This document shows, piece by piece, positions 1 through 64,000 of a stretch of 64,000 nt of DNA. The notes under the pieces were generated by a model. That model was not told the origin of the DNA, did not search any database, and saw nothing but the letters and a program-made list of their open reading frames with translations. The stretch is from Pseudoxanthomonas suwonensis 11-1. Its GTDB lineage: Bacteria > Pseudomonadota > Gammaproteobacteria > Xanthomonadales > Xanthomonadaceae. The stretch lies in NCBI RefSeq assembly GCF_000185965.1, contig NC_014924.1, forward strand, positions 3,286,001 through 3,350,000, written 5' to 3'. Position numbers and translations under genes: made by a program. Within the stretch, counting starts at the first letter, position 1. Each line of letters begins with the position of its first letter.

Positions 1-1
1 C

Positions 2-793
2 ATGGCAGTTGATATCGCCACCGACAGTGGCAACCACGACTTCCCCGTAGTGCAGGTCGGCGGCTTCCCGACGGCTTCGGTTTCCCGCCGCAAGCTTGCG
101 CAATGCATGGTGCGGGACTGCATGGCTGCACGCGAAGACAGGGAGAACTGGATCCCGAAGGCTGTGTTTTCCTCCAATGGCCAAGGCATCGCCCTCGCCG
201 GACAGGATCCGGCGTTTGCAGATGCCATGGCTGCGGCCGATATCATCCATGCAGATGGCATGCCGGTGGTCTTTGCAAGCCGCAGGACCGCGCACCCGCT
301 GCCCGAGCGCATCTGCACCACTGATTTTTTTCATGATGCGGCCCAGGCTGCGAGCGAACACAAGCTGCGCTTCTTCATCCTCGGCGCGAAGGAGGAGCAG
401 AACCGGGCCGTAGTCGAGGCCATCCGAAAGCTTTATCCGGACGTCGAGATTGTTGGCCGGCACCATGGATACTTCCCACCGGAGGACGACAAGCGTGTGT
501 GTGACCTCGTCCGCGCGAGTGGAGCGGACGTGCTCTGGGTCGCTCTGGGCAAGCCGCGGCAGGAGTTCTGGTCGATCCGTAATCGCGAGAACCTCAAAGG
601 CGTGGGCTGGATCAAGACCTGCGGCGGCCTCTATTCGTTCCTCACCGGGGACGCTCCGCGAGCACCGGGCTGGATGCAGGCCTTGGGGCTGGAATGGCTC
701 CATCGCGTGGCACTGGATCCCAAGCGGCTCGGCTGGCGATACCTGACCACTAATCCGTATGCGTTCTATCGACTAGTTCGATACACGCGATAA
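2..793 (+). CDS. WecG/TagA/CpsF (GT26) glycosyltransferase
   Basis: Likely transfers a sugar from a nucleotide-sugar donor to a lipid-linked intermediate during exopolysaccharide or O-antigen assembly at the cytoplasmic membrane. The 263 residues show the family hallmarks in order: ADGMPVV then LPERICTTDFF near residues 79-107, GKPRQEFW near 183, CGGLYSFLTG near 206, and RAPGWMQALGLEWLHR followed by a basic YL..NPYAFYRL tail. Length fits the family (about 240-265). The ATG lies at the window edge, so an upstream start cannot be excluded. It heads a same-strand run with a Wzy/ligase-like protein, a flippase and a UDP-glucuronate decarboxylase. In Xanthomonas the equivalent family member is GumM; substrate here is unknown, so no symbol is given. 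Confidence 0.9.
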   Translation: MAVDIATDSGNHDFPVVQVGGFPTASVSRRKLAQCMVRDCMAAREDRENWIPKAVFSSNGQGIALAGQDPAFADAMAAADIIHADGMPVVFASRRTAHPLPERICTTDFFHDAAQAASEHKLRFFILGAKEEQNRAVVEAIRKLYPDVEIVGRHHGYFPPEDDKRVCDLVRASGADVLWVALGKPRQEFWSIRNRENLKGVGWIKTCGGLYSFLTGDAPRAPGWMQALGLEWLHRVALDPKRLGWRYLTTNPYAFYRLVRYTR

Positions 794-833
794 AGACCCG
801 GCGCGACCCGAGCAGCACGCAAGGAATCACCTG

Positions 834-2342
834 ATGAGCGCAGCACCACATGCTATCCAGACTCGCGGGGACCTAATGCCCGTAGGCGAGGCTGCTGCGT
901 ACTTCGTGCTTTCGGTACTGCTGATCTTCGCATTCGCAGGCTCCTTGGCTATTGGGTTCTTCCCGATCTCCGCCGCCGTCCTAGCCTGTGCGGCTATCTT
1001 CTTTTTCTTCTCCAGAAAGTTCTGTCTCATCCTTGTCATAACTGCAACACTTTTCCAGAACCTGATCGTTGCCACAACGGCATACGCCATCTCGGACCTG
1101 GAGGTTTTCAGGGCATCGCAGGCAATCAATTTCGTCATCTTCGCGGCACTGGGGACCCTTGCCGGCTGGATACTGTTCTGGGCAAAGGTGCCGCTTCTGA
1201 AGCGTGACCGCGGAACCCTTCTCCTCTGCATAGGCTTCATCTGCCTGCTAGTGGCCTACGCTGGATACGGAACATTCCGCTCTACTCCGGGTAGCGTGGC
1301 CGCATACTTCCGCCAGTTCTCGACCGTAATTTTCGCTCTGGTCTGCGGGATTCATGTGGGTCGCGATCTTGATCGCCGGTTTGTCCGGGCGGCGATCTCT
1401 CTCTTCGCGTTCTTGGTGATCGTCTTCGGCGCCATTGAAATCGCCAGTCCGGACCAGTTCTATTCGATGTTTGGCGTCGAGGACTTCTACAAGCTGAAGC
1501 TCCCTACTGAGATTGCGATGCATCAGGCCGATCTCATTGCGGAGTCGTTCACGCAGACTTGGCTGAATTTTAGCGGCCAGTACGCATTAGACATCGAATC
1601 CCGCAAGCTGCTCGGGCCCACCCTGCACAACATCAGCTTCGCGTACGCCGCTGCGATCTTCGCCCTGGCCAGCCTCTACTACGGACGTGTCATTCTCGCC
1701 CTGTTGTTGATCGCCCTTCTTGTCTTCATCGGCGCGAAGGGGCCCCTGATCATCACCGTCTTCTCCGTGTCCACCTATCTCCTTGCGAGAACCCGAAGCT
1801 TGAAGCCCAGGCTGATCGAGGCTGGCGTCATCGGCGTTGCACTTGCGTACAGCACGTTTGTCATCCTGTACGGGATCTCATCGCTTGATATCCACGTCAT
1901 CGGCCTCTTGGCGGGCCTCAACGGCCTGATCGACAACCCGCTCGGACATGGCTTGGGCGTTGGTGGAAACCTAAGCGACATGGCAAGGGAGGCCCGCAAC
2001 ATCGTCGAGTACCGCAACGAAGGCGTGCCGTTCGCCATTGAAAGCGCGATGGGCGTGCTGATGTACCAAGTCGGCGTGTTCTTTGTCCTCCTAATCATCA
2101 TCTTCTTCAGGGTGATCGGGAGCTTGAGGCGGGCGATTCCCGCCAACCCTATCAATACGGTCTTCCTGACTTCGGCGTACTTCCTGCTTTGCAACTCGTT
2201 CTTCCAGGAGGAAGCCCTCTCTCCTGCTGCAGGCGGACTTTTCTTCCTCCTCTATGGAATTGTTATCTCGCAGCTCCCTCCGGAGGGAGCCATGACCGCC
2301 ATATCCCAATCGGATCGCAAGCTCCGGGCAGCTATCTCCTGA
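834..2342 (+). CDS. O-antigen polymerase/ligase-like (Wzy/WaaL) membrane protein
   Basis: A 502-residue polytopic membrane protein with about ten to twelve hydrophobic segments and a large soluble loop around residues 205-265, the layout of Wzy polymerases and O-antigen ligases. The segment RKLLGPTLHNISFAYA (about 258) followed by GAKGPLI (about 300) resembles the conserved arginine/histidine loop region of the Wzy_C family. These proteins polymerise or transfer lipid-linked repeat units on the periplasmic face. The ATG follows AAGGA with suitable spacing. It sits 40 nt after the GT26 gene and 4 nt before the flippase gene, so it is probably co-transcribed. Whether it is polymerase or ligase cannot be told from sequence alone. 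Confidence 0.75.
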   Translation: MSAAPHAIQTRGDLMPVGEAAAYFVLSVLLIFAFAGSLAIGFFPISAAVLACAAIFFFFSRKFCLILVITATLFQNLIVATTAYAISDLEVFRASQAINFVIFAALGTLAGWILFWAKVPLLKRDRGTLLLCIGFICLLVAYAGYGTFRSTPGSVAAYFRQFSTVIFALVCGIHVGRDLDRRFVRAAISLFAFLVIVFGAIEIASPDQFYSMFGVEDFYKLKLPTEIAMHQADLIAESFTQTWLNFSGQYALDIESRKLLGPTLHNISFAYAAAIFALASLYYGRVILALLLIALLVFIGAKGPLIITVFSVSTYLLARTRSLKPRLIEAGVIGVALAYSTFVILYGISSLDIHVIGLLAGLNGLIDNPLGHGLGVGGNLSDMAREARNIVEYRNEGVPFAIESAMGVLMYQVGVFFVLLIIIFFRVIGSLRRAIPANPINTVFLTSAYFLLCNSFFQEEALSPAAGGLFFLLYGIVISQLPPEGAMTAISQSDRKLRAAIS

Positions 2343-2346
2343 CAAG

Positions 2347-4896
2347 ATGAACTTCATTTATCGTTCTCTCCAGTTCGGTTTCATGCACATATGGCCGGCA
2401 CTGGTCCTGATTTTCTGCGCCACTTTCCTGCCCGCCGGACAGCTTGGCGCGGTCGCCATCTTCCTTTCGGTAGCCACGCTTTTCCGACCGCTGGTCGGCC
2501 TGTCGCTCGGCAGGACGGCGATTCGCAACGCAGGAGCCGCGTTCGCCGAGGGTGGGGACGCAAGGGCCCAGCAGGTAATCGCGCTCGCTACACGACTCGG
2601 TTTCGCCATGTCGGCGCTGGGCCTTGTTTTCGTCGTCGTGGCGGTACCGGTCGCCAACCGGATCTATGGGTTGGAAATCTCGGCGAGAGCAGTCGCCTTC
2701 GGTGCGTTGTTCATTTACGCATTCGGCCTCACCGAGTTCCTCGACGGGATCATGCGAGCCCAAGGCCACTTCCGCGCACTAGCGTCCGCAGTGATTGCCA
2801 GCAGGCTATTTGGAATCCTGCTCTTTGCTGTCGTCTTGCCTTTCGTACCGCAGGTCGAGGCACTTTTCGCATGCCTTGCCTTGGCGGAAGTTTCCTGTGT
2901 CGTCCTGCTGGCGCGCCACTTCCTCCCCTCTTTCCGGCGACACGCGGCACCCTCCCTTTTATCCCGCGACAGCGCCTCACTGCTGAAGAACTGCCTGCCC
3001 GTCATCATCAATGCGCTGTCCGTCTACCTCTATGCACGGGCGATGGTGATGGTGGCCGGTTTGCATGATTCGGGCGCCGCTCTGGGCGGATTTGAGATGG
3101 CAGTTCAGCTGACCAACCTGCCAATGGCCTTGACGATCGTCTGCGCGACCGTCATGTCGCCAGCCATCGCCCGGCTGCATGCGCGCGGTACTGTCAGGAG
3201 CCTGGAAACCGCTAGTGCAGCCGCTTCGCAGGCAGCTGCGTTCTCGGTGTGGGCAAACATGCTGGCCGCGGGCTTCCTCATGGTTGTCGGCCCCATGGCA
3301 ATCCTTTGGTTTTTCCCGGCCATCCCCGGGGCAGCCGTGGTGCTGGCCATCATTGCGCCGCTGGTCGCGCTCAAGGCCTACGCGCAGATCCTTTCGGGTG
3401 AGCTTGCCATCGCAACCGGAACCGCCAGCATCGCGGCACGAATCACGATCGTCTACGCCGTCCTGACGGTAGCCCTCGGTTACGCGCTTTCCGCGGTCGA
3501 TGGCGTCAGGGGCGCGGCCATTGCCATGCTGATCGTCCATACACTCGCCGTGTGGACGACCGTGCGCGTTCTCGGCAGGGAAACGGGACTAAAGATCCGG
3601 TATCGCGGCAAGAGCAGCCTTGCGTCGGCGCTGGTCGCTACCGTGCCGACCGCTCTGCTTGTACTCGCCTTGAGGGATCACCCAGCGGCCGCGACGCTTG
3701 CAGGCGCAGCGACGTTCCTGCTGCTTGTCGCGGCGACCCAGTATCTGTCGGTCCGCCTTGGCTGGGGCCTGCATGAACCTCTCGTCGACGGGTGGCGCAT
3801 GCTGCGGAACAAGAACGTCAGTGCCGAGGATGAGGCCTACGCACTTTTTGATGATGAGTCCCGTCCCGAACCAGACGCAAAGGACTATCGGAACGCGCTT
3901 GTCCGGTTGATCGGACTCAAATCCCCGGACGGCCTTGCCTTCTGGACGGGAGGCAACGGCGCCGCGGACGTGGTTCCACCACAGGATCACGCGGATATCG
4001 TCTATTCGCTCTACCTGATCGGTGAAGGTGAACGCATAGATCCGGGCGCTGCGAAGCGATTCGCGAAGCACCTAGCTGGGCTACCGTTGTACGGAAAGAC
4101 GCGAAAGGGGCTGAACGCCCATGTGAGCGCATACCTGCTCGCCACGATCCGCATCCTTGTCGAGCTTGGTAAGCTTAACTCCGAGGATGACATCGAGGAG
4201 ATCTACCAGGATTGGCAGCAGGACCTTCTGTTCGACTCGCTGCTGCTCCCACGCTGGCCGCGCATGTGGTCCCACCATATCTGGCGGGTCAGCCACTGGA
4301 TCGGCGGCTCCTCTTCGATCCTACTGCACCTTGCCGCTTCGGGCAGGGTCGCGTGGGCCACGAAGGAGCTGCTCCAGCAGGTACTGGATGCCGCCGAGCG
4401 CCACATACTCGATCACCACACTGGACTGCTGAGGACGTATCGCTCGAAGCTGCTTCATCGCGGCTTCCGGAAGCTCTACCAGGCGCTACATGACCCCGAT
4501 ATCGCCGATCTCGGCGGCATCGTGCACCTGCTTTGGGTCTACCACGCCATCGACCGGCGCTATGTTGGGTCGGCCGCTCTTTCTGCCGCCGCATCCCGGG
4601 AGCTTCGACGCGAGCCGTTCATGGAGTCGGTGCCGTATTGCCTGGATTTCGACATCATCCAGCTCAAACGCACCGCGGAATCCCAGTTCGACAAGGACAC
4701 TATCGCGCGCGCGGACAGGTTCATAGATGACACTCTCGCGTTCTTCCGCGCACCCCTCAGCTCCACCTACACCCTGCACAAGCTGCCGGGGGCACTGGCG
4801 TCGCTGCATGAGTGCGCATTCATCACTGGCCAGGAAAAGGTCAGGGGACTGGAAGTTGAACGCACGGACATCATCCGAGTGGCGTACTGGCTTTAG
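2347..4896 (+). CDS. Polysaccharide flippase (Wzx-like) fused to a C-terminal alpha-helical domain
   Basis: Residues 1 to about 475 form a typical 12-14-segment MOP/Wzx oligosaccharide flippase (RPLVGLSLGRTAIRNAGAAF near the N-terminus, repeated long hydrophobic helices), which moves lipid-linked repeat units across the inner membrane. Residues about 485-849 are soluble and helix-rich, with evenly spaced amphipathic helices and aromatic/His-rich turns (HADIVYSLYLIGEGE, HVSAYLLATIRILVELG, MWSHHIWRVSHWIGG, DLGGIVHLLWVYHAID). The pattern suggests an alpha/alpha-toroid as in some glycan-active enzymes, but no catalytic motif is certain. Ordinary flippases are about 400-500 residues, so the 849-residue length is unusual. 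The gene starts 4 nt after the upstream stop, consistent with translational coupling. Confidence 0.8.
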   Translation: MNFIYRSLQFGFMHIWPALVLIFCATFLPAGQLGAVAIFLSVATLFRPLVGLSLGRTAIRNAGAAFAEGGDARAQQVIALATRLGFAMSALGLVFVVVAVPVANRIYGLEISARAVAFGALFIYAFGLTEFLDGIMRAQGHFRALASAVIASRLFGILLFAVVLPFVPQVEALFACLALAEVSCVVLLARHFLPSFRRHAAPSLLSRDSASLLKNCLPVIINALSVYLYARAMVMVAGLHDSGAALGGFEMAVQLTNLPMALTIVCATVMSPAIARLHARGTVRSLETASAAASQAAAFSVWANMLAAGFLMVVGPMAILWFFPAIPGAAVVLAIIAPLVALKAYAQILSGELAIATGTASIAARITIVYAVLTVALGYALSAVDGVRGAAIAMLIVHTLAVWTTVRVLGRETGLKIRYRGKSSLASALVATVPTALLVLALRDHPAAATLAGAATFLLLVAATQYLSVRLGWGLHEPLVDGWRMLRNKNVSAEDEAYALFDDESRPEPDAKDYRNALVRLIGLKSPDGLAFWTGGNGAADVVPPQDHADIVYSLYLIGEGERIDPGAAKRFAKHLAGLPLYGKTRKGLNAHVSAYLLATIRILVELGKLNSEDDIEEIYQDWQQDLLFDSLLLPRWPRMWSHHIWRVSHWIGGSSSILLHLAASGRVAWATKELLQQVLDAAERHILDHHTGLLRTYRSKLLHRGFRKLYQALHDPDIADLGGIVHLLWVYHAIDRRYVGSAALSAAASRELRREPFMESVPYCLDFDIIQLKRTAESQFDKDTIARADRFIDDTLAFFRAPLSSTYTLHKLPGALASLHECAFITGQEKVRGLEVERTDIIRVAYWL

Positions 4897-4961
4897 TACC
4901 GGTCGACGATCACCCGCGCAACGAATACCGCATTGATGAATCAAACCTGGAGTAGATGAAA

Positions 4962-5903
4962 ATGAGTGAACGCACCCTTGTTACTGGCGGCGCTGGCTTC
5001 CTCGGATCGCATCTGTGTGATCGCCTCATCGAGGCTGGCCATGACGTGCTCTGCGTTGACAACTATTACACCGGCAGCAAGCAGAACGTGCTTCAGCTCA
5101 TCGACAACCCTCGGTTCGAACTGATGCGCCATGACGTCACGTTCCCGCTGTACGTGGAGGTCGACCGCATCTACAACCTGGCCTGCCCGGCGTCTCCGGT
5201 GCACTACCAGGCCGACCCGGTCCAGACGACCAAGACCAGCGTGCACGGCGCCATCAACATGCTGGGCTTGGCCAAGCGCACCGGCGCCCGCATCCTGCAA
5301 GCAAGTACCAGCGAGGTCTACGGCGATCCGGAGATTCACCCGCAGGTGGAGACATACTGGGGCCGCGTGAACCCGGTCGGCATCCGCAGCTGCTACGACG
5401 AAGGCAAGCGCTGCGCCGAGACCCTGTTCTTCGACTACTGGCGCCAGCACCAGCTCGAGATCAAGGTCATGCGAATCTTCAACACCTATGGCCCGCGCAT
5501 GCACCCCAACGACGGCCGTGTGGTCAGCAACTTCATCGTGCAGGCACTGCGCGGCGAGCCGATCACCATCTATGGTGACGGCACCCAGACCCGCAGCTTC
5601 TGCTACGTCGACGACCTCGTGGAAGGCATGATCCGCCTGATGAACAGCCCGGTCGAGCTTACCGGCCCGGTCAACATCGGCAATCCGGGCGAGTACACCA
5701 TGCTCGAGCTGGCGGAAGCGGTGCTGAAGCTGGTGGGTGGCAAGTCGAAGCTGGTCTTCGAACCGCTGCCGTCCGACGATCCGAAGCAGCGCCAGCCCGA
5801 TATCAGCGTGGCCAAGGAACACCTCGGCTGGGAGCCGAAGGTTGCCCTGGAAGATGGCCTGCGGGAAACGATCGCGTACTTCCGCAGCAAGCTTCAGGCC
5901 TGA
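4962..5903 (+). CDS. UDP-glucuronate decarboxylase (UDP-xylose synthase), NAD-dependent SDR
   Basis: Converts UDP-glucuronate to UDP-xylose (or the 4-keto intermediate), supplying a precursor for the polysaccharide cluster; cytoplasmic. Counting from the upstream ATG at 4956, the Rossmann motif GGAGFLG is at residues 11-17, the [12 protein letters not shown] signature that separates UXS enzymes from other epimerases at 74-85, the catalytic Y147-xxx-K151 pair in CYDEGK, and the downstream [10 protein letters not shown]. About 313-315 residues, the usual size for bacterial UXS. Two in-frame ATGs exist (4956 and 4962); GGAG at 4949-4952 is better spaced for the second. Last gene of the cluster and followed by a strong terminator. 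Confidence 0.9.
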
Positions 5904-5962
5904 TCAACAGGCTGCATGGTCTTGCTTCGGAATCGTACTCCCGGTGCGGGGACAGCGTGCAA

Positions 5963-5999
5963 GGCCGGGCTCCACCTGGGCGGAGCCCGGCCTTTTGTT
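5963..5999 (+). terminator. Rho-independent terminator of polysaccharide cluster
   Basis: An 11-bp perfect GC stem, GGCCGGGCTCC (5963-5973) with GGAGCCCGGCC (5982-5992), 8-nt loop, followed by TTTTGTTT. It lies 60 nt after the UDP-glucuronate decarboxylase stop and ends just before the convergent small gene. Confidence 0.9.
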
Positions 6000-6098
6000 T
6001 CAACGCGTACCCCGAAGCGCACCACCGGAATGGCAGATGCCCATTGCCACCGTACCCAGGCAGGCGCCGCACAGCGCACCGACGACGAACATCAGCAT
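6000..6098 (-). CDS. Small single-pass membrane protein (32 aa)
   Basis: A 32-residue peptide beginning MLMFVVGALCGACLGTVAMG, one hydrophobic segment with small-residue (G/A/C) packing and a short polar tail with H, R and T. The start is supported by AGGGGGAG 5 nt upstream of the ATG; a longer in-frame extension exists but lacks a comparable ribosome-binding site. The layout resembles tiny one-helix proteins of the DUF3789 type, though that assignment is only an impression. Function unknown; the gene is isolated and convergent with the polysaccharide cluster. Confidence 0.55.
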   Translation of the reverse strand: MLMFVVGALCGACLGTVAMGICHSGGALRGTR

Positions 6099-6476
6099 GG
6101 TGACTCCCCCTGACGACGCGGATCCCCTCCGCGTGGCTATCCTCGCATGGGCATCAAGCAGAAAAGTTTGACAATCATCACATAGCGCTCGCTTTAGCCC
6201 CTGAGCCATGCCACAAGTTGGAAGACGGATGGAAGATCAGCTCGGGCCCTCCAAGCACCTACGCCCAGCATCTAAGGCTTGATTGCGCTGGTCCGTGGTC
6301 ACCCGACCGCCATGTCATTACCTACCTGGACCCTCACGCAAGGCTATGCATCCAGCCGGTAAGCAATGGCCTCCCCAAAAGTAGACCACGCGCTACCACA
6401 GGGACAAGCTGTCCCTTTTCTCTCGGAGTTACGGCATGATTTCGCCACTTCGGGTAGACAACTAGAGCACCGCCAT
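6099..6476. other. Gene-free stretch upstream of the acyltransferase
   Basis: About 380 nt with visibly lower GC than the core genes. No convincing coding frame, tRNA or strong hairpin is seen. It should contain the promoter of the small membrane protein on the minus strand and of the acyltransferase on the plus strand. Confidence 0.5.
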
Positions 6477-7535
6477 ATGAGTAGCCCTCCTCCAAGAACT
6501 GATATACCGTCTTTGACCGGTCTTCGCGGCGTCGCTGCGCTAATGGTCGTTCTTTATCACGCGAACGAATCTTTCATTCGAGCTTCCGGATACGCTTCTC
6601 CTCATATTTTCCACGGCCGTTTGTTCGTGGATCTTTTCTACGTACTTTCGGGGTTCGTGCTTTGCCACGTGTATGTAACTGATACGCGGAGTATAAGCTG
6701 GCGGAAGTTTTTCGCCGCTAGAGTGGCCCGGGTATACCCTCTTCACGTGCTGACGGCGCTGCTCGGCGCGGCGGGTCTATACGCACTATCGAAAATGTCG
6801 GGCCAAGGACTTCCCCCGGAGCTTACGATTGGTCAGGCAATCCGTGAGCTGACGTTAACTCAGGCGATGCCTTTCATATGGAAGGACCTCATATGGAATT
6901 CGCCCTCTTGGTCTATCAGTGTTGAGTTCTATACCTACGTCCTGATCTTCCCGATTATTTATATCTGGCTTCATCGGGTCAGGCCGAGTACGTCCGTACT
7001 GATTTCCGGCACATTGATGGCGGCCCTAATTCCGTTCCTATTCTTTGCCGACATCCATCCGGCACGGGGCGCCGGGGCTTTTCTCCGGGCGTCAATCGGC
7101 TTCCTGGCCGGTTGGAGTACCTGGCTTGTGTGGAAAAGTCCTGCCAAGCGCCTACGTCCAAGCACGGTCCTCGCCGTGATGGTGGCGCTGTTTGCCGGCA
7201 CCCAGTTCTACCCGACGAGCCTCGACGATCCGTGGTACGTGCTGCCGCTGATGCCAGTGCTCGTATATGGCATTGCAGGCATGACATCCCCGTTAGATCG
7301 GATTCTTTCCGGACGGGTTTTGAGCTACCTCGGACTCGTCAGCTATTCCGTCTACTTAATACACCCACTGATCCTTAAGGCGACCCAGGTTGTTTTTTCC
7401 AGGATGGGCTTGTTCCAATACGGAATGGGGCTTTTCATAGCCGTTTCACTGGCCCTGATAATCCCTTGCTCTTACGTTTCATGGCGGTTCTTTGAGCTTC
7501 CATCGCGAGACTGGCTGAAGCGCCGCCTGGACTGA
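6477..7535 (+). CDS. Acyltransferase 3 family (OafA-type) membrane O-acyltransferase
   Basis: Integral membrane acyltransferase that typically O-acetylates or succinylates surface polysaccharides. From the ATG at 6477 (352 residues) the protein opens with the diagnostic SLTGLRGVAALMVVLYHAN, in which the arginine and the LYH histidine are the conserved functional residues, followed by about ten hydrophobic segments, NSPSWSISVEFYTY near residue 143 and SYSVYLIHPLIL near 291. An upstream in-frame ATG at 6366 would add 37 non-conserved polar residues and is rejected. The ribosome-binding site is weak. Lower GC and less biased third-codon positions than the neighbours suggest acquisition by transfer. 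Proximity to the polysaccharide cluster suggests, without proving, that it decorates that polymer. Confidence 0.88.
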   Translation: MSSPPPRTDIPSLTGLRGVAALMVVLYHANESFIRASGYASPHIFHGRLFVDLFYVLSGFVLCHVYVTDTRSISWRKFFAARVARVYPLHVLTALLGAAGLYALSKMSGQGLPPELTIGQAIRELTLTQAMPFIWKDLIWNSPSWSISVEFYTYVLIFPIIYIWLHRVRPSTSVLISGTLMAALIPFLFFADIHPARGAGAFLRASIGFLAGWSTWLVWKSPAKRLRPSTVLAVMVALFAGTQFYPTSLDDPWYVLPLMPVLVYGIAGMTSPLDRILSGRVLSYLGLVSYSVYLIHPLILKATQVVFSRMGLFQYGMGLFIAVSLALIIPCSYVSWRFFELPSRDWLKRRLD

Positions 7536-7589
7536 TCACCAAGGTTTCCGCTCGCAGGGCCTTTGATTCGAGCCCCTCAGGTTGCCTCT

Positions 7590-8255
7590 TCAGGGGCGCA
7601 TGCGTGGCTCACATTCAACGCTGAAATGGCCCTGCGGTTGGCGCCAGACCCCCCGGTTCGTGACACAACTCTTGCCCGACAGTGCTGTGGCTGCATCGAC
7701 AAACCATTCTTCGGTGGTCGCGCGGTAGATGCTTCCACGCAGATGCGTCTGCGACGCGAGCAGGCCGAACAGTACGACTGCCGGGACGAACAAGGGGGGC
7801 ACAGATTCGTTACGCAGGCGATGCAAGGCAAGTAGCGCGACTGCACCGCCGAGTAATAATCCGGCAATGATTTCCGAGACCGAATGGGCTCGCAGGGCGT
7901 AGCGCGAATAAGCGATGAGCGTTGCGAAAACGATCCCGAATAGCCCTGCCGCCGTGCGCCATGCTCGATGGGAACTATGCAAGGACAATACGCCGACGAC
8001 TGGCCACACGGCCAACGATATAACCGTGTGGCCGCTGAAGCAGGTCAGGTCCCAGGCGCGGATGCCGGTGCCCCAGCCGTAGAAGGCGATCTTGCTGGCG
8101 GCGGTCGCCAGGCAGGCGACGGCGATCGCGGTCCACCAGACCAGGACGGGGCGCCTGCCGGATGGGGATCGCAGCATTACGGCGATGCCGGCCAATGCGG
8201 CCAGGGGGATCAGATAGAGGGCGCTGCCGGGGGCGACGAACCACTGCCAGTTCAT
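7590..8255 (-). CDS. PAP2-family membrane phosphatase
   Basis: A 221-residue membrane protein with about five helices and a recognisable PAP2 core: SGHTVISLAVWP (residues 74-85, motif 2) and SRYALRAHSVSEIIAG (117-132, motif 3 with the catalytic His124). The first motif is degenerate (K55...R66 without the usual RP), and the acidic residue after the motif-3 histidine is Glu128 rather than Asp. Members remove phosphate from lipid phosphates such as undecaprenyl diphosphate or phosphatidic acid. Convergent with the acyltransferase gene (54 nt gap). Substrate unknown; the altered first motif lowers certainty about activity. Confidence 0.75.
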   Translation of the reverse strand: MNWQWFVAPGSALYLIPLAALAGIAVMLRSPSGRRPVLVWWTAIAVACLATAASKIAFYGWGTGIRAWDLTCFSGHTVISLAVWPVVGVLSLHSSHRAWRTAAGLFGIVFATLIAYSRYALRAHSVSEIIAGLLLGGAVALLALHRLRNESVPPLFVPAVVLFGLLASQTHLRGSIYRATTEEWFVDAATALSGKSCVTNRGVWRQPQGHFSVECEPRMRP

Positions 8256-8535
8256 CAGTGGGTGCCTCGGCGGAGAAGATGACGGCTGGGGGTGTGCATG
8301 TGCCTTTCCATGTGCACCTGCAGCATCGCATGGGCCGGGATGGTCGGGAAGCTGGCCCCGTGGCTTGCGTTCATCGGGCCCCGCTTAAAGCCGCAGCGCC
8401 TCATGGTCCCTGAGCGCCCGGCGGGATTTCCGCTACAATGCACGACCGCACCCTTGGCCCAAGGCCGGGTGCCGGTTCCGAGGGCTTCGCCCTTCGGTGG
8501 CCAAGACGGTGTGATCCGCCGTCGTTCTGCACAAC

Positions 8536-8612
8536 GCGCCCGTAGCTCAGCCGGATAGAGTAGTGGCTTCCGAAGCCATTGGTCGGGGGTTCGAATCCCT
8601 CCGGGCGCGCCA
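8536..8612 (+). tRNA. tRNA-Arg (anticodon CCG)
   Basis: Cloverleaf read directly: acceptor GCGCCCG pairs with CGGGCGC (8602-8608), discriminator G, encoded CCA at 8610-8612; D arm GCTC...GAGT; anticodon stem GTGGC/GCCAT around loop TTCCGAA, giving anticodon CCG; T loop TTCGAAT. tRNA 3' ends are common integration sites, which is relevant to the three-gene HEPN/AAA+/WYL set that begins 57 nt downstream. Confidence 0.97.
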
Positions 8613-8668
8613 GAATCCTTCCCCGCCGGGCATTCGTGTCCGCGGGCGAGCACCGATCTCCGGGCCTG

Positions 8669-9631
8669 TCAGGTCTCCAGCTTCTTCCTGCGCACCGACC
8701 AGACCTGGTCGCCGAAGCCGTTGAGCCAGCTCTGCAGCATCTGCGAGTCCACGACCGTGGCCGTGATGCGGTAGCCGTCGTCCAGCTCCTTCACCTCCTG
8801 GTCGGTCGACAGCGGCGTTTCCAGCAGGTGGGCGCCTGCGCCCTTCGAGATGCTGAAGCCCAGGCGCACCCTGGTGCCGTCGCCGAAGCCGAAGCGGCCT
8901 TCGTCGTCGTAGCGCTTGAGGTCGAAGTCCTTCGGGCGCTCGAAGGTTAGGGTCGTCGCCTCGGCGGCAAGCAGCCGGTGCACGGCGATTGTCCGGTTGT
9001 CGTCATAGCCCTGGAACCGGCAGACCAGATACAGGCGGGCGCCCTGCTGGGCCAGGCCCAGGGGCATGACTTCGGCCTTGACCCGGTGGCCGGCGGCGTT
9101 GCGGTAGTCGATCCGCAGCCACCGGTTGGCGTACAGCGCCTCGCAGGCCACCTCGAACACGCCCGGCGCCACCTTCGGTGGCAGCAGGGGCTGCGAGGTG
9201 GCGACCACCCTTACCTTGTGCGGCCACTCCCGTTCCAGGTTCCTGGGTCCCGCCGCTTCGAGGTTGCGGCGCGCCTGGGCGAAGAAACCGTCGAGCGATC
9301 GCATCATGCGCACCGGCAGCAGGTTGCGCAGGTGCTCCTCGGCCAGGCGCAGCAGCAGCGATTCCTGCGGGGTCAGGCTGGACAGGGACAGCGCGCGGCC
9401 GGCGTCGGGCCAGCGGTAGCCATAGGGCCGGCTGCGCTGGTCGCGCTCGAGGTGGAACTCCTCGGCAAGCATTTCCAGCTGGCGCTGGATGGTGCGCAGG
9501 TCGCGCTCGATGCCGGCGTCCCGCAGCTGCTGGTGCAGCTCGGGCGCGGTGACCTTGCGGCCGCGCGGGATCCGCCTGAGCAGTTCGAGTGCCAGGCGCA
9601 CGGTCTCACGACTGTCTGATCGCTTCCCCAT
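8669..9631 (-). CDS. WYL-domain transcriptional regulator with N-terminal HTH
   Basis: A 320-residue protein with an N-terminal winged-helix (MGKRSDSRETVRLALELLRR and RDLRTIQRQLEMLAEEFHL, residues about 1-65) and a WYL domain around residues 150-235 (LRIDYRNAAGHR, EVMPLGLAQQGARLYLVCRF), plus a C-terminal extension typical of WYL regulators. WYL domains sense nucleic-acid or nucleotide ligands, and such regulators (BrxR/CapW type) often control phage-defence loci. The ATG at 9631 is chosen because it begins exactly at the HTH and no good upstream start is in frame. It is the promoter-distal gene of a same-strand set with a double-AAA+ ATPase (65 nt upstream) and a HEPN-like protein. Its regulatory target is inferred, not shown. 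Confidence 0.9.
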   Translation of the reverse strand: MGKRSDSRETVRLALELLRRIPRGRKVTAPELHQQLRDAGIERDLRTIQRQLEMLAEEFHLERDQRSRPYGYRWPDAGRALSLSSLTPQESLLLRLAEEHLRNLLPVRMMRSLDGFFAQARRNLEAAGPRNLEREWPHKVRVVATSQPLLPPKVAPGVFEVACEALYANRWLRIDYRNAAGHRVKAEVMPLGLAQQGARLYLVCRFQGYDDNRTIAVHRLLAAEATTLTFERPKDFDLKRYDDEGRFGFGDGTRVRLGFSISKGAGAHLLETPLSTDQEVKELDDGYRITATVVDSQMLQSWLNGFGDQVWSVRRKKLET

Positions 9632-9696
9632 GATCCCGCCCCCCGCGGGTCCTTGCCCATGTCTGCCTGCCGCCGACGGCGAACCCGGGCGGTATA

Positions 9697-11817
9697 TCAC
9701 GCCCGTCCGGGCGCGACGAAGCCCATCGGCCGCGGCCCGCTGGCCTTGAGCCTGGACTCGGCCTGCAGCAGGGACACGAACCCCCTCGCGCTGCCGACAG
9801 GACGGAAGCGGTGCTGGCGGGCGATGGCGGCGTAGTCGCCGGGCGTCAGGTTGCCCAGCTGCCGAACGAGGGCAATGTCCGCGGGGGAAGGTTCGCCAAG
9901 TTCCAGCGCGGCCAGGTGTCGGTGCAGCAGTTCCACGGCTTGGGTGGCAGTGAGGTAGTCCATCCGCACCTTGAGGTCGAACCGGCGGAGCGCGGCAGGG
10001 TCCAGCCCGGCGACCAGGTTGGTGGAGGCAATGAAGATGCCGGAGAACGTCTCCATCTGGGTCAGCATCTCGTTGACCCCGGTCACCTCCCACGAATGCC
10101 GCGCCTCGCGGCGGTCGCGCAGGAAGCTGTCGACCTCGTCGATCATCAGCACCGCCCGGTCGTGGCGTGCCTCGCGGAAGGCGGCGGCCAGGTTCTGCTC
10201 GGTCATGCCGAGGTAGGGCGAAAGCAGGTCCGACGCGCGGCGCACGTGCAGCGGCAGCTCCAGCCGGCGGGCCAGCCAGTGCGCGAACGCGGTCTTGCCG
10301 GTGCCCGGCGGGCCGTACATGCACATCCGGCCCTGGCCGGAACGCGCGAGGCCTTCCGCCAGTGCGGAGATGCTCGTGTCCGGGTTGAGGAAGGCCAGGT
10401 CGTAGGTTCCCGGCAGCTCGGCTGCGTCATGGGTATCCAGCCGGGCATGGCCCTGCGCCTGCAACGTGCCGTCCACCAGCCGCTGCAATGCCGCCTCGGC
10501 TCCGGACGCACCCAGGCGTGGAGCCACTGCACGCACCACCGAGGACGCGCGCGCCACCACCGCCGGTGCGAGGTGCGGTACCGCCGCCAGCCGTTCGATG
10601 CAGCGGCGGTCGACCAGGTCGCCACACACCGCTTCGATGATGCGGGTGCGCTGGCTGCGCGGCGGGACGTGCATCTCGATGATCATGTCGAACCGGCGCA
10701 GGAAGGCCGGATCGACCATGCCGATCGCGTTGGACAGCCAGAAGGTCGGCGCAGCGCTTTCCTCCAGCATGCGGTTCATCCAGGCCTTGCGTTCCTGGGC
10801 CACGCTGCGGGGGCCGAACAGGCCTCCACCGTCGAACACGTCCTCGACCTCGTCGAACAGCACCACCGACCGCTGCTGCGAAAGCAGGGTCTGGGCCGCG
10901 CGGAAGGCGCGCAGGCGGGTCCTGCCGTCGACGGGGTCGCCATCGCTGTCCTCGCTGGAGACTTCGTACAGCGGGCACCCCAGCCGGCCGGCAAGCATCC
11001 GCACCAGCTGGGTCTTGCCGGTACCGGGCGGACCATGCAGGAAGATGTTGGCGCCACGGCGGCGGGTCGCCAGTACGTGCTCCAGGTACGGCTCGAGGAT
11101 GGCCAGCGACTCGCGCAGGTGCGGGTAGTCCGCCGGCCCGAGCTCCGCCGCCGGCGCCACTGCCACGGCGCTGCGCAGCAGGTCCATGGGTTGCACCGGC
11201 GTGGACGACAGCAGGTCGGCGAACTCGCTGGACAACAGCTCCAGGCGGGAGCTGACCGAGCCGGTGCCATGGCGTCCGGTGACCAGCAGGCCCGAGCGCC
11301 CGAGCAGCCCCTTGCCGTCGAGCGCCTCCGCCACCTCGCGGACCGGCAAGTCCAGGATCCGCGCCAGGGCCTCGTGCAGTCGCCCGGTCGTCAGTTCGCC
11401 GAGCAGGTCGGCCGCGTTGTCCAGCAGCGGCTGGGTGTGCAGCAGCACGGCGAAGGACAGGATCCGGCATTCCACCGGCGAAAGCCCCAGCGCCCTCTGC
11501 AGCTGCGCCAGGTTGCGGGCCATCACCGCAGGAAGCCGCATGCGGCTGGCCCTGGCTTCGGCCTGCCCATGCATCGTCCGCAACGCGGCGCGTGCGGTGT
11601 CCGGGTCGAATGCCCCGGGGTCCTCGACCATCTCGCCGAACCCGAGCGCACAGGCCAGGTCGTCGTGGACGAAGTCGCCGCCACGGATGAACTTCCGGTG
11701 CCCGCGCATGGGCACCAGGATGCGCAGCATCCAGAGCTTCACCAGGGGTCGCAGGGCCGACTCGGCTTGCGACGCGCAGGATGCGGGGCGCCGGAGAAAC
11801 GAGGGTACGCGGGTCAT
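9697..11817 (-). CDS. Protein with two AAA+ ATPase modules
   Basis: A 706-residue protein. A helical N-terminal region (1 to about 230) is followed by two complete AAA+ modules: Walker A GPPGTGKT at 262-269 with Walker B VVLFDEVEDVF at 318-328, and Walker A GPPGTGKT at 502-509 with Walker B LMIDEVDSF at 557-565. Each has an LRRFD arginine-finger-like motif (373-377 and 610-614). Both modules look intact, so a ring-forming remodelling ATPase resembling CDC48/ClpB or the AAA proteins of defence loci is expected; it is not a standard Clp, FtsH or MoxR protein. The start has an excellent site, AAAGGAGG, but this is enclosed in a hairpin. Central gene of the HEPN-AAA-WYL set. Substrate unknown. 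Confidence 0.88.
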   Translation of the reverse strand: MTRVPSFLRRPASCASQAESALRPLVKLWMLRILVPMRGHRKFIRGGDFVHDDLACALGFGEMVEDPGAFDPDTARAALRTMHGQAEARASRMRLPAVMARNLAQLQRALGLSPVECRILSFAVLLHTQPLLDNAADLLGELTTGRLHEALARILDLPVREVAEALDGKGLLGRSGLLVTGRHGTGSVSSRLELLSSEFADLLSSTPVQPMDLLRSAVAVAPAAELGPADYPHLRESLAILEPYLEHVLATRRRGANIFLHGPPGTGKTQLVRMLAGRLGCPLYEVSSEDSDGDPVDGRTRLRAFRAAQTLLSQQRSVVLFDEVEDVFDGGGLFGPRSVAQERKAWMNRMLEESAAPTFWLSNAIGMVDPAFLRRFDMIIEMHVPPRSQRTRIIEAVCGDLVDRRCIERLAAVPHLAPAVVARASSVVRAVAPRLGASGAEAALQRLVDGTLQAQGHARLDTHDAAELPGTYDLAFLNPDTSISALAEGLARSGQGRMCMYGPPGTGKTAFAHWLARRLELPLHVRRASDLLSPYLGMTEQNLAAAFREARHDRAVLMIDEVDSFLRDRREARHSWEVTGVNEMLTQMETFSGIFIASTNLVAGLDPAALRRFDLKVRMDYLTATQAVELLHRHLAALELGEPSPADIALVRQLGNLTPGDYAAIARQHRFRPVGSARGFVSLLQAESRLKASGPRPMGFVAPGRA

Positions 11818-11841
11818 GGGGCCTCCTTTTCCAAGGAGCCC
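11818..11841 (-). promoter_or_regulatory. Hairpin enclosing the ribosome-binding site of the AAA+ gene
   Basis: On the minus strand GGGCTCCTT is followed after a two-nt turn by AAAAGGAGGCCCC and the ATG. CTCCTT can pair with AAGGAG, and GGGC with GCCC with one bulge. The Shine-Dalgarno sequence would therefore be occluded unless the hairpin is opened, for example by ribosomes finishing the upstream HEPN gene. Regulation is inference. Confidence 0.4.
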
Positions 11842-11893
11842 GATTCTCCGGAGCCACGCGACATCATGTGTCGCATGGACTCCCGCCCGGGTG

Positions 11894-12544
11894 TCAGACC
11901 ACCGGGTAGAGGATTTCGCCGTACTCCTGCTCGGGGTTTGACATCATGATGTCCAGCACCAGCGGCACCACGGTGCCCAGGATCGCGACGCCATCGCGTA
12001 CCTGGCTGCGGTTGACCTGGCTGTTCCAGGTGGCACCGCCATGTACAAGCTGGTTGCGCAGCACATACAACCGGTCGAACACGATGGACAGCACGGTGGC
12101 CGTATCGCGGCCGGTCACTGCGGCCAGGGCGGCCTTCTGGCTGGCCGCGAAGGCCTGTTCCCACCTGCCACTGGAGTCATGGTCGCGCAGGGCCGCCCAG
12201 AAGGGCTCAAAGGCGAACCTGTTGCCGACCAGGGTGCGGATCGGGCCGCTGAACTGCTGGAACAGCGCCTGGTGCAGGCGCCCCTCCCGGTCCAGGCCAA
12301 CGATGGTGGCGAGGAACGCCCGGGCCCGGTCGCGCTCCCGCTCCGCCTGGCCGAACTCGCGCGCGTAGCCGGCATTCAACGCCACCCACGACAGGATGAA
12401 GCGCAGGTCCGGATCGTCCCCGGCCTGCTCGGCGCGCTGCAGCCAGCTGAGCGCGCGGTGGATGCGCAGGCGCAAGGCCTCCGGCTGGTCTTCGCGTATG
12501 GCCCGGTGTCGCTCCTTCAAGGCCGCTGCCGTCAGAACCGTCAT
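11894..12544 (-). CDS. HEPN-like putative RNase/toxin-type protein
   Basis: A 216-residue, largely alpha-helical, cytoplasmic protein with no signal peptide. Its only clear motif is FDRLYVLRNQLVHGG, containing R163-N164-xxx-H168, the Rx4H catalytic signature of HEPN ribonuclease domains, here in the form RNxLVHG seen in Apea-type HEPN proteins. The rest is amphipathic helix, consistent with a divergent HEPN fold. AGGGGGAG just precedes the ATG. First gene of a minus-strand trio with the double-AAA+ ATPase (76 nt downstream) and WYL regulator, an arrangement suggesting a HEPN effector controlled by an ATPase sensor. The general family call is moderately secure; RNA cleavage is inferred from the motif. 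Confidence 0.65.
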   Translation of the reverse strand: MTVLTAAALKERHRAIREDQPEALRLRIHRALSWLQRAEQAGDDPDLRFILSWVALNAGYAREFGQAERERDRARAFLATIVGLDREGRLHQALFQQFSGPIRTLVGNRFAFEPFWAALRDHDSSGRWEQAFAASQKAALAAVTGRDTATVLSIVFDRLYVLRNQLVHGGATWNSQVNRSQVRDGVAILGTVVPLVLDIMMSNPEQEYGEILYPVV

Positions 12545-12700
12545 TTCTCCCCCTGTGGAACGCCGCTTGCCCCCTACCCGGGTTGGTGCATCGGCAGGTT
12601 CCGCAGCTTAGCCATCCGGGCCAGCGGCGGGAACGCCCTTCATCACCCGCCGACACGCGGCGGGACAGGCTGGTGGGCATTCCTGGTTGGAGATTCCCCC

Positions 12701-13036
12701 ATGCGTATCGCGATCCTTGCCGTTCCTGCCGCCCTGCTGATTGCGGGGTGTGCCTCCTCGCCGCTGGCCCAGCGGGTGGAGCCGATCGACGGGGTGGTGT
12801 CGGGCCAGTGCCATGCCGACATGGTGCGGGGGGCCGTCGGACTGGCGGCTTCGGGCACCACGATCGAGCGGGCGCGGATAGACAGCGACAGCAGCGAAGT
12901 GCTGGTGGTGCGCGGCCAGGGCGACCGGATGGGCAGCGCGACCCTGCCGGAGCCGGGTACCGGCGGGGCGGGCGGTTCGCGGCTGGTGATCGAAACCGGC
13001 AACAACAACGCGATTACGGCGGTGCGGTGTGGGTAA
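12701..13036 (+). CDS. Small lipoprotein, divergent I78 peptidase-inhibitor-like
   Basis: A 111-residue secreted protein with a lipoprotein signal peptide (MRIAILAVPAALLIAGC, lipobox IAGC). The mature part, GQCHADMVRGAVGLAASG... ending in RLVIETGNNNAITAVRCG, parallels the I78 inhibitor fold: an early Cys, a VxGxVGL segment, a basic-residue-plus-hydrophobic strand and a terminal RCG. The central RTLRPG-type loop is poorly conserved, so inhibitory function is uncertain. It diverges from the HEPN gene and faces topoisomerase IB; a clearer I78 paralogue lies on the other side of that gene at 14378. Likely periplasmic, anchored in a membrane. Confidence 0.65.
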   Translation: MRIAILAVPAALLIAGCASSPLAQRVEPIDGVVSGQCHADMVRGAVGLAASGTTIERARIDSDSSEVLVVRGQGDRMGSATLPEPGTGGAGGSRLVIETGNNNAITAVRCG

Positions 13037-13157
13037 GGCCGCGGCCTGCCCTGCTCCCAGACAGCAGGTCTGGTAACCGGCCGGTCGCCGGTAGAAGCGG
13101 AAGGTCGCCCGGTCCCGGGCTATCAGATGTTCGTCTGCGCCGGGACGAAGGGGCCCG

Positions 13158-14096
13158 TCAGAGCGCGGGTACCCCGCCGGTAGTGGCCAGCGAGCGCTTG
13201 CGCGCACGTCGCAGGAAGACCAGGGCAGCCTGCTCCCACTGGCGGTCGCCGCGGCAGTGGCCGCAATGGCGCTGCAGGGTGCCTTCGCGCCAGCCGTCGA
13301 AGACGCAGGGATCGATATAGGCCTTGCGGCAGACGGCGGGCGTGTTGCCCAGCAGGGAGGCGACCTCGCGCACGACCTGCACCTGCTGGGCGGCGCATTC
13401 GCGCTCCACCTCGGCCGCCTCGCCAAGCCCCGCCAGCGCGCGCATCGCGGCCACTGTCCCTCCCCAGGTGCGGAAGTCCTTGGCGGTGAAGGCCTCGCCC
13501 ATCACCTCCTGCAGGTAGTCGTTGACCTGGTTGGACTGCACCGGCTGCACGTTGCCGTCGTCGTCGCGGTACTGGAACAGGCACTGGCCGGGCAGCTCGC
13601 GGCAGCGGCGCACCAGCCTGGCCAGGCGGCGGTCGTCGATCACCGCTTCCTGCGGCTGGCCGGCCTTGCCGCGGAACGAGATATGCGCGCGGCCGCCGGC
13701 GAGGAAGCGGATGTGGTGGTTGCGCAGGGTGGTCAGGCCGTATGAACGGTTCTGCTGGCGGTAGGTCTCGTTGCCCACGCGCAGCAGGGTGTGGTCCATC
13801 AGCGCGACCACCATGGCCAGCACCTTCTGCCGCGGGTAGCCGGGCCGGGCCAGGTCGCGGCGCAGGCGCCGGCGCAGGGCCGGCAGGGCCTTGCCGAAGG
13901 CGACGATGCGCTCGAACTTGCCCTGGCCGCGGTGCTGGGCCCACTCCGGGTGGTAACGGTACTGCTTGCGGCCGCGGGCATCGCGACCGGTCGCCTGGAG
14001 GTGGCCGCGCGGGTCGGCGCAAATCCATACGTCGGTCCAGGCCGGCGGGATCGCCAGGGCACGGATCCGGTCCAGGTCCTCGCGCCCGCGGACCAC
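13158..14096 (-). CDS. DNA topoisomerase IB (eukaryote-like type)
   Basis: Relaxes supercoils through a 3'-phosphotyrosyl intermediate. Recognisable segments are RALAIPPAWTDVWICADPRGHLQATGRDARGRKQYRYHPEW near the start, the catalytic-core motif HTLLRVGNETYRQQNRSYGLTTLRNHH, and FRTWGGTVAAMRAL; the catalytic tyrosine is expected in KAYIDP near the C-terminus. The GTG at 14096 is only a minimal start: the same frame continues upstream to about 14302 and encodes the conserved N-terminus (AARRDADRAGLIYVADTDPGIRRR), yet that extension contains no ATG, GTG or TTG. An ATG at 14292 lies one base out of frame, so a one-base frameshift or a rare start codon is likely. Confidence 0.85.
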   Translation of the reverse strand: MVRGREDLDRIRALAIPPAWTDVWICADPRGHLQATGRDARGRKQYRYHPEWAQHRGQGKFERIVAFGKALPALRRRLRRDLARPGYPRQKVLAMVVALMDHTLLRVGNETYRQQNRSYGLTTLRNHHIRFLAGGRAHISFRGKAGQPQEAVIDDRRLARLVRRCRELPGQCLFQYRDDDGNVQPVQSNQVNDYLQEVMGEAFTAKDFRTWGGTVAAMRALAGLGEAAEVERECAAQQVQVVREVASLLGNTPAVCRKAYIDPCVFDGWREGTLQRHCGHCRGDRQWEQAALVFLRRARKRSLATTGGVPAL

Positions 14097-14377
14097 CTTG
14101 CCGTCGGCATCGCGGTAGCAGAAGCCCCTCCCCTGCTTTCGGCGGCGGATGCCGGGATCGGTATCGGCGACGTAGATCAGGCCGGCGCGGTCGGCATCCC
14201 GGCGGGCGGCTTCGGGGTCTGCGGTGTGGACGGGGGTGGCCAGGGGAATGCCGTTGCGGGTGGGGGCAGCCAGTCTCGGCGGCGGTCCGCATTGGCCGCG
14301 TCAACAGAACCCGTTAACGTTTCGCCAATGCCGGGTCCTTACCCTGCAGGTTCGTTGTCCACACACGGAGATTGCCG

Positions 14378-14752
14378 ATGCGCGTCCGTCCTCTATTCGT
14401 CCTCCCGCTGGTCCTGCTGGGCCTGGCCGCCTGCGCCAACAACGGCACCCTGAGCGAAGAGGAAGAGCAGGAGCAGGCACTGCTCGCGGCACGCCGGGCG
14501 CTCGAGTCCGCCGCCGATCCCGGCGAGGCGGCGACCGCGCCGCCGCCGGCCAGCTGCGACGCCACCGCGGTGCAGGGCCTGGTCGGCGAGGACGCCAGCG
14601 AGGCCGTCGTCGAGCAGGCACGCACCGATGCCGGCGCCGATTCCGTGCGCACCCTGCGCCCGGGCCAGGCGGTGACGCTCGAGTTCAACGGCGCCCGCCT
14701 CAACGTCGAACTCGACGACGGGAACCGCATCGTTTCCCTGCGTTGCGGATAA
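14378..14752 (+). CDS. I78-family peptidase inhibitor-like lipoprotein
   Basis: A 124-residue lipoprotein: signal peptide MRVRPLFVLPLVLLGLAAC (lipobox LAAC), an acidic linker (EEEEQEQ), then a domain matching the I78 inhibitor family: CDATAVQGLVGEDASEAV, RTLRPGQAVTLEF, ARLNVELDDGNRIVSLRCG. I78 proteins bind serine proteases in the periplasm or at the cell surface. The ATG at 14378 has CGGAG upstream; a TTG six bases earlier is less likely. Its neighbours are topoisomerase IB and gltB, neither functionally related, so it is probably a single-gene unit. Family assignment is strong; the protease target is unknown. Confidence 0.85.
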   Translation: MRVRPLFVLPLVLLGLAACANNGTLSEEEEQEQALLAARRALESAADPGEAATAPPPASCDATAVQGLVGEDASEAVVEQARTDAGADSVRTLRPGQAVTLEFNGARLNVELDDGNRIVSLRCG

Positions 14753-14966
14753 GCCTGCCGGGCCGTTACGCGGCGCGCGGAAGACGGTTGCAATTGCATG
14801 TATTTTCCGTGCGCCCGCGCACCTTGCGGCACCGCAGCAACTGTGTTTAATTCGGGTATTCCGGCGGCAAACTGGTAGCGCACGTTTCTTCTGAAACGTT
14901 GTGCGGTGCCGCCCTCGCCCGCGTTCGGGAAACACGACCCGGACGCACGCTTTACTCGAGGCACAG

Positions 14967-20941
<5,975 letters not shown>

Positions 20942-20947
20942 GCGATA

Positions 20948-20998
20948 AAGCCCCTCCCCCACCGGGGAGGGGTTGGGCAGAGGGCCGGGTGCTGAGCC
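20948..20998 (+). repeat. About 50-bp repeat with terminator-like hairpin after gltD
   Basis: Contains CCCCTCCCC (20951-20959) pairing with GGGGAGGGG (20964-20972) and then TT. The whole stretch, hairpin plus a GGCAGAGGGCCGGGTGC-type tail, recurs nearly unchanged after the dipeptidase gene at 26490-26541. Probably a dispersed repeat that also acts as a weak terminator. Confidence 0.6.
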
Positions 20999-21040
20999 CT
21001 GCACGCACCGGCGTCCCTTCTTCCGTCTTTCCGGCAACAC

Positions 21041-21073
21041 ATAGCCCGGATAAGGCCGAAGGCCGCATCCGGG
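21041..21073 (+). repeat. REP element (GTAG-type, head sequence ATAG)
   Basis: Palindromic unit TAGCCCGGATAAGGCC-GAA-GGCCGCATCCGGG: CCCGGAT pairs with ATCCGGG and GGCC with GGCC across a GAA turn. Copies with the same design occur at 28435, 28544, 50444 and 50721, and in inverted form at 22554, 28731, 50510 and 50808. The head tetranucleotide is ATAG here rather than GTAG. Confidence 0.7.
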
Positions 21074-21227
21074 ACAGCCGCCACGTCGTCCCGCGGTGGT
21101 TCCGCAGCGCATAGCGCTGCCACGCACGCACACCTGCGCACGCAACCTCGCGTTATGCGGCGCCAGCCGGAAGGACTGTTGCGTCCTTCCTGCCACAAGC
21201 CCGCCGCCCTTGCCCCACAATCCCCCC

Positions 21228-22406
21228 ATGCCCGCCGAATCGCCATTCGCGCGCCTGTGGCGCGACAACTCCGTATCCGCCATTGCCGCCGGCTTCGTCA
21301 CCGTGCTGGTGGGCTTTGCCAGCTCGGCGGCGATCGTGTTCCAGGCCGCGCAGGCGATGGGTGCTACGCCGGGGCAGACCGCATCGTGGATGTGGGCGCT
21401 GGGGCTGGGCATGGGCGCGACCTGCATCGGCCTGTCGCTGCGCTGGAAGATGCCGGTGGTCACTGCCTGGTCCACGCCCGGCGCGGCGATGCTGGTCACC
21501 AGTGCGGCCGGTGTACCAATGGCCGAGGCGATCGCAGGCTTCCTGCTCTCCGCCCTGCTGATCACCATCGCCGGCTTCTCCGGCGTGTTCGAGCGGTTGC
21601 TCGGACGCATGCCGCTGTCGCTGGCCTCGGGCATGCTCGCCGGCGTGCTGTTGCGCTTCTGCGTGGATGCATTCGGCGCGATCCAGCCGCAGCCGCTGCT
21701 GGTGCTCACCATGCTGGTGGCGTGGCTCGCCTCGCGCCGGCTGTGGCCGCGCTACGCCATCATCCTCACCCTCGTCGCCGGCACCCTGGTGGCGGCGCTG
21801 ACCGCGCAACTGGATGTGGGCCAGCTGCGGCTGGAACTGGCACGTCCGGAATGGACCACGCCACGGCTGAGCCTGGCCGCGGTGCTGGGCGTGGCCCTGC
21901 CGCTGTTCGTGGTGACCATGGCTTCGCAGAACGTGCCGGGCGTGGCGGTGATCCGGGCCTCGGGCTATCCGGTGCCGGTATCGCCGGTGATCGGCTGGAC
22001 CGGCGTGGCGACCCTGCTGCTCGCACCATTCGGCGCGTTCGCGCTGAACCTTGCGGCGATCACCGCGGCCATCTGCATGGGTCCGGAAGCGCATCCCGAT
22101 CCGGCGCGCCGCTACATGGCCTCGGTGTGGGCGGGCATCTTCTACCTGCTGGTGGGCGTGTTCGGCGCCACCGTGGCCGGGCTGTTCGCCGCATTCCCGC
22201 AGGCACTGGTACTGGCGATCGCGGGCATCGCGCTGATCGGCACCCTCGGCAACAGCCTGGCGACTGCGCTGCAGGATCCAGGCGAGCGCGACGCGGCGCT
22301 GGTGACCTTCGTTGTTACCGCCTCGGGCCTGTCGCTGCTGGGCGTGGGCGCGGCGTTCTGGGGACTGGTGGCGGGGGTCATCGTGCGGGTGGTGCTGCGG
22401 CCCTGA
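21228..22406 (+). CDS. BenE-family (benzoate/H+ symporter-like) membrane transporter
   Basis: A 392-residue inner-membrane protein with 11-12 hydrophobic segments, close in length to BenE transporters. Typical features: FARLWRDNSVSAIAAGFVTVLVGF at the N-terminus, GLSLRWKMPVVTAWSTPGAAML near residue 70, LPLFVVTMASQNVPGVAVIRASGY near 225, and NLAAITAAICMGPEAHPDPARRY near 272. Such proteins import aromatic acids with protons, but no benzoate catabolic genes are present, so substrate is open. The ATG at 21228 matches the family N-terminus; an upstream in-frame ATG would add an implausible Cys/Pro-rich leader. Isolated gene with no obvious ribosome-binding site. Confidence 0.88.
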   Translation: MPAESPFARLWRDNSVSAIAAGFVTVLVGFASSAAIVFQAAQAMGATPGQTASWMWALGLGMGATCIGLSLRWKMPVVTAWSTPGAAMLVTSAAGVPMAEAIAGFLLSALLITIAGFSGVFERLLGRMPLSLASGMLAGVLLRFCVDAFGAIQPQPLLVLTMLVAWLASRRLWPRYAIILTLVAGTLVAALTAQLDVGQLRLELARPEWTTPRLSLAAVLGVALPLFVVTMASQNVPGVAVIRASGYPVPVSPVIGWTGVATLLLAPFGAFALNLAAITAAICMGPEAHPDPARRYMASVWAGIFYLLVGVFGATVAGLFAAFPQALVLAIAGIALIGTLGNSLATALQDPGERDAALVTFVVTASGLSLLGVGAAFWGLVAGVIVRVVLRP

Positions 22407-22909
22407 CGTACGCGCCTCCCACCCGGGGCGAAGGAGAGCGCGGAGCGGGGGCTGGGGAGGCGGCCGCCCGCAATGTTCTGGATGCGACGCGATCTGTTCC
22501 CGTGTCGGTCTCCGACCCTCTCCCCTGCCCCCTCTCCCGCAGGGAGAGGGGAACCCGGGTGCGCTTCGCTTACCCGGGCTACATGGGCAGGCGAGGCGGC
22601 CTGGGTCCATGCCAGCACCTGGCCGCCACCGCTGCCCGCGCTCCGTGCGCTGACCCGCGCCCAAGTGGAGCGGCGTCGACGGCGCGGGCGCCAGTAGCCT
22701 GCAGGCGCGCGCCTCACCCCCACAGGGAGAGGGGTGTTGCTTCCCTCGGTGGCAGTGGGCCGACAGCACTCCGTGTCATTTCCTCTTGGCGAATCGCCAT
22801 CAGGAATCGCGGTCATGGGCGTGGACTGGCTTTGTGACGCGCTTCTAGAGTCGTTCCCGTCATAAGCCGAACGCCCGCAGCGGGCCGGCACCCCCAACGA
22901 GAACCGATC
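22407..22909. other. Gene-free, repeat-rich interval
   Basis: About 500 nt between the BenE-like gene and the TonB receptor. Contains the palindrome CCTCTCCC-GCA-GGGAGAGG (22531-22550), an inverted REP (22554-22582) and a second, partial copy of the CCCCCACAGGGAGAGGGG motif near 22716. The promoter of the TonB receptor operon should lie near its end. No coding frame is convincing. Confidence 0.6.
22554..22582 (-). repeat. REP element (GTAG-type), minus orientation
   Basis: CCCGGGTGCGC-TTC-GCTTACCCGGGCTAC; on the minus strand it reads GTAGCCCGGGTAAGCGAAGCGCACCCGGG. Same architecture as the other REP units, with GGAT replaced by GGGT and a shorter stem. Confidence 0.7.
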
Positions 22910-25213
22910 ATGAAGCAGCCCGTTCCCACGGCCGCCGCGCGCCGTCGTCTTGTCCTCGGCCTGGCCATCAGCCATGTCCTCGCCCTTCCCGCGCTGGCCG
23001 AGCCACAGGCCACCACCCTCGACAAGGTCGTCGTCAGCGGCGCGCGCGTGGCCGAGGCGGACATCGCCATCGGCACCGACCAGGTGCGCAACACCATCGC
23101 CATCGACCACGAGGCGCTGCTGTCGGCGCCGGCGGGCATCTCCGGGCTGAAGATGCTGGAGTCGCTGCCGGGCTTCAACGTGCAGGCGAACGATGCGCTG
23201 GGCCTGTACGAGTTCGGCAACTCGGTGTTCGTGCGTGCCTTCGGCTTCCGCCAGATCGGCTTCGTGCTCGATGGCATCCCGCTTGGCCGCAGCGACCAGT
23301 TCGGCGGCAGCCCCGTGTTCCGCTACGTGGACAACGAGAACACCTGGCGGGTCACCGCTTCACAGGGCGCCGGCGATGTGTCGGTTCCGAGCTACGCCTC
23401 GCTGGGACCGATCGTGCAGTACCAGACCCTGGCCCCGGCGGCGGAGTCCGGCGTGCAGCTGTCGCAGACCTTCGGCGCGGACGACCTCAACCGCAGCTTC
23501 ATCAAGCTCGACAGCGGCGAGCACCGCGGCTTCTCCGGCTACGTCAGCCGCTCCAAGATCGACAGCGCGCTGTGGCGCGGGCCAGGCACCATCGACCGCG
23601 AGCACCTCGAGGCCAGGGGCCGCTACCAGTGGGCCAACGGCAGCACCGTCGACCTGAAGATCGTGCACAACGACTTCTTCGACTACGACACCCCGTCGAT
23701 CAGCAAGGCCCAGTACCACGGCACCGCCGGCGACATCTTCGGCCGCAGCGGCCGCCACTACGGCTACCTGGGCTACGTGCCCGACCTGCCGCCCACCGCG
23801 CCGGGCATCGTCTACAGCAACAGCGCCTACAACCAGTACTACCAGCAGGCGATCAACCAGCGCACCGACACCCTCTACGGCCTCAACGGGGTGTTCGTGG
23901 CCGGACCGGAGCTGGAGCTGCGCGCCACCGCCTACTACGAGGACAAGGAAGGCTATGGCGTCTCGCCCGAGGCGTATGCCACCTCGCTGTCCAGCCACAA
24001 CGCGCAGCGCCTGCTGGTCCCGGGCCTCAACGCGCCGCTGGGCCTGCAGTACGGCCTGTCCACGGTGGCTGGCACCCGCAAGGGCCTGGTCGCCGGAGCG
24101 AACTGGGTGGTCGGGGCGCATACGCTCGATGCCGGCGTGTGGCGCGAGCGCGACGAGTACCACCGCACCCAGGCGCGCTACAACCAGGTCGGGGGCAATC
24201 CGGCCGGGCGGCCACTGCTGGACCAGCCGGTGCACCTGCAGCGCGATTTCTGGTCCACCCGCGAGAGCACCCAGCTGCATATCAAGGACACCTGGCGCCT
24301 GCTCGACGATCGGCTGGCGATCGAACTGGGCGCCAAGGCGCTGGACCTGGACTACCGGATCGCCGGCGCGCGCAATCCGGGCGACTACATCGCCAACCGC
24401 CGCCCGGTGATCCGCGACGAGTGGAAGGACAGCTTCCTGCCGCAGGCCGGCGCGGTCTGGTCGTTCGGGCGCGAGCAGCTGTTCGCGTCCTGGTCGCAGA
24501 CCCTGGCGCTGCCGCAGGGCGCGGACGACATCTACTCGCAGGCCAGCCCGGCCGCGCCCGGGCCCGAGGCCGAGACCGCGGAGAACCTCGAGCTGGGCCT
24601 GCGCAGCAACCGCGCCACGTTCAACGGCGTGGTCGCGCTGTACGGCTCGCGCTTCGACAACCGCCTGCAATCCTATGCCTCGCCGGTGCCGGGCAGCGGC
24701 ACCACCGAGACCTTCTTCCAGAACGTCGGCGCGGTCGAGGCCTACGGCGTGGAGGCCAGCGGCGTGTGGAAGCCGCGCGTGCTTGGCGACCGGGTCGCGT
24801 TCAACGGCAACCTCAGCTGGAACCGCGCCGGGTTCAAGGACGACTTCGCCAGCTTCGCCATCGCCGGCAACCGCGTGCCGGACAGCCCGCAGTGGCTGTC
24901 GCAGGCCGGCGTCACCTGGGAGGCGGGGCGCTGGGGCGTGCTCAACCTGTCCGGCCGCTATGTCGGCGAGCGCTACAGCAACTACACCAACACCGAGCGC
25001 GTGGGCGGCTACGCGGTATGGAATGCATACCTGGACATCGGCGGCGAGGCATTCGGCCAGGGCCTGCTGCGCAACGCGCGGCTGCGGTTCAACGTCGACA
25101 ACCTGTTCGACCGCGACTACCTTGGGACCATCAACCCGGTGGTCAGTGGCCCGGCCACGTACCGGCCGGGGCCCGACCGCACCTGGCAGGTCTCGCTCAG
25201 CGTGGACCTGTAG
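22910..25213 (+). CDS. TonB-dependent outer-membrane receptor
   Basis: A 767-residue receptor with a cleavable signal peptide (ending ...HVLALPALAE), a TonB-box-like TLDKVVVSGAR near residue 35, a plug domain (LKMLESLPGFNVQAND, VFVRAFGFRQIGFVLDGIPLG) and a 22-strand-type barrel ending in the conserved aromatic-poor but typical RTWQVSLSVDL. No N-terminal STN signalling domain, so it is a transporter rather than a transducer. The stop is 20 nt before an M19 dipeptidase gene, suggesting a shared operon and a peptide-like ligand; overall sequence looks FecA-like, but ligand cannot be assigned from sequence. Confidence 0.92.
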   Translation: MKQPVPTAAARRRLVLGLAISHVLALPALAEPQATTLDKVVVSGARVAEADIAIGTDQVRNTIAIDHEALLSAPAGISGLKMLESLPGFNVQANDALGLYEFGNSVFVRAFGFRQIGFVLDGIPLGRSDQFGGSPVFRYVDNENTWRVTASQGAGDVSVPSYASLGPIVQYQTLAPAAESGVQLSQTFGADDLNRSFIKLDSGEHRGFSGYVSRSKIDSALWRGPGTIDREHLEARGRYQWANGSTVDLKIVHNDFFDYDTPSISKAQYHGTAGDIFGRSGRHYGYLGYVPDLPPTAPGIVYSNSAYNQYYQQAINQRTDTLYGLNGVFVAGPELELRATAYYEDKEGYGVSPEAYATSLSSHNAQRLLVPGLNAPLGLQYGLSTVAGTRKGLVAGANWVVGAHTLDAGVWRERDEYHRTQARYNQVGGNPAGRPLLDQPVHLQRDFWSTRESTQLHIKDTWRLLDDRLAIELGAKALDLDYRIAGARNPGDYIANRRPVIRDEWKDSFLPQAGAVWSFGREQLFASWSQTLALPQGADDIYSQASPAAPGPEAETAENLELGLRSNRATFNGVVALYGSRFDNRLQSYASPVPGSGTTETFFQNVGAVEAYGVEASGVWKPRVLGDRVAFNGNLSWNRAGFKDDFASFAIAGNRVPDSPQWLSQAGVTWEAGRWGVLNLSGRYVGERYSNYTNTERVGGYAVWNAYLDIGGEAFGQGLLRNARLRFNVDNLFDRDYLGTINPVVSGPATYRPGPDRTWQVSLSVDL

Positions 25214-25233
25214 GCCACCGAGGAAGACCGACG

Positions 25234-26481
25234 TTGTCCAAGACCGCCGTTCCCGCCCTGCTCGCCCTGGCGCTCGCCGCCGCCCTGCCCGCCCACGCCG
25301 CCAAGCCGGAAGGCAGCCCCGCGCGGGCGCTGCATGACCGCATGCTGGTGCTCGACACCCACCTGGATACGCCGCTCAACCTCGGCCGTCCGGGCTGGAG
25401 CATCGTCGACGACCATCGCGACGAGGGCCCGTTCTCCCAGGTCGACTACCCGCGCATGGTCGAAGGCGGGCTGGATGGCGGCTTCTGGGTGATCTACACC
25501 GGCCAGGGCGACCGCAGCCTGGAGGCCAACCGCAAGACCCGCGACGAGGCGCTGGGCCGGCTGCTGCAGATCCGCGAAATGGTGGCGCGGCATCCGGACA
25601 GGTTCGAGCTGGCGCTGACCGCGGACGACGCGCGCCGGATCAAGGCTTCGGGCAGGAAGGTGGTGTTCCTGTCCATGGAGAATGCCTCGCCGCTGGCGCT
25701 CGATCCCAGCCTGCTGTCGTTCTTCCATGCCCAGGGCCTGCGCATGGTGGGCATCACCCATATCGGCAACAACGAATTCGGCGATTCCTCCAACCCGCGC
25801 GAGGGCGAAGGCGCCGAGTGGGGCGGCTTGAGCCCGGCCGGCAAGGCGCTGGTGGCCGAGGCCAACCGCCTGGGCATCGTGCTCGACCAGTCGCATTCGG
25901 CCGACGCGGTGTTCGACGACCTGATCGAACTGTCCAAGGTGCCGTTCGTGCTCTCGCACAGCTCGGCCGACGCGGTGCACGACCACCCGCGCAACATCGA
26001 CGACGAACGCCTGCGCAAGCTGGCCGCGCATGGCGGCGTGATCCAGGTCAACGCCCTGGGTGCGTACCTGGTCGACACCCCGCCGAATCCGGAGCGCCGC
26101 GCCGCATTGAATGCGCTGTTCGACGAGGCCGAGGCCCAGGGTGGGCGCAGTCCCGCCGTGCTGCGCGAGCTTGCGCGCAAGTGGAGCGAGGTCGAGCGTC
26201 GCCATCCGGCCCCGGAGGCCACGTTCGAGGACTACATGCAGCACCTGCTGCACATCCTCGAGGTTGCAGGACCGGACCATGTCGGCATCGGCGCCGACTG
26301 GGACGGCGGTGGCGGGGTCAAGGGCCTGTCCGACATCTCCCAGATCCCGCGGATCACCGAACGCCTGCTGCAGGCCGGCTACACCGAGCAGCAGATCGCC
26401 AACATCTGGGGCGGCAACGTCCTGCGCGTGCTGGAGCAGGCGCAGGCGTATGCGGCGAAGGTGGCGGCGGAGAAGAAGTAG
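25234..26481 (+). CDS. Membrane (renal-type) dipeptidase, peptidase family M19, exported
   Basis: A 415-residue zinc dipeptidase with an N-terminal signal peptide (ALLALALAAALPAHA). Family motifs are in order: LDTHLDTPLNL (zinc HxD) near residue 36, GGFWVIYTGQGD, the bridging-glutamate region SMENAS, GITHIGNN, LDQSHS, VLSHSSADAV and the C-terminal HVGIGADWDGGGG. Start is TTG at 25234, positioned after GAGGAAG with good spacing; no ATG fits. Such enzymes cleave dipeptides, including D-amino-acid-containing ones. Translation-proximal to the TonB receptor, so it may process the receptor's cargo in the periplasm. Confidence 0.92.
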   Translation: MSKTAVPALLALALAAALPAHAAKPEGSPARALHDRMLVLDTHLDTPLNLGRPGWSIVDDHRDEGPFSQVDYPRMVEGGLDGGFWVIYTGQGDRSLEANRKTRDEALGRLLQIREMVARHPDRFELALTADDARRIKASGRKVVFLSMENASPLALDPSLLSFFHAQGLRMVGITHIGNNEFGDSSNPREGEGAEWGGLSPAGKALVAEANRLGIVLDQSHSADAVFDDLIELSKVPFVLSHSSADAVHDHPRNIDDERLRKLAAHGGVIQVNALGAYLVDTPPNPERRAALNALFDEAEAQGGRSPAVLRELARKWSEVERRHPAPEATFEDYMQHLLHILEVAGPDHVGIGADWDGGGGVKGLSDISQIPRITERLLQAGYTEQQIANIWGGNVLRVLEQAQAYAAKVAAEKK

Positions 26482-26790
26482 GCCGTTTGAAGCCCCTCCC
26501 CAACCGGGGGAGGGGTTTGGCAGGGGGCCGGGCGCCCAGCCAGCAGCACGCCCGCTCCATCGGCCAGGTTCCGGGCATCGGCCACGGCGGAAGCCCTGGA
26601 CACCATCCCGCGGTAGATGCGCCCTGACCGCGTCCCGGGACCCTGCTCTTCCCGACCCCGAACCCGGACCAGTGGTCCGCAATCGTCGCTTCCCCTCGCC
26701 CCGGCGGAAGAGGGGAGATCAAGCTTGTTGCATCCGCAACTCGTGCACGCCGCTAGACTCTGGCCTCCCACAGCCATTGGAGCGCCGTAC
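26482..26790. other. Gene-free interval with repeat and terminator-like hairpin
   Basis: About 310 nt. Begins with the 26490-26541 repeat, whose stem CCCCTCCCC/GGGGAGGGG (26493-26515) is followed by TTT and probably ends the receptor/dipeptidase transcript. The remainder shows small inverted motifs (for example CCGGACCAGTGGTCCG near 26666) but no coding frame. Confidence 0.6.
26490..26541 (+). repeat. Second copy of the about 50-bp repeat/terminator-like hairpin
   Basis: Near-identical to 20948-20998: AAGCCCCTCCCC, loop, GGGGAGGGGTT, then GGCAG-G-GGGCCGGGCGC. Located just after the dipeptidase stop, as the first copy is after gltD. Similar position relative to gene ends suggests either a mobile repeat favouring such sites or a conserved terminator. 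Confidence 0.6.
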
Positions 26791-27672
26791 ATGCGTCTGG
26801 GCCTTGCCGCCAACCGTCTGCACCATGCCAACGAGGAGGCCGCGCTGTTCCGGCTGCTGCGCGCCAGCGGCCAGGGCATCCGTGAGCTGGGCCTGGAGCT
26901 GCATGCGGTGGGACGCACCCACGACGCCATCGCCGCGGCTGGCATGCTCGCCGGCCATCCGGGGCTGAAGCGCTACCCTTACGGCCGCGAGGGCGGGCTG
27001 ATGAAGCTGGTCGCCGAGATCGTGGGCATGGAAGGCGATGCGCGCACGCTCGATGGCGCGATCTACCTGATCGACCCGGTCGACCCGTCCTCGGTGTTCC
27101 CGGAGGCGATCGCGCTCAAGCGCCAGTGCGTGATCCACGGCAAGCCCTTCATCTCCACCGTGGCCAGCGCGCGCGACTGGATCGAGAACGAGCGCATCCA
27201 CGCCGGGCTGGCACCGGACCCGGGCGCCGACCGCTTCCACGACTTCGAATCGCAGACCCTGGCGCTGATCGCGCACGACGCGATGAAGCCGCAGATGCTG
27301 GCCTTCGCCGCCGAGAACTACGACGTGCTGTCGCGCTTCGCCCGGCGCGTGGCCACCGGCACCACCGGCCAGCGCCTCAACGAGATGGCCTGGAGCCGCG
27401 GCTGGCCGCAGGACACCCCATGGGTGCACCGTTTCCTCAGTGGCCCGATGGGCGGCGATGCGCAGATCGCCGACCTGGTGCTGGAGCGGCGCTGCCAGCG
27501 CGCGGTGTTCTTCGAGGACCCGCACGTGGCGCGCCAGCACGAGGCCGATATCCAGCTGCTGGAGCGTGCGGTGACCACGGTGACCGACGAGGCGGTGTGC
27601 ATCACCTCGCCGGCGGTCGCGGCCCGCTGGGTCGCCGCGGTGCGCATGCGCCAGGCCCTGCGCGCGGCCTGA
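26791..27672 (+). CDS. Methylglyoxal synthase with an extra N-terminal MGS-like domain
   Basis: Makes methylglyoxal from dihydroxyacetone phosphate; cytoplasmic. The C-terminal half (about 155-290) has the full signature: ALIAHDAMKPQM, ATGTTGQRL, FLSGPMGGDAQIADLV, and FFEDPHVARQHEADIQLLERAV, containing the catalytic Asp and the His corresponding to H98 of the E. coli enzyme. The N-terminal half (about 1-140) follows the same pattern with degenerate motifs (RLGLAANRLHH, AVGRTHD, YGREGGLMKLVAEIVGMEG, AIYLIDPVDPSSVFPEAIALKR), suggesting an internal duplication. At 293 residues it is about twice the usual 150. GGAG precedes the ATG by 8 nt. One base separates its stop from the NRDE gene. Confidence 0.82.
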   Translation: MRLGLAANRLHHANEEAALFRLLRASGQGIRELGLELHAVGRTHDAIAAAGMLAGHPGLKRYPYGREGGLMKLVAEIVGMEGDARTLDGAIYLIDPVDPSSVFPEAIALKRQCVIHGKPFISTVASARDWIENERIHAGLAPDPGADRFHDFESQTLALIAHDAMKPQMLAFAAENYDVLSRFARRVATGTTGQRLNEMAWSRGWPQDTPWVHRFLSGPMGGDAQIADLVLERRCQRAVFFEDPHVARQHEADIQLLERAVTTVTDEAVCITSPAVAARWVAAVRMRQALRAA

Positions 27673-27673
27673 C

Positions 27674-28438
27674 ATGTGCGTCGTCGCCTTCGCCTGGGAT
27701 GCGCATCCGCGCTGGCGGCTGGTACTGGCCGGCAACCGCGACGAGTTCCATGCGCGGCCCACGGTGCCGCTGGCGCGCTGGGAGGATGCGCCGGTCATCG
27801 GCGGCCGTGACCTGGAGGCCGGCGGCACCTGGCTGGGCGTGGACGACGCCGGCCGCTGCGCGCTGGTCACCAACGTGCGCGACCTCCGCGCGCCGCAGGA
27901 CGGCCTCTCGCGGGGCCTGCTGGCCAGCGACTGGCTGCGCGGCACGCAGGACGCCGACAGCGCCTCGCGCGACCTGCTCGCACGCGCGGCAACCTATCGC
28001 CCGTTCAACCTGCTGCTGGTCGACCGCGGACACTGCACATGGACCAGCAACCTGCCCGCGCCGCGGCGCGCGCTGGTCGGGCCCGGCGTGCACACGCTCT
28101 CCAACGCGGCGCTGGATTCCGGCTGGCCGAAGGCGGTGGCACTCGGCACGCGGCTGCGGGCGTGGCTGGATGATGGCGGTGATGGCAATGACCTCTCGCC
28201 GCTGTTCGCCGCACTGGCCGACGACCACCTGCATCCGGACGCCGCATTGCCGGATACCGGCATCGGCCTGGAGCGGGAGCGCTGGCTGTCGTCGGCCTTT
28301 ATCCGCGGCGAGGACTACGGCACCCGGGCGAGCACGGTGGTGCTGCTGGATCGCGACGGCGGCGGCGTAGTCGTCGAGCGGCGCTGGGGGCCGATGGGCG
28401 CGGCGCTCGGCGAAACGCGGGTGGAATTGGTTTCGTAG
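27674..28438 (+). CDS. NRDE-family (TANGO2-like) protein
   Basis: A 254-residue cytoplasmic protein with MCVVAFAW at the N-terminus (Cys2 as in N-terminal nucleophile-type members) and the name-giving NRDE at residues 21-24, followed by GGRDLEAGGTWLGV and the C-terminal GEDYGTRASTVVLLDRDG. The biochemical role of the family is not settled; eukaryotic TANGO2 is linked to haem and lipid handling. Starts one base after the methylglyoxal-synthase stop, so the two are co-expressed. The stop codon TAG is part of the GTAG head of a downstream REP element. Confidence 0.88.
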   Translation: MCVVAFAWDAHPRWRLVLAGNRDEFHARPTVPLARWEDAPVIGGRDLEAGGTWLGVDDAGRCALVTNVRDLRAPQDGLSRGLLASDWLRGTQDADSASRDLLARAATYRPFNLLLVDRGHCTWTSNLPAPRRALVGPGVHTLSNAALDSGWPKAVALGTRLRAWLDDGGDGNDLSPLFAALADDHLHPDAALPDTGIGLERERWLSSAFIRGEDYGTRASTVVLLDRDGGGVVVERRWGPMGAALGETRVELVS

Positions 28439-28466
28439 CCCGGATGAGGTCGAAGGCCGCATCGCG
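28435..28466 (+). repeat. REP element overlapping the NRDE stop codon
   Basis: GTAGCCCGGATGAGGTCGAAGGCCGCATCGCG; slightly degenerate right arm. The TAG of its GTAG head is the stop codon of the NRDE gene, so insertion or exchange here would fix the protein C-terminus. Confidence 0.6.
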
Positions 28467-28543
28467 CCACTGCGCGGTTGAAGTGCGACGACGCCAGGCC
28501 GTCGCCGCGGCCCCGCCCCCTTGAAGCGGGACTCTCGGCTTGC

Positions 28544-28576
28544 GTAGCCCGGATAAGGCCGAAGGCCGCATCCGGG
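28544..28576 (+). repeat. REP element (GTAG-type)
   Basis: GTAGCCCGGATAAGGCC-GAA-GGCCGCATCCGGG, the least degenerate copy in the window and a good reference for the family consensus. Confidence 0.75.
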
Positions 28577-28730
28577 GTGGAGGGCATGGATCCCGCACTC
28601 GTGACACGTCGGCGCCCCGCCCCCTCGCCCGTCACCCCGCTCCGCGCCCCGGCGGGCGTGCATGGGAGGCGGGCGTTCGCCTGGCGCGCGCACCAGTGGC
28701 GCGCAAACGCGCCTCCCCAACGGGAGGGAA

Positions 28731-28759
28731 CCCGGGTGCGCTTCGCTTACCCGCGCTAC
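28731..28759 (-). repeat. REP element, minus orientation
   Basis: CCCGGGTGCGC-TTC-GCTTACCCGCGCTAC: reverse-oriented GTAG unit with one arm mismatch. Faces the plus-oriented copy at 28544, as in BIME-like pairs. Confidence 0.65.
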
Positions 28760-28788
28760 GTCGGTGTCCGATCCTTTCCCGGTCGTGG

Positions 28789-30684
28789 TTAGGGCTCACC
28801 GGCGGGGCGCAGCTGCACCAGCCAGTGCGCGCCGGCTTCGGGCAGGGGTTCGAACTCGAAGGCCCAGGGTGTGCGGCGGCCGTCCTCGCCACGCAGGGGC
28901 AGCAGCTCGCGCAGGGATTCGCCCTTCGACAGGCGGCCTTCCAGGTCGCTCCCATCGATCGCGGCAGCCAGGGCCGGGTCGAGGTCGCGCAGGGGCATGC
29001 CGAGCGCGGCGCTGGACAAGGTGCCGCTGGCGCGCGCGAAGGCCGGGTTCACGAACACCAGGCGGCTGCGCGGCGGCTCGCCGGTGCGTTCGATGATGGC
29101 CACGCCGTGGCGCATGCGCGCGAGGGTGGCTTCCAGCAGGACCAGGTCCTGGCGGTCGCGCTTGCGCTCCATCAGTTCGATCAGCACGCGCAGGCTGCGT
29201 GCCGATTCCAGGTGCAACGGCGACCACGCGCGCGAACGGCCCCGCACCGTGTCCTGCCACAGCTCGAAGCTCTTGCGCGGCGACAGCCGGCCCGGAAGGA
29301 TCTCGAGCTTGGACAGCTGCGGGTTGCCGGCCCAGTTCACCGTGCGCACCTGCTCGCGGCGGGTCCACAGCAGGGCGCTGCGCGCCTTGGGCTGCAGCGG
29401 CACGTAGATCAGGCCGGCAGCGTCCGGCGCCAGGTCGGCCAGCTCCGGGAACATGCGTCCGATCTCGGACAGGTGCAGCAGGCCGGCGTGGTCGGTCTCG
29501 CGGCGCACGCCGGCACTTTCCTCCAGCGCGGCGCGGATGCGGCGCAGGCCGGCCTCGTCCGGGGTGCGGCCGAGGCGGCTGAGCTGTTCTCCATGGAACA
29601 CCGCCACGCCGTCGGCATCGACCACGTCCAGCAGGTCGCCGGCCATGTCGGTCAACAGCCCGGGCGTGAAGCCCTCGGCCTCGGAGAAGGCGGTGATCAG
29701 CTTCTCGCGCACGGTCAGCAGCGACAGCTCGGCCTCGCTGCGGGTGATCGCCTCCAGGCTGCCGACGCGCGCGGCCAGGGCCAGGGCCACCGCCTCGCAG
29801 GCATCGCGCACCACGTGGTCGACGAAACGGGTCTGGTAGTGGTGGCAGGCGATCAGGCCCCACAGGCGGTCGTTGACCACCAGCGAGACCACCAGGGTCG
29901 CGGCCACGCCCATGTTGGACAGGTACTCGCAGTGCACCGGGGAGACGCTGCGCAGGCCACAGTCGCTGAGGTCCAGCGGCTGGCCATCGCGCGGATCCAG
30001 GGTCGGCCGTACCGGCACCGGGGTGTAGCCCACGTCCACGATCTGGCGGATGCGGCTACGCAGGTACAGTGCGCGCGCCTGGGCGGGGATGTCGGTCGCC
30101 GGGTAATGCAGGCCCAGGTAGCTCTCCAGGCCGGGGCGGCGCACCTCGGCGATCACGTCGCCATGCCATTCCTCGTCGAAGCGGTAGACCATCACCCGGT
30201 CGTAGCCGGCGAGGGCGCGGATCTCGGCGGCGGCGCGGCGCGCGGCCTCGGTCACGTCGGGCGCGCGGTCGATCTCGCGCTGGGCGCGCAGGGCATCGCC
30301 CAGGGCCAGCGACTGCTCGCCCCGGGCCGGCTCCAGCTCCACCAGCCAGCGTTCCGGGTAGAGATGCCAGGCCGCTTTCCAGCGCTGCTCGCCGCTGGCG
30401 GCCAGCCGGCACGGCGCATGCAGCAGGTGGAGCGGCTCGCGCACGGGCTGGAGTGACGCCGCCTGGGCCGGATCCGGGTGGAGCAGCGCGTTCCACGGCT
30501 GGCCCAGCACCTCGCCCTCGCCACCCAGCAGTGCGGTGGCGGCATTGGCGCTGGCCTGGATCACCCGACCATCGGCCGGATCGATCACCAGCAGGATGCC
30601 GTGCGGCTGGATCGAGCCGGGAATATGGATCGGCTCGCGCGCGCAGGCGTCGAGGTCGGGGACTTCTGGAACAGGCGTGCTCAT
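28789..30684 (-). CDS. bphP: Bacteriophytochrome with C-terminal PAS output (no kinase)
   Basis: Red/far-red photoreceptor that binds biliverdin. Architecture: PAS (with Cys14 in LDACAREPIHIPGSIQPHG, the biliverdin attachment site), GAF with PATDIPAQAR (DIP motif) and the PVHCEYLSNMGV histidine, PHY with the PRKSF tongue motif near residue 460, then a single PAS domain (residues about 515-628). It ends at 631 residues without histidine-kinase HisKA/HATPase domains. This matches the PAS-output phytochrome type characterised in Xanthomonas campestris, which acts through protein-protein interaction. The gene overlaps bphO by 4 nt. Downstream partner not identifiable here. Confidence 0.93.
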   Translation of the reverse strand: MSTPVPEVPDLDACAREPIHIPGSIQPHGILLVIDPADGRVIQASANAATALLGGEGEVLGQPWNALLHPDPAQAASLQPVREPLHLLHAPCRLAASGEQRWKAAWHLYPERWLVELEPARGEQSLALGDALRAQREIDRAPDVTEAARRAAAEIRALAGYDRVMVYRFDEEWHGDVIAEVRRPGLESYLGLHYPATDIPAQARALYLRSRIRQIVDVGYTPVPVRPTLDPRDGQPLDLSDCGLRSVSPVHCEYLSNMGVAATLVVSLVVNDRLWGLIACHHYQTRFVDHVVRDACEAVALALAARVGSLEAITRSEAELSLLTVREKLITAFSEAEGFTPGLLTDMAGDLLDVVDADGVAVFHGEQLSRLGRTPDEAGLRRIRAALEESAGVRRETDHAGLLHLSEIGRMFPELADLAPDAAGLIYVPLQPKARSALLWTRREQVRTVNWAGNPQLSKLEILPGRLSPRKSFELWQDTVRGRSRAWSPLHLESARSLRVLIELMERKRDRQDLVLLEATLARMRHGVAIIERTGEPPRSRLVFVNPAFARASGTLSSAALGMPLRDLDPALAAAIDGSDLEGRLSKGESLRELLPLRGEDGRRTPWAFEFEPLPEAGAHWLVQLRPAGEP

Positions 30685-31322
30685 GCGGTAACGGTTCCTG
30701 CGTCGCCGGTGACGACGGTGGGCCGGGCAAGCTGCCCGTGGAAATGGCTGAACATGGCCGCCGCCGCGGTTGCGGCGCGGGAGCGCGCGGCGTCATCCGG
30801 CAGGGCCTGCTCGAGGGCGGCGCGGAACGCGGGCCAGCCGGGGCCGTCGCCGGCGCTAGCGAAATGGCGGACGACGGCGGCAAGGTCGGGCACGTGCCCG
30901 CGGAGGTGGCGTGCGATCAGGCGACCGCCAAGCGCGGAGCCCTCGACCACGTAGAGCATGCCCCAGGCCTCGGCTTCGCAGCCGGCGATCGGCGCAGGCA
31001 AGTCCTGGGCAGTCGGGCGCACGCCCAGGGCCATCAGGTCACCGCGAAGCACCTGGGCACGCGGGCGCCAGGGCCAGGGCAATGCCTGCAGGCGCGCGGC
31101 ATTGGCCTGCTCCCAGCCGGAATGGATGCGCAGCATGCGCTGCAGCACCTCGGCGAGGATTTCGCGGTTCACGTCGGGCGACATCAACTCCGCCATCAGC
31201 GGAGCGGCTTCGACCCTGGCGTGAAGCTCAGCAGTGGCGGCCTGCAGGGCGCGCCAGGCGGCATCGGCACGGGGCGCGGCGGCCGGCACGGGGCCGTGCG
31301 AATGCGGGGTGGATCCATCCAT
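30681..31322 (-). CDS. bphO: Haem oxygenase (biliverdin-producing)
   Basis: Cleaves haem to biliverdin, supplying the chromophore for the adjacent phytochrome. The 213-residue protein has the proximal haem-ligand region TAELHARVEAAPL (His34), the distal helix-type segment GMLYVVEGSALGGRLIARHL (about residue 120) and the helical layout of bacterial haem oxygenases. Low-complexity Ala/Pro N-terminus. The stop overlaps the bphP start by 4 nt (ATGA), a coupled operon bphO-bphP. Confidence 0.9.
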   Translation of the reverse strand: MDGSTPHSHGPVPAAAPRADAAWRALQAATAELHARVEAAPLMAELMSPDVNREILAEVLQRMLRIHSGWEQANAARLQALPWPWRPRAQVLRGDLMALGVRPTAQDLPAPIAGCEAEAWGMLYVVEGSALGGRLIARHLRGHVPDLAAVVRHFASAGDGPGWPAFRAALEQALPDDAARSRAATAAAAMFSHFHGQLARPTVVTGDAGTVTA

Positions 31323-31464
31323 GGCGCGCAGCCTAGCAGAGCGCCGATAGCTCCCACGGCATGTTCACCGCGCTGAACCGCGCCGGCAGCAGCATTCCCG
31401 GATTCACCCGGCGCTGAGCGCAGGGGCGGCAGGGTGCTGCCACACCCGAAGCAGGAGATCGACG

Positions 31465-31944
31465 ATGAAGCGTACCGCCCGATATTCCTTCCCGGCCCTG
31501 GTCGCCATTGCCATGGCCCTGCCGGCCGCGGCCAGCGAGCCCACCAAGCCGCTGGACACGCCCGCCCCCACGCGCCAGCAGGCCGCCGACCAGGCCCTGA
31601 CCGAGGCCCAGGTGCGCAGCCTGCTCACCAGCGCCGGCTACACGAAGATCAACGACGTCGAGTTCGACGACGGCATGTGGGAAGCCGATGCCACCAGCGC
31701 CAACGGCAAGAAGGTCGATGTGCGCGTGGACGCCGGCGGCCGCATCTACACCGATGAGCAGGTTTCCAACCTCAGCGCCGAGGACGTGAAGGCGCGCCTG
31801 ACCGCCGCCGGCTATTCCAAGATCCACGACGTGGACTTCGACGACGGCATCTGGAAGGCCGAGGGCGAGCGCAAGGACGGCCAGGAGGTCGAGATCCGCC
31901 TCGACCCGAAGGACGGCCGCATCATCAACGTCGAGAACGACTGA
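31465..31944 (+). CDS. Exported protein with two PepSY-like repeats
   Basis: A 159-residue protein with a signal peptide (ALVAIAMALPAAAS) and, after a linker, two tandem about 50-residue repeats: LTEAQVRSLLTSAGYTKINDVEFDDGMWEADATSANGKKVDVRVD and LSAEDVKARLTAAGYSKIHDVDFDDGIWKAEGERKDGQEVEIRLD. Each follows the PepSY pattern (helix, GY.KI.DV.FDDG.W.A, strand, ending GR(I)). PepSY domains bind or restrain other proteins and sometimes metals in the periplasm. GGAG precedes the ATG. Function of this protein is unknown. Confidence 0.85.
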   Translation: MKRTARYSFPALVAIAMALPAAASEPTKPLDTPAPTRQQAADQALTEAQVRSLLTSAGYTKINDVEFDDGMWEADATSANGKKVDVRVDAGGRIYTDEQVSNLSAEDVKARLTAAGYSKIHDVDFDDGIWKAEGERKDGQEVEIRLDPKDGRIINVEND

Positions 31945-31950
31945 CGTAGC

Positions 31951-31981
31951 CGGCGGGCCGCACATTGCGGCCCGCCGCTTT
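31951..31981. terminator. Bidirectional terminator between PepSY and MFS genes
   Basis: Perfect 11-bp stem CGGCGGGCCGC / GCGGCCCGCCG (31951-31961 and 31967-31977) around ACATT, followed by CTTT. The T-tract is short, but the convergent position between two gene ends supports a role for both strands. Confidence 0.75.
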
Positions 31982-33213
31982 CAGGCCCCGGCCCGCGGGG
32001 TGTAGCGCCAGCCGACCAGGAAGCCGGTGCCCAGCAGCACCGCGGCCAGCAGCCAGGGCGCGCCCGGCAGGCGCAGCGGCGCGTCGTCGCCGATGAAGAC
32101 CGCGAACACGTTGGCGAAGAGCAGCGGACCGACGATGCCGGCCAGGCTGACCAGGCTCATCAGCGCACCCTGGATGCGGCCCTGCACTTCCGCGCCCACT
32201 TCGCGCGTGATCAGCGCCTGGGTTGCCGGCGCCGCCAGCGCCCACAGCGCACTGACCGGCAGAGCCGCCAGGAACAGCCAGGGCGTGCCCGCGAAACCAT
32301 AGACCGCGAACCCGGCCACGCCGCAGCCCAGGCCCAGCAGCAGGGTGCGGCGCTCGCCAAGCGTGCGCACGGCACGCCCGACCAGCAGCGCGTTGACGAT
32401 GATGCTCATCACGCCCACCGCCGCCAGCACCCAGCCCACTTCGGTCGGCCCCCAGCCGAAGCGGTAGTCGGCGAACAGCACGAACACGCTCGGATAGACG
32501 TAGTGGGCGAGGTTGGCCAGCACGACCACCGCCGCCAGCGCGAATACCTGCGGGTACTGCCGCAGCAGCGCCACCGCGCCGAAGGGGTTGGCGTGGGCGA
32601 TGTCGAAGCGCGCCGTGCGCCGCCCTGGCGGCAGCGACTCCGGCAGCACTAACAGGCCGTAGAGGAAGTTCAGCAGTGCCAGGCCGGCGGCGAACCAGAA
32701 CGGCAGGCGCAGGTCGATGCCGCCCAGCCAGCCGCCGATCATCGGCCCGACCACGAAGCCCAGGCCGAAGGCGGCGCCGATCATGCCGTAGCTTTTGGCG
32801 CGCTTCTCCGGCGGGGTGACGTCGGCGATATAGGCATTGGCTGTGGTGAAGCTGGCCGAGGCCACGCCGGAGATGATCCGCGCCACCAGCAACATCGGCA
32901 GCGAGGTGGCCAGGGCCATGACCACGAAGTCCAGGCCCAGGCCCAGGCAGGAGACCAGGATCACCGGGCGCCGCCCGAAGCGGTCCGACAGCGCGCCCTG
33001 CACCGGCGTGGACACGAACTGCACCGCGGCGAAGACCATGCCGAAGATGCCGACCCAGCGCGCGGCGCTGGCCAGGTCGCCGCCGGTGAACTCCTCCACC
33101 AGGTGCGGCAGCACCGGGATGATCACGCCGAAGGACAGCACGTCGATCAGCACGGTGATGAAGATGAAGACCAGAGCGGCCGTGCGCCGGGGGTTAGCAG
33201 CAGGTTGACTCAC
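31981..33213 (-). CDS. MFS drug efflux transporter (TCR/Tet-like, DHA1 family)
   Basis: A 12-helix major facilitator. Conserved motifs: loop 2-3 GALSDRFGRRPV (motif A), FITVLIDVLSFGVIIPVLPHLV in helix 1, GFVVGPMIGGWLG in helix 5 (antiporter motif C). These match tetracycline/multidrug H+ antiporters of DHA1. No ATG is available; the GTG at 33213 leaves 12 residues before helix 1 (about 410 residues), while a GTG at 33303 would add about 30 disordered residues. The shorter form is preferred but unproved; neither has a clear ribosome-binding site. Substrates unknown. Confidence 0.88.
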   Translation of the reverse strand: MSQPAANPRRTAALVFIFITVLIDVLSFGVIIPVLPHLVEEFTGGDLASAARWVGIFGMVFAAVQFVSTPVQGALSDRFGRRPVILVSCLGLGLDFVVMALATSLPMLLVARIISGVASASFTTANAYIADVTPPEKRAKSYGMIGAAFGLGFVVGPMIGGWLGGIDLRLPFWFAAGLALLNFLYGLLVLPESLPPGRRTARFDIAHANPFGAVALLRQYPQVFALAAVVVLANLAHYVYPSVFVLFADYRFGWGPTEVGWVLAAVGVMSIIVNALLVGRAVRTLGERRTLLLGLGCGVAGFAVYGFAGTPWLFLAALPVSALWALAAPATQALITREVGAEVQGRIQGALMSLVSLAGIVGPLLFANVFAVFIGDDAPLRLPGAPWLLAAVLLGTGFLVGWRYTPRAGA

Positions 33214-33666
33214 GCGGGTGGCCGGCTGGAGTGAGCGCGCATTATCGCCACAGGCGGGAGCTTGCGCGCGCGGGTGGGGGGCCGTTGCCGTGACCGGGGC
33301 CACGGTCCACCGCTGACGTGGCGCGACGGAGCAACGGCGAGCCTTGCGTGCGTGCGACGGCTGACCGGAACCACGTGCGGCGGTGCCTGTCGGTCCGCAT
33401 TGCCGGACGGCGACGTGTCACCGGGTCCCGTTCCTTGGCACCTGGATCTGGAGCGGTGCCCGGGCGAGCCGGGTATCGGCGGCGCCAGCGCGCCAGGGAC
33501 CGTCCAGCGGACCGGACGCTGGACCTGAAGCTCCCCGCTCCGCAACCGCATGCTTCCGCTGATGCGGGGCGTTTCGACTTCCGCCTGGCCCAGGCCTGGC
33601 GGGAAGTGGCCTGCAGCCTCCGCAGCCGTGGACCACGGCCGCACAGGGCCGGGCCGTGCACGCGTG
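33214..33666. other. Gene-free interval between MFS start and mltB end
   Basis: About 450 nt. Contains the inverted repeat GTCCAGCG-N7-CGCTGGAC (33504-33526), which may act as a transcription terminator for the minus-strand transglycosylase gene upstream. Frames through this interval lack plausible starts and composition, so no gene is called. Confidence 0.5.
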
Positions 33667-34875
33667 CTATGGCACGGGGAGGGCGGTGGCGGCGCGCAGC
33701 GCCTCGAGGATGCGCTGGCCGGCGCGGCCGTCGACGGGGTGCAGGCCTAGGCGGCGCTGCTCGTCGGCGATGGCCTGGCGGGTGCGGGTGCCGACCAGGC
33801 CGTCGGGTTCGCCGATGGGATGGCCGCGGGCGAGGAGCAGCTGCTGCAGCTCGCGGCGCTGGGCGCGGGACAGGCCCGGATCGTTGGTCGGCCAGGGCGT
33901 GGCCAGGCCGGGGCCACCACGGAGGCGGTCGGCCAGGGTGGCGATGGCCAGGGCATAGCTTTCGGCGGCGTTGTAGGCGTAGATCGCGTCGTAGTTGCGG
34001 AACACCAGGAACGCGGGCCCGGTCCTGCCTGCAGGCAGCAGGATGGCGGCGCGCGCATCGGCCGGGCCGAGCTCGCCGCCATCGATGCGGCGCACGCCCA
34101 GCGCCAGCCATTCCTGCAGCGGCCTGCGCTTGGTGCGCCCGGCCAGGCTGGCGTCGAAGCCCGGCGGCAGCTGCACCTCATGGCCCCAGTGCCGCCCGGT
34201 CTGCCAGCCGGCGCGCTGCAGGTAGTGGGCGGTGGAGGCCAGTGCATCGGGGATGCTGCCGACCAGGTCGCGACGGCCGTCGCCATCGCCATCCACCGCG
34301 ATCCGCGCATAGGTGCTGGGCATGAACTGGGTGTGGCCAAAGGCGCCGGCCCAGGAGCCGGTGATGCCCGGATCGCGCAGGTCGCCGGCATGCAGCAGCT
34401 GCAGCGCGGCCAGGAACTCGCCGCGGAAGAAATCCTGCCGCCGCCCGAAGCAGGACAGTGTCGACAGCGACTGCAGCAGCGGGCGCTTGCCGGAGACGCG
34501 GCCGTAGTCGCTCTCCACGCCCCACACCGCCACCACCGTCGCCGGATCAACGCCATGGCGCGCGGACACGGCCGCCAGCAGCTCGCGATGGGTCTCCAGC
34601 ATGGCCAGGCCATCGGCCACGCGCTCGTCATCGACCAGGCCGGAGAGGTAGTCCCAGATCGGCGTGGTGAACTCCGGCTGGTGGTCAAGCAGGTCGAGCA
34701 CGCTGCGGTCGGGAACGACCTCGGCCATGTAGCCGTCGAACGCGGCGGCGGGAATGCCGCGCGCCACCGCCTGCGGGCGCAGGCGTTCGTTGACGCAGGT
34801 TTCGAAGGCGGCGTCGGCGTGCGCATCCAGCGCGGGCCACAGCAACAGCGCCGCCAGGCAGAAGCTGGCTCTCAT
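33667..34875 (-). CDS. Lytic murein transglycosylase B with C-terminal peptidoglycan-binding domain
   Basis: Cleaves peptidoglycan glycan strands to 1,6-anhydromuropeptides in the periplasm. From ATG 34875 there is a signal peptide (ASFCLAALLLWPALDAHA), the MltB catalytic domain with WGVESDYG (catalytic Glu121) and TGSWAGAFGHTQFMPSTYARIAVDGDGDGRRDL, and a C-terminal PG_binding_1 domain (LSRAQRRELQQLLLARGHP...GLVGTRTRQAIADEQ). About 402 residues. A longer in-frame start at 34944 adds 23 basic residues that would spoil the signal peptide; AAGGA upstream supports 34875. No lipobox, so secreted and soluble. Confidence 0.93.
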   Translation of the reverse strand: MRASFCLAALLLWPALDAHADAAFETCVNERLRPQAVARGIPAAAFDGYMAEVVPDRSVLDLLDHQPEFTTPIWDYLSGLVDDERVADGLAMLETHRELLAAVSARHGVDPATVVAVWGVESDYGRVSGKRPLLQSLSTLSCFGRRQDFFRGEFLAALQLLHAGDLRDPGITGSWAGAFGHTQFMPSTYARIAVDGDGDGRRDLVGSIPDALASTAHYLQRAGWQTGRHWGHEVQLPPGFDASLAGRTKRRPLQEWLALGVRRIDGGELGPADARAAILLPAGRTGPAFLVFRNYDAIYAYNAAESYALAIATLADRLRGGPGLATPWPTNDPGLSRAQRRELQQLLLARGHPIGEPDGLVGTRTRQAIADEQRRLGLHPVDGRAGQRILEALRAATALPVP

Positions 34876-34974
34876 GTCGATGCATCCTTGCAGGATGCGG
34901 ACTATAAGGCCGTGAGCACCGCGACGGTCAGTACGTGCACGCATGGGCTGGCTGCCCCGCGCACGCGCGGATGG

Positions 34975-36045
34975 CTAGAGCGCTTCGACCGAGACCGCCT
35001 GGACCAGGGCGTGTTCCTGGCCGGGGGCCAGTTCGACCAGGTCCGGACCGGCATTGGCCGCCTCCACGCACAGGAAACCGGGCCAGTGCGGACCGACGTC
35101 GGCCATCTTCGCCGCGCCGGCTTCGCCCGGGTTCCAGACCACCACGCTGCGTCCGCCCTGCACGTCCAGCCGGATCGCGCGGCCCAGGCCCGGATCGACG
35201 ATGCGGTAGCGCCCACCCGCGCCCGGATAGGTGCGGTCGCTGCGGCCGGGATCGCGCGGATCGGCCAGGGTCCAGTCGCCGTGCTGGGCGTGGGCGCGGT
35301 AGCCGTCGTTCTTGTCCAGGTAGGTGCGCCCGTCCAGGCCCTCGACCCGTACCTGCTCCACGTCGGCGACGCGGAAGTAGTTGTGCAGCGCCTCGGTGAA
35401 GACCACCGGCGCGCTGCCGGCGTTGGTGGTCAGCAGCGCCTGGCGCAGGTGGCGGCCGACGTGGACCTCGGTGCGCAGGCGCAGGTCAAGGCCCTGCAGC
35501 GCCGGCGGCTCCAGCACCACGGTGATGCCATCGTCCGCCGCGCGTGCCGCCACCAGGCGCCACGGCAGGGTGCGCACGAAGCCATGCGAGGGCACGTCGT
35601 TGCCCTGGCCCTGGCGGCCGAAGAACGGCCAGCACACCGGGGTGCCACCGCGGATCGGCGTGGGCAGCTCCGCGCGCAGCGGCGACAGCCAGAACACGTC
35701 CTGGCCGCCGCGCGGCACGTACGACAGCACCTGGCCGCCGAACAGCGCGATCGCCGCGCTGGCGTGCGGGGTTTCCACCAGCACCGCGTCCAGGCCCTCG
35801 AACCGGCCCAGGCGTACGCCAGGTACATCGATGGCCGTGTCGCTGGCGGTAGTGGCGGGCGACTGCTGCCAGGCGGCGAAGTCGGGAGGCATGCCGAAGA
35901 CGGTGGGACTGGTCACGGTGGTAGCGGTCGCTGTGGGAGGGGCGGGCGCCGCGTCCGGCAGCGGCGCACGCGCCTCCGGCCCGCTGCAGGCGGTTGCCAG
36001 CAGGCAGCACAGGACCAGGCGGATGCGGGACGTCGCTCGGCTCAT
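34975..36045 (-). CDS. Hexose-6-phosphate mutarotase-like (YeaD family) protein with lipoprotein-type signal
   Basis: Aldose-1-epimerase-fold protein related to D-hexose-6-phosphate mutarotases: PHASAAIALFGGQVLSYVPRGGQDVFWLSP, TPIRGGTPVCWPFFGRQGQGNDVPSHGFVR (catalytic His in PSHGF), LHNYFRVADVEQVRVEGLDG, and FLCVEAANA near the end. The usual enzyme is a cytoplasmic protein of about 290 residues. This one has, from ATG 36045, a leader RLVLCCLLATAC then an Ala/Pro-rich linker, suggesting an exported lipoprotein. The lipobox (ATAC) is atypical. Downstream of egtD on the same strand (58 nt). Export is inference. Confidence 0.82.
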   Translation of the reverse strand: MSRATSRIRLVLCCLLATACSGPEARAPLPDAAPAPPTATATTVTSPTVFGMPPDFAAWQQSPATTASDTAIDVPGVRLGRFEGLDAVLVETPHASAAIALFGGQVLSYVPRGGQDVFWLSPLRAELPTPIRGGTPVCWPFFGRQGQGNDVPSHGFVRTLPWRLVAARAADDGITVVLEPPALQGLDLRLRTEVHVGRHLRQALLTTNAGSAPVVFTEALHNYFRVADVEQVRVEGLDGRTYLDKNDGYRAHAQHGDWTLADPRDPGRSDRTYPGAGGRYRIVDPGLGRAIRLDVQGGRSVVVWNPGEAGAAKMADVGPHWPGFLCVEAANAGPDLVELAPGQEHALVQAVSVEAL

Positions 36046-36103
36046 GCGGTATGCGGACGTGGAATCCGCTGCATGATACCCGGCGCACGTGGCCTGCCCT
36101 CGG

Positions 36104-37075
36104 TCAACGCGCGGCCTGGCGCAGCAGGCGCAGGCCGAAACCCTCCGGCTCGCCACCCCAGCCGTCGACCACCTCCAGCCCGGCGCGCGCGGCCAGCGCG
36201 GCGAAGCTCTGGTCGCTGTACTTGTGGCTGTACTCGACCTCGATCGGCTCGCCCTCGGCGAAGTCGAAGGCCAGCCCGGCCACGTGCACGCGCTGCGGCC
36301 GCAGGCTCACGATCCGGGTCTCGATGCGCTCGCACTGCGGCACGTAGCGCGCCTGGTGGGCGAAGGCGGAAAGGTCGAAGTCCGCATCCAGCTCGCGGTT
36401 GAGCCGCGCCAGCAGGTTGAGGGTGAACTCGGCGGTGACCCCGGCGGCATCGTTGTACGCGGCCTCGAGCACCGCCCGGTCCTTGACCAGATCGATGCCG
36501 ACCAGCGCGCGGCCGTCGCGACCGATGGTCTCGCGCATCGCTGCCAGCAGCTTTACCGCCTCGGCCGGGGTGAAGTTGCCCAGGGTCGAGCCGGGGAAGA
36601 ACACCAGGGTGCGGGTCGGCTCGCGTGGTGGAGACGGCAGGCGCAGCGGGCGGGTGAAGTCGGCCTCCAGCGGGAGCATCGCCACCCTGGGGAAGCGCGG
36701 GCGCAGCCTCGCCACGCAGCCTTCCAGTGCCGCCGGCGAGATTTCCACCGGGGTGTAGGCCAGCGGGTCCTGCAGGCCGGCCAGCAGGCGCCCGGTCTTC
36801 AGGCCACTGCCGCTGCCGTACTCGACCACGTGCACGTCCGGGCCGACCGCGGCGGCGATCGCCGGCATGTGCGTGGCCAGCAACTCCAGCTCGACCCGGG
36901 TGAGGTAGTACTCCGGCTGCCGGGTGATCGCCTCGAACAGGGCCGAGCCGCGGGCATCGTAGAAATACTTGGAGGAGATCCGGCGCGGCCGCGCGGCCAG
37001 TCCGTCCAGCACGTCGCCGAGCAGGGTGGGATCTACAGGGTCGTGATGGTGGCGGGCGGCGGCTGCGGGGGTCAT
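36104..37075 (-). CDS. egtD: L-histidine N-alpha-methyltransferase (EgtD, ergothioneine biosynthesis)
   Basis: Trimethylates histidine to hercynine, the first step of ergothioneine synthesis. The 323-residue protein has the EgtD/DUF2260 features: RRISSKYFYDARGSALFEAITRQPEYYLTRVE at the N-terminus, the SAM site VVEYGSGSGLKTGRLL, FFPGSTLGNF, IGIDLVKD-type GIDLVKDRAVLEAAYNDAAGVTAEF and the C-terminal EVEYSHKYS. ATG at 37075 is used; 23 further upstream residues in frame are not conserved. Separated by 25 nt from egtB, so co-transcribed. Confidence 0.93.
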   Translation of the reverse strand: MTPAAAARHHHDPVDPTLLGDVLDGLAARPRRISSKYFYDARGSALFEAITRQPEYYLTRVELELLATHMPAIAAAVGPDVHVVEYGSGSGLKTGRLLAGLQDPLAYTPVEISPAALEGCVARLRPRFPRVAMLPLEADFTRPLRLPSPPREPTRTLVFFPGSTLGNFTPAEAVKLLAAMRETIGRDGRALVGIDLVKDRAVLEAAYNDAAGVTAEFTLNLLARLNRELDADFDLSAFAHQARYVPQCERIETRIVSLRPQRVHVAGLAFDFAEGEPIEVEYSHKYSDQSFAALAARAGLEVVDGWGGEPEGFGLRLLRQAAR

Positions 37076-37100
37076 CAGGGCTCCGGGGGGATCGGCCGGC

Positions 37101-38387
37101 TCAGTCGCGGGCCAGGCGCAGGCCGGCGAACTGCCAGCGCGCATGCGGGGGAAAGAAATTGCGGTAGCTGGCGCGCATGTGCCCGCGCGGGGTGGCGCAA
37201 CTGCCCCCGCGCAGCACGAACTGGCCGCTCATGAACTTCGCGTTGTACTCGCCGGTGTCGTCCTGCCAGGGACGGAAGCCGGGATAGGCCAGGTAGGCCC
37301 TGCTGGTCCACTCCCACACGTCGCCGAACAGCTGCAGCGGGCCGGGACCGGCAGCGGGCCTGGTCGGGCACGGCTCGAGCATGCCGCAGTCGGCGTAGTG
37401 GCCGTCCGGCGGCTGGCGGCGCGCGGCGTGTTCCCACTCCGCCTCGGTGGGCAGGCGCGCCCCGGCCCAGCGGGCGAAGGCATCGGCCTCGTAGTAGCTG
37501 ACGTGGGACACCGGCGCGTGCGGCGGCAGCGTGCGCATCCCGCCGAGGGTGAAGGCCTGCTCCAGGCCAGGCTCCCAGTACAGCGGGCGCTCCCAGCCCT
37601 CGGCCTGGACCCTTGCCCAGCCATCGCTGAGCCACAGCCGCGGATCGCGGTAGCCGCCGTCCTCGACGAACTGGCGGTACTCGGCATTGCTGACCGGCCG
37701 GCTGGCCAGGGCGTGCGCCGGCAGCAGCACCCGGTGCGGCGGCGACTCGTTGTCGTAGGCGAAATCCGGCGCCTGCGGCCAGGCCGGCACGCCCATGGCC
37801 GCCAGCTGCTCGGGAACGGCGCTCCAGTCCATGGGCAGCGTTTCGGTGGGCGCAGCGGCCGGATCAGGCAGGTCGCTGCGGTAGGCCGGCCGCAGCGGCT
37901 GGCTCCACAGCGCGTGCTTGATATCGGTCAGCAGCAGCTCCTGGTGCTGCTGCTCGTGGTTCAGGCCCAGCTCCAGCCGGCGCAGCTGCGGTACGTCCAG
38001 GCTGCCGGCCTTCAGGGCACGCATTACCCGCGCATCCACTGCCTCGCGCCAGGCCAGCACCGCCTCCAGCGACGGCCGCGACAGCAGGCCACGACGGGGC
38101 CGCGGCTGGCGCGGGCCGGCGCTGTCGTAGTAGCTGTTGAACAGGTAGTGCCACTGCGGCTGCAGCGGCTCCATCCCGGCCGGGGCCAGCACGAAGTGCT
38201 CGAAGAACCAGGTGGTGTGGCCAAGATGCCACTTGGCCGGGCTGGCGTCCTCCATGCTCTGCAGCATCGCGTCTTCCGGCGACAGCGGCGCGGCCAGGTC
38301 GACCGTAGCGGCGCGCACGCCGGCGTAGCGAGCGGCGGCGGCCTGCAGGTGGCGGGCGGGCGGTGCGACGGAAAGGGCCAGGTCCAT
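37101..38387 (-). CDS. egtB: Ergothioneine synthase EgtB (iron-dependent sulfoxide synthase)
   Basis: Couples hercynine with a thiol donor using non-haem iron. DinB-like N-terminal domain with the iron ligands WHLGH (His57) and HEQQHQE (His144, His148; Glu150), then a formylglycine-generating-enzyme/sulfatase-modifying-factor C-terminal domain: RPVSNAEYRQFVEDGGY, RLPTEAEWEHAARRQ, FGDVWEWTSR, FVLRGGSCATPRGHMR. About 428 residues. ATG 38387 is chosen over a GTG 9 nt upstream. Paired with egtD, giving the two-gene ergothioneine pathway without EgtA/C/E nearby, consistent with the bacterial variant using another thiol donor; the donor is not known. Confidence 0.93.
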   Translation of the reverse strand: MDLALSVAPPARHLQAAAARYAGVRAATVDLAAPLSPEDAMLQSMEDASPAKWHLGHTTWFFEHFVLAPAGMEPLQPQWHYLFNSYYDSAGPRQPRPRRGLLSRPSLEAVLAWREAVDARVMRALKAGSLDVPQLRRLELGLNHEQQHQELLLTDIKHALWSQPLRPAYRSDLPDPAAAPTETLPMDWSAVPEQLAAMGVPAWPQAPDFAYDNESPPHRVLLPAHALASRPVSNAEYRQFVEDGGYRDPRLWLSDGWARVQAEGWERPLYWEPGLEQAFTLGGMRTLPPHAPVSHVSYYEADAFARWAGARLPTEAEWEHAARRQPPDGHYADCGMLEPCPTRPAAGPGPLQLFGDVWEWTSRAYLAYPGFRPWQDDTGEYNAKFMSGQFVLRGGSCATPRGHMRASYRNFFPPHARWQFAGLRLARD

Positions 38388-38602
38388 CCCGGGCACGCTA
38401 GACGCGTGGCCATGAGCATTACGTCAGCGGGGCGTTAGCAGGAAGTAGCGGTCGGGGAGCCCCTCCCTACGGAACGAAGAAGAGCGGTTGCGGACCACGG
38501 GTTCCCAGTCCCTAGGCGCCCTGGCTCTGGCGCAAGGGCCGTGGCGCGCACCAGTGGTGCGCAAGCGCAACGTCTCACCCCCTAAGGAGAGGCGAGACCC
38601 GG

Positions 38603-38998
38603 TCAGGAAACGTCGCCGTCCACGTAGAACCAGCGGCCGTTCTCGCGCACGAAGCGGCTGCGTTCGGTCATGCGGACGGCGGAGCGGCCGCCGGTGCGGT
38701 AACGGGCGACGAACTCGACCTCGGCGCGGTCGCCGGCGGCGCGGTGGGACTTGATCGCCAGCCCCAGCCAGACCACGCGCAGGCCCTCCGGATCATCCAG
38801 GTCCAGCAGGGTGGGCCGGGTCGAAGGGTGCCAGGTGGCACGCAGGTAGTCCGGCAGGCCCAGCACGTAGGCGCTGTAGCGCGAGCGCATCAGCGCCAGC
38901 GCGTCGGGGGCCGGTTCGCCGGCGTGCCAGCGGCCGCAGCAGGCCTCGTAGGCCCGGCCGGTGCCGCAGGGACAGTCGCGGGGCTCGACCGCGGCCAT
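38603..38998 (-). CDS. YchJ-like protein (SEC-C/UPF0225 type)
   Basis: A 131-residue protein with an N-terminal cysteine motif [19 protein letters not shown] (zinc-binding SEC-C-like) followed by the YchJ NTF2-like region [28 protein letters not shown] and [36 protein letters not shown]. The family is widespread; the role is unknown, though the SEC-C motif suggests protein or nucleic-acid binding. The ATG at 38998 puts the Cys motif 9 residues from the N-terminus, as usual. Four bases after folE, so likely co-expressed. Confidence 0.88.
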
Positions 38999-39002
38999 GG
39001 CC

Positions 39003-39596
39003 TCAGCGCCGGCCCTCGATGAAGCGCAGGAACTCCGAGCGGGTGCGGGCATCCTCGCGGAAGCTGCCGAGCATGCACGAGGTCACCATGCTCACCCCGC
39101 GCTTGTGCACGCCACGGGTGGTCATGCACTCGTGCGCGCCCTCGACCACCACGCCCACGCCGAGCGGGTGCAGGGTTTCCTGGATGCACTGGGCGATCTG
39201 CGCGGTCATCTTCTCCTGGACCTGGAAGCGGCGCGCGTAGGCGTCCACCACCCGGGCCAGCTTGCTGATGCCCACCACCTTGCCCGCCGGCAGGTAGCCG
39301 ACGTGGACCCGGCCGATGATCGGCGCCATGTGGTGCTCGCAGTGGCTTTCGTACTCGATGTCGCGCAGGACGATCATCTCGTCGTAGCCGGCGACCTCCT
39401 TGAAGGTCCGGGCCAGGTACTCGCGCGGGTCGTCGCGGTAGCCGCTGAACCAGTCTCCGTAGGCCTCGGCCACCCGGCGCGGGGTGTCCAGCAGGCCCTC
39501 CCGCGAGGGATCCTCGCCGGCCCAGCGCAGCAGGGTGCGGACGGCCTCCTCGGCCTGTTCCCGGGTGACCTGGGGGGTGGGGACGCTGGAAGTCAT
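39003..39596 (-). CDS. folE: GTP cyclohydrolase I
   Basis: Converts GTP to 7,8-dihydroneopterin triphosphate, first step of folate/tetrahydropterin synthesis. 197 residues with family motifs: [18 protein letters not shown], the zinc-binding [42 protein letters not shown], and [19 protein letters not shown] (second zinc Cys), all conserved. ATG at 39596 fits length (about 190-220). Upstream neighbour of ychJ by 4 nt. Divergent from the GGDEF-EAL gene at 39752. Confidence 0.96.
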
Positions 39597-39751
39597 GGCT
39601 TTGGCATTGCTGGCTCGGGGGATGGGCATCGTACCCGACCAGCTCCCGACAGGCGGCGCTCAACTTTTCCCGATGGCGGCCGTTCTCGACTGGGACCACT
39701 TGTCTCCGGGGGGGCCGCCACAGGGGTCCGGGGGCCCGGGGCGGGAGCCAG

Positions 39752-41707
39752 ATGCCTACAGCAGGACCCATCGCCAGGTTGCGGGAACTCGTGTCGGTGA
39801 CGTCGGCAGAACCGGCGTTGCTGAAGGCGCAGTATCGCGCGTTCGCCGGGCAGCTCCCGCTGATGTACGTGGTCCTGGCGGCCAATACCTGGCTGCTGGC
39901 CTCGACCCATATCGGCCACGCGCCGGCCTGGCTGACCGTGGCGGTGCCGGTCCTGCTGACAATGGCTGCCGCCGCGCGCTGTACCCACTGGTACCGGCGC
40001 CGTGGCAAGGGCGCGCCGGATGCGGCCGAGGCCCAGCGTGCCCTGCGCTGGACCGGGCGCCTGGCCCTGGCGATGGCCCTGGCCTTCACCCTGTGGGCGC
40101 TGGCCCTGTACCCCTACGGCGACGCCTGGACCCGCTCGCACGTGGCCTTCTACCTGGCCACCACCTCGCTGGTGATCCTGCTCTGCATGATGCACGTGCG
40201 CCCGGCGATGCTCAGCGTGGCGCTGGTATTCAACGGCGGCTTCGTCCTGTTCTTCGCCCTCACCGGCCAGGCCACGTTCGTGGCCATGGCCGCCGCCATG
40301 GCGACGATGACCCTGGTCTTCATCTACACCCTGCTGCGCCAGTACCGGCGCTTCACCGACCTGGTCGGCGAACGCCTGCGCGCCGAGCGCCTGGGCGCGG
40401 AGAACCTGCGCCTGGCCAACCTCGACAGCCTGACCCGGCTGCCCAACCGCCGCGCCTTCTTCACCGCCCTGTCCCGTGCCTGCGAGCGCGCCGACCAGCG
40501 ACGCACCCGGCTGGCGGTGGGCATCATCGACCTGGACGGGTTCAAGCCGATCAACGACCTGCACGGCCATGCCGCCGGCGACCGCCTGCTCAAGCAGGTG
40601 GGCAAGCGCCTGGCGCAGCTGGCCGACGCCCACGTCCACCTGGCCCGCCTGGGCGGCGACGAGTTCGCGATGATCGCCGAGGACCTGGGCGACGACGAGG
40701 CCTATGTCGCCTTTGCCCGGCAGGTCTGCGCCCGCCTGCGCGAGCCGTTCCAGCTGCAGGACCTGTCGCTGCATGTCACCGCGACCATGGGCCTGGTGCT
40801 CTACCCGGACCTGGCCGGCCATGCCGAGGACCTGTACGAGCGCGCCGACTACGCGCTCTACCACGGCAAGCGCGAGCACCGCGGAGGAGTCAGCCTGTTC
40901 TCGGCCGACCACCACCGCCGCATCCAGCACGAGGCGGCGATCGAGCAGGCCCTGCGCAACGCCGACCTGGAGGCGCAGCTGACGGTCGCCTTCCAGCCGA
41001 TCATGTGCGTGGCCAGCGGCGCCCCGCTGGCGTTCGAGGCCCTCGCACGCTGGTGCCATCCCAAGCTGGGCCAGGTCCCGCCGGCGGACTTCATCCCGGT
41101 GGCCGAGCGCACCGGCCTGGTCCACCGCGTCACCCGCATCCTGCTGGCCAAGGCCCTGGCCGAGGCGGTGCACTGGCCGGAGGCGGTGGGCCTTTCGTTC
41201 AACCTGTCCATGCACGACCTGGGTTCGGCCGAGGACCTGTCCGGGCTGCTGGAGCTGATCCGCGCCAGCGGCGTGCATCCGGCGCGGATCGACATGGAAA
41301 TCACCGAGACCGCCATCCTCAACGACACCGCGCAGATGCAGCGCGCGGCCGGGCTGCTGCGCGGCCTGGGCTGCGGCGTGTCGCTGGACGACTTCGGCAC
41401 CGGCTTCTCCAGCCTCAGCCAGCTGCTGGCGCTGCCGCTGACCAAGATCAAGATCGACCGCCGCTTCGTCACCGGCATCCAGGACAAGCCGACCAGCATG
41501 AAGATCGTGCGCTCGCTGCTGGCGCTGAGCCGCGACATGGAACTGGGCTGCGTGATCGAGGGCGTGGAGACGGCCGACGAGCTCGCCGTGCTGCAGGAGC
41601 TCGGCGGCAACCTGATGCAGGGCTACCTGTTCGCGCGGCCGATGCCGCCGGAAGCGGTGGCCGGCTGGCTGCGGCACAGCCTGCCAGCGCTGGCCGCGCG
41701 CCCCTGA
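39752..41707 (+). CDS. Membrane-anchored GGDEF-EAL cyclic-di-GMP enzyme
   Basis: A 651-residue protein: N-terminal membrane region with about five to six helices (residues 35-200), then a GGDEF domain with LTRLPNRRAFF and intact RLGGDEFAM (about 302-307), then an EAL domain with intact FEALARW (about 430) and DDFGTGFSS (about 549) and ITETAIL. Both catalytic motifs look complete, so it may make and degrade c-di-GMP, with the balance set by the membrane sensor; the active direction cannot be decided from sequence. Convergent with the hydrolase gene (3 nt apart). Confidence 0.93.
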   Translation: MPTAGPIARLRELVSVTSAEPALLKAQYRAFAGQLPLMYVVLAANTWLLASTHIGHAPAWLTVAVPVLLTMAAAARCTHWYRRRGKGAPDAAEAQRALRWTGRLALAMALAFTLWALALYPYGDAWTRSHVAFYLATTSLVILLCMMHVRPAMLSVALVFNGGFVLFFALTGQATFVAMAAAMATMTLVFIYTLLRQYRRFTDLVGERLRAERLGAENLRLANLDSLTRLPNRRAFFTALSRACERADQRRTRLAVGIIDLDGFKPINDLHGHAAGDRLLKQVGKRLAQLADAHVHLARLGGDEFAMIAEDLGDDEAYVAFARQVCARLREPFQLQDLSLHVTATMGLVLYPDLAGHAEDLYERADYALYHGKREHRGGVSLFSADHHRRIQHEAAIEQALRNADLEAQLTVAFQPIMCVASGAPLAFEALARWCHPKLGQVPPADFIPVAERTGLVHRVTRILLAKALAEAVHWPEAVGLSFNLSMHDLGSAEDLSGLLELIRASGVHPARIDMEITETAILNDTAQMQRAAGLLRGLGCGVSLDDFGTGFSSLSQLLALPLTKIKIDRRFVTGIQDKPTSMKIVRSLLALSRDMELGCVIEGVETADELAVLQELGGNLMQGYLFARPMPPEAVAGWLRHSLPALAARP

Positions 41708-41710
41708 TCC

Positions 41711-42835
41711 TCAGCGTGCGGGCGCCTGCGCGCGTTCGCCCTCCTCCGCCAGCGGACGCACGTGCTGGAGCAGCGCCACCAGGGTGTGGCCCGGCTCCTC
41801 CCACGGGATCATGTGCGAGGCCCGCTCGAACCACTCGCCATGGCGGTACGGCGCACGCACCTGGCGCAGCCAGTCCTCGGTGGGCTGGGACGGCGTGGTG
41901 TAGTCGTGGCGGCCCATGAACATCACCACCGGGATCGGGAATTCGCGCACGTCGCGGAAGTCGACCTCGAGGAACTCCTCCAGCACCTGGGCCAGGGTGA
42001 AGACGTTGCCGTCGTTGATCGCGCAACGGTCGGCATCCTCGTAGTCCGGCGACAGCCGGGGGCCGCGGTAGAACCAGTCCGAGTTGTCGCGGAACGCGCT
42101 GAGCCCGCCGTAGAACTGCGGCCACTTGCGGGCGATGACGATGCGCTCGCGGGTCAGCGGCGCATCGCCCGGGTAGGGCGCGATCGACTCCATCTCCGCC
42201 ACCGCTTCGGCGTTGCCCGCGGCGCGGGCGCGCTGCAGCCCGTAATCGAAGCTGAGCTTCTCGTTGGTGCGCACGTGGATCACCTGGCCCATGCCGACAT
42301 AGGCGTGGAACAGGTCCGGCCGCTGCAGGGCCGCGTGCATGGCGACGATCGTGCCCCAGCTGTGCGCGGCCAGCACGAGCTTGCGCTTGCCGTAGCGGGT
42401 GCGCAGGTGCTCGGCCAGGGCGATGGCGTCGTCCACGTACTGCTGGACCTGCAGGGTGCCCTCGACCGCTTCCGGCGGATTGAGCAGGAAGGTGCGCCCG
42501 GCGCCGCGCTGGTCGTAGTGGGCGACGGTGAAGTACTCCTCCAGCGGGCGCTGGAACTGCCACAGGGTCGGGATCACCGGTGATGCCGGGCCGCCATGGA
42601 TGAACAGCACCAGCGGATTGGCGCGGTCCTGGCCACGCACGTTGACCCAGTGGCGCACGCCGTTGACCGGCACCTCGTAGGCTTCCTGCACGCCTCCGGG
42701 CGCGACGATGCGCTCGAGCTCGGCGACCAGTTCGCGTGCCGGCGCATAGGCCGAACGGTCGGGGCACTCGCCTGCGGCAAGGGCTGGGGCACAGGGCACC
42801 AGGCAGGCCAGGAGGATGGTCGCGATGCGGCGCAT
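41711..42835 (-). CDS. Exported alpha/beta hydrolase, proline iminopeptidase-like
   Basis: A 374-residue enzyme with a signal peptide (ATILLACLVPCAPALAAG). Motifs: oxyanion region LFIHGGPASP, HYDQRGAGRTF as in S33 prolyl aminopeptidases, nucleophile elbow AAHSWGT, and a late MGRHDYTTPS/ASHMIPWEEP providing Asp and His. So a serine hydrolase acting in the periplasm or outside, probably on N-terminal proline or small amides. Divergent from the DUF885 gene, with which it may share regulation. Confidence 0.88.
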   Translation of the reverse strand: MRRIATILLACLVPCAPALAAGECPDRSAYAPARELVAELERIVAPGGVQEAYEVPVNGVRHWVNVRGQDRANPLVLFIHGGPASPVIPTLWQFQRPLEEYFTVAHYDQRGAGRTFLLNPPEAVEGTLQVQQYVDDAIALAEHLRTRYGKRKLVLAAHSWGTIVAMHAALQRPDLFHAYVGMGQVIHVRTNEKLSFDYGLQRARAAGNAEAVAEMESIAPYPGDAPLTRERIVIARKWPQFYGGLSAFRDNSDWFYRGPRLSPDYEDADRCAINDGNVFTLAQVLEEFLEVDFRDVREFPIPVVMFMGRHDYTTPSQPTEDWLRQVRAPYRHGEWFERASHMIPWEEPGHTLVALLQHVRPLAEEGERAQAPAR

Positions 42836-43011
42836 GGGCTTCTCCAGTCGGGCTTGCTTCCAGTCTGGGGACGCGAGGACGCGATGCCATATGCCATGTG
42901 TCCCATGTGGCGTGACGTGGTTCGCGCACGCCCATGACCATTTCCACGGTGCGCCGCCACCCCGCCATGCAGCAGAATGCGGCGGTTGTTCCTATCCAGG
43001 AGAGTTCCACC

Positions 43012-44907
43012 GTGCGTCCTGTCATCGCCCGCAGCACCCTCGCCATCGCTCTTGCCCTCGCCCTGCCCCTGGCCGTGTCTTCCTGCAGCCGGGACGACGG
43101 TGCCGGCAACGGCAACGGCGCCACCCAGAACGCTGCCGCAACGGACGCGGAGCAGATCCAGGCCGAGAGCCAGCGGCTCAACGCCTGGTTCGACGCCAAG
43201 TACGAGGAACTCCTGCAGTTCAGCCCGATCCAGCTGACCTTCCTCGGCCGCAAGGACCTGTACGACCAGATCGAAGACATGTCCGAGGCCGGCCAGCGCA
43301 AGCGCGTGGAGTGGCTGGAGGCCACGGTGCGCGAGATGGAGTCGCAGTTCGACTACCAGAAGCTCGACCCGGAGGCCCGCCTGTCCTGGGACCTGTGGAA
43401 GAAGCAGTACGAGAACGCCCGCGTCGGCCTGGAGTACGCGGCCCACGACTACCCGTTCGAGCAGATGGGCGGCATGCAGAGCCAGGTGCCGACCTTCCTG
43501 ATCGGCTTCCACAAGGTCGACGAGGAACAGGACTACGTCGCCTACGTCGCCCGCCTGCAGAAGGTCGGCACCGCCTTCGACCAGCTGCTCGAGCGCGCCC
43601 GCGCCTCGGCCGCCGCCGGCATCCTGCCGCCGAAGTTCGCGCTGGAAGGCGTGATCGACCAGTCGCGCAAGGTGATCACAGGTGCGCCGTTCGGCAAGGG
43701 CGCCGACAGCGCGCTGTGGGCCGACGCCCAGGCCAAGGCCGACGCCCTGGTCGAGGCCGGCAAGATCAGCGCCGAGCGTGCCGCCGAGCTCAAGGCCGAG
43801 GCGCGTGCCGCCCTGGTCGAGTCGCTGGGTCCGGCCTACGGGCGGGTGATCGCCTTCGCCGAAGGCGAGCTGCCCAACGCGCGGGTCAATTCCACCGGCG
43901 TGGGCCAGACCCATCCGGACGGCGCCGCGTTCTACGCCGCCCAGCTCAAGCGCCACACCTCCACCGACATGACCGCCGACCAGATCCACGAGCTGGGCCT
44001 GTCCGAGGTCGCGCGCCTGCGTGGGGAGCTGGAGCAGGTGCAGAAGCAGCTGGGCGTGGAAGGCGACCTGCAGGCGTTCTTCAAGCAGGTCTCGGTCGAT
44101 CCCAAGCGCCTGTACCCGAACACCGATGCCGGCCGCCAGGCCTACATCGACGACGCCACCGCCAAGATCGACAACATCAAGAAGCAGCTGCCGGAGTACT
44201 TCGGCCTGCTGCCGAAGGCCGACCTGGTGGTCAAGCGCGTGGAAGCCTTCCGCGAGCAGGACGGCGCCGCCCAGCACTACTACCCGGGCACCCCGGATGG
44301 ATCGCGTCCGGGCATCTACTACGCGCACCTTTCGGACATGAACGCCATGCCGAAGACCGAGCTGGAGGTGATTGCGTACCACGAGGGCCTGCCGGGCCAC
44401 CACATGCAGATCGCCATCGCCCAGGAGCTGACCGGCGTGCCGCAGTTCCGCACCCAGATGTTCGACACCGCCTACACCGAGGGCTGGGGCCTGTACTCGG
44501 AGTGGTTGGCCAAGGAGATGCCGGGCACCTACGAGGATCCGTATTCCGAGTACGGCCGCCTGATGTCGGAGATGTGGCGCGCGATCCGGCTGGTGGTGGA
44601 TACCGGCATGCACGCCAAGGGCTGGACCGAGGAGCAGGCGGTGCAGTACTTCCGCGACAACAGCTCGGTGCCGGATGCGGCGATCCGTTCGGAGATCCAG
44701 CGTTACCTGGTGATCCCCGGCCAGGCCACCGCCTACAAGGTCGGCATGATCCGCATCCAGCAGCTGCGCAGGAAGGCCGAGGAAGCGCTGGGCGAGCGCT
44801 TCGACATCCGCGGCTTCCACGATGCCGTGCTGGGTGGCGGCGCCATGCCGCTGGACCTGCTGGAGCGCCGCGTGGACGCCTGGATCGAGTCGCAGAAGCA
44901 GGCCTGA
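43012..44907 (+). CDS. DUF885 lipoprotein, probable zinc metallopeptidase
   Basis: A 631-residue lipoprotein: signal peptide STLAIALALALPLAVSSC (lipobox VSSC), then a long helical domain of the DUF885 family with zinc motif HEGLPGHHMQ (about residue 458) and downstream TAYTEGWGLYSEWLAKE, the third ligand glutamate. Such proteins are M3/M32-like periplasmic peptidases. GTG at 43012 has AGGAGAG 8 nt upstream, whereas an ATG at 42934 would add 26 polar residues in front of the signal peptide; the GTG is chosen. Followed by a strong terminator. Confidence 0.88.
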   Translation: MRPVIARSTLAIALALALPLAVSSCSRDDGAGNGNGATQNAAATDAEQIQAESQRLNAWFDAKYEELLQFSPIQLTFLGRKDLYDQIEDMSEAGQRKRVEWLEATVREMESQFDYQKLDPEARLSWDLWKKQYENARVGLEYAAHDYPFEQMGGMQSQVPTFLIGFHKVDEEQDYVAYVARLQKVGTAFDQLLERARASAAAGILPPKFALEGVIDQSRKVITGAPFGKGADSALWADAQAKADALVEAGKISAERAAELKAEARAALVESLGPAYGRVIAFAEGELPNARVNSTGVGQTHPDGAAFYAAQLKRHTSTDMTADQIHELGLSEVARLRGELEQVQKQLGVEGDLQAFFKQVSVDPKRLYPNTDAGRQAYIDDATAKIDNIKKQLPEYFGLLPKADLVVKRVEAFREQDGAAQHYYPGTPDGSRPGIYYAHLSDMNAMPKTELEVIAYHEGLPGHHMQIAIAQELTGVPQFRTQMFDTAYTEGWGLYSEWLAKEMPGTYEDPYSEYGRLMSEMWRAIRLVVDTGMHAKGWTEEQAVQYFRDNSSVPDAAIRSEIQRYLVIPGQATAYKVGMIRIQQLRRKAEEALGERFDIRGFHDAVLGGGAMPLDLLERRVDAWIESQKQA

Positions 44908-44926
44908 TCCAAGCCCAGGAAGCAGG

Positions 44927-44956
44927 AAAGGCCCGGCGAAAGCCGGGCCTTTTTTT
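44927..44956 (+). terminator. Rho-independent terminator after DUF885 gene
   Basis: Stem AAAGGCCCGGC/GCCGGGCCTTT with a GAAA tetraloop followed by seven T residues; begins 20 nt after the stop codon. Confidence 0.95.
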
Positions 44957-45105
44957 CACCACATGAGGCGGGACAGAGCCTTGCAGGCTCCAGGCGGAGG
45001 GGCTGGACTACGCCGGGTGTGCCCCGACTGCGCTCCGTTGCCGTTTGCGCAAGTAACTGCGACAAGCCCGGGAATCGCAACCCCGCTACCGGTCAGCGCT
45101 CTTAA

Positions 45106-45155
45106 CGAATCACCAATCACGAATCCCCAATCACCAGTCACCAATCACGAATCCC
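45106..45155. repeat. Short tandem degenerate repeat (ATTCGTGATTGGTGA family)
   Basis: On the plus strand, units like CACCAATCACGAATCCC occur twice (near 45112 and 45139), separated by a related CCCAATCACCAGTCACC. On the minus strand this reads GGGATTCGTGATTGGTGA, giving the C-terminal residues GIRDW-stop of the small membrane protein. Such repeats are, to my knowledge, frequent in xanthomonad intergenic regions. Confidence 0.6.
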
Positions 45156-45365
45156 GGCTCCATGCGCCCCACCTCCCAGCAGCCGCGCCGGCAACATCAG
45201 CAGCGCGCGCAGGAACTCGAACAGGGCCGAGCAGGTAATGCCGACCAGGCGCAACGGCAGCGAAAGCAGCCACAGCACCGGCCAGGCGACGAGGGCCAGC
45301 AGCGCCAGCGGCCAGCACAGGACCAGCAGCACGCACCAGGCGGCAACGGCGAACAGGGTGCTCAT
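45138..45365 (-). CDS. Small membrane protein (75 aa), unknown function
   Basis: Starts MSTLFAVAAWCVLLVLCWPL and continues with two strongly hydrophobic segments and a short basic/Gly-rich tail. The ATG at 45365 follows GGAGGA with 9-nt spacing, the strongest evidence for the gene; upstream frame extension is compositionally implausible. Its last codons (GIRDW) and stop fall inside a tandem repeat, so the C-terminus is probably repeat-derived. Located alone between the DUF885 terminator and the OmdA-like gene. No function is apparent. Confidence 0.65.
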   Translation of the reverse strand: MSTLFAVAAWCVLLVLCWPLALLALVAWPVLWLLSLPLRLVGITCSALFEFLRALLMLPARLLGGGAHGAGIRDW

Positions 45366-45633
45366 CGGCGGGGTTCCTCCATCAGGCAGGGCCACAGGCT
45401 GGCGCCTGCCCCGCCAGCCCTTCAAATGGTTTGCGACGGAACCGGGAATACGCCGACAAGGCACGGCCGGCGGCGCATGAATCCAAATGCCGCTTCCGAT
45501 CCCCTGCCTGCTCCGCGCGTCGGATCGCGCCAGCGCGAAGTGCCCGATGGGAGCGCGAACCGATAGTCCCGGGCAGTCCCCGAACGCTCGCTCCTGGCCC
45601 CCACGCAAGGCGGAACCACGACGCACGCTGGCG

Positions 45634-46185
45634 CTATGGCGCCGCCTCCGGTGCGGCGAAGGACTTGCTGTAGATGCCGGAGCGGTCGAAGCAGCAGGCG
45701 CGGCGCTTGCCCTTGGCGAGCATGTCGCAGGCGCTGGCGATGCGCTTGCCGCGGGTCTCGGCCTTCTTTCCGGAGGTGATCCACTGGATCCAGTCGCGGC
45801 GTGCGACCGCGGTGATGTCGCGCCAGGTGGCCAGGGCCTGCGGGTTGGCCTGCAGCGCCTGCTCCAAGTCCTCCGGCACCTGCGGCTCGGGCTCCTGCGC
45901 CAGCGGCGCGATCACCACCTCGACGTCCCGGCCTGGTTCGACAGCGGCGGCCACGCATAGCGCGGGCTCGACCCGCAGCCAGTGGCTGCCGCGACCGTCC
46001 GGCTCGAGCGTGGCCTGGAACGGCTGGCCGGCGAGCGTGCCGGAGACGCTGACCTGGCTGCGGCTGGGCAGGCGGGCGCTGGCTTCGGCGGGCAGGACGA
46101 GGAAGCTCCACGCGGCCCCAGCCGGCTCGAGTGGCCGGCACAGGCGGGCGCGGAAGCGGATCTTCGTGGATGGAGTCCGGGCCAT
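45634..46185 (-). CDS. DUF1905 / OmdA (YdeI-like) domain protein
   Basis: A 183-residue cytoplasmic protein combining an N-terminal beta-rich DUF1905 domain (IRFRARLCRP..GAAWSFLVLPAEASARLPSRSQVSVSGTLAGQPFQATLEPDG) with a C-terminal OmdA/YdeI helix pair (PEDLEQALQANPQALATWRDITAVARRDWIQWITSGKKAETRGKRIASACDMLAKGKRR). YdeI/OmdA proteins have been connected with bacteriocin or antimicrobial-peptide protection, but direct function is unclear. Isolated gene. Confidence 0.85.
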   Translation of the reverse strand: MARTPSTKIRFRARLCRPLEPAGAAWSFLVLPAEASARLPSRSQVSVSGTLAGQPFQATLEPDGRGSHWLRVEPALCVAAAVEPGRDVEVVIAPLAQEPEPQVPEDLEQALQANPQALATWRDITAVARRDWIQWITSGKKAETRGKRIASACDMLAKGKRRACCFDRSGIYSKSFAAPEAAP

Positions 46186-46681
46186 GGGCCCAACTTACAC
46201 CGGCCGCTCACGGCCGGGCTCGATAAAGTCACCGTGGCCGCGCCCCTCCCCCCGGGACGCGGCCACGGCCAGCGGGTCACCAGGTTGAGGCGGTAGCCGC
46301 CGCGACCCCCGTCACGGCGTCACGTCCCAGCGCCTCGCGGCGGTGGTCGTGTGACAGTTCCAGCCTGCCAATTGTCCGGTACATCCGAACCCCCTTTGGA
46401 CCCCTGTACCCGACCGCTCACGCTGCCGGGGGGAGGCGACCCCGGCTTGCGCCGGGACTGCTGAGGCGCTGCGCTCCCCCGAGTCGCGCGCCCCTCCCGG
46501 TTGCAACATAGCGCGGTTTTTTCCCTGTGGGAACGCTACCAAGCCTGCGGCGTATGGTGCAGCGCAATACCAGCGCGCCGGGACGGGCACCGATACACTG
46601 CTTTCATCGCGGTGAACCTCAACAAAATCTTCACGGAACAAGGGTTTGCAATTTAATTAATTCGCCAATTAAATCCTTGGC
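46186..46681. other. Gene-free interval upstream of the tetR gene
   Basis: About 500 nt between divergent genes. Apart from the AT-rich operator-like palindrome at 46652-46673, no coding frame, RNA or strong hairpin is evident. Promoters for both divergent transcripts should be here. Confidence 0.55.
46652..46673. promoter_or_regulatory. Probable TetR operator: AT-rich inverted repeat
   Basis: TTTAATT-N8-AATTAAA, 8 nt upstream of the regulator's ATG in an otherwise GC-rich region. Its position over the translation start suggests autoregulation of the tetR-hlyD-ABC-permease operon. Confidence 0.6.
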
Positions 46682-47422
46682 ATGACTTCCAAGGCTCCCT
46701 CCCCCAGTGCCGCGGCGTCCGTGACCGCGGTCAACCACCGCGCGGAAACGGCTTCGGACGCGCCCCGCGACACCCCGCCAGCCACCCCGCGTCGCAGCCG
46801 CGGACGCCCCCATGGCGACGGCCCGGACCAGCGCCACCGCCTGCTCGATGCCGCCCTGGCGTGCTACGTCGCCCGCGGCATGGCCGCGACCCGCCTGCGC
46901 GACATCGCCGCCGAGGCCGAGGTGACCCCGGCACTGGTGCACTACTACTTCAACGACGCCACCGGCCTACGCGAGGCGGTCATTGCCGAACGCCTGATGC
47001 CGGTGTTCGAGCAGGTCCGCGACAGCCTGCTGGGCATGCCCGACGCGCCCCTGCGCGAGGTCGTGACCGCCTTCGTCGACGGCATCTGCGCCCAGGTCGA
47101 ACGCCATCCCTGGCTGCCCGGACTCTGGATCCGCGAGGTGGTCAGCGACGGCGGCGACCTGCGCGACCTGCTCGTCACCCGCCTGGCGCCGCAGATCGCC
47201 ACGGTGATGGCCGCGCGCTTCGCCGCCGAGCAGGCCGCCGGCCGCCTCAACCCGGCGCTGGACCCGCGCCTGCTGATGGTCTCGCTGGTCGGCCTGACCC
47301 TGTTCCCCGCCTCCGGCACGCCCATCTGGCGGCAGCTGTTCGACGCCGCCGACCTGGGCATCGAGGACATCCGCAAACACGCGCTCGCGCTGCTGGGGCA
47401 CGGCCTGGAGCTTCCCGCATGA
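46682..47422 (+). CDS. TetR/AcrR-family transcriptional regulator
   Basis: A 246-residue repressor. A low-complexity N-terminal extension (residues 1-45) precedes the HTH: RHRLLDAALACYVARGMAATRLRDIAAEAEVTPALVHYYFNDATGLREAVI (about 51-100). The C-terminal ligand domain is helix-rich with WLPGLWIREVV. First gene of an operon: its stop overlaps the HlyD ATG by 4 nt (ATGA). Likely controls the transporter and itself through the palindrome just upstream. No Shine-Dalgarno is apparent, so a near-leaderless mRNA is possible. Confidence 0.92.
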   Translation: MTSKAPSPSAAASVTAVNHRAETASDAPRDTPPATPRRSRGRPHGDGPDQRHRLLDAALACYVARGMAATRLRDIAAEAEVTPALVHYYFNDATGLREAVIAERLMPVFEQVRDSLLGMPDAPLREVVTAFVDGICAQVERHPWLPGLWIREVVSDGGDLRDLLVTRLAPQIATVMAARFAAEQAAGRLNPALDPRLLMVSLVGLTLFPASGTPIWRQLFDAADLGIEDIRKHALALLGHGLELPA

Positions 47423-48396
47423 GCCGCCTTTCTTTCGCCCGCGCGGTGCGCGCTGCCGGCCTCGCGCTGCTCGCCATCCTCGCCCTCGGCGCCTGCACCC
47501 CGGCCGCGGACCAGGCGCTGGGCACGCTGGAATACGACCGCATCACCCTGCCCGCTCCGGCCGCCGAGCGCATCGCCAGCATCGAGGTGCGCGAGGGCGA
47601 GCGGGTCGAGGCGGGCCAGCGCCTGCTGGTGCTGGAGGGCAACCGTGGCGAGGCCCAGCTGGCGGCCAGCGAGGCCGAGGTCGCGCGCCAGCGCCAGGTG
47701 CTGGAGGAACTGCGCAACGGCGCGCGCAGCGAGGACATCGCCCAGGCCCGCGCCAACCTGGCCGCGGCCGAGGCCCAGGCCCGCGATGCGCGTGCCTACT
47801 ACCAGCGCGTGCAGCCGCTCGGCGCGCGCCAGCTGGTGGCGGCGGCCGAGGTCGATCGTGCCCGCGCTGCCGCCGGCAGCGCCGATGCCCAGGTCGCCGT
47901 GGCCCGCGCGGCGCTGCAGGAGCTGCAGAACGGCGCCCGCCCCGAGCAGGTTGCCCAGGCCGAGGCCGCGCTGGCCGGCGCCGAGGCGCAGCTGCGCGGC
48001 CAGGCCGATACCACCGGCCGCCTGGAAGTGGTCGCGCCGCGCGCCGGACGCGTGGACAGCCTGCCCTACCGCGCCGGCGACGAGGCCCCGGTCGGTGCGC
48101 CGCTGGCGGTGCTGCTGGTCGGCGAGAACCCGTATGCGCGCATCTACGTGCCCGAGCCATTGCGGCCGCAGGTCGAGGTCGGCCAGGCGGTGCGCGTGCA
48201 TGTCGGTGCCAAGGGTGAGCGCAGCTATCCGGGCCGCGTGCGCATGGTGCGCAGCGAGCCCGCGTTCACCCCGTACTACGCGCTCACCGGCAAGGACGCC
48301 GCGCGCCTGAGCTACCTGGCCGAGGTCGAACTGGAGGGAGCTGGCGACCTGCCTGCGGGCCTGCCGCTCCGGGTGGAGTTCGGCGATGCACGCTGA
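47419..48396 (+). CDS. HlyD-type membrane-fusion lipoprotein (periplasmic adaptor)
   Basis: A 325-residue adaptor with signal peptide LALLAILALGAC (lipobox LGAC). Biotinyl/lipoyl-type halves (TLEYDRITLPAPAAERIASIEVREGERVEAGQRLLVLEG and LEVVAPRAGRVDSLPYRAGDEAPVGAPLAVLLV) flank a long Ala/Glu-rich coiled coil (about 80-200). Such proteins bridge an inner-membrane exporter to TolC. The next gene starts 11 nt before its stop, so translation is coupled. Close relatives are in YbhG/YhiI-like ABC export operons. Confidence 0.92.
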   Translation: MSRLSFARAVRAAGLALLAILALGACTPAADQALGTLEYDRITLPAPAAERIASIEVREGERVEAGQRLLVLEGNRGEAQLAASEAEVARQRQVLEELRNGARSEDIAQARANLAAAEAQARDARAYYQRVQPLGARQLVAAAEVDRARAAAGSADAQVAVARAALQELQNGARPEQVAQAEAALAGAEAQLRGQADTTGRLEVVAPRAGRVDSLPYRAGDEAPVGAPLAVLLVGENPYARIYVPEPLRPQVEVGQAVRVHVGAKGERSYPGRVRMVRSEPAFTPYYALTGKDAARLSYLAEVELEGAGDLPAGLPLRVEFGDAR

Positions 48397-49342
48397 GGGC
48401 GACGGGATCGCCATCCGCGCCCGTGGCCTGAGCAAGTGCTTCGGCCAGCTGCGCGCGGTCGATGGCGTGGACCTGACCGTGCCGCGCGCCAACGTGTACG
48501 GCTTCCTCGGGCCGAACGGCTCGGGCAAGTCCACCACCATCCGCATGCTGTGCGGGCTGCTGACGCCCAGCGAGGGCCAGATCGAGGTGCTGGGCCTGCG
48601 CGTGCCCGAGCAGGCCGACGAGCTGCGCCTGCGCATCGGCTACATGACCCAGAAGTTCTCGCTGTTCGAGGACCTGTCGGTACGCGAGAACCTGGAATTC
48701 CTGGCCGCGGTGTACGGCATGCCGCGCCAGCGCAGCCGCCAGCGCGTGGACGAACTGGTCGAGCGCTACCGCTTCGGCGACCGCCAGCAGCAGTTGGCCG
48801 GCACCCTCAGCGGCGGCCAGAAGCAGCGCCTGGCCCTGGCCGGTGCGGTGATCCACGGCCCGGAGCTGCTGTTCCTGGACGAGCCCACCAGCGCGGTGGA
48901 CCCGGAATCGCGCCGCGACTTCTGGGAGGCGCTGTTCGCCCTGGCCGATGCCGGCACCACCCTGCTGGTCTCCACCCATTACATGGACGAGGCCGAGCGC
49001 TGCCATCGCATCGCCATCCTCGACCGCGGCCGGCTGGTGGCCGATGGCAGCCCCGGCGAACTGGCCGGCCAGCTGTCCGGGCGCACGGTGGAAGTGCTGG
49101 CGCCGCAGCCGCGGCGCGCGCACGAGGTGCTGGTCGGCCTGCCGCAGGTGATCAGCGTGGCCCAGATCGGCAACAGCCTGCGGGTGCTGGCCACCGCCGA
49201 CGCGGGCCAGGTCGAGGAGGCGGTGCGCGATGCGCTGCGACGCGCGGGCGTGGCCGGCGAGGTGGGCGCCTCCGAGCCCAACCTGGAAGACGTGTTCGTC
49301 GCCGCCACCCGCGGCCGCGCCGGCATGGAGGACGCGGCATGA
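48386..49342 (+). CDS. ABC transporter ATP-binding protein (ABC-2 export type)
   Basis: A 318-residue ATPase: Walker A GPNGSGKST (about 43), Q-loop GYMTQKFSLF, signature LSGGQKQRLALA, Walker B LLFLDEPTSAVDP, H-loop STHYMDE; then a C-terminal extension (EVLAPQPRRAHEV... LEDVFVAATRG) like CcmA/YhiH subfamilies. Energises the downstream ABC-2 permease. Overlaps the adaptor gene by 11 nt and the permease start by 4 nt. Confidence 0.95.
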   Translation: MHAEGDGIAIRARGLSKCFGQLRAVDGVDLTVPRANVYGFLGPNGSGKSTTIRMLCGLLTPSEGQIEVLGLRVPEQADELRLRIGYMTQKFSLFEDLSVRENLEFLAAVYGMPRQRSRQRVDELVERYRFGDRQQQLAGTLSGGQKQRLALAGAVIHGPELLFLDEPTSAVDPESRRDFWEALFALADAGTTLLVSTHYMDEAERCHRIAILDRGRLVADGSPGELAGQLSGRTVEVLAPQPRRAHEVLVGLPQVISVAQIGNSLRVLATADAGQVEEAVRDALRRAGVAGEVGASEPNLEDVFVAATRGRAGMEDAA

Positions 49343-50433
49343 ACCTGCGCCGGGTATGGGCCGTGGTGCTCAAGGAACTGCGCCAGATCCGCCGCGACCG
49401 CATCAGCATGTCGATGATCGTGGTGATCCCGGTGATCGACCTGCTGCTGTTCGGCTACGCGATCAACTTCAACCCGCGCAACCTGGCCGCGGCGGTGGCC
49501 GACCAGGCCATGACCTCGACCTCGCGCGCGGCGGTGATGGACATCACCGCCACCGGCGTGATCCGCACCCATGCGGTGGCCGACACGCCGCAGGAGCTGG
49601 TGGACATGCTGCGCCGGGGCGAAATCAGCGTCGGCATCGCGGTGCCGCCGGACTTCGACCGGCGCCTGGCCGATGGGCGTCCCGCGCTGCAGGTGATGGT
49701 CGACGGCACCGACACCGTGGTGCAGGCGGCGGCCAACCAGATCGCGCAGACGCCGCTGGAAGGTACCTCCGGCACGCGCCCTGCGCGGGCCTCGCCGCAG
49801 ATCGAGGTGGTGAGCTTCTACAACCCGGAGCGGCGCAGCGCGGTCAGCATCGTGCCCGGCCTGATCGGCATCATCCTGACCATGACCATGGTGATGTTCA
49901 CCGCCATGGCGATCGTGCGCGAGCGCGAGCACGGCAACATGGAGCTGCTGATCGCCACGCCGCTGGACCGCAGCGAGCTGATGGTGGCCAAGGTCCTGCC
50001 CTATGCGGCGATCGGCCTGATGCAGACCACGCTGATCCTGGCGCTGGGCATCTGGATGTTCAACGTGCCGCTGCTGGGCAGCCTGCTGCACGTGTACGTC
50101 GCCGCGCTGTTGCTGATCGTGGCCAACCTGGCGCTGGGCCTGCTGATCTCCACCCGGGCGCAGTCGCAGTTCCAGGCCATGCAGATGACGATCTTCGTGT
50201 TCCTGCCGTCGATCCTGATCTCGGGCTTCATGTTCCCGTTCGCGGGCATGCCGGACCCGGTGCAGTGGGTGGCCGAGGTGCTGCCGATGACCCACTTCCT
50301 GCGCCTGATCCGAGGGATCATGCTGCGCGGCGCCAGCCTGTGGGAACTGTGGCCCTCGGTGGCGGCGCTGGTCGGCTTCACCGCGGTGATGATGACGACG
50401 GCGATCCTGCGGTTCCGGAAGCGGCTGGACTGA
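49339..50433 (+). CDS. ABC-2 type exporter permease
   Basis: A 364-residue inner-membrane permease: first helix SMIVVIPVIDLLLFGYAINF (about 25-45), a periplasmic domain (about 50-170, PQELVDMLRRGEISVGIAVPPDFDRRLADG), then five helices (IVPGLIGIILTMTMVMFTAMAIV, ... FVFLPSILISGFMFPFAGMP). YhhJ/YbhS-like. Starts at an ATG overlapping the ATPase stop (ATGA). Only one permease is encoded, so it probably homodimerises. The operon's end runs into the REP/hairpin array. Confidence 0.93.
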   Translation: MNLRRVWAVVLKELRQIRRDRISMSMIVVIPVIDLLLFGYAINFNPRNLAAAVADQAMTSTSRAAVMDITATGVIRTHAVADTPQELVDMLRRGEISVGIAVPPDFDRRLADGRPALQVMVDGTDTVVQAAANQIAQTPLEGTSGTRPARASPQIEVVSFYNPERRSAVSIVPGLIGIILTMTMVMFTAMAIVREREHGNMELLIATPLDRSELMVAKVLPYAAIGLMQTTLILALGIWMFNVPLLGSLLHVYVAALLLIVANLALGLLISTRAQSQFQAMQMTIFVFLPSILISGFMFPFAGMPDPVQWVAEVLPMTHFLRLIRGIMLRGASLWELWPSVAALVGFTAVMMTTAILRFRKRLD

Positions 50434-50443
50434 CCGGATCGCG

Positions 50444-50477
50444 CAAGCCCGGACAGGGCCGGAAGGCCGCATCCGGG
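50444..50477 (+). repeat. REP element, unit 1 plus
   Basis: CAAGCCCGGACAGGGCC-GGAA-GGCCGCATCCGGG; degenerate head (CAAG for GTAG) and left arm. Confidence 0.6.
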
Positions 50478-50509
50478 ATCGAGCTCCCCCATGGTCGGCG
50501 CGGCACGGC

Positions 50510-50538
50510 CCCGGGTGCGCTGCGCTTACCCGGGCTAC
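50510..50538 (-). repeat. REP element, unit 1 minus
   Basis: CCCGGGTGCGC-TGC-GCTTACCCGGGCTAC; minus strand starts with GTAG. Pairs with the plus copy at 50444 to form a BIME-like module. Confidence 0.7.
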
Positions 50539-50560
50539 TTCTGCTGGTACGTGGCTGGGC

Positions 50561-50661
50561 GCCGGGATGCGATGCCTGCTGCCCTCCATGTCCCCCGGCT
50601 CCGGCCTCGGGAGGCCGGAGCCTCCTCCTTTACTTCCGGGCAACAGGCATCGCATCCCGGC
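50561..50661. repeat. Large two-level hairpin, unit 1
   Basis: Outer arms of 24 bp, 50561-50584 and 50638-50661, complementary with one mismatch. Inside is a perfect 12-bp stem GGCTCCGGCCTC/GAGGCCGGAGCC (50597-50608 and 50611-50622) around GG. Core flanks TCCATGTCCCCCGG and CCTCCTCCT..ACTTCC are shared with the unit-2 hairpin, inverted. Confidence 0.8.
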
Positions 50662-50720
50662 ATTCGACCTTTGCCGGGAGCGTTCCGGAAAAGCCAGAAG
50701 CGCCGCAATCGCGTGCCCGC

Positions 50721-50754
50721 GTAGCCCCGATAAGGCCGGAGGCCGCATCCGGGG
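50721..50754 (+). repeat. REP element, unit 2 plus
   Basis: GTAGCCCCGATAAGGCC-GGA-GGCCGCATCCGGGG; intact GTAG head. Confidence 0.7.
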
Positions 50755-50807
50755 CAACGTGCGGGCGGCGTCTTGGCTCCATTGCGCGGTCGTGCCTGCT
50801 GCGTGAC

Positions 50808-50836
50808 CCCGGGTGCGCTGCGCTTACCCGGGCTAC
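50808..50836 (-). repeat. REP element, unit 2 minus
   Basis: CCCGGGTGCGC-TGC-GCTTACCCGGGCTAC, identical to the unit-1 minus copy at 50510. Confidence 0.7.
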
Positions 50837-50860
50837 GCAGCCATGCTTGGGCGCTCCAGC

Positions 50861-50945
50861 CGCGTGGCCTGCCGGCCGGAAGCAGAGGAGGAGGGCCCGG
50901 CGGGGAGGGCGGGACCGGGGGACATGGAGGCCGGCAGGCCACGCG
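50861..50945. repeat. Large hairpin, unit 2
   Basis: Perfect 17-bp arms 50861-50877 and 50929-50945 (CGCGTGGCCTGCCGGCC and its complement). The 51-nt interior, read on the minus strand, starts TCCATGTCCCCCGG and ends CCTCCTCCT-TGCTTCC, matching the core of the unit-1 hairpin although the arms differ. Confidence 0.8.
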
Positions 50946-51057
50946 CCGGAACGCCGCGGCGTCAGTGTCCGGGTCTTCCCCACCGCCTGGAACCTTGAAA
51001 ACGGCCGCCGCGCCAACACATCGGATCCCTGCATTCCGTGTCCCAAGGGACTTTCCG

Positions 51058-52950
51058 ATGACCACCGAGACCACCGAAACGTCCACGCCCGCCCCCGAGA
51101 CCCGCCGCTTCGAGGCCGAGGTCGCCCAGGTGCTGCACCTGGTGACCCACTCGCTGTACTCGCACAAGGAGATCTTCCTGCGCGAGCTGGTGTCCAACGC
51201 CTCCGACGCATGCGACAAGCTGCGCTTCGAGGCCATCGGCAAGCCGGAGCTGCTGGCCGGCGAGGGCGAGCTGCGGATCGAGATCAGCCACGACCGCGAC
51301 GCCCGCACCCTGAGCATCCGCGACACCGGCATCGGCATGGACCGCGACGAGGTGATCGCCAACATCGGCTCGATCGCCAGCTCCGGCACCCGCCGCTTCC
51401 TCGAAGCCCTGGGCGAGGAGCGGAAGGCCGATGCGCGCCTGATCGGCCAGTTCGGCGTGGGTTTCTACTCGGCCTTCGTGGTCGCTGACCGCGTCACCGT
51501 GCTCACCCGCCGTGCCGGTACCCCGGCCGAGGCCGGCGTGAAGTGGGAAAGCGATGGCCGCGGCGAGTACACCCTGGAGCCGGCCACGCTCGACAGCCAT
51601 GGCACCACCATCGTCCTGCAGCTGAAGGACGGCGAGGACGAGTTCCTCGAGGACTGGAATCTGCGCTCGCTGGTGAGCAAGTACTCCGACCACATCGCCT
51701 TCCCGATCCGCATGCCGAAGGAAGCGAAGGACGGCGAGGCGCCGGAGTGGGAAACCGTCAACGGCGCCTCGGCGCTGTGGACCCGGCCCAAGAACGAGAT
51801 CAGCGACGACGACTACCGCGGCTTCTACAAGTCGCTGGGCCATGACTTCGACGATCCGGCGGCCTGGACCCACAACCGGGTCGAAGGCAGCCAGAGCTTC
51901 ACCACCCTGCTCTACCTGCCCTCGCAGCCGCCGTTCGACGTGCTGATGGGCGGGCGTGACGAGCGCAAGGGGCTGAAGCTGTACATCAAGCGCGTGTTCG
52001 TGATGGACGCGGCCGAGGAGCTGCTGCCCAACTACCTGCGCTTCGTGCGCGGCGTGGTCGATGCCGACGACCTGCCGCTCAACGTCAGCCGCGAGATCCT
52101 GCAGCAGAACCGGCAGCTGGAGCGGATCAAGGGCGCCTGCGTGAAGCGCGTGCTCGACCTCATCGAGAAGCTCTCGCGCGACGAGCCGGAGAAGTTCGCC
52201 GCTTTCCTCAAGGCCTTCGGCAACACGCTCAAGGAAGGCATCGTCGAGGATCCGTCCAACCGCGAGCGGATCGCGAAGCTGCTGCGCTTCGCCTCCACCC
52301 GTGGCGGGGACGCGGCGCAGACGGTGTCGCTGGACGACTACATCGGGCGCATGGCCGCCGGCCAGGACGCGATCTGGTACGTCACCGCCGACAGCCATGC
52401 CGCCGCGGCCGGCAGCCCGCAGCTGGAGGCGTTCCGCAGCAAGGGCATCGAGGTGTTGCTGATGTCCGACCGGATCGACGAGTGGATGGTCGGCCACCTG
52501 CACGAGTACGCCGGCAAGCCGCTGCGCCACGTGGCCAAGGGCGAGTTGCCGCTGGACGAGGCCGAGAAGAAGCAGCAGGAGGAGGCCGCCGCCGCCGCCG
52601 CGCCGCTGCTGGAGCGGCTGAAGAAGCTGCTGGACGGCAAGGTCGGGGACGTGCGCGTTTCGGCGCGACTGACCGATTCGCCGGCCTGCCTGGCACTGGC
52701 CGAACATGAGATGGCGCCGCACCTGGCGCGCCTGCTGCGCGAGGCTGGCCAGGCGGTGCCGGAAAGCCTGCCGACCCTGGAGATCAATCCGGCCCACGCC
52801 CTGCTGCAGCGGATCAGCGCGACGGAGGACGGGACCCAGGCCAGCGACCTGGCCACCCTGCTGCTGGAACAGGCGCAACTGACCGCCGGCGCGCCGCTGG
52901 CCGATCCGGCCGCCTTCGTGCAGCGGGTCAACCGCCTGCTGGCAAGCTGA
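51058..52950 (+). CDS. htpG: Hsp90-family chaperone HtpG
   Basis: ATP-dependent cytosolic chaperone of 630 residues (normal length). N-terminal GHKL ATPase motifs: RELVSNASDACDKLRFEA, IRDTGIGMDRDEVIANIGSIASSGTRRF, and GQFGVGFYSAFVVAD; middle-domain ESQSFTTLLYLP-type GSQSFTTLLYLPSQPPFDV; VLDLIEKLSRDEP; C-terminal dimerisation domain. An N-terminal Thr/Glu-rich extension precedes RRFEAEVAQVLHLV. ATG 51058 follows AAGGGA; an in-frame start further upstream would run into the repeat array and is rejected. Confidence 0.96.
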   Translation: MTTETTETSTPAPETRRFEAEVAQVLHLVTHSLYSHKEIFLRELVSNASDACDKLRFEAIGKPELLAGEGELRIEISHDRDARTLSIRDTGIGMDRDEVIANIGSIASSGTRRFLEALGEERKADARLIGQFGVGFYSAFVVADRVTVLTRRAGTPAEAGVKWESDGRGEYTLEPATLDSHGTTIVLQLKDGEDEFLEDWNLRSLVSKYSDHIAFPIRMPKEAKDGEAPEWETVNGASALWTRPKNEISDDDYRGFYKSLGHDFDDPAAWTHNRVEGSQSFTTLLYLPSQPPFDVLMGGRDERKGLKLYIKRVFVMDAAEELLPNYLRFVRGVVDADDLPLNVSREILQQNRQLERIKGACVKRVLDLIEKLSRDEPEKFAAFLKAFGNTLKEGIVEDPSNRERIAKLLRFASTRGGDAAQTVSLDDYIGRMAAGQDAIWYVTADSHAAAAGSPQLEAFRSKGIEVLLMSDRIDEWMVGHLHEYAGKPLRHVAKGELPLDEAEKKQQEEAAAAAAPLLERLKKLLDGKVGDVRVSARLTDSPACLALAEHEMAPHLARLLREAGQAVPESLPTLEINPAHALLQRISATEDGTQASDLATLLLEQAQLTAGAPLADPAAFVQRVNRLLAS

Positions 52951-53218
52951 CGGTCCGCCGGCCGCGCGTGCCGCCTGCCCCGCGCAGGCGGCGCGCGTGG
53001 GCGGCGGCTTCGGCCCGTTCCAGGCGCCGCGCCAGCGCCTGCGGATCGACCAGGGCTTCCACCCGCGCGCTACCGAGGGCCTCGGCCAGGTAACGCGCAT
53101 TGGCGCCGCCCAGCCACACCGGCAGCTGCGCCGGGCGGCCCTGCTTTGCCGGGACTGCCCCGCCCCCGGGACCTCCGGCACTGCCCTGCCCCGGGCCCCG
53201 GGCGCATGCTGGGACCAA
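52928..53218 (-). other. Possible short minus-strand coding remnant between htpG and the M3 peptidase
   Basis: The minus-strand frame encodes a protein-like stretch, LPVWLGGANARYLAEALG, followed by RVEALVDPQALARRLERAEAAAHARR, about 60-70 residues overlapping the htpG end by 23 nt. No ATG is available (TTG at 53218, or internal GTG) and no ribosome-binding site is clear. It may be a decayed or unusual small gene; composition alone cannot exclude chance in high-GC DNA. Confidence 0.3.
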
Positions 53219-53256
53219 TGGCCGGCGATCCTGACCGGCCCCTCCTGGAGCCCTAC

Positions 53257-55410
53257 ATGCTGCGCAAGCTGCTACTTTCCTCGGCGATCGCCGTGGCCCT
53301 GACCGCCTGCGGCGACCGTTCCGCCAACGAAAACGCCATGCCCGATTCCAATCCCCCCGCTTCCGGCGCCGCCCAGGGCGACAACGCCCTGCTGGCCGCC
53401 AGCACCCTGCCCTTCCAGGCCCCGCCGTTCGACCGGATCAAGGACGGCGACTACCAGCCGGCGATCGAGGAAGGCATGCGCCAGCACCTGGCCGAGGTGC
53501 GCGCCATAGCCGACAACCCGGAGCCGCCGACCTTCGCCAACACCTTCGAGGCGCTGGAGCGCAGCGGCGAGCTGCTGACCCGCGCGGTAACGGTGTTCTT
53601 CGCGATGACCTCGGCCAATACCAACCCGACCCTGCAGGCCGCCGAGGAAGCCCTGGCGCCCAAGCTGGCCGAGCACAGCGACACCATCCACCTGGATCCG
53701 AAGCTGTTCGCGCGGGTGAAGACCATCTACGACCAGCGCGACAGCCTGGGCCTGACCGAGGAGCAGAAGACCCTGGTCGAGCACCAGTACGAGGGCTTCG
53801 TCCGCGCCGGCGCCCTGCTCTCGGAGGCCGACCAGGCCGAGCTGCGCAAGCTCAACAGCGAGGAGTCCTCGCTGACCACCGCCTTCGGCAACAAGCTGCT
53901 GGCCGCGACCAATGCCGGCGGCGTGCTGGTCACCGACAAGGCGCGCCTGGACGGCCTGGACGAAGGCACCATCGCCGCCGCTGCCGAGGCCGCCAAGGCC
54001 GCGGGCAAGGAAGGCTGGCTGCTGGTGCTGCAGAACACCACCCAGCAGCCGGTGCTCGGCTCGCTGAAGGACCGCAGCCTGCGCGAGGAAGTGCTGGCCG
54101 CGTCGCTCAACCGCGCCGCGAAGGGTGATGCCAACGACACCCGCGCCACCATCCAGCGCCTGGCCGAGCTGCGCGCACGCAAGGCCCAGCTGCTGGGCTA
54201 CGAGAACTACGCCGCCTACTCCATCGCCGACCAGATGGCCGGCACCCCGGAAGTGGCGCTGAAGCTGCTGACCGACACCGTGCCGGCGGCCACCGCCCGC
54301 GCCCGCGCCGAGCTGGCCAAGATCCAGTCGGTGGTCGACAAGCAGGGCGGCGGCTTCACCGCCGGCGCCGCGGACTGGGACTTCTACGCCGAGCAGGTGC
54401 GCAAGGCCGAGTACGACCTGGACGAGTCGCAGATCAAGCCGTACTTCGAGCTGGACCGCGTGCTCAAGGACGGCGTGTTCTTCGCCGCCAACCAGCTGTA
54501 CGGCATCACCCTGAAGGAACGCACCGACCTGCCGGTCTACCACCCGGACGTGCGCGTGTTCGACGTGTTCGACGAGGACGGCACCCAGCTGGCGCTGTTC
54601 TACCTCGACCCGTTCAAGCGCGACAGCAAGCAGGGTGGCGCATGGATGGGCAACTTCGTCGAGCAGGACGGCCTGACCGGCGCCATCCCGGTGATCTACA
54701 ACGTCGAGAACTTCACCAAGCCCGCGCCCGGCCAGCCGGCGCTGCTGAGCTTCGACGACGTCACCACCCTGTTCCACGAGTTCGGCCACGCCCTGCACGG
54801 CATCTTCTCGAAGACGACCTACCCGAGCGTGGCCGGCACCAACGTGCCGCGCGACTTCGTCGAGTTCCCCTCGCAGTTCAACGAGCACTGGGCGCTGGAC
54901 CCGAAGGTGTTCGCCAACTATGCCAAGCACCACCAGACCGGCGAGCCGATGCCGAAGGAACTGGTGGAGAAGATCGTGCGCGCCCGTACCTTCAACCAGG
55001 GCTACGCCACCACCGAGTACCTGTCGGCGGCCCTGCTCGACCTGGCCTGGCACACCCTGCCGGCCGGAGAGGCGAAGAAGGACGTGGATGCGTTCGAGAA
55101 GGAGGCGCTGGCGAAGTACAAGGTAGACCTGGCCGCGGTGCCGCCGCGCTACCGCACCAACTACTTCAGCCACGTCTGGGGCGGCGGCTACGCGGCCGGC
55201 TACTACGCCTACTTCGGCGCCGAGGTGCTGGACCACGACGCCTTCCAGTGGTTCCGCGAGAACGGCGGCCTGACCCGCGAGAACGGCAAGGTCTTCCGCG
55301 AGAAGATCCTCTCCATCGGCCACTCGCGCGACCTGGCCACCGCCTACCGCGAGTTCCGCGGCAAGGAGCCCAGCGTCGAGCCGCTGCTGGAGCACCGCGG
55401 CCTGAAGTAA
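53257..55410 (+). CDS. M3-family oligopeptidase lipoprotein (Dcp-like)
   Basis: A 717-residue zinc metallopeptidase related to peptidyl-dipeptidase Dcp/oligopeptidase A. From ATG 53257 (GGAG upstream) a lipoprotein signal LLLSSAIAVALTAC (lipobox LTAC) and an acidic linker precede the M3 domain. Zinc motif FHEFGHALHGIFS (about residue 507) with the third ligand in PRDFVEFPSQFNEHW; end GHSRDLATAYREFRG. Lipid anchoring suggests a periplasmic location, unlike cytosolic Dcp. Followed by a strong terminator. Confidence 0.94.
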   Translation: MLRKLLLSSAIAVALTACGDRSANENAMPDSNPPASGAAQGDNALLAASTLPFQAPPFDRIKDGDYQPAIEEGMRQHLAEVRAIADNPEPPTFANTFEALERSGELLTRAVTVFFAMTSANTNPTLQAAEEALAPKLAEHSDTIHLDPKLFARVKTIYDQRDSLGLTEEQKTLVEHQYEGFVRAGALLSEADQAELRKLNSEESSLTTAFGNKLLAATNAGGVLVTDKARLDGLDEGTIAAAAEAAKAAGKEGWLLVLQNTTQQPVLGSLKDRSLREEVLAASLNRAAKGDANDTRATIQRLAELRARKAQLLGYENYAAYSIADQMAGTPEVALKLLTDTVPAATARARAELAKIQSVVDKQGGGFTAGAADWDFYAEQVRKAEYDLDESQIKPYFELDRVLKDGVFFAANQLYGITLKERTDLPVYHPDVRVFDVFDEDGTQLALFYLDPFKRDSKQGGAWMGNFVEQDGLTGAIPVIYNVENFTKPAPGQPALLSFDDVTTLFHEFGHALHGIFSKTTYPSVAGTNVPRDFVEFPSQFNEHWALDPKVFANYAKHHQTGEPMPKELVEKIVRARTFNQGYATTEYLSAALLDLAWHTLPAGEAKKDVDAFEKEALAKYKVDLAAVPPRYRTNYFSHVWGGGYAAGYYAYFGAEVLDHDAFQWFRENGGLTRENGKVFREKILSIGHSRDLATAYREFRGKEPSVEPLLEHRGLK

Positions 55411-55431
55411 GCCGCCTGCTACAGACGCAGC

Positions 55432-55467
55432 AAAAGGAAGGCCCGCGCAAGCGGGCCTTCTTCTTTC
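55432..55467 (+). terminator. Rho-independent terminator after M3 peptidase
   Basis: GAAGGCCCGC/GCGGGCCTTC (55437-55446 and 55451-55460) around GCAA, then TTCTTT. Starts 22 nt after the stop. Confidence 0.9.
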
Positions 55468-55592
55468 CAGCTCCGGACGGCGCTTCGGTCGCTGTACCGG
55501 TTCAGTCAAACCTCCCTTGCGAAGCCGGCCGCGGCGCCAGCAGATGTATATTCACCCTCGGCCACGGACTGGGTCTCAGGGGAAGCAATGCC

Positions 55593-57470
55593 ATGGCTGT
55601 GCTAATTCCAAGCCGCGGAACCTGCGCAGGGCGGATGACGCCCGGCGAACGGCGCTTCTCACAGCGCATCGAGGACAAGCTCGAAGACGATTACGTGTGC
55701 TGGTACGACGTACCCGTCGGACCCAGCTACCGGCATCCCGACTTCGTCGTCCTGCATCCCAACCGAGGAATCCTGATCCTTGAGGTCAAGGACTGGAAGC
55801 CGGAGACGCTGGCCGAAATAGACCGGGACCGCGCGGTGCTGAACACCGAGCGTGGACGTGTGGTCGAAGCCAACCCGCTGCGACAGGCTCGGGATTACGC
55901 GATGGAGATCCATCGCCTTCTCCAGACCGACCCCGCCCTCCTGCAGCCAGCGGGCCACCGTCGCGAGGGCAAGCTGGTCATGCCGTGGGGCTTCGGGGTG
56001 GTCCTCACCAATATCTCCCGCAGCCAGTTCGAGCAGATGGAACTGGAAAACTGCCTCTCTCCGGCCAGCGTTATCTGCCGGGACGAGATGACCGAAAGCG
56101 CCGATGCGGAAGGGTTCCAGAAGCGGCTGTGGGACATGTTCATGATGCCTTTCCCCTGCCAGCTGACCGTGCCCCAGATCGATCGCGTGCGCTGGCACCT
56201 TTTCCCGCAGCTTCGCATCCAGCAGCAGGGTGAGCTTCTGCCCACCCTTACGCCAGCGATCCAGACCGCGCCGATGGAAATTCCAGACATCATCCGCGTC
56301 ATGGACTTGCAGCAGGAGCAGCTCGCACGCTCGCTGGGTGACGGCCACAGGGTGATCCATGGGGTCGCGGGATCCGGAAAGACCATGATCCTCGGTTACC
56401 GCTGCGTGGAGCTCGCGCGAAGGATGCACAAGCCCGTGCTCGTGCTCTGTTTCAACAAGACGCTTGCCAGCCGGCTCGAGCAGCTCATGGTGCAACATGA
56501 CGTACACGACCGCGTCGCCGTGCGTCACTTCCATGGATGGTGCAAGGAACAGCTGCAGACGTACGGCGTAAGGACGCCACCCTCCCAGCCCAGTGCAGAC
56601 AGGTACGCGGCCGCGCTGGTGGATGCCGTTGTCGCAGGCCTGGAATCCAACGCAGTACCGCGCGCCCAGTATGGAGCCGTGCTGATCGACGAAGGCCACG
56701 ACTTCGCGCCGGAGTGGTTGCAGCTCGTCTCGCAGATGGTCGATCCGGAGACCAATTCGCTGCTGTTGCTGTATGACGATGCCCAGACCCTCTATGGAGC
56801 TGGAGCGCGTCGCAAGTTCAGCTTTGCAAGTGTCGGCATCCAGGCAAGGGGGCGTACCACGATCCTCCGCCTTAACTACCGCAACACGCTTGAAGTGCTT
56901 TCGGTGGCCAAGGCTTTCGCGGAGGAAGTATTGGCACCCCAGGAAACGGATGACGACCATGTTCCGGTCATCCCACCGGAAAGCGCAGGCCGACGTGGCC
57001 CGATGCCGGAAATCTGGAAGGCCCGGAATATCTGGAGTGAAGCCGACCTGATCGCCCAGCGTATTGCTGATGCGTTGGCGAATGGCGCGAATCCAAATGA
57101 TTTCGCCGTACTCTGCCACTCAAGAAGTCTTGCCGACTTGGTCGGCAGGCAACTGGAGAAGCAAAATCTCCCGGTGCTGGTCGCAAGCGACCAGCGACGG
57201 CGCGAGCTGTTCAATGGCGATGCTTCGGTAAAGGTAATGACCATGCACTCCAGCAAGGGCCTGGAGTTCGACACTGTCTTCATCCCTGGCATTTGCGAGC
57301 TCGCTTCGCGCGACGCGGATGTCGACCGGCGGCAACAGCAGGTCCGCCTGCTTTACGTAGCAATGACCCGTGCGCTCCGGCAGCTCGAGATTTCCCATCA
57401 CGGTGAGAGCCCGATGGTCGATCAGGTGCGTGGCGTCGTGGAGAATGTTTCCCGTCAGCTGGCAGCCTGA
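55593..57470 (+). CDS. NERD-domain UvrD/Rep-like superfamily 1 helicase
   Basis: A 625-residue protein. N-terminal NERD nuclease-related domain (about 14-110): PGERRFSQRIEDKLEDD, PDFVVLHPNRGILILEVKDWK (the Asp/Glu-x-Lys core). SF1A helicase follows: Walker A GVAGSGKT (about 257), LIDEGHDFAPEW (motif II, about 364), LRLNYRNT (motif IV-like), VKVMTMHSSKGLEFDTVFIPG (V) and RLLYVAMTRA (VI). Nuclease plus helicase fusions of this type are common in DNA-repair or defence contexts. The ATG at 55593 follows AGGGGAAG. Lower GC than neighbours. Activity of the NERD domain is inferred from motifs. Confidence 0.9.
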   Translation: MAVLIPSRGTCAGRMTPGERRFSQRIEDKLEDDYVCWYDVPVGPSYRHPDFVVLHPNRGILILEVKDWKPETLAEIDRDRAVLNTERGRVVEANPLRQARDYAMEIHRLLQTDPALLQPAGHRREGKLVMPWGFGVVLTNISRSQFEQMELENCLSPASVICRDEMTESADAEGFQKRLWDMFMMPFPCQLTVPQIDRVRWHLFPQLRIQQQGELLPTLTPAIQTAPMEIPDIIRVMDLQQEQLARSLGDGHRVIHGVAGSGKTMILGYRCVELARRMHKPVLVLCFNKTLASRLEQLMVQHDVHDRVAVRHFHGWCKEQLQTYGVRTPPSQPSADRYAAALVDAVVAGLESNAVPRAQYGAVLIDEGHDFAPEWLQLVSQMVDPETNSLLLLYDDAQTLYGAGARRKFSFASVGIQARGRTTILRLNYRNTLEVLSVAKAFAEEVLAPQETDDDHVPVIPPESAGRRGPMPEIWKARNIWSEADLIAQRIADALANGANPNDFAVLCHSRSLADLVGRQLEKQNLPVLVASDQRRRELFNGDASVKVMTMHSSKGLEFDTVFIPGICELASRDADVDRRQQQVRLLYVAMTRALRQLEISHHGESPMVDQVRGVVENVSRQLAA

Positions 57471-57593
57471 CTGGCTCCCCTACCCCTCTCCATCAACGCA
57501 GAAGCAGAAAGCCCGCGCACGCCGGCCTTCTCTTTGCCTTCTTCGAGGAGAGGACTCAGGGGACAAGGGGCGGGCGCCGAAGCGCCCGCATCG

Positions 57594-57827
57594 TCAACGC
57601 TTCAGGCTGGCGACGACCTCAGGGACGGTCAGGCCGATCTCCAGCTGCACGCGCACGTACTCGCGCTCCTTGCGCGACAGGGTGCGGCCAACCTCCAGGC
57701 GCACGTCCTCGGCCTGCAGGATGCGCATGATCCGCGGCAGCGCCGAGCCCACCACGTCGGGGCCATAACCGGCTTCGAGCAGCGCGGCGCGCATTACATC
57801 TTCAACGTCCATGACCATCCGGTTCAT
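57594..57827 (-). CDS. Small hypothetical protein (77 aa)
   Basis: A 77-residue cytoplasmic protein, MNRMVMDVEDVMRAALLEAG then helices ending LTVPEVVASLKR. Charged amphipathic helix pattern (RTLSRKEREYVRVQLEIG) suggests a folded helical protein. No ribosome-binding site is strong; the internal ATGs at residues 4 and 6 are alternative starts. No family is recognised. Confidence 0.55.
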   Translation of the reverse strand: MNRMVMDVEDVMRAALLEAGYGPDVVGSALPRIMRILQAEDVRLEVGRTLSRKEREYVRVQLEIGLTVPEVVASLKR

Positions 57828-57892
57828 GCGGGGGAGGCGGCCATTCTGCCTGATGCTGGGCCAGACCGTACTTGCAGCATTGGAGTGCTCGA

Positions 57893-59608
57893 TCAGAGCA
57901 GTCTCTTCGCTTCAATCAAATCGATGCGGGCCTTATGTCCATGGTCTGCGAGCAAGGACAGCAAGTTGCCTCCGTTCAAAAGCGTAATCGGCTTTCCTTG
58001 GGCGAACTTGTAGGCATCTGGACCGTAGTTCGAAGTCGTCACGAGGATCCCGCGATTCGCACCCTCGTTTAATACTGTTCCATAGAGATCTCGTACGGCG
58101 CTAACTCCCACCACATTGGTGTATCGCTTCGCCTGAATCACGATCTTCCCACCCTTGATCGGATCGGGGTCGAACGCTATCGCATCCACGCCACCGTCCC
58201 GCGATGCGCGTGTGACATGTACCTCGGAGCCGCCGCTGGAGAAGATCTTGGAAAATAACTCGCGAACCAAGTGCTCAAAGTCTTCCCATGGCATGGCCGC
58301 TAAGTTGAGCGAATCATCCAGTGAGTCAGCGACAGCACGGCCTGGAACAAGCCGTGAGTCATCCGTGTCCAGCACGAGGATCGGTCGAACTGGAGCCAAC
58401 CCCGAAAGGGAGCTTGCCGCAACGCCTTTGAGCGCCTTGAAGCACGCCTTTGGATCGACGTTGGCGAGATCGAAACCAAGGAACTCACCCTTGTCTGCTC
58501 TAACAGAGAGGATGCAACTCCTCTCCAGACGGCCATTGGCAGTATTGACCGCCTCCACCCATCCATTGAACGTTATCGCTTGGATAGCATTTGCCTCGTC
58601 CGCCTCAAACAGCTCGTGGACGGTACGCAGAGCGATCTGATAACAGACGCTGTCATACAGCGTCTTCTTCTTGGCCTCCGTCAGGTGCTTCTCTACTCGC
58701 TCATTTCGCGCCTTCACGAAAGACACCCTCTCCAGGGAGGGAGTCTCTTCGGGTGCGGGCAGGCGATAGTCCACAACCATATTGCCGGAGGATTCTTCGA
58801 ACGCAACGGAATAATCGATCTTCATCCATTGCGGATATTTGGAACCAGAAAGAACGAGGTCAGCGTGTTCCGTCACTCCGTTCTGGTCACCCCTCAACCA
58901 AGCGTCTCTGATCGCATCAATCTTCTCGTCCGACGCCCTGCATGTCTGTTCGTACTCTGCCTTCGCGCGCTCAAAAGCTGTCTTCTGCTGCAAAAATGCC
59001 CTTTCCCTCTCCGCATCATTGTCTCTAGCTTCGGCACACTGTTGCTCAAAGAGCCTAAGCTCGGCACTCCAGCGTTCACGCGCCTCCGCGCGCTTCTTCG
59101 ACACAGCGCCGGGGATCAGGTAATGGAACCATCCAATCTTTGGGCGAAAGGACGTCTGGTCCGGCTCGCGTGGCTTGTTGGTTGGCTGAATACCTAGGGG
59201 GCGATTTCCTGCGCCATAACGGATGATCGGCAGCTTAGTGCCATCCCACACGAACGGCGGATGCTGCTTTAGTGAGTTCCAGTTGATTCGATCATCGGCT
59301 GCGAGAGACGCAGCGAGCAAACGATGGCATTCTGCTAGCGCCTGTTGCGCGGTCTGACTCTCCGCAGCCGCGCTCTCAGCTGTGGCCTGTAGCTCTAACC
59401 TGCGCTTCATTACCTCCCATTTGTCACTCCACTTGAGGAGGGCAGCATCGACTTTGCTCTCGAGTACGTTTAGATCGGCGCTCTTGATCTCGCGATGCTC
59501 ACCTAGACCATCGTGCCAAAGCTCTACGAAATAGGATGAGATCTTTCCTGTAGACGTGTATCTGGCTCGAGTTGGCCCGATACGCACTTCTGGGTCTGAG
59601 GTGTGCAT
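57893..59608 (-). CDS. Mrr-type restriction endonuclease with long coiled-coil N-terminal region
   Basis: A 571-residue protein. C-terminal Mrr_cat domain (about 437-560): MPWEDFEHLVRELFSKIFSSGG, TRASRDGGVDAIAFDPDP (catalytic Asp), IVIQAKRY (the QxK core) and GILVTTSNYGPDAYKFAQGKPITLLNG. The N-terminal half is a charged heptad-rich region (about 55-250, RAKAEYEQTCRA, WSAELRLFEQQCAEARDND) likely forming a coiled coil. Mrr family proteins cut modified DNA. GC is lower than flanking genes, and the plus-oriented NERD-helicase lies on the other side of the small hypothetical protein. Target specificity unknown. Confidence 0.9.
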   Translation of the reverse strand: MHTSDPEVRIGPTRARYTSTGKISSYFVELWHDGLGEHREIKSADLNVLESKVDAALLKWSDKWEVMKRRLELQATAESAAAESQTAQQALAECHRLLAASLAADDRINWNSLKQHPPFVWDGTKLPIIRYGAGNRPLGIQPTNKPREPDQTSFRPKIGWFHYLIPGAVSKKRAEARERWSAELRLFEQQCAEARDNDAERERAFLQQKTAFERAKAEYEQTCRASDEKIDAIRDAWLRGDQNGVTEHADLVLSGSKYPQWMKIDYSVAFEESSGNMVVDYRLPAPEETPSLERVSFVKARNERVEKHLTEAKKKTLYDSVCYQIALRTVHELFEADEANAIQAITFNGWVEAVNTANGRLERSCILSVRADKGEFLGFDLANVDPKACFKALKGVAASSLSGLAPVRPILVLDTDDSRLVPGRAVADSLDDSLNLAAMPWEDFEHLVRELFSKIFSSGGSEVHVTRASRDGGVDAIAFDPDPIKGGKIVIQAKRYTNVVGVSAVRDLYGTVLNEGANRGILVTTSNYGPDAYKFAQGKPITLLNGGNLLSLLADHGHKARIDLIEAKRLL

Positions 59609-59703
59609 TCAAGACTCCCTTGTCTTTAACCGGTGAGCCGAGGGCTCCAAGCTGACAGCACATTAGCCGGATCACTTTCACGATAAAAGGCAGGCGCAAT
59701 ACA

Positions 59704-59735
59704 GAGAAAGGGGCTGCCCAAGCAGCCCCTTCCCT
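59704..59735 (-). terminator. Terminator of the M13 peptidase gene
   Basis: AAGGGGCTGC (59708-59717) and GCAGCCCCTT (59722-59731) form a perfect 10-bp stem; on the minus strand it is followed by TCTCTGT. It lies just past the M13 gene stop. Confidence 0.8.
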
Positions 59736-59760
59736 TTCCGTCCGGTATCGCTGGCCTGGA

Positions 59761-61884
59761 TTACCAGATCCGCACGCGGTCTTCCGGCTTGATGTACAGC
59801 GGGTCGCCTTCCTTGATGCCGAAGGCGTCGTACCAGGCGTCGATGTTGCGCAGCGGGGCGAAGGCGCGGATGTGGCCCGGCGAGTGGGTGCCGTTGACCA
59901 GCTGCTGGCGCAGGGCGTCGTCGCGCCACAGGGTGCGCCACACCTGGGCCCAGCCCAGGAAGAAGCGCTGCTCGCCGGTGAAGCCGTCGATCACCGGGGC
60001 CGGCTTGCCGCCCAGCGAGCGGCGGTAGGCCTCCAGGGCAATGGTCAGGCCGCCGAGGTCGCCGATGTTCTCGCCCATCGCGGTGCGGCCGTTGATGTGC
60101 AGGCCGGGCAGCTGCGGGAACTCGTAGGACTCGTACTGCGCGCCGAGCTTCGCCGCCTGCGCCTCGAACTTGGCCGCGTCCTCGGCGGTCCACCAGTCGC
60201 GCAGCACGCCGGCGCCGTCGGACTTGCGGCCCTGGTCGTCGAAGCCATGGATGATCTCGTGGCCGATCACGCCGCCGATGCCGCCGTAGTTCACCGCCGG
60301 GTCGGCGTCCGGGTCGAAGAACGGCGGCTGCAGGATCGCCGCCGGGAACACGATCTCGTTCTTGACCGAGTTGTAGTAGGCGTTGACGGTCTGCGGGGTC
60401 ATGCCCCACTCGTCCTTGTCGACCTGCTTGCCGAGGCGGGCACGACGGTAGTCCCACTCGAACTGGCGCGAGCGCAGCACGTTGCCGACCACGTCGCCGT
60501 TGGCGATGCGCAGGCCGCTGTAGTCGCGCCACTTCTCCGGGTGGCCGATCTTCAGGCCGAAGCCCTTGAGCTTGGCGTGGGCCTCGGCCCTGGTCGCCGG
60601 GCTCATCCACTCCAGCTGGTCGATGCGTGCGCCCATGGCGGCCTTCACGTTGGCCACCAGCTCGTCCATCTTGGCCTTGGCGTCGGCGGTGAAGTACAGC
60701 TTGACGTACTCGCGGCCCACGGCCTCGCCGAGGCTGGACTCGACCAGGTGCACGGCGCGCTTCCAGCGCTCGCGCTGCTCCAGCTGGCCGCTCATGAACT
60801 TGTCGCGGAACTCGAAGTGGGCATTGGCGAAGCGCGACGACAGCAGCGGCGCGGCATCGTCGATGGCGTGGAACGCCTGCCAGGCCTGCAGGGTGGCCAC
60901 GTCGGCGGCGGCGAAGATCCTGGCCAGCTTCGGGATCGCGGTGCCCTGGCGGACCACGGCCACGGAGCCGTGGTCGACGCCGGCGGCCTTGAAGTACGAG
61001 GCCCAGGGGAAGCCCGGGGCGTAGGCGTCGAAGCGCTCGAACGGCACCGGGTTGTAGGTCCTGTCGCGGTCGCGGCTCTCGGCGCGGGTCCAGTGGGCCT
61101 CGGCCACCTTCGTCTCGAACGCCATCACCGCCTTGGCGGCGGCTTCCGGGTCCTTCCAGCCGCCCAGCTCCAGCAGCCGGGTGATGTAGGCCAGGTAGCG
61201 CTCGCGCTGCGGGGCGAAGTTGTCGCGCAGGTACATCTCGCGGTCGCCCAGGCCCAGGCCGGACTGGTTCATGTACAGGGTGTAGCGGTCCGGATCGCGC
61301 TGGTCGTCGGACACGCCCAGGCCGAACAGGGTGACGGCGAAGGTGTCGCGCGCGGCCATCAGGCGGGCGATCTCCTCGTGCGAGCCGGCCTTGCGCACGC
61401 GCTCAAGCAGCGGCTTCAGCGGGGCGTCGTCGAGCTTCTCGATGCCCGCCTCGTCCATGAAGCCCTGGTAGACCGCGGCGATCCTGGCGGTGTCGCCGCC
61501 GGTGGCCGGGTCGGCCAGCGGGTAGCCCTCGACCAGCTTGTGCAGGCGGGCCTCGGACAGGTCGCGCAGGACGCGGAAGTTGCCGTAGCTGGACTGGTCG
61601 GCCGGGATCGGGGTGTTCTTCGCCCAGTTGCCGCTGGCATAGGCGAAGAAGTCCTCGCCGGGCTTGGCGCTGGTGTCCATGCCGGCGGTGTCGAAGCCCC
61701 AGGTGCCGAGGCGCGCGGCGGGGATCGTGCCACCGCCGGCGGCGTCATCGGCGGCGTACAGCAGCTGCATGGTGCAGGCGCTGTCGACGCAGGCGTGGGC
61801 GTCATGGGCGCTGGCGTTGGCCGCCAGGCCAAGGGCGACCAGGGTCGCGGCGGTGAGCAGGGTCTTCTTCAAGGCGATCTCCAT
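59761..61884 (-). CDS. Exported M13-family zinc metallopeptidase (neprilysin/PepO-like)
   Basis: A roughly 707-residue periplasmic peptidase. Signal peptide KTLLTAATLVALGLAANASAHA follows the start. M13 signatures are complete: NAYYNSVKNEIVFPAAILQPPFF, zinc motif VIGHEIIHGFDDQG, GENIGDLGGLTIA (third ligand Glu), and FGIKEGDPLYIKPEDRVRIW at the C-terminus. Two starts compete: ATG at 61884 lacks a ribosome-binding site, while TTG 12 nt later (61872) has GGAG 6 nt upstream; the ATG is reported because it is the longer standard codon. One of three exported zinc peptidases in the window. Confidence 0.94.
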   Translation of the reverse strand: MEIALKKTLLTAATLVALGLAANASAHDAHACVDSACTMQLLYAADDAAGGGTIPAARLGTWGFDTAGMDTSAKPGEDFFAYASGNWAKNTPIPADQSSYGNFRVLRDLSEARLHKLVEGYPLADPATGGDTARIAAVYQGFMDEAGIEKLDDAPLKPLLERVRKAGSHEEIARLMAARDTFAVTLFGLGVSDDQRDPDRYTLYMNQSGLGLGDREMYLRDNFAPQRERYLAYITRLLELGGWKDPEAAAKAVMAFETKVAEAHWTRAESRDRDRTYNPVPFERFDAYAPGFPWASYFKAAGVDHGSVAVVRQGTAIPKLARIFAAADVATLQAWQAFHAIDDAAPLLSSRFANAHFEFRDKFMSGQLEQRERWKRAVHLVESSLGEAVGREYVKLYFTADAKAKMDELVANVKAAMGARIDQLEWMSPATRAEAHAKLKGFGLKIGHPEKWRDYSGLRIANGDVVGNVLRSRQFEWDYRRARLGKQVDKDEWGMTPQTVNAYYNSVKNEIVFPAAILQPPFFDPDADPAVNYGGIGGVIGHEIIHGFDDQGRKSDGAGVLRDWWTAEDAAKFEAQAAKLGAQYESYEFPQLPGLHINGRTAMGENIGDLGGLTIALEAYRRSLGGKPAPVIDGFTGEQRFFLGWAQVWRTLWRDDALRQQLVNGTHSPGHIRAFAPLRNIDAWYDAFGIKEGDPLYIKPEDRVRIW

Positions 61885-61970
61885 TCGGGTTGCACGCACG
61901 AGGGCGCCGCCCAGCATAGTTGCAAGTGGGATCAATGGCGGGTGCCGGAGGTTGGGTCCCGGCGCGGGGC

Positions 61971-62876
61971 TCAGGCCAGGGCGGCGCCGTCCCGCAGCGC
62001 GCGCACGTGGTCGACCAGGGCGCGCAGCTTGGGCGGGGCGTGGCGGCGGTCGGGGTAGTACAGGAAGAAGCCGGGGAACGACGGCAGGTAGTCCTGCAGC
62101 AGCGGCACCAGCTCGCCGCGTTCCAGCCACGGCCGGAAGCAGGCCTCGATGCCGAAGGTGATGCCGCCCCCGGCCAGGGCGGCATTGATCATCAGCGACA
62201 GGTCGTTGGTGGTGACCTGGGGATCGACCTGGACGTCGAACGGCCGGCCGTCCTCGACGAATTCCCAGCGGTGCGGGGCCACGTCCGGACGCCGGCGCCA
62301 GCCGATGCAGCGGTGCCGCACCAGCTCGCGCGGGTGCGCCGGGGTGCCGTGCGCGGCGATATAGGCCGGCGCCGCCACCGCCAGCTCGCGCTGCGGGCCG
62401 CCCAGCGGCACGGCGACCATGTCCTGCTCGATGACCTCGCCCAGGCGCACGCCGGCGTCGAAGCCGGCGGCGACGATGTCGAACTCCTCGTCGGTGACGG
62501 TCACGTCCAGGGTGATGCCCGGATGCGCCTGCGCGAACGAGGCCACCAGCTGGCCGCCCAGGAAGGGCTCGGCGATCGAGGTCACGGCCAGCTTCAGCAC
62601 CCCGCGCGGGGAGGCGTCGCCACCGGCCTCGTCCAGCGCGGCGGACAGGGTCGACAGCGGACCGGCCACCTGGCGGTGCAGGCGCTGCCCCGCCTCGGTC
62701 AGGCGCACGCTGCGGGTGGAGCGCTGGACCAGGGCCACCCCCAGTCCGTCCTCGAGCTTGCGCACCGCCTGGCTCACCGCCGAGCGGGTGACGCCGAGAC
62801 GGTCGGCCGCAGCGCGGAAGTTGTGGGATTCGGCCACGGCCTGGAACAGTCGCAGCAGGTTGAGGTCCGGCTCCAT
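61971..62876 (-). CDS. LysR-family transcriptional regulator
   Basis: A 301-residue LTTR: N-terminal HTH NLLRLFQAVAESHNFRAAADRLGVTRSAVSQAVRKLEDGLGVALVQRSTRSVRLTEAG (residues 6-65) and the periplasmic-binding-like effector domain. It diverges from an Atu4866-family gene plus SDR gene, with a palindromic operator-like sequence between them, the classical layout for autoregulated LTTR control of the divergent operon. Effector unknown. Confidence 0.94.
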   Translation of the reverse strand: MEPDLNLLRLFQAVAESHNFRAAADRLGVTRSAVSQAVRKLEDGLGVALVQRSTRSVRLTEAGQRLHRQVAGPLSTLSAALDEAGGDASPRGVLKLAVTSIAEPFLGGQLVASFAQAHPGITLDVTVTDEEFDIVAAGFDAGVRLGEVIEQDMVAVPLGGPQRELAVAAPAYIAAHGTPAHPRELVRHRCIGWRRRPDVAPHRWEFVEDGRPFDVQVDPQVTTNDLSLMINAALAGGGITFGIEACFRPWLERGELVPLLQDYLPSFPGFFLYYPDRRHAPPKLRALVDHVRALRDGAALA

Positions 62877-62894
62877 CGGCGGCTCCGCGCGGAT

Positions 62895-62913
62895 TGGTTA
62901 GCCAGTCTAACCA
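62895..62913. promoter_or_regulatory. LysR operator-like palindrome
   Basis: TGGTTAG-N5-CTAACCA lies 19 nt upstream of the lysR start and includes a T-N11-A arrangement typical of LTTR boxes. A TTGACA -35-like hexamer starts at 62940 for the divergent plus-strand operon; a matching -10 is not obvious. Confidence 0.65.
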
Positions 62914-62989
62914 GCTGGTCCAGCGCGAGGGGAATTCTCTTGACAGGGAAGCAGGCCTAGTTTGGCCCTACCCCCGACGGAGAACCCCG

Positions 62990-63460
62990 ATGACCCGCGC
63001 ACCCTCCCCCACCGGCCGCCCGTCGCTGCTGGCCACCGCTGCCGTGGCCGGGCTGCTCGCCCATGGCGCCGCCCATGCCGCCGGACGCCCCCTGCCCGGT
63101 CCCATCCCGGCCACCCGGGCCAGCGCGACGGCCCCCGCGGAAGCCGCCACTCCGGATCCCGCGTCGTCCCGCAAGGCCCAGGACCGGAACGCCGCGCCTG
63201 CACCCCACCCCTACGTGGGCATGTGGGTGACCGACGACGGCTACATCCGCCACGAGCTGCGTGCCGACGGCCGCTACGACGAGGCCCGCGGCCACCTCCG
63301 CAGTGCCTACCAGGGCCGCTACACGATCAGCGGCAACCACGTGGACTACCTGGACGACAGCGGCTTCACCGCCGATGGCGAGTTCATCAACGGCGTCCTG
63401 CACCACGGCGGCATGGTCCTGCGCCGGGTGCGGGCCACCCCGGCGTCCACGGCCGACTGA
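62990..63460 (+). CDS. Exported Atu4866-domain protein
   Basis: A 156-residue protein with a signal peptide (LLATAAVAGLLAHGAAHA) and an Ala/Pro-rich linker, then a domain (about 75-150) matching the Agrobacterium Atu4866 family: YVGMWVTDDGYIRHELRADGRYDEARG, AYQGRYTISGNHVDYLDDSGFTADGEF, GVLHHGGMVLRR. Biochemical role unknown; in many genomes it accompanies SDR genes and a LysR regulator, as here. ATG 62990 has CGGAG upstream. 27 nt before the SDR gene. Confidence 0.85.
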   Translation: MTRAPSPTGRPSLLATAAVAGLLAHGAAHAAGRPLPGPIPATRASATAPAEAATPDPASSRKAQDRNAAPAPHPYVGMWVTDDGYIRHELRADGRYDEARGHLRSAYQGRYTISGNHVDYLDDSGFTADGEFINGVLHHGGMVLRRVRATPASTAD

Positions 63461-63487
63461 TCCCCTTCCCCCAACTCCCGAGCTCCC

Positions 63488-64000
63488 ATGAACGAAAACA
63501 TCTACGGCAAGGTCGTGCTCGTCACCGGCGCCAGCAGCGGCATCGGCCAGGCCACCGCCAGCATGCTCGCAGCGCGCGGCGCGAAGGTCGTGCTCGGCGC
63601 GCGTCGCCTCGATCGCCTGCAGGAACTGGCGGCGTCGATCACCCGCGAGCGCAACGAGGCCATTGCCCACGCGCTGGACGTCACCGACCGCGGCAGCATG
63701 CAGGCCTTCGCCGACCACGCACTGCAGCGCTTCGGCCGCATCGACGTGCTGGTCAACAACGCCGGGATCATGCCGCTGTCGCCGATGGCGGCGCTGAAGG
63801 TCGACGAATGGGACGCCATGCTCGACGTCAACATCCGCGGCGTGCTGCACGGCATCGCCGCGGTGCTGCCGGCCATGCAGGTCCAGGGCAGCGGACATGT
63901 CATCAATGTGTCCTCCATCGGCGGGCTGTATGCGATGCCCACGGCGGCTGTGTACTGCGCCACCAAGTTCGCGGTACGCGCGATCTCCGACGGCCTGCGC
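63488..64000 (+). CDS. Short-chain dehydrogenase/reductase (truncated by window end)
   Basis: The 171 visible residues begin [20 protein letters not shown]: cofactor site [10 protein letters not shown] (residues 14-23), [11 protein letters not shown], catalytic Ser in INVSSIGG and YCATK (Tyr-xxx-Lys). Classical SDR in an operon with the Atu4866-family gene and under probable LysR control. Substrate unknown. The 3' end lies outside the window. Confidence 0.92.

Follow-up and report, generated by a model that had tools for sequence, protein, structure and literature searches.

The window, a stretch of 64,000 nucleotides from Pseudoxanthomonas suwonensis 11-1, contains an accessory insert of 4.0 kb bounded by a tRNA-Arg(CCG) gene and a lipoprotein gene (Table 1). 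In two congeners this site is empty, and the tRNA is separated from the next gene by about 105–115 nt. ORF coordinates together with profile (Pfam) and motif reading of the window confirmed that the three genes of the insert are real and lie on the same (minus) strand, as the sequence-only reading had it. The intergenic gaps are 76 nt between the HEPN-like and double-AAA genes and 65 nt between the double-AAA and WYL genes. According to that reading the trio began 57 nt from the 3′ end of tRNA-Arg, while the measured distance is 56 nt and leads to the 3′ terminus of the WYL gene, which comes last in the trio. Its assignment of all three genes to one operon is doubtful, because the gap between the HEPN and AAA genes is occupied by a conserved operator. 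From the tRNA up to position 14000 no copy of at least 12 nt of the tRNA 3′ part, which could be taken for an integration repeat, was detected, and a pattern scan for sigma-70 promoters and terminators gave no match. Gene maps were made with a simple gene caller, which missed or misread some genes, including the WYL gene of the window. In one related genome (G203) the same tRNA slot is occupied by a HEPN gene interrupted by a stop, and neither AAA nor WYL was matched on the stretch retrieved; the 5′ part of the tRNA recurs there as a 45-nt copy approximately 130 nt ahead of the tRNA.

Table 1. Features of the insert and its flanks (positions in the window)
Feature	Position	Strand	Basis or remark
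tRNA-Arg(CCG)	8536..8612	+	One edge of insert
Accessory insert	8613..12640	.	Right edge approximate; comparison with two congeners
WYL-WCX transcriptional regulator	8669..9631	-	320 aa from ATG at 9631; Pfam
Double-AAA protein, two intact modules	9697..11817	-	706 aa; ORF, Pfam, alignment
Palindrome TGCGACA-N5-TGTCGCA (one mismatch), predicted WYL operator	11857..11875	.	About 40 nt upstream of AAA start
HEPN-like protein, predicted RNase effector	11894..12544	-	216 aa, R163-N-Q-L-V-H168
Conserved lipoprotein-like gene	12703..13036	+	Flanks insert; outside system

The motif R163-N-x3-H168, previously recognized as an Rx4H signature of HEPN-type RNases, turned out to be invariant in all 22 sequences of alignment A1, which combines the window protein with 21 of 24 loci (L008, L022 and L024 were left out). 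It conforms to the motif of the HEPN superfamily, R-x4-6-H with a polar residue after R. After removal of L001–L003, R-x4-H was present in 59 of 65 HEPN ORFs; among the other six, three carry the motif in another frame of a broken gene, two end before reaching it and one (L284) reads K-x4-H, with K in place of R163. The predicted model (pLDDT 88.7), set against the accessible part of the text of PMC3710099, has a helix at 148–168, a loop and a second helix at 179–202. With this model Foldseek gave no match at E ≤ 0.001 and no HEPN structure, and the VIA rows obtained with this helical bundle as a query had low Z, many of them being rhodopsins and designed bundles. Nor did the window protein match any Pfam family at E ≤ 1 or any NCBIfam model, and it did not reach the curated cut-off of PF18735 (HEPN_RiboL-PSP), a family giving weak matches at E ≤ 1 with 15 of 22 relatives (best 1.2e-4). 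Alignment A2 drew on 11 of 15 PF18735 places, including one that scored under the curated cut-off. The likeness to this family consists in R-x4-H with N after R at a helix end, whereas relatives of the window protein form a tighter family with the block RNQ-x2-HGGATW. PMC3710099 counts AbiF and AbiD among the distant relatives of PF18735 itself. There is support for the predicted HEPN identity, although that from profiles is weak, and judging by its motif the protein is quite probably an active metal-independent RNase. No match to it was found in the phage collection, and IMG/VR contains seven loci.

The second protein carries Walker A (GPPGTGKT) and Walker B (DE) twice, and in both modules the G-P-G-T-G-K core and the D-E pair are invariant in seven aligned sequences, in full agreement with the two intact AAA+ modules reported earlier for this 706-residue product. 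The best PDB sequence matches of the modules are CDC48 and AFG2, from which the window protein differs by its N-terminal region, bacterial origin and linkage to a WYL gene. Its predicted structure, based on seven sequences, is too weak for a fold search (mean pLDDT 72.0, pTM 0.52). Module 2 also resembles IetA, the best model match in PADLOC being 5e-42, but the window protein has two AAA modules and scores 130.6 bits with NCBIfam IteA against a cut-off of 510, so that membership in IetAS was rejected. IetAS has a protease partner, and none was found by Pfam among the three genes of the insert. An in-frame stop is seen at 7 of 17 AAA places of the family, some of which are perhaps the gene's own end.

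The third gene, one of only three WYL genes in its genome, matches the Pfam families WYL (1.3e-9) and WCX (2.8e-5), while its HTH has no Pfam match and is assumed from the N-terminal region. Since the single-sequence search of PDB listed no WYL chain, a profile search was used. The best solved structure was PafBC (1.3e-9), yet similarity to PafBC and DriD-type regulators is low; it was followed by 8tp8 (1.7e-6), labelled in the match table as a DeoR-family transcriptional regulator, which we take to be DriD. CapW matched at just 0.33, and no chain labelled BrxR was in the list. BrxR and CapW are WYL-WCX regulators of BREX and CBASS, and the WYL-WCX protein of the window likewise stands in a defence context. 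Moreover, in the accessible parts of PMC9122601 and PMC9122589 the operator of BrxR is an inverted repeat with a 5 nt spacer, as is the palindrome found here.

This palindrome precedes AAA or WYL genes, which adds a conserved predicted operator of the type known for BrxR and CapW to the WYL regulator already named by the sequence-only reading. In the 3.42 Mb genome of the host the window copy is the sole site with no more than one mismatch. In 18 of 29 WYL genomes, among which are that of the host and those of the few relatives where the palindrome was first noticed, such a site lies no more than 1 kb from WYL or AAA, with approximately 0.07 expected. Loci with a less similar or other kind of WYL gene were useless as controls because 12 of 26 also carried a site with at most one mismatch, as against 9 of 13 loci of the close set. 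Another 32 genomes without a WYL match (E ≤ 1e-30), chosen by hand from tables and therefore non-random (15 congeners and 17 others), contained 36 sites with at most one mismatch; no exact site was among the 35 of them listed, the remaining one being in G006. All 11 exact sites listed belong to WYL-positive genomes, nine lying at most 1 kb from a WYL or AAA gene and two farther away on the same contig (G293 and G245). Occurrences of the operator range from chromosomes of xanthomonads to plasmids of enterobacteria. The string TGTC is absent from the main texts of three BrxR and CapW papers, PMC9122601 and PMC9122589 among them, whose figures, possibly with operator letters, lay outside the search, and among the listed literature matches for TGTCGCA with WYL there was no WYL-regulator study by title. 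Based on the position of the operator between the HEPN and AAA genes, the locus resembles less a fixed trio than an AAA-WYL cassette under its own control, from which the HEPN gene can be separated.

All three genes are accessory. Among 297 genomes of the family HEPN was found in 31, double-AAA in 16 and WYL in 29 (within the genus, HEPN is present in 3 of 17 genomes), and the set occupies variable places, at odds with broad conservation at one core locus. Their joint occurrence, estimated by one-sided Fisher tests not corrected for relatedness, exceeded expectation for HEPN and AAA (8 genomes, 1.7 expected, 4e-5), WYL and AAA (14, 1.6 expected, 2e-14) and HEPN and WYL (16, 3.0 expected, 9e-11). 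However, at 34 of 62 HEPN loci, several of which by eye lie among housekeeping genes, neither AAA nor WYL was found within 9 kb; WYL was there in 26 and AAA in 16. These counts, made after L001, L002, L003 and L029 had been dropped, overstate the number of independent events, because near relatives remain (L066, L071 and L072; six Rhodobacterales loci). The WYL and AAA HMMs used for them, and also for the R-x4-H count, the operator scan of HEPN loci and the survey of AAA relatives in Pseudomonadota at large, were built in part from loci later scored with them. Thus, HEPN does not need AAA and WYL, AAA-WYL has other partners, and the three-gene system suggested initially was rejected as a general rule.

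One can go further and assume two independent units, namely an AAA-WYL cassette that regulates itself and works without HEPN, and a free-standing HEPN gene whose RNase would be toxin-like or serve in stress. Besides the partnerless loci and the operator separating HEPN from AAA, this is favoured by the lone HEPN gene in the tRNA slot of G203, by AAA-WYL without a HEPN match in G112, G079 and G011, and by plasmid AAA-WYL pairs with no annotated HEPN nearby. Yet in 7 of the 8 genomes with both HEPN and AAA the two genes are at most 4 kb apart, and in G246 the same-strand order HEPN-AAA-WYL is repeated, with a gene for a type IV restriction enzyme as its neighbour. Furthermore, although in the window no operator was found within 400 nt upstream of HEPN, it precedes HEPN in G237 and L005 and a WYL-HEPN pair in L010. 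We regard complete independence as rather unlikely, while functional coupling of HEPN to the AAA-WYL pair of the window is possible but falls short of an even chance.

The defence context proposed for the locus was encountered in relatives, whose neighbours include McrC, mREase_IV (type IV restriction), TmtA, MkoA-like, PDC-M27A/B (for instance in L191), LeoA/LeoBC and BREX-2 PglZ and BrxD. Among Pseudomonadota at large, WYL was present on 9 of 42 stretches retrieved with AAA relatives, many contigs being short. SbcCD-like, ExoI-like, RecC- and UvrD-like genes were also registered nearby, and together with the profile proximity to PafBC and 8tp8 rather than CapW they allow for a DNA-damage or stress module with no role in immunity, in which a PafBC-like WYL protein would sense single-stranded DNA and induce AAA, the usual partners being repair nucleases. 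This is distinctly unlikely given that the genes are patchily distributed, are found on plasmids and virus-like contigs and have restriction and defence genes as neighbours; besides, some repair neighbours may be core genes at the insertion site.

A DUF2779 nuclease gene is inserted between AAA and WYL in G293, G112, G079 and plasmids of Rhodoferax and Diaphorobacter, the Rhodoferax plasmid continuing with PDC-M27A and M27B, components of a PADLOC candidate system whose genes (M27A, B and C) are missing from the insert, which contains just HEPN, AAA and WYL. Since close relatives carry this gene and no match to it was found in the host genome (by a search without positive control), the window copy could be a remnant; but its decay from an ancestral AAA-DUF2779-WYL system with PDC-M27-like or other genes to a regulator-ATPase stump with a HEPN neighbour is the least probable explanation, as all three genes are open and intact and AAA is directly followed by WYL in G128, G147, G246, G011 and a Pantoea plasmid, G147 having DUF2779 on the opposite side of AAA.

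Most probably (roughly three chances in four), the locus represents a defence-type accessory cassette with WYL autoregulation. That the insert as a whole is a small defence islet adjoining tRNA-Arg is in our estimate an evenly balanced proposition. The core of this islet would be the AAA-WYL cassette, whose WYL protein, probably dimeric, would bind the conserved operator before the AAA gene and control both genes of the cassette. In infected or DNA-damaged cells it may sense a nucleic-acid or nucleotide ligand, changing expression of AAA-WYL. The double-module AAA protein is likely a ring remodelling a protein or nucleoprotein target, and at the weakest step of this scheme it might free or trigger the HEPN protein. 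Here HEPN is the most likely effector, and cutting of RNA would stop growth or phage replication. The AAA-gated RNA cleavage suggested by the sequence-only reading is retained as a supposition.

No description of this cassette was found among the listed open-licence papers on HEPN/WYL/AAA, DUF2779, IetAS, BrxR/CapW and PDC-M27. Tentatively, one can suppose that double-AAA and WYL with a fixed operator constitute a portable trigger-and-control cassette of bacterial immunity, plugged into many effectors (HEPN RNase, DUF2779 nuclease, PLD-helicase M27 genes, Leo dynamins, Sir2 and type IV restriction), and that a single operator sequence would flag defence genes not yet described, and allow their prediction, throughout Pseudomonadota. 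If so, a highly specific operator common to WYL and its AAA partner would offer a sequence-based way to catalogue the members of a defence regulon, independent of guilt-by-association, which is the usual route to defence genes, and covering unannotated genes that have the site. It would also make testable both the signal sensed by such WYL regulators and the role of the CDC48-like AAA pair as a trigger shared by different effectors.

Between tRNA-Arg(CCG) and a lipoprotein-like gene the window accommodates three minus-strand genes, encoding a HEPN-like protein, a double-AAA ATPase and a WYL regulator. The distance between the two flanking genes is 4.09 kb here and only ~105–115 nt in two congeners (G172 and G215, GltB 96% identical), and further out the same neighbours border the slot in all three genomes (PAP2 at one end, and at the other end TopIB, an I78-type inhibitor and GltB). 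The GC content of the insert (~70%) is the same as in most of the window outside ~1–8 kb and 56–60 kb, so its composition bears no sign of recent import. In a third congener (G203) the same slot is occupied by a different HEPN gene, 57% identical and interrupted by an internal stop, and the retrieved stretch gave no match to AAA or WYL. Since the tRNA lies ~4.2, ~1.7 and ~5.0 kb from the lipoprotein-like gene in three other genomes (G010, G113 and G188, respectively), with apparent sugar-use genes (by eye) in G010 and G188, the slot is variable and not reserved for defence. Beyond the tRNA, positions 1–8000 of the window have lower GC (55–64% in most kilobases) and contain genes of a WecG-type glycosyltransferase, a sugar epimerase and an acyltransferase, which probably form a surface polysaccharide cluster. 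A second low-GC stretch was registered at 55660–60000, and two ORFs called there (55659–57119 and 57594–57827) had no Pfam matches at 0.001.

Features of the insert and its borders (window coordinates)
Feature	Position	Strand	Remark
HEPN-like ORF, 216 aa	12544-11894	minus	
Double-AAA ORF, 706 aa	11817-9697	minus	
WYL gene, 320 aa	9631-8669	minus	
tRNA-Arg(CCG)	8536-8612	plus	56 nt beyond WYL gene
Lipoprotein-like gene	12703-13036		flanks insert
Predicted operator copy	11857-11875		one mismatch; ~40 nt from AAA start

The product of the first gene has no Pfam or NCBIfam match at E ≤ 1, and searches among solved structures retrieved no HEPN structure for it. PF18735 (HEPN_RiboL-PSP) was matched weakly by 15 of 22 members of its family, with 1.2e-4 as the best value. 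Comparison of the family profile with 11 PF18735-type proteins gave E of 0.003, though with a probability of just 10% (an unrelated profile gave 0.5), and aligned R163-N-x3-H168 exactly on their R-x4-H. The AlphaFold model (pLDDT 88.7) is all helical, and the motif closes helix 148–168 ahead of helix 179–202; a helix end before the next helix is the position given for HEPN in an excerpt of PMC3710099. R-x4-H is readable in 59 of 65 HEPN ORFs. Of the other six, three are broken genes with the motif in a different reading frame, two end before it and one has K-x4-H. Many records of plasmid relatives are annotated as ‘HEPN domain-containing protein’. We assign the protein to HEPN with a probability of about 0.85, and it is likely, if less firmly so, to be an active RNase. 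The same genome carries a second HEPN-type gene (G000:C1:1791053-1791634, locus L167) matching PF18735 at 2.9e-21.

Relatives of HEPN, AAA and WYL were found in 31 (E ≤ 1e-3), 16 (E ≤ 1e-50) and 29 (E ≤ 1e-30) of 297 family genomes. Uncorrected for relatedness, HEPN and AAA occur together in 8 genomes against 1.7 expected, WYL and AAA in 14 against 1.6, and HEPN and WYL in 16 against 3.0; all three are present in 8. Among 398 sampled Pseudomonadota genomes HEPN was detected in 10 (E ≤ 1e-20) and AAA in 39 (E ≤ 1e-60). Within 9 kb of 62 HEPN loci, WYL was registered in 26 cases, AAA in 16, both in 14 and neither in 34, and in 7 loci WYL immediately precedes HEPN on the same strand; the host genome as a whole has only three WYL genes. 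For the AAA relatives in the Pseudomonadota sample, 42 surrounding stretches were retrieved and 9 of them also contain WYL, so that beyond close kin the AAA–WYL pairing is loose.

DUF2779 separates AAA from WYL in three family genomes (G293, G112, G079) as well as on plasmids of Rhodoferax and Diaphorobacter, and separates WYL from HEPN in G237; a search of the host genome, made without a positive control, did not find it. An excerpt of PMC3985635 assigns DUF2779 to a group of RNase H-like families whose presumed activity is that of a 3'-5' exonuclease, together with a DUF83 (PD-(D/E)XK-like) domain. An ExoI-like gene ahead of HEPN faces AAA and WYL in five Rhodobacterales loci. On plasmids and virus-like contigs WYL-HEPN adjoins a TM0106-type nuclease with a C-terminus matching MkoA (in one such locus McrC is also present), and SbcCD-like genes lie near HEPN. 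HEPN directly follows a TmtA-like gene in L287, and L028 has consecutive AAA, WYL, ADP-ribosylglycohydrolase and HEPN. The window order HEPN-AAA-WYL adjoins a type IV restriction enzyme in G246 (PADLOC 4e-256); WYL, AAA and HEPN lie near LeoA and LeoBC in G068; in G182 LeoA/LeoBC separate HEPN from a shorter relative of AAA, beyond which lies WYL; and on a Sphaerotilus plasmid WYL-AAA-Sir2 adjoins BREX-2 PglZ and BrxD. Against a defence context count many HEPN-only loci whose surroundings appear by eye to be housekeeping genes, and plasmid locus L189, which has no annotated defence genes. Near HEPN in 7 loci (L071, at 9015–9656, and the same cluster in L066, L072, L076, L080, L082 and L085) lies a gene whose 214-aa product contains a DRTGSM motif, looks vWA-like by eye and has no Pfam match. 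In L066, L071, L072 and L080 this gene is directly divergent from HEPN, and the ORF in L076 is possibly spurious. In IMG/VR contigs L285 and L286 WYL-HEPN pairs adjoin apparent phage tail genes, accompanied in L286 by a TM0106/MkoA-like gene. On a Methylomonas plasmid (L194) an RtcB-family gene (9383–10579), a possible RNA-repair partner, follows AAA, with WYL and PD-(D/E)XK nuclease genes nearby.

Upstream of AAA a palindrome TGCGACA-N5-TGTCGCA was noticed. The window copy is the sole site with ≤1 mismatch in the entire 3.42 Mb genome; window sites with ≤3 mismatches (5 against 4.8 expected) show no excess over chance, and the signal is the close match plus its placement. For comparison, 29 WYL-positive and 32 WYL-negative family genomes were used. 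A site with ≤1 mismatch within 1 kb of WYL or AAA was found in 18 of the 29, against ~0.07 expected from the site rate in WYL-negative genomes; among the remaining 11, five had no site, three had it on other contigs only and three at 1.6–2.8 kb. Two-mismatch sites precede WYL or AAA in three of these 11 (G034, G121 and G177). All 11 exact sites among those listed belong to WYL-positive genomes, versus none among 35 listed for WYL-negative ones, which have one further site outside this list. Sites with 0–2 mismatches also lie near AAA or WYL starts on Rhodoferax, Diaphorobacter, Pantoea, Raoultella, Citrobacter, Vibrio and Sphaerotilus plasmids, and 20 of 68 AAA ORFs have one with ≤2 mismatches within 400 nt of their start. 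Another 16 sites with ≤1 mismatch (1.71 Mb scanned) are farther from AAA starts, some perhaps controlling other local genes. In G237 and L005 the site lies in front of HEPN itself, so that HEPN can be a regulon member, which is not obviously the case in the window. Most loci with directly adjacent WYL-HEPN (L025, L277–L279) lack a close match, pointing to another specificity of their WYL.

Precedents exist for WYL regulators over defence genes (BrxR, CapW), for HEPN effectors and for defence systems that include AAA proteins, and the 5-nt half-site spacer is that of BrxR operators as excerpted from PMC9122601 and PMC9122589; no description of the AAA-WYL cassette, of its operator or of the HEPN family as a system was found in the open-licence literature searched. 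Gene content, motifs, accessory status, linkage and operator conservation are established in the window and relatives. As a probable mechanism, WYL would bind the palindrome and autoregulate the AAA-WYL unit, which would be derepressed or activated by a signal consisting of a nucleic acid or a nucleotide; the best solved-structure profile matches of WYL are PafBC (1.3e-9), WYL proteins (~5e-7) and 8tp8 (1.7e-6). The AAA pair may act as a remodelling ring and HEPN as an RNA-cleaving effector, their coupling being the weakest link and somewhat doubtful. Further site copies with 0–2 mismatches near other local genes (L060 4688, 7753 and 10873; L192 5605, 6848 and 12716; L138 1584 and 2904) suggest a wider WYL regulon, which, if true, could name unannotated defence genes.
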